Shown here one piece after another: positions 1 to 32,161 of a stretch of DNA of 32,161 bases (positions are counted from its first letter, which is position 1; each line of letters opens with the position of its first letter). The stretch is from the NCBI GenBank assembly GCA_030765845.1, contig JAVCDJ010000052.1, forward strand, positions 1-32,161, in the 5' to 3' direction. A program made the translations under genes and the position numbers. Source of the stretch: Candidatus Stygibacter australis (lineage in GTDB: Bacteria > Cloacimonadota > Cloacimonadia > Cloacimonadales > TCS61). The notes below the pieces were generated by a model. That model had not been told where the DNA came from, made no database searches, and worked only from the letters and a program-made list of their open reading frames with translations.

Positions 1-243
1 ATCAATTTTATTTTCATTAAATAATGTTGATACTAAATAATTATATAACAATGAATCAGTTATATTGCTTGTATCAATCTCTAAAGAATCCAAATTGGCA
101 TTTTTCCTCCTTTCATTGATCAATTTTCTATCCTTAATAATTATTGAGATCATGTCTTTTGTATCATAGTGCTTTATTTCCATATCACCTAGCAATATTG
201 CACTAATTATTAATAGTAGTGTAACAATTATAATCTTTTTCAT
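1..243 (-). CDS. Small secreted protein, N-terminal part (cut by window edge)
   Basis: The minus strand has an open frame of 81 codons from an ATG at 243 to the window edge. An AGGGAGA ribosome binding site (249-255) lies five bases before the start. The protein begins MKKIIIVTLLLIISAILLGD, a short basic N-terminus followed by a hydrophobic stretch, as in a Sec signal peptide. The following residues are polar, rich in Asp, Asn and Lys. I recognise no family. The stop codon lies outside the window, so length and function are unknown. The ribosome binding site together with the signal peptide makes a real gene likely. It is divergent from the sensor kinase gene. Confidence 0.7.
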   Translation of the reverse strand, partial: MKKIIIVTLLLIISAILLGDMEIKHYDTKDMISIIIKDRKLINERRKNANLDSLEIDTSNITDSLLYNYLVSTLFNENKID

Positions 244-726
244 TATATTCTCCCTATGTTAAATAATAATCCTTTAAAAATATCTTATGAATTACCTTCT
301 ACGATGCTTATTAATCTTCAGAAGTTTATTAACTATCATAATACATAGAAGAATCTGAATTAATAATATTTAGTCAAGAAATTCATAAACGAGTCAAATA
401 GAATGAATAAGGGTAATAAAGATTCTTTCACTCAATAAACTATAAAATATTACTTTTATTTATATAATAACTGACTGTAATATAAACCCTTTAGCATCTG
501 CCAATTACCTGTTCAGCTTAAATATACAACACTATGGGACATTTTGTTGAGATTGTATTTTTTTGTTCTGGGTGATTGCTACTTAATTGTCGACGGTAAA
601 TAGTCTCTAAAGTTATATTGAACTTGTAGGACTTATAATGAGAGAAAGAGGTTGCGAGAGTAAAATAGTTAGTATTTGAGAAAAGACTTAACAGAAAATA
701 CAGGGAGTATTAAAACTGTCGATAAT
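244..726. other. AT-rich intergenic region between divergent genes
   Basis: This very AT-rich stretch separates the divergent secreted-protein and sensor-kinase genes. I see no RNA gene and no convincing ORF. The only clear promoter-like word towards the kinase is a perfect TATAAT at 634-639, but no good -35 box lies at the right distance. If the kinase starts at the TTG at 676 instead of the ATG at 727, the last 51 bases are coding. Confidence 0.5.
634..639 (+). promoter_or_regulatory. Possible -10 box for the sensor kinase operon
   Basis: A perfect TATAAT lies 37 bases before the TTG and 88 bases before the ATG of the kinase gene. The hexamer 17 bases upstream (AGTTAT, 611-616) is a poor -35. 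In such AT-rich DNA a chance match is quite possible. Confidence 0.3.
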
Positions 727-2991
727 ATGAAAGGCATCAAAATATTTTTAATAATAATAGTTTTTCTGTTAACCTGGCACTCTGGTTTGCAGGCAGATTC
801 TACGGAATTGAAGCTGAAAATCGCTGAGGCGATGGGCAGAGAAAAGGTGGATCTATTGCTTGAGCTTGCTAAGCAGCAAATAGATGAGGATCTGCAAAGC
901 AGTTGGACAAGCGATAGTCTGGCACTTAAGCTTGCGGGTGAATCCCGTTATGTGGGAGGTCAGCGAAAAGCTTTGACCATTGCTGGACGGATCGAGCTCA
1001 CTCGACAAAACTACTGGTCTGCGATTGATTATTTTAATAAAGCAATACTACTTTTGAATAAAGAGAATGATCAACTTGATCTGGGAGTTATAAATAATAA
1101 TTTCGCCCAGGCCTACTCTAAATTAGGCTGGGCAGACAAGGCAAAAGCCAAACTGGAAGAAGCAGAAAAAATCTTCCAGAAACTCGAACCCACCACTGAA
1201 GTTATGCATGAGCTCACGATGACTTACCTTACCTGGGGTACTGTAGAGCTGGAACTGGGTAATTATGAATTAGCATTATCTCGACTATTGAAGGGCATGC
1301 AGGAAGTGGACAAACTGGATGAACCTGAACTGGAAGCTACTATCAAAGGAAATATCGGCAGAGTATATCAATCACTGATGAATCCAGCACTTTCTCTGGA
1401 ATATTACCGTCAGGCACTGGAAGTTCACAAGCAGCTTGATAATAAAAGTGAAATAGCGGTTGTATATGGTAATATGGGAACACTTTATTCTGAGCTTAAA
1501 GATTATGAAAAAGCAAGAGAATATTATGAACTATCTTTGGAAAGCTATCAGCAGTTAGGCAATAATCTGGGTGTAGCTTCAGTATTGATCAATATTGGAA
1601 ATCTGTACTATTATCAGGAAAAATACACCGAAACCCTTGAGTATTACAGTCGGGCAGAGAAATTAGTGGGCGAGATCGGGGCTACTGTCTATCAGGCATA
1701 TCTGATGAACAATGTGGGCATGATCTATGTAGAGATGGGAGAATTTAAGGCAGCAGAGGAAAAATTTGCTGAAGCTTCCAGGATAGCTCAAGAGGTAGAA
1801 TCTCTGGAATTACAGGCAGAAATATATGCTTCTTATGGTGAACTTTTCAAAAAGCAGGGACAATTTGATGAAGCTTTGAGCTATAATGAGAAAGAATCAA
1901 CACTGCGGGACAGTATTTTTGCTGAAACCACTGCTAAGCAGATTGCAGAGATGCAGACTAAGTATGACACTGAGCGCAAAGAGCGGGAAAATAGCCTTCT
2001 TCGCAAAGATAATGAGATCAAGGAACTGGAAATAGGCAGAAAAGAGCTTCAGAGGAACTCTTTATTTGCCATCTCGGGTCTGGTTATCATGCTGGTGATC
2101 TTTGTATATCGGAGATACAGGAGTAAAAAGAAGAGTGCTGAGATACTTTCCACGAAAAATGAATTGATCACTCAGCAGAAAGAGGAATTGAGCGAAACTC
2201 TTGATGTATTACGCAAAACCCAGAAGAAATTGGTGGAATCAGAAAAAATGGCATCTCTGGGAAGTCTGGTTACAGGAGTAGCCCATGAAATAAACACACC
2301 AGTGGGAATAATTATAACAGCTATCAGCAATCTGAGTGACAGGTTGAGTGCTTTGATGGGTAAATATCAGGAAAATAAGATGAAAAAGAGTGATCTGGAC
2401 AGCTTTTTGGGTTATACAGAAAAAACAAGCAATCTGATACTGAGTAATTCCCAGCGAACTGGTGAACTGGTGAAAAGTTTTAAGCGTGTGAGTGTGGATC
2501 AATCCACAGAACAGCGTCGTCAATTTAAATTATGTAATTATATCAAAGATGTCTTGATGAGCCTTGAACCCAAATTCAAGGGTCTTGATCTTGAGATCAA
2601 TATAGATTGTGATGAATACCTGGTATGGAATTCATATCCGGGGATACTTGCCCAGATAATTACTAATCTGGTTATTAATTCATTGGTTCATGGTTTTTCC
2701 GGTGGAAGTGGTGGAAAAATAGATTTTGAGATAAAACGTATTGACAGCAGGCTGCGATTTATCTATCGGGATAGTGGTAAGGGAATGGGAGAAGAGGTGT
2801 TGCAGCATATCTTTGATCCGTTTTTTACAACAAATAAACGGACGGGGACCGGTTTGGGGATGCATATTATCTATAATCTGATAACGCAGAAACTGGATGG
2901 GACGATAGAAGTTGAGAGTGAAGTGGGGAAAGGCTCAGAATTCATTATGGAATTCCCTTTCATGGAAGGAGGATTGAGTGAGCTCGATTGA
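727..2991 (+). CDS. Membrane-anchored TPR sensor histidine kinase
   Basis: The protein senses a signal with tetratricopeptide repeats and autophosphorylates on histidine. It starts with a signal peptide (MKGIKIFLIIIVFLLTWHSG), so I prefer the ATG at 727. A TTG at 676 would add 17 polar residues before the signal peptide. Numbered from 727 (754 residues), TPR repeats cover about 60-410. A coiled coil and one membrane helix (about 445-464) follow. The H-box VAHEINTP has His520, the N-box is near 660 (NLVINSLVHGF), and the G1 (DSGKGMG), F (FDPFFTT) and G2 (GTGLGM) boxes come last. The repeats should be periplasmic and the kinase cytoplasmic. The next gene overlaps by 14 bases, implying coupled translation and a shared pathway. 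The ligand cannot be told from sequence. Confidence 0.9.
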   Translation: MKGIKIFLIIIVFLLTWHSGLQADSTELKLKIAEAMGREKVDLLLELAKQQIDEDLQSSWTSDSLALKLAGESRYVGGQRKALTIAGRIELTRQNYWSAIDYFNKAILLLNKENDQLDLGVINNNFAQAYSKLGWADKAKAKLEEAEKIFQKLEPTTEVMHELTMTYLTWGTVELELGNYELALSRLLKGMQEVDKLDEPELEATIKGNIGRVYQSLMNPALSLEYYRQALEVHKQLDNKSEIAVVYGNMGTLYSELKDYEKAREYYELSLESYQQLGNNLGVASVLINIGNLYYYQEKYTETLEYYSRAEKLVGEIGATVYQAYLMNNVGMIYVEMGEFKAAEEKFAEASRIAQEVESLELQAEIYASYGELFKKQGQFDEALSYNEKESTLRDSIFAETTAKQIAEMQTKYDTERKERENSLLRKDNEIKELEIGRKELQRNSLFAISGLVIMLVIFVYRRYRSKKKSAEILSTKNELITQQKEELSETLDVLRKTQKKLVESEKMASLGSLVTGVAHEINTPVGIIITAISNLSDRLSALMGKYQENKMKKSDLDSFLGYTEKTSNLILSNSQRTGELVKSFKRVSVDQSTEQRRQFKLCNYIKDVLMSLEPKFKGLDLEINIDCDEYLVWNSYPGILAQIITNLVINSLVHGFSGGSGGKIDFEIKRIDSRLRFIYRDSGKGMGEEVLQHIFDPFFTTNKRTGTGLGMHIIYNLITQKLDGTIEVESEVGKGSEFIMEFPFMEGGLSELD

Positions 2992-4300
2992 TAAAGAGCG
3001 GGGATTTGCTGATGCGGGAAATGAGTCCGATGAACTGGTATTTATGGCAGAAGAAGAAGCAGTTGATGTCAAGCAGCAGCGGGATGAAGAGAAATTCTCA
3101 GTTAAAAATAGTGCTGTCATCAAAGCAGGCAGCGATTGGAAAATTCTGGTGGTCGATGATGAAGAAGATATTCATACTGTCACGCATTTGACCCTTGATG
3201 ACTTTGAGTTTGCCGGCAAACAGGTGACGATACTTGATGCCTACTCAGCTGGAGAAGCCTTTGAGCTGATCAAGCAGCAGCCTGATATTGCAATCACATT
3301 GCTTGATGTGGTAATGGAAACCACAACTGCAGGTTTGGATCTTGTTAAGCGGATCAGAGAGGAACTGGAGAATCATTTCATCAGAATAGTTCTGCGAACA
3401 GGTCAGCCGGGATATGCTCCAGAGCGTGATGTAGTGCTGAATTATGATATCAATGATTATAAATCCAAAACCGAATTAACCTCTGATAAGATATTTACAC
3501 TGGTTTCATCCGGTATACGTGCCTATAAATCACTTCTGAGTCTGGAATCATACCGTCAGGATTTGCAGGAAAAGGTGGATGGAGCGGTAGAATCAATCCG
3601 TGAAAAAGACCATATCATTATAAAACAGTCAAGACAGGTAGCGATCAGTGAATTGATATCAAATATTTCACATCAGTGGCGGCAGCCTTTGAATACTGTA
3701 ATGGCATTGATTCAGGATATTGAAATTTGCGGAGAGGAAGAAGAACTGACTATAGATTATCTTACACAGCAAAGTAATAAAGCAATGGGCATCATTCAGG
3801 AAATGAGTAATACAATTGATGATCTGAGATACTTTTTTCATCCAGTAGAGGAATTAGAGGACTTTATTTTGCACGATGTGCTCGCAAGATGTATGAAGCT
3901 GCTGGAACCCACATTAAAGGAAGAGAGTATTATACTGGAAATTAGTGGAGATGAGCAATTGACCATAAAAGGCTATAGCAATGATTATGCCCAGGTAGTT
4001 TTGCAGATAATCAATAATAGCCGTGATGCCTTAAGGGAAAAGGAAATACCAGAAAAGAGGATAAGAATAGATATATCAGAAGACGATGGACAATCAAAAG
4101 TGGAAATAATTGATAATGGTGGCGGGATAACTGAAGATGTGATCGAGCATGTTTTTGAACCATATTTCACAACACACTTCAAGAGCCCGGGCAGAGGACT
4201 TAATCTATATATGTGTAAAATCGTGATCGAAAAAAATATGCATGGCAGCTTAACAGCTGAGAATCGGAAGTCTGGTGCAATATTTACGATCAGGATATAA
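2978..4300 (+). CDS. Response regulator-histidine kinase fusion
   Basis: This 440-residue soluble protein probably relays phosphate from the preceding kinase. Residues 1-50 are acidic and probably disordered. A receiver domain follows (about 52-175), with VVDDEED for the acidic pocket and Asp110 in LLDVVME as phospho-acceptor. After a short helix comes a kinase core: H-box ISHQWRQPLN with His232, N-box QIINNSRDAL, G1 DNGGGI, F FEPYFTT and G2 GRGLNLYM. The start is a GTG at 2978 with an ideal AAGGAGG (2966-2972) five bases upstream, inside the previous gene. There is no DNA-binding domain, so output must be another kinase, a phosphotransfer partner or a protein contact. The only nearby candidate is the GPP34 protein 12 bases downstream. 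Confidence 0.88.
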   Translation: MSSIDKERGFADAGNESDELVFMAEEEAVDVKQQRDEEKFSVKNSAVIKAGSDWKILVVDDEEDIHTVTHLTLDDFEFAGKQVTILDAYSAGEAFELIKQQPDIAITLLDVVMETTTAGLDLVKRIREELENHFIRIVLRTGQPGYAPERDVVLNYDINDYKSKTELTSDKIFTLVSSGIRAYKSLLSLESYRQDLQEKVDGAVESIREKDHIIIKQSRQVAISELISNISHQWRQPLNTVMALIQDIEICGEEEELTIDYLTQQSNKAMGIIQEMSNTIDDLRYFFHPVEELEDFILHDVLARCMKLLEPTLKEESIILEISGDEQLTIKGYSNDYAQVVLQIINNSRDALREKEIPEKRIRIDISEDDGQSKVEIIDNGGGITEDVIEHVFEPYFTTHFKSPGRGLNLYMCKIVIEKNMHGSLTAENRKSGAIFTIRI

Positions 4301-4312
4301 CTGGAGGATGAG

Positions 4313-4972
4313 ATGCAGGAATGCAAACTGAGTATTGCAGAGGAATTCTTATTATTATCATTGGATGATGAAAAGGGTGTAGTGTGCAATCAACCCTTTA
4401 TGGGGATGGAATTTGGACTTGCTGGCGCTGTTCTGATGGAGCTTGCCTTATTAGGAAAAATAAAAGCAGAGCAAAATAGACTACTTGTGATCGATAATTC
4501 TCCCACTGAAAATCAGATATTTGATGATGCTCTGGCAATGATCGCAAATCAGCAAAGTGATGAAGATGCCAAATACTGGGTCTGGAAACTCGGAATCCAT
4601 ATTCAGGAGATCAAAGACTATTTTATTAATCATTTGATCGAATTGGGGATACTGGAAAAGAAAGAAAAGAATATTTTGTGGATATACAAACGGAAATGCT
4701 ATCCTACGATAGATGATAAGATGGAACGGAGAGAAATTGCCCGTATCCGCTCTATTATTCTGGATAAGGTAGAACCCGTACATCGTGATATTGTGCTGAT
4801 CAGCCTGATGCGCTCTTGTAATTTAACAAATCAGCTGTTCACTCAGCAGGAACAGGATAAAGCTGGTGAGAAGATAGAGAAAATTGCCCGTAAGGATTTG
4901 ATAGGACAGGCAGTTTATGAAGCAATTCATGAGATATTGCAAAAATTAAGTGTGCAGCAACTATATTATTAA
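4313..4972 (+). CDS. GPP34 (GOLPH3/Vps74-like) domain protein
   Basis: The 219-residue protein resembles the GPP34 fold of eukaryotic GOLPH3/Vps74, a peripheral membrane protein that binds phosphatidylinositol-4-phosphate. Visible family features are the N-terminal LSIAEEFLLLSLDDEKG, then GLAGAVLMELALLGKI, the strand LLVIDNSPT, and a helical C-terminal half with VWKLGIHIQ and later IARIRSIILDKVEP. There is no signal peptide or membrane helix, so it should be cytosolic or membrane-associated. In bacteria the family is best known from actinobacteria and its role is largely unknown. A GGAGG ribosome binding site (4303-4307) precedes the ATG, and the gene follows the kinase pair by 12 bases, so it is probably co-transcribed. 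A role as output or target of the kinases is inference only. Confidence 0.8.
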   Translation: MQECKLSIAEEFLLLSLDDEKGVVCNQPFMGMEFGLAGAVLMELALLGKIKAEQNRLLVIDNSPTENQIFDDALAMIANQQSDEDAKYWVWKLGIHIQEIKDYFINHLIELGILEKKEKNILWIYKRKCYPTIDDKMERREIARIRSIILDKVEPVHRDIVLISLMRSCNLTNQLFTQQEQDKAGEKIEKIARKDLIGQAVYEAIHEILQKLSVQQLYY

Positions 4973-4990
4973 AATAATAAAAAAGCAAGC

Positions 4991-5106
4991 CAGGACTTCT
5001 GAGCTGTACTCAGGGCAGGAGTTCTGGGCGACAGAGACTGATAGAATACAGGATACAATAACTGGCTGTAGAAGAAGTCTTGACGGAGTACCGTTCAAAA
5101 CTCCTG
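4991..5106 (+). other. Intergenic element with crossed inverted repeats
   Basis: The gap between the GPP34 and GH57 genes holds two similar words, CAGGACTTCT (4991-5000) and CAGGAGTTCT (5016-5025). The first can pair over ten bases (one G-U) with AGAAGTCTTG (5073-5082). The first eight bases of the second pair perfectly with AACTCCTG (5099-5106). A small hairpin CTGAG-CTGTA-CTCAG lies at 4999-5013. The A-B-A'-B' order would form a pseudoknot or two alternative folds. I cannot assign it to a known RNA class. It could be a structured leader of the GH57 mRNA or a decayed repeat. Confidence 0.35.
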
Positions 5107-5142
5107 ACTTAGGTTAGTTGAAATATTTAAAAGAGGTATTTG

Positions 5143-8055
5143 ATGATTAAAAAAGGTTTATTAATTATTATTTTACTGCTGATAGTTACTTCGCTTATGG
5201 CAGATCCAAAAATTTATATTGCTTTCTTGTGGCATATGCATCAACCTATATATTACCCAGGTGAAAATGCCCTGGAAACTGATAATGCCGGACATTATGA
5301 TTATTCGATAGAAGATATTCATAATCAGCGCTGGGGTCCCTATACTACCTGGCCATCAGATGCTGTGTGGATGGGGATCAATGCCGGTTTTGAACATTTT
5401 GGCTCTCAAGTTAGCTTTTCTGGCTCTTTGATAGAGAATTTGAATACTTTACAGGCTGGTGGAAACTGGAATTTTTCTAACTGGCAGTCAGGATGGAATG
5501 GCATTGCCGGAGAAACAACAAGCCTGGGAAATCCCAGAATGGATATGGTTTCCATTGGCAATTTTCATCCTTTGCTGGGATTGATTGATTACCGCGATAT
5601 GAGAAGCCAGATCGCTATGCATCGTGACATTGTAAACAGCACCTTTAATGTGAACTCATATTCCCGGGGTATGTTCCCTCCTGAGTGTGCGTTTTCTGAG
5701 AGGATAATCCCCGCCCTTGTGGATGAAGGGATTGAATGGGTGCTGATCGATAATATCCATTTTGAGAGAGTTACAAATAATTATCCCTATACTACCGGCA
5801 GTAATTTATATGAACCTAATCAAGCAGATGTCCTAGAAGATGATCCTGGTGACTGGCTGCAATTAAACGGCTTGTGGGCAGGTTCACAGGTATCTCTGCA
5901 ATGGGCTCATCAACCGCACTGGGTAAAATATATTGATCCAGAAACTGGCGAAGAAAGCCAGATCATGGGTGTGCCGGCTTCCCGCTATCTGGGTAATGAA
6001 GATGGCAGAGGTGGCTTTGGCGCTTTGCAGTATGATACCGTAATGAGCCAGTTTGAACCTTATAACACTGATGATGACCATCCTATATTAATTGTTCTGC
6101 ATCATGATGGTGATAATTATGGTGGTGGATCAAATTCCTATTATAATAATAATTTTGCTCAATTTGTAAGCTGGCTGGGAAGTAATTCAGACAGGTTTGT
6201 TTGCACTACTATCCAGGATTATCTTGATATGTTCCCTCCCGCAACGGGTGATGTAGTACACGTGGAGCCGGGAAGCTGGAGCGGAGCAGCTAATGGGGAC
6301 CCGGAATTTAAGAAATGGAACGGTGATCCTTATAATGACTACAGTCCTGACCGCAATAGCTGGGGCATCATCACAGCAGCGAAGAATATAATATTTAATG
6401 CCTTAGATAATAATCCCGGAGCACAGCAGGTTCAAGATGCCTGGCGTATGCTGCTTACGGGTGAAACAAGCTGCTACTGGTATTGGGACGGCTCTCAGAA
6501 TGGTATCTGGGACAGTCATCCTGCCCGGGCAGCCAATATGGCAGTCAATGCAGCCCTGCCCTATGTGAATGGCGCTGCAGATGCCACTCCCCCCACGATC
6601 TACCTGCCGCAAAGGGAACCGTATAATCCCGGTGGAACTGAATGGAATGTATCCATGAGCCCTGACTTCACTGTCTGGACTTATGTTTATGACCATAGCG
6701 GATTGCAGGATGTGGTTCTCAAATATCGTCTGGATAATGACGGCATAAATGATGATCTCACCAGTGATAATGAGCTTTATGCTGGGGGTGCAGATGTGGG
6801 TAACTGGATAGAACTTGCCATGACAGGCCAGGATGAGCCTTCAGAAACAGATCCCCAACCACTCTATAAAGCCATGCATTACGAAGCAGAGATCAGTGAA
6901 TATAACGAAATCCTGCTGGATTACTATGTGGAAGCTATCGATAATGAAGGCAATGTGCAGAAAAGCGTGATCCAGCACGTATGGATAGGAGATGGCACTG
7001 GTGGGGGACAGGGTGGATATGGTTATGTAAGCTGGCTGCCGGTAAGTCCCGCAATGGAAGATTCCATCATTATCACAGTAGCAAACACCAGCATGGGTGC
7101 TGCCCTGCATTGGGGAGTTAATGATTTTAATTTGCCAGCAGAAACTTACTGGCCCAACGGAACTGTGCTATATAATAATATTGGACCTGCCTTGGAAACT
7201 CCGATGATCGGACCGGATGAGGATGGAAATTTGATCCTTGTATTAGGCCCCTTTGATTCTCCAGTGCAGCAGGTGAATGAAGTAAATTTTGTGATCCACT
7301 ATTATGACGGTAGTTGGGATAATAATAATGGTAATGATTACACAATAACGATATCTGGTGGTGGAGGTGGTAGTTTTGTGATAGATGGACAATTAGATGC
7401 TGGTGTGCAATTGCTGACAGCTAATGATGAACTGGAATTATATGCAGATTTTTCAAGTACAGAGCTTTATGTGGCAGCAACTTCTGCTATGGAATTAGGG
7501 GAAGACATATTTATTTTAATAGCAGATAATCCCGGCAATATGGTTTCTGCCCCCTGGGCCAAAAGCGGACAGGTAGCTGACTGGGACGTTTTTCTGGCTG
7601 GAGAAAGCACTAATGGCTGGAACGGCTGGTTTGACCAGACAGCTTCTTCACAATCTCAGCAAAGCAGTGTTCTGGAAGGAGTGATCAATCTCAGCCAGTG
7701 GAATAATCCAGAATCGCTTTACCTTTGCGTAGCTTCTTATCAAACTCAGGACGGTGGAAGTTTGCAGCAGCAGTCACCAGCAGGTGATGGCAATGGAAAT
7801 ATTGAAAGCACTGAATATATAAATTATCAATTTACAGGATCTCCTTCTTATGGCGATATTGATGGTAATGGGATAGTAGAAAGTTATGATGCTGCTCTGG
7901 TACTGCAATACTACGTGGGAATGATCAGCGATTGGGAACCCTGGCAGCTTATTGCAGCTGACGTGGATGGCAATAGCCTCGTGGAAGCCTATGATGCCTC
8001 TTTGATCCTGCGCTATGGATTAGAAATAATCGACCATTTCCCGGTTGAGGAATAA
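5143..8055 (+). CDS. Secreted glycoside hydrolase family 57 protein with dockerin-like C-terminus
   Basis: Probably a secreted alpha-glucan-active enzyme (amylase or glucanotransferase type). The ATG at 5143 has AAGAGGT five bases upstream and gives 970 residues. Residues 1-20 are a signal peptide. The catalytic domain (about 21-480) shows HMHQPIY (31-37) of GH57 region 1, PPECAFS with candidate nucleophile Glu181, and LHHDGDNYG with candidate acid Asp322. About 490-620 looks Ig-like, 625-740 resembles a carbohydrate-binding beta-sandwich, and 745-895 resembles a DOMON/CBM9-type module; these three calls are by general character only. Residues 903-970 carry two EF-hand dockerin repeats (GDIDGNGIVESYDAA and ADVDGNSLVEAYDAS) and end FPVEE. 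The peptidase at 11090-12664 has the same tail. Substrate is inferred from the family. Confidence 0.85.
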   Translation: MIKKGLLIIILLLIVTSLMADPKIYIAFLWHMHQPIYYPGENALETDNAGHYDYSIEDIHNQRWGPYTTWPSDAVWMGINAGFEHFGSQVSFSGSLIENLNTLQAGGNWNFSNWQSGWNGIAGETTSLGNPRMDMVSIGNFHPLLGLIDYRDMRSQIAMHRDIVNSTFNVNSYSRGMFPPECAFSERIIPALVDEGIEWVLIDNIHFERVTNNYPYTTGSNLYEPNQADVLEDDPGDWLQLNGLWAGSQVSLQWAHQPHWVKYIDPETGEESQIMGVPASRYLGNEDGRGGFGALQYDTVMSQFEPYNTDDDHPILIVLHHDGDNYGGGSNSYYNNNFAQFVSWLGSNSDRFVCTTIQDYLDMFPPATGDVVHVEPGSWSGAANGDPEFKKWNGDPYNDYSPDRNSWGIITAAKNIIFNALDNNPGAQQVQDAWRMLLTGETSCYWYWDGSQNGIWDSHPARAANMAVNAALPYVNGAADATPPTIYLPQREPYNPGGTEWNVSMSPDFTVWTYVYDHSGLQDVVLKYRLDNDGINDDLTSDNELYAGGADVGNWIELAMTGQDEPSETDPQPLYKAMHYEAEISEYNEILLDYYVEAIDNEGNVQKSVIQHVWIGDGTGGGQGGYGYVSWLPVSPAMEDSIIITVANTSMGAALHWGVNDFNLPAETYWPNGTVLYNNIGPALETPMIGPDEDGNLILVLGPFDSPVQQVNEVNFVIHYYDGSWDNNNGNDYTITISGGGGGSFVIDGQLDAGVQLLTANDELELYADFSSTELYVAATSAMELGEDIFILIADNPGNMVSAPWAKSGQVADWDVFLAGESTNGWNGWFDQTASSQSQQSSVLEGVINLSQWNNPESLYLCVASYQTQDGGSLQQQSPAGDGNGNIESTEYINYQFTGSPSYGDIDGNGIVESYDAALVLQYYVGMISDWEPWQLIAADVDGNSLVEAYDASLILRYGLEIIDHFPVEE

Positions 8056-8059
8056 AAAT

Positions 8060-8461
8060 ATGGATCTTCTGGAATTCCCTAACTGCAAACAATATGATAA
8101 CGGACGTTTTCGGCTGCCGAATAAAGTCAGAAAGCAATTTGAAAGCTGGCGGGTGAAACAGCTTGTGATCATACCAACGGAAAATAATAAACTCAAACTG
8201 ATGCCAGCAAGCTGGTGGGAAAGAATGAAAGCTGAAGAAAAAAAAGAAATACCAGTTGATTTCCCAATAAGACCTCAGTCTCTGACAGCAACATTTCTGG
8301 AGCTGCATCCAGAATTAATTACATATCTGGGAGCTACAGAAAATCTCCATTTTAAGGCTAAAGAAAAATACTATCTTCTCTGGAATGATGCAACCTATAG
8401 TCGCGAAAATGAAATTATGAAAGAGCAAATACATAAAATGTATCATGGAGTAAATAAGTAA
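8060..8461 (+). CDS. MraZ/SpoVT-AbrB-like protein
   Basis: This cytosolic protein of 133 residues begins MDLLEFPNCKQYDNGRFRLP. The segment DNGRFRLPNKVRKQF followed by LVIIP and KLKLMPASWWERM matches the pattern of the SpoVT-AbrB/MraZ fold (D-x-x-GR-x-x-x-P-x-x-R, then a strand and a W-containing helix). The second half (YLGATENLHF, YYLLWND) looks like the degenerate second repeat of MraZ. MraZ proteins bind DNA upstream of the division cluster, but no such cluster is here, so this is at most a relative and its target is unknown. I choose the ATG at 8060 over an upstream TTG at 8045. A GAGGAAT precedes it, overlapping the end of the GH57 gene, so translation is probably coupled. Confidence 0.55.
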   Translation: MDLLEFPNCKQYDNGRFRLPNKVRKQFESWRVKQLVIIPTENNKLKLMPASWWERMKAEEKKEIPVDFPIRPQSLTATFLELHPELITYLGATENLHFKAKEKYYLLWNDATYSRENEIMKEQIHKMYHGVNK

Positions 8462-8498
8462 CAAATCTAAGCCAGTCCGAATAAGCTATTCAACAAAA

Positions 8499-8514
8499 GT
8501 TAGACATGCCTAAC
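8499..8514. promoter_or_regulatory. DtxR/MntR-like palindrome upstream of feoAB
   Basis: GTTAGACATGCCTAAC is an almost perfect 16-base palindrome around CATG with arms GTTAG and CTAAC. Operators of the DtxR family of iron and manganese repressors often contain TTAGG and CCTAA half sites. It ends eight bases before the -35 box of the feoAB promoter, so a metal-dependent regulator could act here. No regulator gene is in the window; the assignment rests on word similarity and context. Confidence 0.5.
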
Positions 8515-8521
8515 ATTTTTC

Positions 8522-8549
8522 TTGACAGTTGTGATTTATCCGTTAAATT
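8522..8549 (+). promoter_or_regulatory. feoAB promoter
   Basis: A perfect -35 TTGACA (8522-8527) is followed after 16 bases by TAAATT (8544-8549), matching four of six positions of the -10 consensus. Transcription would start near 8556, about 20 bases before the feoA ATG. This is one of the best sigma-70-type promoters in the window. Confidence 0.6.
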
Positions 8550-8575
8550 AGCGTGTAAAGAACTGGAGGATAGCA

Positions 8576-8866
8576 ATGGATTTTGGCAGACGTTTGCGAA
8601 AGCATAGAGGATGTCGGAGATTGCAGAAGCTGAAGAGGCATATGCATGATGGTGAATCCTATCGGATTACTGGATACCGGGGACTGAATTGCTTATTTCG
8701 CAAGAAACTGCTAAACCTCGGTCTATTGAGGGGTGAAGATTTCAAGGTGATGGGCAGAGCCCCTATGGGTGACCCTATTGAGATCAAGATCAATGGCTAC
8801 AGGCTATCTATCAGAGCAGATGAAGCAGATGAACTTATCCTTGAAAAATTAGAAGATGACAAATAA
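8576..8866 (+). CDS. feoA: Ferrous iron transport protein A
   Basis: FeoA is a small cytosolic SH3-like partner needed for full activity of the FeoB iron channel. The 96-residue protein has the FeoA pattern from about residue 28 on: YRITGYRG, LFRKKLLNLGLLRGEDFKVMGRAPMGDPIEIKINGYRLSIRADEA appears as a continuous family match, with the LNLGLLRG turn and GDPIEI strand most typical. The first 27 residues are an unusually basic extension rich in Arg, Lys and His. CTGGAGGA (8563-8570) precedes the ATG. The end overlaps feoB by 11 bases, which points to coupled translation. Confidence 0.92.
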   Translation: MDFGRRLRKHRGCRRLQKLKRHMHDGESYRITGYRGLNCLFRKKLLNLGLLRGEDFKVMGRAPMGDPIEIKINGYRLSIRADEADELILEKLEDDK

Positions 8867-11093
8867 CTTAACTATTGGTATTGTAGGAAATCCTAATAGC
8901 GGAAAAACAACTGTATTTAATGCTCTCACAAAATCACGACAGGTAGTGGGCAACTGGCCAGGAGTAACCGTTGAGCTCAAAGAAGGTTTCTACAAGTATG
9001 GCGATCATCAGGTGAAGGTAATTGATCTGCCTGGTATATACTCTCTGTCCGCTACTTCAGAAGATGAACGCGTAGCTCGTGATTATATCCTTTCTCATCA
9101 GGCTGATCTGATCATTCAGGTAGTTGATGCTTCCAATCTGCAAAGAAACCTGTATCTTGCCACGCAAATTTTGGAAATGCAAGTTCCTCTGGTCATCGTA
9201 TTAAATATGATGGATATTCTGGAAGCCAATAAGCAGCATCTGGAACTTGAGCATTTTCAAAATCATCTCGATTGCCCTGTAATTGAATTAGTTGCCAGTA
9301 AAAATAGAGGGATAGATAATTTATTAAAGCAGATAGAACTCACTGCTCATTCACGAAAAGTATCCACCACAAAAGTCCATTATGACAGTATTGTAGAGAT
9401 GGCAGTTAAGGAATTACTCCCTCTCACTGAACCTTTTGCCGACAAGTATCAGGTTTCAAACCGTTGGCTGGCTCTCCGCTCCCTCGAAGATGAGCAGATA
9501 GCTAATAAATATACTGAACATGATCTGGATAAACAGATAGCAGAGCAGGTTCAGCGTATTGAACATCACACCGGAGACCCTATTGACGTAGTGATGGCAG
9601 ATGGCAGACATGGATTTGTGAAAGGATTGGTGCGAGACACTCTGCACCGCAAATCCACCAATCTTCGTGATCTTACAGATACTATAGATAAATTTGTCCT
9701 TAATCGCTATCTGGGCATTCCATTCTTCCTGATCGTGATGATGATGGTCTTTTATCTAACAATGAATGTTGGTGCACCCTTTATCGATTTCTTTGATAGA
9801 TTTACGGGTACGATATTCGTGGATGGTTTCAGGTCAATTCTGGAAGCACTCTCTTTTCCCAACTGGCTGATCGCTATCCTTGCTGATGGTTTGGGCGGTG
9901 GTATCCAGACAGTGTCCACCTTCATACCCCCCATCTTTTTTATTTTCTTATCACTATCGATCCTGGAAGATTCCGGCTATATGTCGCGAGCAGCTTTTGT
10001 AATGGATAAATTCATGTTGACCATTGGCTTACCGGGCAAAGCATTTATTCCCATGCTGGTGGGCTTTGGCTGCAACGTGCCGGCTATCATGGCAACGCGT
10101 ACCCTGGAAAATAACCGTGACCGCATACTTACTATCATCATGAACCCCTTCATGTCCTGTGGTGCCCGCCTGCCGGTATATTCAATCTTTATTGCAGCAT
10201 TTTTCTCAGAGCGAGCCGGTTTCATGCTATTCTCTATATATCTCACCGGTGTTATTTTAGCTGTTCTCTCCGGTTTGTTATTCAAATCTACTATATTAAA
10301 AGGCGAGATTTCCACTTTTGTGATGGAATTACCACCCTATCATATTCCCACCATCAATGGCATTATGATGCATACCTGGCTGAGATTGAAGTCATTTATC
10401 CTCCGCGCCGGACAGGTGATCATTATCATTGTGCTGGTGCTCAGTTTCCTTAATTCCATTGGAACTGACGGCTCATTTGGCAATCAGAATTCAGAAAAAT
10501 CAGTGATCACATATATTGCCAGACAGATAACTCCAATTTTCAGACCTATGGGCATTCAAAACGATAATTATCCCGCAACTGTAGGTTTGATCTCAGGAAT
10601 ATTTGCCAAGGAAGCTGTAATTGGTTCACTGGCAGCCCTATACGGTCAGCAGAAAGAAGCCAGCCAGCCGGAAGAATTCGATTTCTGGCAGGGTATAGCT
10701 GATGCCTTTACCGCCATTCCAGCGGGATTTGGCATCATCAAAGAAGAGACTATCAATCAAGGGAAAAATGAACTGATAGGCTTAGTGCAAAAAGGGTTTA
10801 AAGGTGACAGGATTGCTGGATTTGCCTTCCTGCTTTTTGTGCTCATCTATGCTCCCTGCGTGGCAGTGATCGGGGTGATCTACCGCGAAACAAACCTGGG
10901 CTGGGCAACATTTGTAGTCACATATCTCACAGCTCTTGCCTGGATAGTTGCCACTCTGTATTATCAGATAAACACCTTTATACTGCATCCTGCCAGCTCA
11001 AGTATGTGGATAGCTATTTCTATCGTTGCATTTATGTTATTCTATATAGCATTAAAACTAAAACCTTCTAAATTCCTTAAAAAAACCGCTTAA
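8856..11093 (+). CDS. feoB: Ferrous iron transporter FeoB
   Basis: FeoB is the inner-membrane ferrous iron permease with a GTP-binding domain. All five G motifs are visible in the N-terminus: GNPNSGKT (11-18), NWPGVTVE (33-40), DLPG (57-60), NMMD (117-120) and VASKN (146-150). The membrane part begins near residue 285 and contains the gate-region signatures GFGCNVPAIMATRTLENNRD and NPFMSCGARLPVY. The length of 745 residues is normal, so the gene looks intact. It starts inside feoA and is transcribed from the same promoter. Its stop codon overlaps the stop region of the opposing peptidase gene by four bases, leaving no room for a terminator between them. Confidence 0.96.
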   Translation: MTNNLTIGIVGNPNSGKTTVFNALTKSRQVVGNWPGVTVELKEGFYKYGDHQVKVIDLPGIYSLSATSEDERVARDYILSHQADLIIQVVDASNLQRNLYLATQILEMQVPLVIVLNMMDILEANKQHLELEHFQNHLDCPVIELVASKNRGIDNLLKQIELTAHSRKVSTTKVHYDSIVEMAVKELLPLTEPFADKYQVSNRWLALRSLEDEQIANKYTEHDLDKQIAEQVQRIEHHTGDPIDVVMADGRHGFVKGLVRDTLHRKSTNLRDLTDTIDKFVLNRYLGIPFFLIVMMMVFYLTMNVGAPFIDFFDRFTGTIFVDGFRSILEALSFPNWLIAILADGLGGGIQTVSTFIPPIFFIFLSLSILEDSGYMSRAAFVMDKFMLTIGLPGKAFIPMLVGFGCNVPAIMATRTLENNRDRILTIIMNPFMSCGARLPVYSIFIAAFFSERAGFMLFSIYLTGVILAVLSGLLFKSTILKGEISTFVMELPPYHIPTINGIMMHTWLRLKSFILRAGQVIIIIVLVLSFLNSIGTDGSFGNQNSEKSVITYIARQITPIFRPMGIQNDNYPATVGLISGIFAKEAVIGSLAALYGQQKEASQPEEFDFWQGIADAFTAIPAGFGIIKEETINQGKNELIGLVQKGFKGDRIAGFAFLLFVLIYAPCVAVIGVIYRETNLGWATFVVTYLTALAWIVATLYYQINTFILHPASSSMWIAISIVAFMLFYIALKLKPSKFLKKTA

Positions 11094-12664
11094 TCTTCTA
11101 CCGGAAAAGAATCTATCATACCCACAGCATATCGCAGGATCAATGAAGCGTCATAAGCTTCTATATACCCATTCCCATCTACATCTGCCCGTCCTTTGAC
11201 CCAGATTTCCCAGGGCAGCGGAGCTCCCACGGGCTCCAGACCTACAAAGTATTGCAGAATATTAGCAGCATCAAAAGCATTTACTATCTCATCGCTTGTG
11301 ATATCTCCATAGGCACCATTTCGCAAGAGCAGCATCGAGTTATAAACATTTAATCTGCCGCCAGTTACAGTAGCTCCTTCCAGATCCGGCAGAGGATCTA
11401 CTCCAGCAAACATCACATCGCGAATGATCAGTGCCAGTTCCCCTGGATCAGATTCATATTCCCGCAAAGTTACTGCAGGCAAAACAGACATCAGATAGCC
11501 TACTGCTCCACACACCTGCGGAGATGCCATGGAAGTTCCCGTCTTATAACTATAACCTGCCGTATTAGTATCAGTGGAATACACGCTTGTGCCTGGTGCT
11601 CCCAGATCAATTGTAACCAGACCATAACCCGCTGAAGTGTATTTCTGATCATCGTCAGTAGTATTGGTAACAGCTATCATCCACTCGCTCTCGCACGCTG
11701 TGGGCACGTCACCAACTTCATCGATATTCCAGCTAACATTAGCCGTAGCTCCAGCACTCAGAATTCCCACCATACCCAGGCTGTCATACATGGCACTCCA
11801 GATCGGATAATCTTCCGGCTGACCCTGATTCACACCAAAAGAGGAATTAGTGGCAACCACAAATGCACCTTCAGACCCATCTGTCTCATTATAGCGACTT
11901 CGCATTTCCAGCACATAGCCATAAGCTTCCACCACTGTGGCTTCAGATGAGGAAGACCCAGCTACAGGCATCACTTCCGCCTGCCAGTTAACTCCACTTA
12001 CGCCAATCCCATTATTTCCTATCGCTGCTGCTATACCAGCCACATGCGAACCATGCGAGCCTACACCAGGATTGCCAGTATGATTATAAGCATTCCAGCC
12101 GTCATAATCATCTATATAACCATTACCATCATCATCTATTTGATTTCCGGGTATTTCCAGTTCATTTTTATAAAAATTCAAATCAGGATGGGTCAGATAT
12201 GTGCCATTATCCACGATTGCCAGCACTATTGTTTCTCCATTTGCAGTAATTCCTCCTGACTCAATATCCCAGGCTGAGGGAGTATCGATATCAGCATCAG
12301 TCACTCCGCCGCTTTGACCCGTGTTATGATGACACCATTGCTGATCAAAAAACTCATCATCAGGAATTGTTTCACGCAATTCCAGCCTGTGATTGAGCTG
12401 AGCAAATTTCACTTCAGGATATTTTTTTAATCTGACAATTGCCTCATTTTCACTGATATTATTACCAATTTCGCATAACCAGATAGAAAGCCGTCTGGAG
12501 AGCTGGTGAACAGCAGTAAGTTCTTCCAGTTTAAATATCTCTGTCTGACGACTATCGCTGACATCTTTATTAAATTGCACCATGATTTGACGGGGAACAT
12601 ATTCCTCTGCAATTAAAGCCAGAAATATGATCAGTAACACTAATATTATACATATCTTTTTCAT
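11090..12664 (-). CDS. Secreted subtilisin-like (S8) peptidase with dockerin-like C-terminus
   Basis: An extracellular serine peptidase of 524 residues. Residues 1-19 are a signal peptide and about 20-100 look like an inhibitor-type propeptide. The S8 domain holds the triad: Asp152 in AIVDNGT, His204 in GSHGSHVAG, and Ser378 in GTSMASP, with oxyanion Asn273 in ATNSSFG. A calcium-binding-like loop, IDDDGNGYIDDYDG, lies at 176-189. Residues 452-524 form a dockerin-like pair. The first repeat (GDITSDEIVNAFDAA) has a degenerate calcium loop, the second (ADVDGNGYIEAYDAS) is intact, and the tail is FPVED. The tail closely matches that of the GH57 protein, which suggests shared export or attachment. 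A GGGGAG site (12670-12675) supports the ATG. Confidence 0.92.
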   Translation of the reverse strand: MKKICIILVLLIIFLALIAEEYVPRQIMVQFNKDVSDSRQTEIFKLEELTAVHQLSRRLSIWLCEIGNNISENEAIVRLKKYPEVKFAQLNHRLELRETIPDDEFFDQQWCHHNTGQSGGVTDADIDTPSAWDIESGGITANGETIVLAIVDNGTYLTHPDLNFYKNELEIPGNQIDDDGNGYIDDYDGWNAYNHTGNPGVGSHGSHVAGIAAAIGNNGIGVSGVNWQAEVMPVAGSSSSEATVVEAYGYVLEMRSRYNETDGSEGAFVVATNSSFGVNQGQPEDYPIWSAMYDSLGMVGILSAGATANVSWNIDEVGDVPTACESEWMIAVTNTTDDDQKYTSAGYGLVTIDLGAPGTSVYSTDTNTAGYSYKTGTSMASPQVCGAVGYLMSVLPAVTLREYESDPGELALIIRDVMFAGVDPLPDLEGATVTGGRLNVYNSMLLLRNGAYGDITSDEIVNAFDAANILQYFVGLEPVGAPLPWEIWVKGRADVDGNGYIEAYDASLILRYAVGMIDSFPVED

Positions 12665-12958
12665 CTTAACTCCCCAGAATTCTCTGATTCTATTTGATGA
12701 CTAAATTTAATAATGCTCCCAAATTCTATCAAGTATAAATTATCTTTACATGCATATATCTCCCCATTTCCCGCCAATAACCCAATCACGCAGCCGAGTA
12801 ACTTAGCACTATCTAACAAAATAATGTCAGATAGTGCTATGTTGTTCTTGTTCATTTTCACTTATGGGTTAATTTATAGGCGGGGGATGCCAAATCTGGT
12901 ATTAAAAAATTAGTTTTAAGTAAAGTGGTAACATGAAAAAGGGAAAAAAGTAGGATAA
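12665..12958. other. Divergent intergenic region, peptidase / tamA-like
   Basis: This region must hold the promoters of the peptidase gene (minus) and the TamA-like operon (plus). I see no clear sigma-70 pair in either direction. Its main structure is the hairpin at 12804-12839. A 66-codon open frame on the minus strand crosses the hairpin and looks non-coding. Confidence 0.4.
12804..12839. repeat. Perfect 11-bp inverted repeat
   Basis: TAGCACTATCT (12804-12814) and AGATAGTGCTA (12829-12839) are perfect inverted arms with a 14-base loop. No U-run of terminator type follows the + strand hairpin, and it lies between divergent genes where a terminator would be out of place. An operator, an mRNA leader structure or a mobile palindrome are the alternatives. 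Confidence 0.55.
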
Positions 12959-14785
12959 TTGAACAATATAAAAAAAGTGATTTTGCTGATCCTGCTGGCA
13001 TCATGTTTTGTGATGCTGGCTGATGATGGGTATATATTAAAGAGTATCGGATTTGAGGGGAATAGTGCCTTATCATCGGGAGCTTTGAAGAAGAATCTGA
13101 ATTTGACGGCTCAGAGTCTAGGTGACAGGTTATTTTTCTGGAGAGCTCAGCCTTATTTTAATGAGATCTATTTGGAAGAGGATATTAAGCAGATAACTGT
13201 GCAATATCAGCAGTCGGGATTTCTGAAGGTTGAGGTAAATGTTGAGCCTGAGATCAATGAAAAAGCAAAAAAAATTAAGATCAAATTTATTATACATGAA
13301 AATCAGCCGGTATTGATAGGAAAAATCAGCTATAATATAGAAGCGGATGGTTCAGAGAATAAGGTGATCGTACAATCACTGCTTGATGAACTTTCTGTTG
13401 AGCTTTTAGCACAGCAAGGTGATTGCTTTCAAGATAATAATATCAATAGCAGCGTTAAACAGATCGATCGCATTTTGAGGAATAACGGATTTCCTGAGCC
13501 GGAAACTGATTTTACCATAGAATTATCTGAGAATAAAAGGTTTGCAGATATAATATATCGCGTAAATGCTGGTGAGTTGTGTAATTTTGGTGAGATAATG
13601 GTGCTGGGCAATGAGAAGCTGGCGGAAGCGGTAATACTCAAGCAGATCACATTCTCTGAAAATGAAAGCTATGATCAGCGCAAAACTCAAAAGACCCAGC
13701 AGCGGATCCAGAATCTAGGGATGTTCCAGTTCGTGACAATAAAATCAATGCTGAATGAAATAGAAAATAATAAGGTGCCCATGGTAATACTGGTGAAGGA
13801 ATTGCCTTACTGGTCGGTGAAAACGGGAGTTGGTTATGGACTTGAAGATAGATTCCGGCTATCTGTGAGAGTGGAAAAGCTGGGATTTCTGGGTGGAGCA
13901 AGACGGGCATCGCTTTATGCGAAATATTCATATCTTGAGCCTTATCATCTTAGTTTGGATGTCACTCAACCTTCCTTTATCAATCCTCGGGGCAGCATCA
14001 GCATCAATCCCTTTTTGATCAAAGAACATGAGGAATCTTATGATCTCCAGAAATATGGATTCAGCACAACCTTGAGACAAAATTTAACTAATATCACCAA
14101 TACCTTCATCAAGTATAAATTTGAGCGGGATATTCTGCAGATCAATAGTGATATTACAGATGAATTACTGGGTGTAGTCCAGGATAATTACAATAAATCG
14201 AGCATTTCAGCAGGTATATCAATAGATGATTCCAGTCCTTCTTTTTCACCTCTAAGAGGTTATACGGCATCATTTGTGACAACTCTATCCGGGCTTAGCC
14301 TGGGCAGTGAATATCATTATCTGCAGAGCTTGATAGATTTGAGAAAATATAATGAGATATTTGCCGGTGCTGTGCTGGCAGGAAAAGTGAAAGCAGGAAT
14401 TATGAAACCCATCTGGGGAGATGCAACCACACCAATAGATGAGCGTTTTTTTGCTGGAGGCAGCAATTCCATCCGAGGCTGGGCACGTGGAGAGATAGGA
14501 CCTCAAAGCATTGAAGGAATAGCGCTGGGAGGAGAAAGTTATCTGGAATTCTCCGCGGAATGGAGACAGCATCTCTGGCGAATGCTTTCTGGTGTCATGT
14601 TTTGCGATGCCGGAAACGTGTGGGCAGGATATGATGAATATGATCTGAATGACATTAAATATTCTGCTGGATTGGGTATCAGGATAGATACTCCCATTGG
14701 ACCAATACGTTTTGATGCAGCACAGCCATTAGGGAGTGCTGATAAGCAGATTCAGCTTCATTTGAATATCGGGCAGGCATTCTGA
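12959..14785 (+). CDS. TamA-like Omp85 outer-membrane protein
   Basis: An outer-membrane beta-barrel of the Omp85 superfamily that helps insert or export envelope proteins. The start is a TTG preceded by TAGGATAA. Residues 1-21 are a signal peptide. About 25-280 form POTRA-like repeats (e.g. LKSIGFEGNSALSSGALKK and FGEIMVLGNEKLAEAVILKQ). The barrel runs from about 285 to 608, with the Omp85 motif FFAGGSNSIRGWARGE, the late strand GPIRFDAAQPLG and a terminal Phe. The length (608) and a TamB-like gene directly downstream fit TamA better than BamA. The stop and the next start share one base (TGATG), so the two proteins are made together. Confidence 0.85.
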   Translation: MNNIKKVILLILLASCFVMLADDGYILKSIGFEGNSALSSGALKKNLNLTAQSLGDRLFFWRAQPYFNEIYLEEDIKQITVQYQQSGFLKVEVNVEPEINEKAKKIKIKFIIHENQPVLIGKISYNIEADGSENKVIVQSLLDELSVELLAQQGDCFQDNNINSSVKQIDRILRNNGFPEPETDFTIELSENKRFADIIYRVNAGELCNFGEIMVLGNEKLAEAVILKQITFSENESYDQRKTQKTQQRIQNLGMFQFVTIKSMLNEIENNKVPMVILVKELPYWSVKTGVGYGLEDRFRLSVRVEKLGFLGGARRASLYAKYSYLEPYHLSLDVTQPSFINPRGSISINPFLIKEHEESYDLQKYGFSTTLRQNLTNITNTFIKYKFERDILQINSDITDELLGVVQDNYNKSSISAGISIDDSSPSFSPLRGYTASFVTTLSGLSLGSEYHYLQSLIDLRKYNEIFAGAVLAGKVKAGIMKPIWGDATTPIDERFFAGGSNSIRGWARGEIGPQSIEGIALGGESYLEFSAEWRQHLWRMLSGVMFCDAGNVWAGYDEYDLNDIKYSAGLGIRIDTPIGPIRFDAAQPLGSADKQIQLHLNIGQAF

Positions 14786-17700
14786 TGCGCAGGATATTAA
14801 AAATTACGGGTAGGACTTTACTGATAATATTTGTAATATTAGTGATAGTTGTGATCCTTATCCAGACACGACCAGTAAAGAACCTGATCACTGATCTGAT
14901 AATGACAAATGTAAATGGCCAGCTGCAGAACGCGGAGCTTAATATCCAGAGGATAGAGATGAATTATCTCAGTTCTCTTTCCCTGCAAGGTGTTAGTATC
15001 AGCCAAAATGGGGAGAATATCCTGAGTCTGAAGGAATTCAGTATCCATTATTCGCTGAAAGGAATTTTGTCCAAACGGATAACAATAAGCGGGATATTAT
15101 TTGATGAACTTGATCTGGTCTTGCAGCAAAATGCTGAAGGCAAATGGAATGTGATGTCAATTCTGCCGGCAGCAGATAAAAAAGTGAAACCGGAAAAAGA
15201 AACTAAAAATTCTAACTGGGTAATTGAATTGGATGATTTCAGCTTAAGAAATAGTGAGATCAAGATAAATTCTTCTCGCATATCTGAAATTATGCTGCAT
15301 TTTGCTGGAAAATATTCTGGAGCGGAAAGCTACATCAATCTGGATAAATTCAGTTTTAATAGTCAGGGTCCTGATCTTAAGTTAGAAAATCTGGATTTGA
15401 TGGCGCGACTGAATGAAAATAAATTCATATTGGATAATATGCAGATCAGGACAACCGAAAACCTGATAACTCTGGGAGCTGAAATTGATCTTGATGATCC
15501 GGAAAATGGATATCTTGATCTTAATAGTGACTCTTTGAATTTAACAGAATTCTCTGGGTTTATTCAGCAGGAAGATATCAAAATGTTACCAGAAATTGAT
15601 CTTGGACTAACGCTTAAGAACCAGAACGCGAATTTTAAGATGGAAATGAATGAAGCGGGTCAGAAATTAAATGTGAAGGGAACAGTGAGTTCTGTATTTG
15701 GAAGTCCAGATTATAGACTGAAACTGGCTTTAGAGCATTTGGATGGAGATCACTGGCTGGCAGATCCTCAATATGACTCAGATATCAATCTGAATTTAAC
15801 CGTAAATGGAAAAGGGATTGAGCCTGGTAAAGCAGAAATAGATATCCGGCTTAATGTGAAACCCAGTTATATGGGAGACCGCAAAGTAAACGCGATAGCT
15901 TTGACGGGACATAAATCAGGGAGTTCAGCAGATTTTGATACAAATATCTGGGGAGATTTTGGCAGGATTGATGTATCGGGAACAGCGGAAGATATTTTTA
16001 ATGAAGTCAGCTACCATCTGCAGGGTGATCTGAAAGGTATTGACCTGGCAGAATTAGTTATGAATGATTCACTGCATTCTGATCTGAATCTGGGATTTGA
16101 AGTAACAGGGAAAGGAAGTGATCCTGAGTTTTTAACTGCTGATCTGAAAGTTAATGGTGAACATTCAGAGATAATGGGAATGGATGTAAATACGATAAAG
16201 GCAGATATTCATTATGAAAAAGGTGAATATATTGTCGAATACCTGCAGGTGTTGAATCCTGCTGCTAAGCTTGTACTGAAAGCTGATGGTAATATAAAGG
16301 GTGAACAAAATCTTGATTTTCACCTGTTTGTGATTGATTTACAGTCTATGAGCAAGTTAATAAATGCTGAAATTCTGGATGGTAGCGGAGATATTAAGGG
16401 TAAGATCAAATTAAATGATAAAAGTTATAAGGCGAAAGTCACTTTGAGAATGATGGATCTGCTTTATAATGAGTTTTCACTGAGAGAAATTTCAGGTGAG
16501 ATAGATTTAGATAGTGATCTGAAAAACATTATTGATGCCAATTTAGACTTGAAAGATTTCAAGTCTGGAGACCTTGCTGTTGATAGTATCAATCTGCATA
16601 GTACTGGAGATGAAAAGCAGCAGAATATTGAGCTCGATGCCGGTGCAGAAAGACTAATAGTTCATCTGGAATCAGGGGTGTTTATAGATTCAGTGATAAC
16701 TATAGAATTGCCCGTTATTAATGTGGAATATGATGGTCTTCAAGTAAACACTGAGCATTCAAATACCAAGATATTGATTGGTGATGAATATTACCAGATA
16801 GATGATCTGCAATTGGCTGTCGGTAAGGGAAGTTTGATGGTTGATGGCACTATTGCACCAGCAGGCACACAGCATTTATCCCTTGAGATACATGATTTTG
16901 ATTTGGAACTCTTGAATAGTTTGGGATTAGTGTCATCTCAAATCGCAGGTATTTTTAACTTGAAAGCAGAGGTTGGAGGAAATATAAGTCAGCCGGATAT
17001 CTCAGCTGAGATACAAATTGAGAATGTAGGTTGGGATGAAATTCAACCTGGGAATATACAGATTAATGCTGATCTGAAAGATAATCGGGCAGACATTGTT
17101 TTCATTTTGGATAAGGATATGAAAGAGCTTATTAGTGGTTCTGCTAAGATTCCCATGTACTTAAATTCTGAGAATAAAAAATTAATCCCATCCAACGAGC
17201 AGATGGAAGCTGATTTACTTGTATCAGATTTTGATATCAGTTTCCTGCAGGAATCATTTAAGCAGATAAAAGAGCTTAATGGATTATTGGGCGTGGATCT
17301 GCATTTGAGAAATAATCTGTCTTACCCGGTATTAAACGGGAATATCAGGCTTATACAGGGAAACGTATCCATACCACAATATGGGATAACCTATCCGGAA
17401 ATCCGCTTGAAAGCAGCTTTCCATCAACGCAATTTAGAGCTGGAAGAATTATATTTAGCTGGTAAAGAGGGATATTTGAAGTTCTCAGGAGAAGCTGAAG
17501 TTGAAAGTCCTCTTTCAGAAGGTATCAAAAGCATTGATCTGAGATTGTTGGCTGATAATTTCAGTATAGCAGATAAACGCGAATTGCAGGTGAAACTTAA
17601 TTCAGATATAAAACTTACTGGTTCACCGGATAAATTGTTTTATAGCGGGTATCTAAATATTCCCAAGGCAGTAATTGATCTGGATGCCCTACCCGGTGGC

Positions 17701-18582
17701 AGTAAAAGTAAGGTGGACAGTAATTCACCCCTGCTGGTGAAAGCTGGTCAAAAAAATACTGATGAAACCGCTATTCCTGTAAAGATAAAAACGAAAGCTC
17801 AACCTGATCTGATCAAGAGCTTAACAGGTGAAATGAAGATAACTATCCCCAGAAACACCTGGATACGTAAAAAGGATATGAATGTTGAAATATCCGGAGA
17901 CTTGCGGGTTATCAAAAAAAGTAAGTATTTTGAGATATATGGGACAGTGAGTACTCTGCGAGGCAAATATGAGCTTTATGGCAAAAAGTTTGATCTTAAG
18001 GGTGGAACAATTACCTTTAATGGCGGGTCAGAATTAAATCCAATACTTGATTTGAAAATCAATCACATTTTCAGGGATATATACCGGAATAAGCGAACAC
18101 TGAAGCTGCAGATAACGGGAGATGTAAAAAACCCTGTCATAAGTTTTCATCTGGATGATGAAGAGATCAGTGAGAGTGATGCAGTATCATATCTTTTATT
18201 TGGAAGAAGCAATAGTGAGATCAGCCAGGGAGAGAAATCTGAAGTTGCACGGCAGACAGAATCTGATCTGGCATTGAGCATGCTTTCCAAGACGATTGGT
18301 AATAAACTTGCTGGTGAAATAGGCAAGAAACTTAATCTGGATGTGATAGAATTTTCTGGAGGAGATAACTGGAAACAGGCAGCAATTGTGGTGGGGAAGT
18401 ACATCACAAATGATCTATTCATAAATTACAAAAAAGAGTTCTCACTTAACCAGTCTTCTGAGATAGTGCCTGATGAGGTATCTTTGGAATATGAGATGAA
18501 TAAATATATTTCTGTACAGGCAACCAGAGGGGATGAAAAATCGACTGGTGTAGATGTATTCTGGAAATTCAAACTTAAATAG
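14785..18582 (+). CDS. TamB-like translocation and assembly module protein
   Basis: TamB proteins are long beta-structured proteins anchored in the inner membrane that span the periplasm to a TamA partner. They are linked to outer-membrane protein assembly and phospholipid transport. The 1265-residue product has an N-terminal membrane helix (about 9-27, LLIIFVILVIVVILI) and then more than 1000 residues of repeating beta-strand character (AsmA-like). The C-terminal domain is typical of the family: GTITFNGGSELNPILDLK, LKLQITGDVKNPVISF and SESDAVSYLLFGRS. Near the end VEYDGL-type and IVVGKYITNDLFINYKKEF segments also fit. It is translationally coupled to the TamA-like gene. Confidence 0.87.
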   Translation: MRRILKITGRTLLIIFVILVIVVILIQTRPVKNLITDLIMTNVNGQLQNAELNIQRIEMNYLSSLSLQGVSISQNGENILSLKEFSIHYSLKGILSKRITISGILFDELDLVLQQNAEGKWNVMSILPAADKKVKPEKETKNSNWVIELDDFSLRNSEIKINSSRISEIMLHFAGKYSGAESYINLDKFSFNSQGPDLKLENLDLMARLNENKFILDNMQIRTTENLITLGAEIDLDDPENGYLDLNSDSLNLTEFSGFIQQEDIKMLPEIDLGLTLKNQNANFKMEMNEAGQKLNVKGTVSSVFGSPDYRLKLALEHLDGDHWLADPQYDSDINLNLTVNGKGIEPGKAEIDIRLNVKPSYMGDRKVNAIALTGHKSGSSADFDTNIWGDFGRIDVSGTAEDIFNEVSYHLQGDLKGIDLAELVMNDSLHSDLNLGFEVTGKGSDPEFLTADLKVNGEHSEIMGMDVNTIKADIHYEKGEYIVEYLQVLNPAAKLVLKADGNIKGEQNLDFHLFVIDLQSMSKLINAEILDGSGDIKGKIKLNDKSYKAKVTLRMMDLLYNEFSLREISGEIDLDSDLKNIIDANLDLKDFKSGDLAVDSINLHSTGDEKQQNIELDAGAERLIVHLESGVFIDSVITIELPVINVEYDGLQVNTEHSNTKILIGDEYYQIDDLQLAVGKGSLMVDGTIAPAGTQHLSLEIHDFDLELLNSLGLVSSQIAGIFNLKAEVGGNISQPDISAEIQIENVGWDEIQPGNIQINADLKDNRADIVFILDKDMKELISGSAKIPMYLNSENKKLIPSNEQMEADLLVSDFDISFLQESFKQIKELNGLLGVDLHLRNNLSYPVLNGNIRLIQGNVSIPQYGITYPEIRLKAAFHQRNLELEELYLAGKEGYLKFSGEAEVESPLSEGIKSIDLRLLADNFSIADKRELQVKLNSDIKLTGSPDKLFYSGYLNIPKAVIDLDALPGGSKSKVDSNSPLLVKAGQKNTDETAIPVKIKTKAQPDLIKSLTGEMKITIPRNTWIRKKDMNVEISGDLRVIKKSKYFEIYGTVSTLRGKYELYGKKFDLKGGTITFNGGSELNPILDLKINHIFRDIYRNKRTLKLQITGDVKNPVISFHLDDEEISESDAVSYLLFGRSNSEISQGEKSEVARQTESDLALSMLSKTIGNKLAGEIGKKLNLDVIEFSGGDNWKQAAIVVGKYITNDLFINYKKEFSLNQSSEIVPDEVSLEYEMNKYISVQATRGDEKSTGVDVFWKFKLK

Positions 18583-18590
18583 GAGGAACA

Positions 18591-18809
18591 ATGAAAGCTA
18601 AAACCATAATTATCTTAGTGCTGATAGCATTATTTTTGATTATTCTTTTTCAAAACACCCAGGTAGTGGAACTGCGACTGCTTTTCTGGACGATCAGTAT
18701 GTCCAGAATAATATTATTCCCGCTAACACTGCTGGTGGGTATCATCATCGGCTTTGTGTTGGGGCGTTATGGGAAAAAGGAAAAACCTGTCAGCTCAGGG
18801 ATAGAATAA
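18591..18809 (+). CDS. LapA-like (DUF1049) small membrane protein
   Basis: The 72-residue protein has two membrane helices (about 5-22 and 40-60) around a short loop, and a basic, polar C-terminus. The pattern FQNTQVVELRLLFW followed by ILFPLTLLVGIIIGFVLGR is that of the LapA/DUF1049 family. In E. coli, LapA acts with LapB in lipopolysaccharide synthesis control. No lapB-like gene is nearby. The AGGAGG site (18581-18586) overlaps the tamB stop codon and the gene is eight bases downstream, so it is the last gene of the envelope operon. Confidence 0.78.
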   Translation: MKAKTIIILVLIALFLIILFQNTQVVELRLLFWTISMSRIILFPLTLLVGIIIGFVLGRYGKKEKPVSSGIE

Positions 18810-19090
18810 TAACCATTTCTAAGGAGTAAGCACCATTTGCCAGATTTTATATTTGATGAATTCAAGTTGAACAGGAGTTACATTATAAATGCGTAAGTAG
18901 AAAATATGCTCAAACAAGCCACAGGTAACCCACAGGGAGGGTACAGGGGCAGTGCTGCAATTAATAATATAATCTTAACTTCTTTATTTTCAGGGAATAA
19001 TGAGACTGAATAGCAAAAAAGAGTACCAATGACGGGTTAAAATCAATTACAGGAAGGAAAAAGATCAGAAACGGGACAAACGGATAAATA
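18810..19090. other. Non-coding stretch after the envelope operon
   Basis: About 280 bases with no gene I can support. The longest open frames are only about ten codons. It contains a purine-rich part with several CAGG words (18920-18960), without clear pairing. The convergent terminator follows it. Confidence 0.5.
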
Positions 19091-19117
19091 AAAGCCGGTA
19101 TAGATGATACCGGCTTT
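19091..19117. terminator. Bidirectional terminator between lapA-like and hndD
   Basis: AAAGCCGGTAT (19091-19101) and ATACCGGCTTT (19107-19117) form a perfect 11-bp stem with a five-base loop. T-rich bases follow on the + strand (ATATTTTAT) and, less strongly, on the - strand (TATTTAT). It ends 24 bases from the hndD stop codon. It should stop transcripts of the convergent envelope and hydrogenase operons. Confidence 0.85.
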
Positions 19118-19141
19118 ATATTTTATCAATCTACTAATCGA

Positions 19142-20914
19142 TTAGTGTTTGTGGGTAACTGCTTTCACGCAATCACCACTAAATTTGCTGCGTTCAAAGT
19201 AGTTAGTGTGGAGAAGTTTGTGAGCCTTGGGAGAATTTGGTTCACCGAGGAAATCAGCATAAGCTTTCATTACTTCTGAATTTGAGTGTGAAGTCCGCTT
19301 TGCCAGACCAGCATCTTCCTTATAAAGACTCTGTCCACGACGGGCACGGTCAGCAATACTAGAGCCAAAAGGCTGTCCACCGCCACCAACACATCCACCG
19401 GGACATGCCATGATCTCGACAAAGTGGAATACTTCACCAGCAACAATGCGTTCCATAAGTTTACGAGCATTACCCAAGCCATGAGCAACAGCAACGTGGA
19501 GCGGTAATTCACCGCCACCAGCGAGAGGAACCACAAGGTCAGCTTCTTTGATACCAGCCATTCCACGAACAGGCATCAGATTAAGATCAGCCATTTCAGT
19601 TCCTGAAAGTACTGCATAAGCTGTTCTTACAGCAGCTTCCATCACACCACCAGTAGCACCAAAGATAGTGGCAGCACCAGTATATTCACCAAGAAGGTTA
19701 TCAGCTTTTTCTTCCGGGAGGTTTTTGAAATCAAGACCAGCTTCTTCTACCATGCGGATAAGTTCACGTGTGGTGAGTACATAATCCACATCCTGATATC
19801 CGCTATCGTTCATTTCAGGGCGTTGAGCTTCAAACTTTTTGGCTGTGCAAGGCATTATTGAGACACATACTATTTTAGAAGGATCAATACCTTCTTTTTC
19901 AGCAAAGTAAGTTTTTACCATAGTACCAAACATCTGCTGAGGTGATTTACAGGTAGAAACGTTTTCCGCTACGCAGGGGAAATATGTTTCCATGAATTTG
20001 ATCCAGCCAGGTGAGCAGGAAGTGATCACTGGTAATTTACCACCGGTTTTAACGCGGTTAATAAGTTCAGTGCCTTCTTCCATAATGGTAAGATCGGCAG
20101 AAAAATTAGTATCAAATACACGGTCAAAACCCATCCGACGAAGAGCTGCGTACATCTTACCCACAGTAACCTCTTCAGGGTTCATCCCGAATTCTTCACC
20201 GAGAGTAGCACGTACAGCAGGAGCTTCCTGAACAACTACGTATTTTTCTGGATCTAAAAGTGCATCCCATACTTCATCAATATGAGTTCTCTCGCGCAAT
20301 GCACCCACTGGACAATATACGGTACATTGACCGCAATTAACGCAGGGGCTGTTTGCCATACCCTTATCAAAGGAAGTAGTGATAGTAGTTTCAAAGCCAC
20401 GACCATCAAGAGTAAGAGCAAAAACTGTCTGAGTTTCAGCGCAAACTGTTATACAGCGACCGCAATTGATACATTTATTAGGATCACGAATAATTGAGGG
20501 GCTGGTATAATCAACTGGTTTTTTAACCAGCAGAGACGGGAGCTCAGAAGTCTGAATTCCCAGATGATATGCCATATCCTGCAGTTCGCATTTATTATTT
20601 TGCACGCATGTGGGGCAAACCACATCATGATTGCTTAAGATCATTTCCACAAGGGTTTTTCTTAAGCCTCTAAGTTTGTGACTATTAGTAGTAACCTTCA
20701 TATCTTCCCAAACGGGAGTACAGCAGGCACGCTTGATAGGTGATTTTTCTATTTCCACTACGCATACGCCGCAATTTGCTGTGGGCGGCAGGTCCGGGTG
20801 ATAACATAAAGTTGGAATATTCTTTTCTGCTTTTTTGGCAGCAGAGATGATTGTAGTCCCTTCGGGAACCTGAACCTCAATACCATCTACTGTGAGGTTT
20901 ATCATCTTAGACAT
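19142..20914 (-). CDS. hndD: [FeFe] hydrogenase catalytic subunit HndD
   Basis: Reduces protons to H2 or oxidises H2 at the H-cluster. I take the ATG at 20914, because GGAGG lies just upstream; the ATG at 20926 lacks a site and its codons contain that GGAGG. Over 590 residues the order is: [2Fe-2S] ferredoxin domain (C37, C48, C51, C64/65), His-Cys [4Fe-4S] (H96, C100, C103, C109), two [4Fe-4S] clusters (C148-C158 and C191-C201), then the H-cluster domain. Its ligands are C300 in TSCSPGW, C356 in MPCTAKKFE, and C504 and C508 in MACPGGCVGGGGQP. The Ser after C300 is usual in HndD-type enzymes. It is last in an operon with an NADH module, so it should couple to NAD(H), possibly with ferredoxin. 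Confidence 0.95.
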   Translation of the reverse strand: MSKMINLTVDGIEVQVPEGTTIISAAKKAEKNIPTLCYHPDLPPTANCGVCVVEIEKSPIKRACCTPVWEDMKVTTNSHKLRGLRKTLVEMILSNHDVVCPTCVQNNKCELQDMAYHLGIQTSELPSLLVKKPVDYTSPSIIRDPNKCINCGRCITVCAETQTVFALTLDGRGFETTITTSFDKGMANSPCVNCGQCTVYCPVGALRERTHIDEVWDALLDPEKYVVVQEAPAVRATLGEEFGMNPEEVTVGKMYAALRRMGFDRVFDTNFSADLTIMEEGTELINRVKTGGKLPVITSCSPGWIKFMETYFPCVAENVSTCKSPQQMFGTMVKTYFAEKEGIDPSKIVCVSIMPCTAKKFEAQRPEMNDSGYQDVDYVLTTRELIRMVEEAGLDFKNLPEEKADNLLGEYTGAATIFGATGGVMEAAVRTAYAVLSGTEMADLNLMPVRGMAGIKEADLVVPLAGGGELPLHVAVAHGLGNARKLMERIVAGEVFHFVEIMACPGGCVGGGGQPFGSSIADRARRGQSLYKEDAGLAKRTSHSNSEVMKAYADFLGEPNSPKAHKLLHTNYFERSKFSGDCVKAVTHKH

Positions 20915-20936
20915 ATTTTCCTCCATTTCTATTTTT

Positions 20937-22496
20937 TTATTTTAATTTTTTAGTAAAATCTGCTCTAAAATGTTCCAGAGCACTCTTCACAGGCATCACA
21001 AGGCTTTGACCCAAAGCGCAGAAAGATGTATGGAACATGGTATCTGCGATAACTATCATGTTATCAAAATCTTTTTCTGTTCCTTCACCTTTTCTGATCT
21101 TAGAGATCAATTGATAAAGCATCTCATTTCCATTAGCACACGGTGAGCACTTGCCACAGCTTTCATGACGGAAAAATCTGATCACTGAATAAAGCAATTC
21201 TACTATATCTGCTCTTTCATCCATCACCAGAATGGCACCTGATCCCAGAACAGCTGCATATTCACGCAGGCTGTTATAGTCCATGTTCACATCAAGGCGT
21301 TCCGCTGGAAGAAATACTCCAGCAGCTCCACCAACCAGAGCAGCCTTAAACTGATGCCCTTCTTTTATTCCACCGCCAAATTCGTCAATAATTGTTCTCA
21401 ATGAAGTTCCCATATCCACTTCACAGAGTCCTGGCAGATTCACGTCACCCATGATAGTGAAAACCTTTGTGCCATTACAACCTTCCGGTCCATAATCGGC
21501 AAACCATTCAGCTCCATTAGTAATGATGCCGGGAACATTGGCAATAGTTTCCACATTATTCACAACTGTAGGTAATTTCCATGCACCTTCCACTCCTGGG
21601 AATGGTGGTTTACTGCGAGGGTTACCGCGATTGCCTTCCATACTTTCTATAAGTGCTGTTTCTTCTCCACAAACATAAGCTCCAGCACCGATTTTAATAT
21701 AAATATCAAGATCAAAACCGCTTTCAAAGATATTCTTACCCAAAAGACCATATTCATAGGCATCTTTGATAGCTATTTCCAGTCTACTAATGCAAAGTTT
21801 ATATTCACCACGAATATAAATATATGCTTTAGTGGCTCCTACTGCAAAAGATGATATCATTACACCTTCCAGCAGTTTGTGAGGATCTCCTTCCATGATC
21901 AACCGGTCTTTAAAAGTTCCCGGTTCACCTTCATCGGCATTGATCACAAATAATTTCTGCTTCCCCTGAATAGGAGCAGTGAAAGACCATTTGAGACCTG
22001 TTGGAAAACCTGCTCCACCACGACCACGCAAGCCAGAGGCTTTCACTTCATCAACTATCTGTTCGGGCTTCATATTCAGCAGGGCTTTTTCCCAGGCTTC
22101 ATAACCACCAACAGCCAGATAGTCATTTATATCTTCTGGATTGATCTTACCGGAATTTTCCAGTACTATCCTGTTTTTATAATTGAAATCATAATGTTTT
22201 TTAAGAGGAGCTTTAAGGGTTAAGCGACTAACCGGACGTCCCTTCAAAAAGTGTTCGGTCACTATTTCAGAAATGTCTTCTTTCTGCAGGTTCACATAAG
22301 TGATCTGATCAGGATATACCGTCATACTCACACCAGTACCGAAAAGTCCCAAAGTACCGGTTTCCAGAATATTTATCTCATCTGAGAGATTATTTTTCTG
22401 TAATTCGCTGCGTAATAACGCTTCTAATTCTTTAACGCCTGCGGACAGGGAGGTGTCATCGATACCGATAAGAACATGACTGCGATAAAATTTCAT
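20937..22496 (-). CDS. hndC: HndC, NuoF-like NADH/FMN subunit, copy 1 (hydrogenase)
   Basis: Binds FMN and NAD(H) and passes electrons to the hydrogenase. The 519 residues show the FMN/NADH glycine motifs GRGGAGFP (158-165) and GAGAYVCGEETAL (270-282), and the [4Fe-4S] ligands C447, C450, C453 and C493 (HESCGKCSPC, SFCALGQ). The N-terminal thioredoxin-like domain (about 5-95) is recognisable by ETGTLGLFGTG and FLKGRPV. It has no cysteine: the family's TGC-x-G-x-C is TGTLGLF here. The protein also ends without the two-cluster ferredoxin tail seen in many HydB-type homologues. Its start shares one base with the hndA stop. Copy 2 at 28697-30256 has equal length and is mostly identical. Confidence 0.94.
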   Translation of the reverse strand: MKFYRSHVLIGIDDTSLSAGVKELEALLRSELQKNNLSDEINILETGTLGLFGTGVSMTVYPDQITYVNLQKEDISEIVTEHFLKGRPVSRLTLKAPLKKHYDFNYKNRIVLENSGKINPEDINDYLAVGGYEAWEKALLNMKPEQIVDEVKASGLRGRGGAGFPTGLKWSFTAPIQGKQKLFVINADEGEPGTFKDRLIMEGDPHKLLEGVMISSFAVGATKAYIYIRGEYKLCISRLEIAIKDAYEYGLLGKNIFESGFDLDIYIKIGAGAYVCGEETALIESMEGNRGNPRSKPPFPGVEGAWKLPTVVNNVETIANVPGIITNGAEWFADYGPEGCNGTKVFTIMGDVNLPGLCEVDMGTSLRTIIDEFGGGIKEGHQFKAALVGGAAGVFLPAERLDVNMDYNSLREYAAVLGSGAILVMDERADIVELLYSVIRFFRHESCGKCSPCANGNEMLYQLISKIRKGEGTEKDFDNMIVIADTMFHTSFCALGQSLVMPVKSALEHFRADFTKKLK

Positions 22497-22951
22497 TATT
22501 CGCCTCCCTTATATGATTTAATTATTTTTTCCAGTTTTTCTTCTGTAAGATCACCATATACATCTTCATTTATCATCATTACCGGGGCATTACCACACAC
22601 ACCCAAACAGGCACATAATTCCAGTGTAAACAGCCCGTCGGTAGTGGTTTCACCTATTTTTACATTCAATAATTCTGCCAGTTTGATAAGCATATTTTCG
22701 GAACCACGATGAAAGCATGGTGGGGATTCACATAATCTGATTATGTTCTTACCGCGAGGTTTAGTGCTGAACATGGTATAAAAGGTCAGCACACCGAAAA
22801 TATGGGAAGGTTGAATGTTAAGATATTCTGCCACCTGATGCACTGTTTCTTCTGAGATATAGTGCTGGGGGTCAATATCCTGGATCTCATGCAATATATA
22901 GATGAGATTCTCTTTTTCCGGAGTATATTTACCGAAAATCTGTTCGTACAT
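22496..22951 (-). CDS. hndA: HndA, NuoE-like [2Fe-2S] subunit, copy 1
   Basis: Small electron-transfer subunit of the NADH module, with a thioredoxin-like [2Fe-2S] domain. The 151 residues contain a helical N-terminus (LIYILHEIQ, VAEYLNI) and FGVLTFYTMFSTKPRG, typical of NuoE. All four cluster ligands are present: C74 and C79 (LCESPPC) and C115 and C119 (CLGVC). So this copy keeps its cluster, unlike the HndB and HndC thioredoxin-like domains beside it. The gene lies 21 bases after hndB and overlaps hndC by one base (TAATG). Confidence 0.95.
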   Translation of the reverse strand: MYEQIFGKYTPEKENLIYILHEIQDIDPQHYISEETVHQVAEYLNIQPSHIFGVLTFYTMFSTKPRGKNIIRLCESPPCFHRGSENMLIKLAELLNVKIGETTTDGLFTLELCACLGVCGNAPVMMINEDVYGDLTEEKLEKIIKSYKGGE

Positions 22952-22972
22952 AATTAATCTCCGATTATTTTT

Positions 22973-23338
22973 TTATTTGTCTGTGGATACCACATAGTCA
23001 TTTACTACCCGACCATTAACTATGTGTTCTGCCACGACTTTTCTTGCTTTGGCAATATCCATATTACCATACGTTATCGCAGGTTTGCCACTCTCAATTA
23101 CATCTACTACGGGTTCCATTGATGATAATCCTTTTTCACCTGTCTGGGTCACAATGACATCTTTGATACCACGCTGGGTTACTTCATCAAGGATAGCTTT
23201 CATCACATCACGAGCTCCCATTGCTATCCCGGAAGTTCCCATTCCAACCACAACTTTAAAACGATAGTCACTGTCACGTAACTTCATATCCTGTTGTGCC
23301 TTCTCCCGGATTTTTCTTAATTCATCCAGTGTCTTCAT
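22973..23338 (-). CDS. hndB: HndB-like subunit without cysteines, copy 1
   Basis: HndB is normally a small thioredoxin-like [2Fe-2S] protein of the NAD(P)-reducing hydrogenase. This 121-residue protein aligns over the whole family pattern (VVVGMGTSGIAMGAR, VIVTQTGEKGLSSMEP, KPAITYGNM, EHIVNGRVV), yet it contains no cysteine. The usual TCGIA is TSGIA (Ser36) and the usual TGCxGxC is TGEKGLS (Glu68, Ser72). It therefore cannot bind the cluster and is probably structural or regulatory. An AGGAGG just before the ATG at 23338 decides the start; a frame extension to 23404 would run through the promoter. It is the first gene of the operon. Confidence 0.9.
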   Translation of the reverse strand: MKTLDELRKIREKAQQDMKLRDSDYRFKVVVGMGTSGIAMGARDVMKAILDEVTQRGIKDVIVTQTGEKGLSSMEPVVDVIESGKPAITYGNMDIAKARKVVAEHIVNGRVVNDYVVSTDK

Positions 23339-23375
23339 AAATCCTCCTGATTTATTTATTTTATTGAATATTTTT

Positions 23376-23416
23376 ATACTATGAACTATATATCTAATAG
23401 ACAAACCAATCGTCTA
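23376..23416 (-). promoter_or_regulatory. Promoter and palindrome of hydrogenase operon
   Basis: On the minus strand TTGTCT (23404-23399), a 17-base spacer and TAGTAT (23381-23376) form a moderate sigma-70-type promoter, about 35 bases before the hndB ATG. An inverted repeat TAGAC-N9-GTCTA (23398-23416) overlaps the -35 box, the right place for a repressor. The formate dehydrogenase operon has a different palindrome at the same place. Confidence 0.45.
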
Positions 23417-23526
23417 AATATTTGGCAGACATCAATCTATAATTCTTTCTTTCAGTTAAAACTCCTTTACACTTCTATCACTATTTTATTAAAATCCAAT
23501 ACCGAAAAGCAGAATTTTACCGTCAA

Positions 23527-23572
23527 GTGAAAAAATTTATAACCTACAAATTTTATATGAAATTTATTTCAC
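23527..23572. promoter_or_regulatory. Nested palindromes between hnd operon and fdhD
   Basis: TGAAAT-TT-ATTTCA (23558-23571) has perfect six-base arms and fits TGA-N8-TCA, the core of Rex operators (TTGTGA-N8-TCACAA), though the outer bases match poorly. A larger near-palindrome joins GTGAAAAAATTT (23527-23538) with AAATTTATTTCAC (23560-23572). A further ATTCA-N5-TGAAT lies at 23606-23620. A redox regulator of Rex type would make sense for NADH-linked hydrogenase, but the AT-rich sequence makes chance matches likely. Confidence 0.3.
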
Positions 23573-23691
23573 GGTCAGAGTATAGATATAATTTTGGTGA
23601 TGGTTATTCAAAAAATGAATTGCTTTAATTACATAATAGTTGCCTGATAACGTGCATTGATTTGAATTGACTCACTAAAGACGAGGTAATT

Positions 23692-24465
23692 ATGGATGAG
23701 ATAAGGGCATTAAAGGAAATTAAGAAATACCACAATGGCAGGTTTGAAATGCTTACCGATCTTGTGGTGCGTGAAATATCTTTCACCATGAATGTGAATA
23801 ATTGCAGACTGGTAGCAATAGCCTGCTTGCCAGAAAATTTACCGGCTCTGGCATTAGGATTTTTGTTTTCAGAAGGGTTGCTGCTAAATCAAAAAGAAAT
23901 ACTTGATAGTGAATATTTTCCAGCAGAAAACCTGATCAATTTTAAACTGGATATCCCAGAAGAGAGAATACAAAACTTCTTTCTGACTGGGGAAAAAACT
24001 TCTGGTTGCGGTTCTACATTATCCTCTGCCCTATCGGGGACCAAAAAGGCTTTCTCTGAGATGAAAATTGAGGCTGAAAATATTTTACAGCAGATGCGCA
24101 AATTTCAGCAGGAATCTGCTCTATTCAAGCAAACTGGAGGAGTACATAGTGCCGGGCTTGTGAAAGATGATGAGATTGTGTATTATGCAGAGGATATAGG
24201 CAGACATAATGCTGTGGATAAAGTGGCTGGCATGGCTCTGATGAGCCAGAGTGATTTGACGAGTTATTATCTGATCTGCAGTGGCAGGATATCATCCGAA
24301 ATCGTCAAGAAATGCGTAAGACTTGGTATTCCGCTCATTGTATCACAATCAGCAGTAACTTCTGAGGCTATACGTCTGGGTTGGGAATATAAAACTTTTC
24401 TAATGGGTTTTACCCGGGGTAGAAGATTTAATCTTTATACTGGGATTGAAGAGGATATTTTTTAG
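23692..24465 (+). CDS. fdhD: Formate dehydrogenase accessory sulfurtransferase FdhD
   Basis: FdhD carries sulfur from a cysteine desulfurase to the molybdenum cofactor, which is needed for active formate dehydrogenase. The 257-residue protein has the family's LPENLPALALGFLFSEG, TSGCGST, GGVHSAG, AEDIGRHNAVDKV, CSGRISSEIVKK and SQSAVTSEAI segments. In the Cys motif only the first cysteine remains (C106); the position of the second is Thr109. In E. coli the first of the two is the essential one, so activity is plausible. GAGG precedes the ATG. The gene is convergent with mobA, overlapping by four bases, and serves the formate dehydrogenase encoded nearby. Confidence 0.94.
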   Translation: MDEIRALKEIKKYHNGRFEMLTDLVVREISFTMNVNNCRLVAIACLPENLPALALGFLFSEGLLLNQKEILDSEYFPAENLINFKLDIPEERIQNFFLTGEKTSGCGSTLSSALSGTKKAFSEMKIEAENILQQMRKFQQESALFKQTGGVHSAGLVKDDEIVYYAEDIGRHNAVDKVAGMALMSQSDLTSYYLICSGRISSEIVKKCVRLGIPLIVSQSAVTSEAIRLGWEYKTFLMGFTRGRRFNLYTGIEEDIF

Positions 24466-25037
24466 ACTATTTTCTGCAGATCTCTTTGAGTATTAATATT
24501 ATAGAAATTATTTATATATCTGGTTTCGAAATCAAGAAAGCCAGCTTTTGATCTGGCATAAAAACTACGCACAGAATAATTACCCTTTTTTAGACATTCT
24601 TCCAGAAACGGCAGATTTGCCGTGGAATAAATAGCATGTAACGGTTCGATTCCTTCAGCATGTTTAGGAACCAGGATATCTAACATACTGTTTCGATATA
24701 CAGCAATCTGGCGAAGTATCACATTTGCGTTCAGATAGGGCATATCGCAGGCGAACACAAAAACTGCATCAGTGTGAGCATATTTCATGGCAGCATGAAT
24801 TCCTCCCAGAGGACCACAATTGATAAATTCATCTTTCACAATCTGCAGAGAGGGAAATCTGCTTATAATTGCTTCTTTACTGGTAGAGATAATAATATTT
24901 TCAAAGATGCTCTCCAAAAGCGTCACCTGTTTATCGATCAGGTAATTCCCCTGGATCTTGATCAGAGATTTCTCCCGCTGGATCCTGGTATTTTTTCCAC
25001 CAGCAAGAATTACTGCGGTTATATTTTTTATTTTCAT
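24462..25037 (-). CDS. mobA: Molybdenum cofactor guanylyltransferase MobA
   Basis: MobA joins GMP to molybdopterin to make the guanine dinucleotide cofactor that formate dehydrogenase uses. The 191 residues show the nucleotide-binding start AVILAGGKNTRIQREKSL, GPLGGIHAAM and the metal-binding ACDMPYL. The canonical MG after the Arg of the LAGG loop is IQ here, a deviation, but the conserved Arg and Lys remain. There is no Shine-Dalgarno before the ATG, and a hairpin ends nine bases upstream. It is the last gene of the formate dehydrogenase operon, so its expression may depend on readthrough. Length is normal. Confidence 0.88.
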   Translation of the reverse strand: MKIKNITAVILAGGKNTRIQREKSLIKIQGNYLIDKQVTLLESIFENIIISTSKEAIISRFPSLQIVKDEFINCGPLGGIHAAMKYAHTDAVFVFACDMPYLNANVILRQIAVYRNSMLDILVPKHAEGIEPLHAIYSTANLPFLEECLKKGNYSVRSFYARSKAGFLDFETRYINNFYNINTQRDLQKIV

Positions 25038-25046
25038 AATAAAATC

Positions 25047-25076
25047 AATACTGCCCCGAATTTTCGAGGCAGTATT
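25047..25076 (-). terminator. Terminator-like hairpin between focA and mobA
   Basis: On the minus strand AATACTGCC...GGCAGTATT forms a nine-bp stem (arms 25068-25076 and 25047-25055), extended inside by CGAA/TTCG after one mismatch. GATTTTATT follows directly, then the mobA ATG. It could terminate most focA transcripts or attenuate mobA. It may equally protect the 3' end of the upstream mRNA. Confidence 0.6.
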
Positions 25077-25088
25077 AAGTTTTATATC

Positions 25089-25946
25089 TTACTTAGATTT
25101 TTTAACGTAAATCCACCAGTAAACCATAGCACACAAAATTCCACCACCTACAAAGTTACCAAGAGTAACTGAAATCAGGTTCTCAGTAAAGAATGTACCC
25201 CAGTTAAGTTTAGCTAAAAGATCAGCAGACTTTCCTGAAGCTTCTACAGCTTTTGGAAATGATTGAGAGAAGATACCGGCAGGGATAAAATACATATTCG
25301 CGATAGCATGCTCAAATCCAGAAGTTACAAAAGCCATGATCGGGAAGAAGATAGCAAAAATTTTTCCGCCAATATCTTTGGCAGCAACAGCCATCATAAC
25401 AGCGAGGCATACCAGCCAGTTACAACCAATAGCTCTAAAGAAATACATCAAGTTATGAGAAGCTCCACCATCTACAGTAGCAGCAACTTTGCCATAAGCG
25501 ATATTAATAGCTGATCCACCAACATCACCACCGGTTAAACCACTCATTTGAGCAATCATCCAGGCAAGGAATATAGAACCTACAATGTTTCCAAAATAAA
25601 CAATAACCCAGTTACGCAGAAGCTGACCGAGCGTGATGTCCTTATTCATTAAACCAATCATCATCAGGTTATTACCAGTCCAAAGTTCTGAACCAGGAAT
25701 TATAACGAGCATAAGCCCCACTGAGAATACAGCACCGATGAAGAATTTCTTCAGCCCGAATAAAGCTGTTGTTCCACCAATAGTCCAGCCAGTACCCACA
25801 ACAGTGGCAAGATGAGCAGCGAAACCGATGAATACTCCAGCTAAAATACCGAGTACAAACAGTTTGATAATGCTGTTACCAGCCTTTGCCTTGCTTACCC
25901 CAATAAACGCATTGGATAATTCTTTGGGTGTTAAAAAATTATTCAT
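25089..25946 (-). CDS. focA: Formate channel FocA (FNT family)
   Basis: Pentameric inner-membrane channel for formate (or a related small anion). The length (285 residues) equals that of E. coli FocA. Six membrane helices are visible. The key family residues are present: Thr90 in the omega loop (SELWTGNNL) and the pore His213 in GFEHAIANMYFIPAG. AAGGAGA precedes the ATG. It lies between the formate dehydrogenase and mobA genes. That context favours formate over nitrite or hydrosulfide as substrate, and links it to formate export or uptake during syntrophic growth. Confidence 0.93.
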   Translation of the reverse strand: MNNFLTPKELSNAFIGVSKAKAGNSIIKLFVLGILAGVFIGFAAHLATVVGTGWTIGGTTALFGLKKFFIGAVFSVGLMLVIIPGSELWTGNNLMMIGLMNKDITLGQLLRNWVIVYFGNIVGSIFLAWMIAQMSGLTGGDVGGSAINIAYGKVAATVDGGASHNLMYFFRAIGCNWLVCLAVMMAVAAKDIGGKIFAIFFPIMAFVTSGFEHAIANMYFIPAGIFSQSFPKAVEASGKSADLLAKLNWGTFFTENLISVTLGNFVGGGILCAMVYWWIYVKKSK

Positions 25947-25980
25947 TCTTTTTCTCCTTTTCTTCCTTTTCTATTTTTTT

Positions 25981-28671
25981 TTAGGAAATTTTTCTTATTT
26001 TTGCAGCGCAAACTTTATATTCCGGTATCTTGGCAATTGGGTCAATTGCCGGATTGGTAAGACGATTTGCAGGTGATTCTTTATAATGGAAAGGAATGAA
26101 GATCACACCTGTGGAAATACGTTTGGTAACGAAAGCAGGAGCTGTGATCTCCCCTCTACGGGTAGCAATTGCAATAACTTCGCTATTACCAATGCCCATT
26201 CTTTCTGCATCTTCCACAGAGATCATCACCATTGGACCTGCCAGGTTATTTAATCCCTGAGTCTTTCGGCTCATGGTTCCTGTATGGAATTGCTGCAATA
26301 CTCTACCAGTAGTAAGGATCAGTGGATATTCTTCATCAGGTAATTCATCCGGCTCTTTAAATGCTATTGGGCTGAGCAGACCTTTACCTCTGGCAAATTT
26401 ATCCTTATGTAAATATGGCGTGCCAGGATGTTCTGTATTAGGACAGGGCCACTGTAAACCAAATCTGCCAACTCTATCCCAGGTGATGCCACCATATTGA
26501 GGAGTGAGCTGGTTGATCTCGTCTGTGATGTCCCTGACGCTTTGATAATTCCAGTCTGAACCCATAGCATTAGCTATCAATTGAATGATTTCCCAGTCAT
26601 TTTTCACACCTTGCGGTGGTTCGATGATCTTATTTATCCGCTGCACTCTTCTTTCAGTATTAGTGAAGTGCCCATCTTTTTCTGCATAAGCAGCAGCAGG
26701 CAGTATCACATCAGCATATTCAGCAGTTTCTGTGATGAACATATCCTGCACGACCATGAAATCTACTCTTTCAAAGGCTTTGATCACATGAGTCTGATCA
26801 GGATCGGAAAGGAAAGGATTTTCACCCATCACATAGATAGCTTTCACTGTGCCATCATAAGCACCATCGATCATTTCTGTGATTGTGATACCTACTTTAT
26901 TATCCAGTTTACAATTCCAGGCTTTTTCAAATTTCTCCTGTATAGCCGGTAATGTAACATTCTGATAGCCGGGATATACATTGGGAAGTCCACCCATATC
27001 GCAGGCACCCTGCACATTGGATTGACCACGCAGAGGATTTACGCCACCGCCTTCTACACCCAGGTTACCGCAAATCATTTGCAGATTGGCAGTTGTCCAG
27101 ACATTATCTCTACCCGTAGTATGCTGAGTGATACCCATAGCATAAAAGAGAGAAGCTGTTTTTGCCTGTCCAAACAATTTAGCAATAGCACGCAGAGTAT
27201 CGGCTTTTACGCCGGAAATTTTCTCTACATTTTCTGGAGAATTTCTATCGAGCATAATTTCAGCTTTGAATTCCTCAAAACCTTCCAGACGATTGGCAAC
27301 ATATTCCTTATCTTCCCAGCCATTTTTCAATATTTCCTGCATCATACAGTTCATCACAGCAACGTCAGTTCCCGGACGATGAGCAGCATAAATTTCAGCA
27401 TAATCAGCCATGACGATCTTTTTAGGATCAATTACGATAAGCTTGGAATTGCCATCTCGCACTGCCTGCTTAATACGGGCAGAAATTACGGGATGAGCAG
27501 CTGAAGTATCAGAACCGATAATCAAAATCACATCTGCTTTCTTGATTCCGGCAATATCATTTGTCATAGCACCACTACCTAATGAAGCAGCCAGACCGGC
27601 TACTGTAGAGCTATGTCAGAGACGGGCACAATGATCTACGTTGTTTGTGCCTACCTCCTTTCTGATTAATTTCTGAAACGCAAAATTCTCTTCATTTGTT
27701 ACTTTCGCAGATGCCAGACCCACGATAGAATCACTACCAAATTCTTTTTTTATAGATGTAAATTTGCTGGCAACCAGAGCAATAGCTTCTTCCCAGCTTG
27801 CTTCTCTGAACTTGCCATCTTCTTTGATCAGCGGTGAGGTAATTCTTTCTTCACTTTGCACAAAATCAAAACCATAGCGACCTTTCACGCAGAGCATGCC
27901 ATTATTTGTTGGTGAGTCTTCCACGCCGGTAATTCGGACTATTTTATCCTGAGTGCGATCAATATGAATTTCCAGGCGACAGCCTACTCCGCAGTAAGGG
28001 CACACGGTTTCGACTTTATCCAGCTCCCAGGTTCTGCCGGCTCCAATCGCTCTTTTATCAATAATACAGCCAACCGGACATAATTGAACACATTCTCCAC
28101 ATTGCACGCAAGTAGATGAACCCATGGGCAGATCAGTGTCAAATACTATCTTGGTTTCATAACCGCGATTACCATAATTGAGCACTTCATTGACTACTGT
28201 GTGGTTACACCCTACAATACATCTGCCGCAATTGATACATTTTGAGCGGTCAACTACTATAAATTCACTGGAATCATCGATTTCGTAATCATCATCATAA
28301 AGATCAAAACTCGATTTGGTGATGCCCAGATAATAGGCAGCATCCTGCAATTCACAATTGCCATTCTGTTCACAGGCAAGACAATCATGTCTTCCTGAAG
28401 AAAGTGCCAGATCAATCACTAATCTTTGAGCATCCATAACCTGTTCAGAATTAGTGAATACTTTCATACCATCGGTTACGGGCAGATTACAGGAAGTTTT
28501 AAGTCCCGGTGTTCCTTCCACTTCAACTACGCAAGCACGACATTTGGCTGCTTTACCTGTTTTCTCATGAAAACACAGGTGAGGAATATAGATATTATTC
28601 CTTAATGCAACCTGCAGAACCTGCTCTCCCGGAGAAGCTTCATAAGCTTTTCCATTTAGATAAACTATCAT
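25981..28671 (-). CDS. fdhA: Selenocysteine-containing formate dehydrogenase catalytic subunit
   Basis: Interconverts formate and CO2 at a molybdenum (or tungsten) bis-MGD site. The frame is interrupted by one in-frame TGA (27616-27618), read here as selenocysteine 352 in VDHCARL-U-HSSTVAG, the catalytic position of the family. A SECIS-type hairpin follows. The full product is 896 residues. In order: [2Fe-2S] domain (C33, C44, C47, C61), His-Cys cluster (H95, C97, C100, C106), two [4Fe-4S] clusters (C145-C155, C188-C198), the FDH [4Fe-4S] cluster (C224, C227, C231, C261), then the molybdopterin domains to the C-terminus. GGAGG precedes the ATG. It follows NADH module copy 2, so it should be NAD-linked and cytosolic; it has no Tat signal. 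Confidence 0.95.
27587..27618 (-). promoter_or_regulatory. UGA selenocysteine codon and bacterial SECIS hairpin
   Basis: The UGA is at 27616-27618. Twelve bases later on the minus strand a hairpin GUAGCC-GGUCU-GGCUGC (27603-27587) has a six-bp stem (one U-G) and the loop GGUCU. The E. coli fdhF element, as I know it, has the same GGUCU loop at the same distance from its UGA. SelB with charged tRNA-Sec would bind here. The flanking frame continues in register and encodes conserved formate dehydrogenase residues on both sides. Confidence 0.9.
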
Positions 28672-28696
28672 ATAGCTATCCTCCAGTATATTTTTA

Positions 28697-30256
28697 TCAT
28701 TTCATTCTTGCTAAAAAATCTTCTCTGAAATTATTAATTGCGCTGCTGATGGGCATGCAGGGAGATTGTCCCAGGGCACAGAACGATGCTTTAAACATTC
28801 CATCTGAGATGCGGATCATTTCATCAAGATCAGATTCTTTGCCCTTGCCGTTACGGATACCGTCTATCAATTTAAACAGCAGGTTAGTGCCCTTGGCACA
28901 GGGAATACACTTGCCGCAGGATTCATGCCGGAAGAAACGCAATACGCTCCACAGCATGTCAACCATATCAGCAGAATGGCTCATCACCAGTATGGCTCCA
29001 GAACCAAGCACTGCAGCATATTCTTTAAGAGAATTATAATCCATATTCACATCCAGACGCTGATCATTCAAAAATACGCCTGCTGCTCCGCCTACAAGTG
29101 CTGCCTTAAAGGTTTTACCTTCTTTCATACCACCGGCATACTGCTGGATAATTGTCCGCAGAGTGGTGCCCATATCAACTTCACACAAACCAGGAAGCCG
29201 TACATCACCCATGATCGTATATACCTTAGTTCCAGTACATCCATCCACACCATGATCTGCATACCAGGCAGCTCCATTAGTAATAATTGCTGGAACATTT
29301 GCCAATGTCTCCACATTATTGACGACTGTAGGCATCTGCCAGGCTCCAGCTACTCCAGGGAATGGTGGTTTACTGCGAGGAGTTCCACGATTACCTTCCA
29401 TTGATTCGATCAAGGCTGTTTCTTCTCCACACACATAAGCTCCGGCACCGATCTTAATAAATATATCCAGATCAAAACCGCTGCCAAAGATATTTTCTCC
29501 TAATATCCCATAATCCCGTGCCTGCTCAATAGCTTTTTCCAGACGGGAAATACATAATTTATATTCACCGCGAATATAGATATATCCCTTGCTAGCACCA
29601 ATAGCATAAGCGCACAGCATCACGCCTTCCAGTAATTTATGCGGATCGCCTTCCATGATCAGCCGGTCTTTAAATGTTCCCGGCTCGCCTTCATCGGCAT
29701 TCACAACCACATATTTCTGCTTTCCCTTGATAGGTGCCGTGAAGCTCCACTTAAGTCCAGCAGGAAATCCTGCTCCACCACGACCCCGCAATCCCGAAGC
29801 TTTCACTTCTTCCAGAACTTCCCCAGGCTGCATACTGGTGAGAGCTTTTTCCCAGGCTTCATAACCACCTACTCCCAGATATTCATCAATATTCTCGGGA
29901 TCGATCACGCCGGAATTGGCTAGTACGATTCTACGCTTATAATTAAAGTCATATTGCCGTAACTGAGTACTATCCAATATCAGTCTATGAACCGGGCGTC
30001 CCTTCAGGAAGTGTTCTTCCACGATCTCAGCAATATCTGATTTTTGTAAATTTACATAAGCTGTCTGCTCAGGATACACCATCAGGCTCACGCCTGTGCC
30101 AAACAAACCCAAAGTACCTGTCTCTAATATATTGATCTCATCAATTAAATTATTCTTCTGCAGTTCACTTTTTAATATTGCTTCAATTTCTTTCACGCCT
30201 GCTGCCAGTGAGGCATCATCTATACCTATCAGGATGTGACTTCTATAAAACTTCAT
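28697..30256 (-). CDS. hndC: HndC-like NuoF-type NADH/FMN subunit, copy 2 (formate dehydrogenase)
   Basis: This paralogue of the protein at 20937-22496 should oxidise or reduce NAD(H) for the formate dehydrogenase. It has the same 519 residues, with GRGGAGFP, GAGAYVCGEETAL, HESCGKCIPC and SFCALGQ. As in copy 1, the thioredoxin-like N-terminal domain is kept without cluster cysteines (ETGTLGLFGTG) and no ferredoxin tail is present. So the losses predate the duplication or were copied by gene conversion. It overlaps the hndA copy by four bases (ATGA), and fdhA begins 25 bases downstream after a GGAGG. Confidence 0.93.
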   Translation of the reverse strand: MKFYRSHILIGIDDASLAAGVKEIEAILKSELQKNNLIDEINILETGTLGLFGTGVSLMVYPEQTAYVNLQKSDIAEIVEEHFLKGRPVHRLILDSTQLRQYDFNYKRRIVLANSGVIDPENIDEYLGVGGYEAWEKALTSMQPGEVLEEVKASGLRGRGGAGFPAGLKWSFTAPIKGKQKYVVVNADEGEPGTFKDRLIMEGDPHKLLEGVMLCAYAIGASKGYIYIRGEYKLCISRLEKAIEQARDYGILGENIFGSGFDLDIFIKIGAGAYVCGEETALIESMEGNRGTPRSKPPFPGVAGAWQMPTVVNNVETLANVPAIITNGAAWYADHGVDGCTGTKVYTIMGDVRLPGLCEVDMGTTLRTIIQQYAGGMKEGKTFKAALVGGAAGVFLNDQRLDVNMDYNSLKEYAAVLGSGAILVMSHSADMVDMLWSVLRFFRHESCGKCIPCAKGTNLLFKLIDGIRNGKGKESDLDEMIRISDGMFKASFCALGQSPCMPISSAINNFREDFLARMK

Positions 30257-30714
30257 TTCTCACCCCCTTCTCTGTATGATGCTATAATATTTGCAACTTT
30301 TGCTTCGGTAAGGTCACCAAAAACGTCTTCGTTAATCATCATCACTGGTGCATTACCACACACGCCGAGGCAGGCGCAAAGCTCCAGCGTAAATAATCCG
30401 TCAGCTGTTGTCTCACCTATTTTAACTTGCAAAAGCTCGCGCAATTGCCGTAAAATGTTCTCTGAACCTTTCAGAAAACAAGGTGGTGACTCACATAACC
30501 GGATAATGTTTTTACCCCGCGGCTTAGTGCTGAACATGCTATAAAAGGTTATTACTCCCTGAATGTGAGATACTGATATCGAAAGATATTCTGCTACAAT
30601 TCCGATTGCTTCTTCTGAAATATAATGCTGTGGATGATGGTCTTGAATCTCGTGCAGAATGTAAATCAGGTTCTCTTTCTTCGGAGCATATTTCCCAAAA
30701 ATCTGCTCATACAT
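30253..30714 (-). CDS. hndA: HndA-like NuoE-type [2Fe-2S] subunit, copy 2
   Basis: A paralogue of the gene at 22496-22951, 153 residues long. It keeps all four [2Fe-2S] ligands (LCESPPC and CLGVC) and the helical NuoE N-terminus (MYEQIFGKYAPKKENLIYIL). It should pass electrons between the HndC-like flavoprotein and the ferredoxin domain of FdhA. The stop overlaps the start of the next gene in ATGA, and 43 bases separate it from hndB. Divergence from copy 1 is spread over the middle of the protein (e.g. HHPQHYISEEAIGIVAEYLS), while the cluster region is nearly identical. Confidence 0.94.
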   Translation of the reverse strand: MYEQIFGKYAPKKENLIYILHEIQDHHPQHYISEEAIGIVAEYLSISVSHIQGVITFYSMFSTKPRGKNIIRLCESPPCFLKGSENILRQLRELLQVKIGETTADGLFTLELCACLGVCGNAPVMMINEDVFGDLTEAKVANIIASYREGGEK

Positions 30715-30757
30715 AATTACTCTCCGTTTAGTTTTTATTTAGTTCTTAATTTAATTC

Positions 30758-31120
30758 TTATTTTGTGGATACTACATAGTCATTTACTACCCGACCATTG
30801 ACTATATGTTCTGCTATGACTTTCCGTGCTTTGGCACTATCCATATTGCCATAGGTGACTTCCGGCTTCCCTGACTCGATCACATCTACTACTGGCTCCA
30901 GTGAAGAAAGTCCTTTTTCACCAGTTTGGGTAACCAGTACATCTTTGATGCCCCGCTGGGCTATTTCGTCGATGATGGCTTTCATAACTTCTCTAGCACC
31001 CATTGCTATACCTGATGTTCCCATGCCTACCACTATCTTATAGCGGTAATCACTGCCTCGCAGCTTCATATCTTGCTGCGCCTTTTCCCGGATTTTCCTC
31101 AATTCAGCTAATGTCTTCAT
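30758..31120 (-). CDS. hndB: HndB-like subunit without cysteines, copy 2
   Basis: First gene of the formate dehydrogenase operon, 120 residues. It differs from copy 1 at about 14 positions plus one C-terminal residue, and like it contains no cysteine (GTSGIAMGAR, TGEKGLSSLEP). The cluster-binding role of HndB must therefore be lost, while strong conservation between copies suggests a retained structural role, for instance in holding the NADH module together. GGAGG precedes the ATG, and a strong promoter lies about 30 bases upstream. Confidence 0.9.
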   Translation of the reverse strand: MKTLAELRKIREKAQQDMKLRGSDYRYKIVVGMGTSGIAMGAREVMKAIIDEIAQRGIKDVLVTQTGEKGLSSLEPVVDVIESGKPEVTYGNMDSAKARKVIAEHIVNGRVVNDYVVSTK

Positions 31121-31468
31121 TAACCCTCCAGATATTTTTTTATTTGATTATTTTACTTGATTTCCTGATATATTTCAACTGTTTGACAGTTAAATAAGTG
31201 TCTTAAATTTGCAATCTCAAAACTAAAATCAATTTCTCCCAACTATTCTCCTTAGTTATGGGTAATTTCGCCCATTAATTGACCTATAACGGGAAACCAA
31301 TTTCCCCCGTCAAGGAAAAAAATCTCACCCCCGTTGATTTACCACTAATATCTCTTAATCGTTCATTTTCTAATGAGTTAGACCTTATATACCATGAAAT
31401 ATTTTTAACTGTATAGACTAAATTTTCACCTCGTTGTAATCCATAATACCTTCCCCGTCAGGTAATAC
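31121..31468. other. Upstream region of the formate dehydrogenase operon
   Basis: Non-coding. Besides the promoter (31150-31191) it contains the hairpins ATGGG-N8-CCCAT (31258-31275) and GGGAAA-CCAA-TTTCCC (31291-31306). A CCGTCAAGGAAAAAAAT word (near 31307) resembles CCGTCAAGTGAAAAAAT upstream of the hydrogenase operon (near 23519). Both lie about 180-190 bases before the hndB starts. I see no gene. Confidence 0.45.
31150..31191 (-). promoter_or_regulatory. Promoter and operator-like palindrome of formate dehydrogenase operon
   Basis: On the minus strand TTGAAA (31178-31173), a 17-base spacer and TAAAAT (31155-31150) each match five of six consensus positions. Transcription would start near 31143, leaving a leader of about 23 bases. 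The perfect palindrome AACTGT-N3-ACAGTT (31177-31191) abuts and overlaps the -35 box, a typical operator position. The regulator is unknown. Confidence 0.6.
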
Positions 31469-31612
31469 CTACACCACCACCACGAGCTTCCTCTGCACCT
31501 GATATTCCTCCCCAATCTTTACCCTCTCCCCGCTTTCACTCTTGAAATCCCAGGTAATTTGAAAAATTCTACATTTTACATTTTCAATTAGCCAATGCAT
31601 TGCCCCATAATA
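31469..31612 (-). pseudogene. Remnant of a C-terminal sorting domain
   Basis: The minus strand has a 47-codon open stretch ending at a TAG (31469-31471). Its last part reads ITWDFKSESGERV then KIGEEYQVQRKLVVVV. The order W-x-x-x-x-x-x-G-x-x-V, G, Y, QRK-x-x-VV resembles the end of the intact FlgD-like sorting domain nearby (VIWQGDDDKDKQVGSGVYLV ... QRKVTVVK), with the middle missing. There is no start codon with a ribosome binding site and no signal peptide, so I read it as the decayed tail of a secreted-protein gene. The similarity is short and by eye. Confidence 0.4.
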
Positions 31613-31904
31613 TTAAATATCTCATTCCAGAAAGCACACAAACCTGTTCAGATCAACCATCTAAGGTTATCGAGTTGAGACTTCGTACCCGAAAGATCGA
31701 CTTGAGAACCGGTCAGTTTCACTCCCCATAATAATACCATTGCGAAGGTACAAGACCATTCACAAGGTGTTCACACTCCTGCCCTGCATACTGATCACGT
31801 TCATTCTTTACATTACATTCTTCAGTGTCATTCAGAGCCTTCGTGGTTGAAAAATCTTACATTACATTTCCTTCTCACTTGTTTTCCATCTCAATAATCC
31901 CAAA
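31613..31904. repeat. Non-coding region with short direct repeats
   Basis: ATCGAGTTGAGA (31669-31680) recurs with one change as ATCGACTTGAGA (31696-31707). TTACATTACATT occurs twice (31809-31820 and 31858-31869). ACTCCTGCCCTG (31775-31786) is the exact reverse complement of CAGGGCAGGAGT at 5011-5022 in the other structured intergenic region. No gene is supported here. The region looks like debris of dispersed repeats. Confidence 0.4.
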
Positions 31905-32161
31905 TTACTTCACTACAGTCACCTTACGCTGTGCTACATATTTATCACCTGCTTTCATTCTCACTAAATACACTCCGCTGCCCACCTGCTTATCTTTATC
32001 ATCATCTCCCTGCCAGATCACTGTATGCTCTCCCACAGGTAATACAGCATCAACCAAAGTTCTCACTCTCTGCCCTTTTATATTGTAAATGTTTATCTCT
32101 GTGTTCTTAGCGTAATCTGTGGTAGAAAATTCAATTGTCACTTCCGGATTAAACGGATTAG
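31905..32161 (-). CDS. Secreted protein, C-terminal end with FlgD-like sorting domain (cut by window edge)
   Basis: The frame is open to the window edge, so the 5' part of the gene is outside. The visible 85 residues are a complete C-terminal sorting domain: NPFNPEVTIEFST, then INIYNIKGQRVRTLVD, GEHTVIWQGDD, GSGVYLVRMKAGD and QRKVTVVK. This is the type IX-like/FlgD-like pattern common on secreted proteins of Cloacimonadota and related phyla, and it is removed or attached at the cell surface in characterised systems. The function of the main part of the protein cannot be told. An internal ATG at 32141 is not the true start, since the conserved NPFNP lies upstream of it. Confidence 0.88.
   Translation of the reverse strand, partial: NPFNPEVTIEFSTTDYAKNTEINIYNIKGQRVRTLVDAVLPVGEHTVIWQGDDDKDKQVGSGVYLVRMKAGDKYVAQRKVTVVK

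Follow-up and report, generated by a model that had tools for sequence, protein, structure and literature searches.

The stretch of DNA analysed here (the window, 32,161 nucleotides) is contig C52 of the 3.8 Mb genome of Candidatus Stygibacter australis, which is in 278 contigs. It carries two histidine kinase genes, here called HK1 and HK2, followed by the gene for a GPP34 (GOLPH3-like) protein and by two further genes on the same strand:

727..2991, + strand: HK1, with a signal-peptide-like N-terminus, a TPR domain, one transmembrane segment (residues ~446-464) and a histidine kinase
2978..4300, + strand: HK2, with a GTG start, a receiver and then a kinase core
4301..4312, + strand: 12-base gap between HK2 and GPP34, with the Shine-Dalgarno sequence GGAGG inside
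4313..4972, + strand: GPP34 (GOLPH3-like) protein of 219 aa (Pfam PF05719, AlphaFold2 model, Foldseek)
5140..8055, + strand: GH57-family protein with a signal peptide and a C-terminal dockerin-type domain
8060..8461, + strand: small protein of unknown family, after the GH57 gene in the window and in genomes G089 and G083

HK1 and HK2 overlap by 14 bases (2978-2991); the open reading frames of 727-4972, this overlap and the 12-base gap are all as given in a preliminary description of the locus, and Pfam bears out the gene make-up proposed there, namely a TPR sensor kinase, a receiver-kinase and a full-length GPP34. Because of the tight spacing the three genes probably form one transcription unit; a promoter and terminator scan at the cluster ends gave no useful site.

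HK1 matches TPR_12/TPR_1, HATPase_c (75.9 bits) and, weakly, HisKA (21.1 bits, under its cut-off). Its phosphoacceptor motif has His520 in VAHEINTP, and the N, G1, F and G2 boxes are intact. The TPR part is predicted to be periplasmic, since a signal-peptide-like N-terminus is combined with a single transmembrane segment near residue 446. HK2 matches Response_reg (30.8 bits) and HATPase_c (62.6 bits), with Asp110 in LLDVVM and a lysine in YKSKT in the receiver and His232 in ISHQWRQPLN in the kinase core. By motif comparison the H-box, the N and G boxes and the receiver Asp and Lys are intact in the four orthologues. Pfam finds neither a DNA-binding nor an Hpt domain in HK2, in agreement with the earlier reading of it as a receiver-kinase lacking a DNA-binding domain, and neither a DNA-binding output domain nor a response regulator with an output domain anywhere in the cluster, the HK2 receiver being fused to a kinase.

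The GH57-dockerin gene adjoins GPP34 in two of three relatives (75-85% identity) and is followed by the small-protein gene in three of the four genomes bearing the three-gene block, making it a possible fourth member of the block. The small protein has no Pfam or NCBIfam match and no convincing relative among solved structures; weak relatives occur in other genomes of the order, and its N-terminal GRFRLPNK motif is, in our view, reminiscent of AbrB/MraZ-type DNA-binding proteins. Elsewhere in the window (19142-31120) are two adjacent sets of flavin/iron-sulphur NADH-type and hydrogenase/formate-dehydrogenase-like subunits, including near-duplicate proteins of 519 aa, ~150 aa and ~120-140 aa.

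Family and predicted fold of the GPP34 protein

The protein is the one GPP34 copy found in its genome and matches PF05719 with 150.5 bits (cut-off 29.1) over positions 1-201 of 201. The AlphaFold2 model, calculated from an input alignment of 31 Cloacimonadota GPP34 sequences, has a pLDDT of 82 and a pTM of 0.83. Its predicted fold is that of GOLPH3: the significant PDB matches in Foldseek are GOLPH3 and Vps74 only (GOLPH3 9qpq, E=7e-10; Vps74 2zih, E=1.5e-7), with probability 1.00 and a TM score (query) of 0.64-0.75 for 9qpq, 3kn1 and 2zih. The model is thus consistent with the GPP34 assignment, for which the preliminary description had pointed to the fold as a deciding feature.

The hydrophobic hairpin of GOLPH3 inserts into membranes. 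Its counterpart in the bacterial proteins, a putative hydrophobic/aromatic beta-hairpin (an ILWxF..RRYP-like stretch), is conserved in most of alignment A1, and the loop after it (126-137) has a pLDDT <50. The PI4P-binding residues of GOLPH3, W81, R90, R171 and R174 (PMC13408441), align with Q27, A37, Q98 and K101 of the window protein; three of the four are changed and the basic K101 alone is similar, in positions which define eukaryotic PI4P effectors and not the Pfam family PF05719. Lipid binding through the eukaryotic PI4P pocket is therefore unsupported, and lipid binding cannot be transferred directly from GOLPH3 because these residues are mostly absent. With the hairpin stretch conserved and the PI4P residues changed, a membrane role of the window protein is plausible and PI4P recognition is not; its site of action is probably the membrane, reached by a route other than that pocket.

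Conservation of the three-gene block

GPP34 is present in 30 of 125 Cloacimonadota genomes. Full-length relatives of HK1 and HK2 occur in four of the 125, from two genera, and lie directly upstream of GPP34 in all four, so that the search for the same gene order in relatives that had been proposed for this locus found it in every genome with both kinases. The HK1/HK2 overlap is 14, 14, 14 and 11 bases and the gap before GPP34 12, 12, 12 and 9 bases. Identities to the window proteins fall together, being 89, 78 and 67% for HK1, 84, 70 and 65% for HK2 and 90, 73 and 63% for GPP34. That order, overlap and gap are conserved among four genomes from two genera whose proteins are 63-90% identical indicates at the level of sequence that the arrangement is more than chance. 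All three genes are under purifying selection, with a dN/dS of ~0.07-0.11 where synonymous sites are unsaturated. In the GPP34 tree the window protein groups with its two relatives (support 100, starred) within a mainly Cloacimonadota set (support 83). A few uncultured Cloacimonadota thus always encode this sensor-kinase pair with a GOLPH3 relative, and the link between these kinases and GPP34 is confined to one clade.

Neutral synteny from common descent, with no functional link between the three genes, is a very unlikely explanation in our judgement. It could draw on the small number of genomes, four and all related, and on the GH57 gene alongside, which is also kept in three of them. Against it, synonymous sites are near saturation, and genes farther out vary among the four while the HK1-HK2-GPP34 block stays.

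GPP34 and STAS, RsbW and SpoIIE genes in other genomes

To place the window in its family, GPP34 loci were taken from a scan of 84,980 species genomes, in which the best 80 of 313 loci were used as ranked by similarity to Cloacimonadota sequences, and from further sampling in the phyla to which one Victivallales, one Desulfonatronum and one alphaproteobacterial genome belong. Dropping relatives of >=80% identity and one doubtful match left 92 loci. GPP34 above cut-off was found in 3/299 in Pseudomonadota and 2/297 in the phylum of Desulfonatronum, too rarely for separate statistics.

A STAS domain is adjacent or fused to GPP34 at 16 of the 92 non-redundant loci (17%), versus 2.2% of control genes at least four positions away within the same loci (Fisher p=2e-7), in a count made on loci which share ancestry, with open frames scored by composition as gene calls and with profiles built from these same loci and checked by Pfam on samples. 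Over 2,000 random within-locus picks the mean was 6.9 and the maximum 13; since partner-switch genes tend to lie in clusters, this control errs on the conservative side. The STAS label is scattered over the GPP34 tree with 11 changes, of which at least seven are forced by starred branches, gain and loss being inseparable. About three quarters of GPP34 loci are without a partner-switch neighbour, and two annotated plasmid GPP34 genes, from the cyanobacterium Chroococcidiopsis and from Streptomyces, have no signalling neighbours. Kinases adjoin GPP34 at 5 of the 92 loci against 2.5% (p=0.12), where HtpG, which shares the ATPase fold of histidine kinases, was not scored as a histidine kinase and HK1, though matching the RsbW profile, was not scored as RsbW. 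With no enrichment, we reject the idea that GPP34 genes in general stand next to kinases. The earlier proposal that GPP34 may be the output of a kinase pair is partly supported: the pairing is conserved in the window's clade and finds no support as a rule for the family at large.

STAS genes lie directly beside GPP34 in alpha- and gammaproteobacteria, Truepera, Dadabacteria, Kiritimatiellae and Victivallales. Within Cloacimonadota, GPP34 is the last gene of a SpoIIE-RsbW-STAS run in two genomes (G003, G038), and in two others (G071, G079) it follows an ABC_sub_bind gene and has SpoIIE or RsbW-like genes in its vicinity. In the phylum containing Victivallales the two domains are joined in single-chain STAS-GPP34 fusions:

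L246:2377-3453
L250:3420-4451
L256:5619-6668
L259:1739-2821
L134:1952-2965

STAS is N-terminal and GPP34 C-terminal in the five proteins, all of which retain the SSAGLR serine motif; Pfam, run on three of them, gives 57-79 bits for PF01740 and 134-152 bits for PF05719. A fusion model shows two confident domains joined by a low-confidence linker (pTM 0.70), which leaves a fixed STAS-GPP34 interface unsupported.

Several other fusions and neighbours of GPP34 were observed. A Truepera genome (G137) encodes a fusion of GPP34 and cytochrome P450 (L279:4711-6699; PF00067 193 bits, PF05719 129 bits), and in a Defluviicoccus genome (G134) GPP34 has a C-terminal multi-transmembrane extension (L275:5848-7218, L276:2212-3387, L278:5950-7152), followed after 9-12 bases in L276 and L278 by a gene for 495 aa, the L276 copy of which is a multihaem cytochrome c by Pfam. 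In L035, L036 and L056 GPP34 ends an MCE/MlaE/MlaF-type lipid-transport run and is followed by a DHFR-like gene, the MlaE protein of L035 bearing an N-terminal STAS domain. A glycosyltransferase family 25 gene stands directly after GPP34 in L082 (PF01755), L083, L109, L111 and L116; eukaryotic GOLPH3 retains Golgi glycosyltransferases. In genome G060 a receiver of the HK2 type and a SpoIIE-like phosphatase are joined in one protein (L300:5020-6291).

The STAS enrichment and the five fusions lead us to read GPP34, for part of the family, as an output module gated by signals. What the sequences show is a tie between some bacterial GPP34 proteins and signalling switches, mostly of the STAS/RsbW/SpoIIE type and in some cases by fusion; in the window's clade the kinase pair appears to occupy the place that the partner switch holds elsewhere. 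By Pfam and gene neighbourhood no STAS, RsbW or SpoIIE gene lies beside GPP34 in the window's cluster, so the evidence from other phyla reaches the window protein by family analogy only and is indirect support for its being a signalling output that works through protein contact. Genes of STAS, RsbW and SpoIIE type are carried elsewhere in the same genome, away from GPP34; one operon there (L296:5079-8220, contig C235) is made of receiver-SpoIIE, STAS and receiver-HD genes.

Proposed role of the cluster and relation to known systems

The reading that we favour, and to which we give roughly even chances, is that a membrane signalling pathway runs from HK1 to HK2 and, by contact switching, to GPP34 as its output, a membrane adaptor; this would be a clade-specific version of the wider link to switches. 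HK1 would use its TPR domain to sense some condition in the periplasm, and would autophosphorylate and hand the phosphate to the receiver of HK2, a transfer suggested by the intact residues. The state of HK2 would then switch GPP34, which has no receiver of its own, by direct contact, and GPP34 would serve as a peripheral adaptor, held to the membrane by the conserved hydrophobic beta-hairpin, that either recruits a client to the inner membrane or releases it there. Every one of these steps, the contact between kinase and GPP34 included, is something we infer beyond the sequence evidence.

Two other readings give GPP34 a different position. It may be co-transcribed or co-regulated with the phosphorelay and work independently, an unlinked response regulator being the target of HK2; we regard this as possible, if somewhat doubtful. 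HK2, itself a kinase, needs a downstream receiver and the cluster encodes none, and the genome has other receiver proteins, for example the receiver-HD protein of L296 beside STAS and SpoIIE genes, whose own receiver shares 52% identity with the HK2 receiver. An independent GPP34 fits poorly with its position 9-12 bases from the kinases in all four kinase-bearing genomes and with its fusion to a signalling domain elsewhere. GPP34 could also stand upstream, as a membrane or lipid sensor subunit which modulates HK1 and HK2. Accessory sensor genes often adjoin kinases, and Cloacimonadota GPP34 often comes after an ABC_sub_bind (PF04392) gene, the binding protein of which may be sensory, in a neighbourhood that also has an NMT1-type gene and SpoIIE. 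We hold an upstream position to be unlikely: in partner switches STAS usually acts downstream, and GPP34 is C-terminal to it in the fusions, while the P450 and multi-transmembrane fusions look like an effector or adaptor role.

Under the output reading, the GOLPH3-like proteins of bacteria may be effectors under signal control. The target described for partner switches is a sigma factor or is unknown, the latter for the STAS switch proteins SypA, RbaV and HmpV, and GPP34 is unmentioned in the review of these systems (PMC8256260). The natural STAS-GPP34 fusions offer a concrete candidate target class for STAS switches and a bacterial setting for GOLPH3-type adaptor regulation without PI4P. More speculatively, and at less than even confidence, part of the bacterial GPP34 family could be signal-gated peripheral-membrane effectors and one among the missing targets of STAS partner switches, with histidine kinase pairs having taken over the input in the window's clade and eukaryotic GOLPH3 recruitment possibly derived from such an adaptor. 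In the literature collection searched, no paper links GPP34 with STAS or with operons, and a looser search of it likewise brought up nothing relevant. Each part of the cluster belongs to a known family; what we did not find in print is a connection between bacterial GPP34 and signalling switches, of which the window cluster is a clade-specific form.

Bacterial GPP34 proteins are nearly unstudied, the experimental work found being that on SCO4440 of Streptomyces coelicolor, a GOLPH3-like protein tied to cell-envelope and cell-wall phenotypes (PMC12402492). SCO4440 is a bacterial GPP34 like the window protein, but its partner is a D-Ala-D-Ala carboxypeptidase gene, not kinases or STAS proteins (PMC12402492). 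With eukaryotic GOLPH3 and Vps74 the window protein shares the full-length family match, the predicted fold and, probably, the hydrophobic beta-hairpin, whereas identity is ~20%, the PI4P residues differ and the gene is part of a signalling cluster. The parts of the STAS/RsbW/SpoIIE partner switches of SypA, BtrV, RbaV and HmpV (PMC8256260) adjoin or are fused with GPP34 in other phyla, while the window cluster contains none of the STAS protein, RsbW-type kinase and SpoIIE phosphatase. With an orthodox two-component phosphorelay of TPR sensor kinase and receiver-kinase it has in common intact His, Asp and ATP-binding motifs; it differs in that, instead of a DNA-binding response regulator or an Hpt protein, the output position is taken by GPP34.
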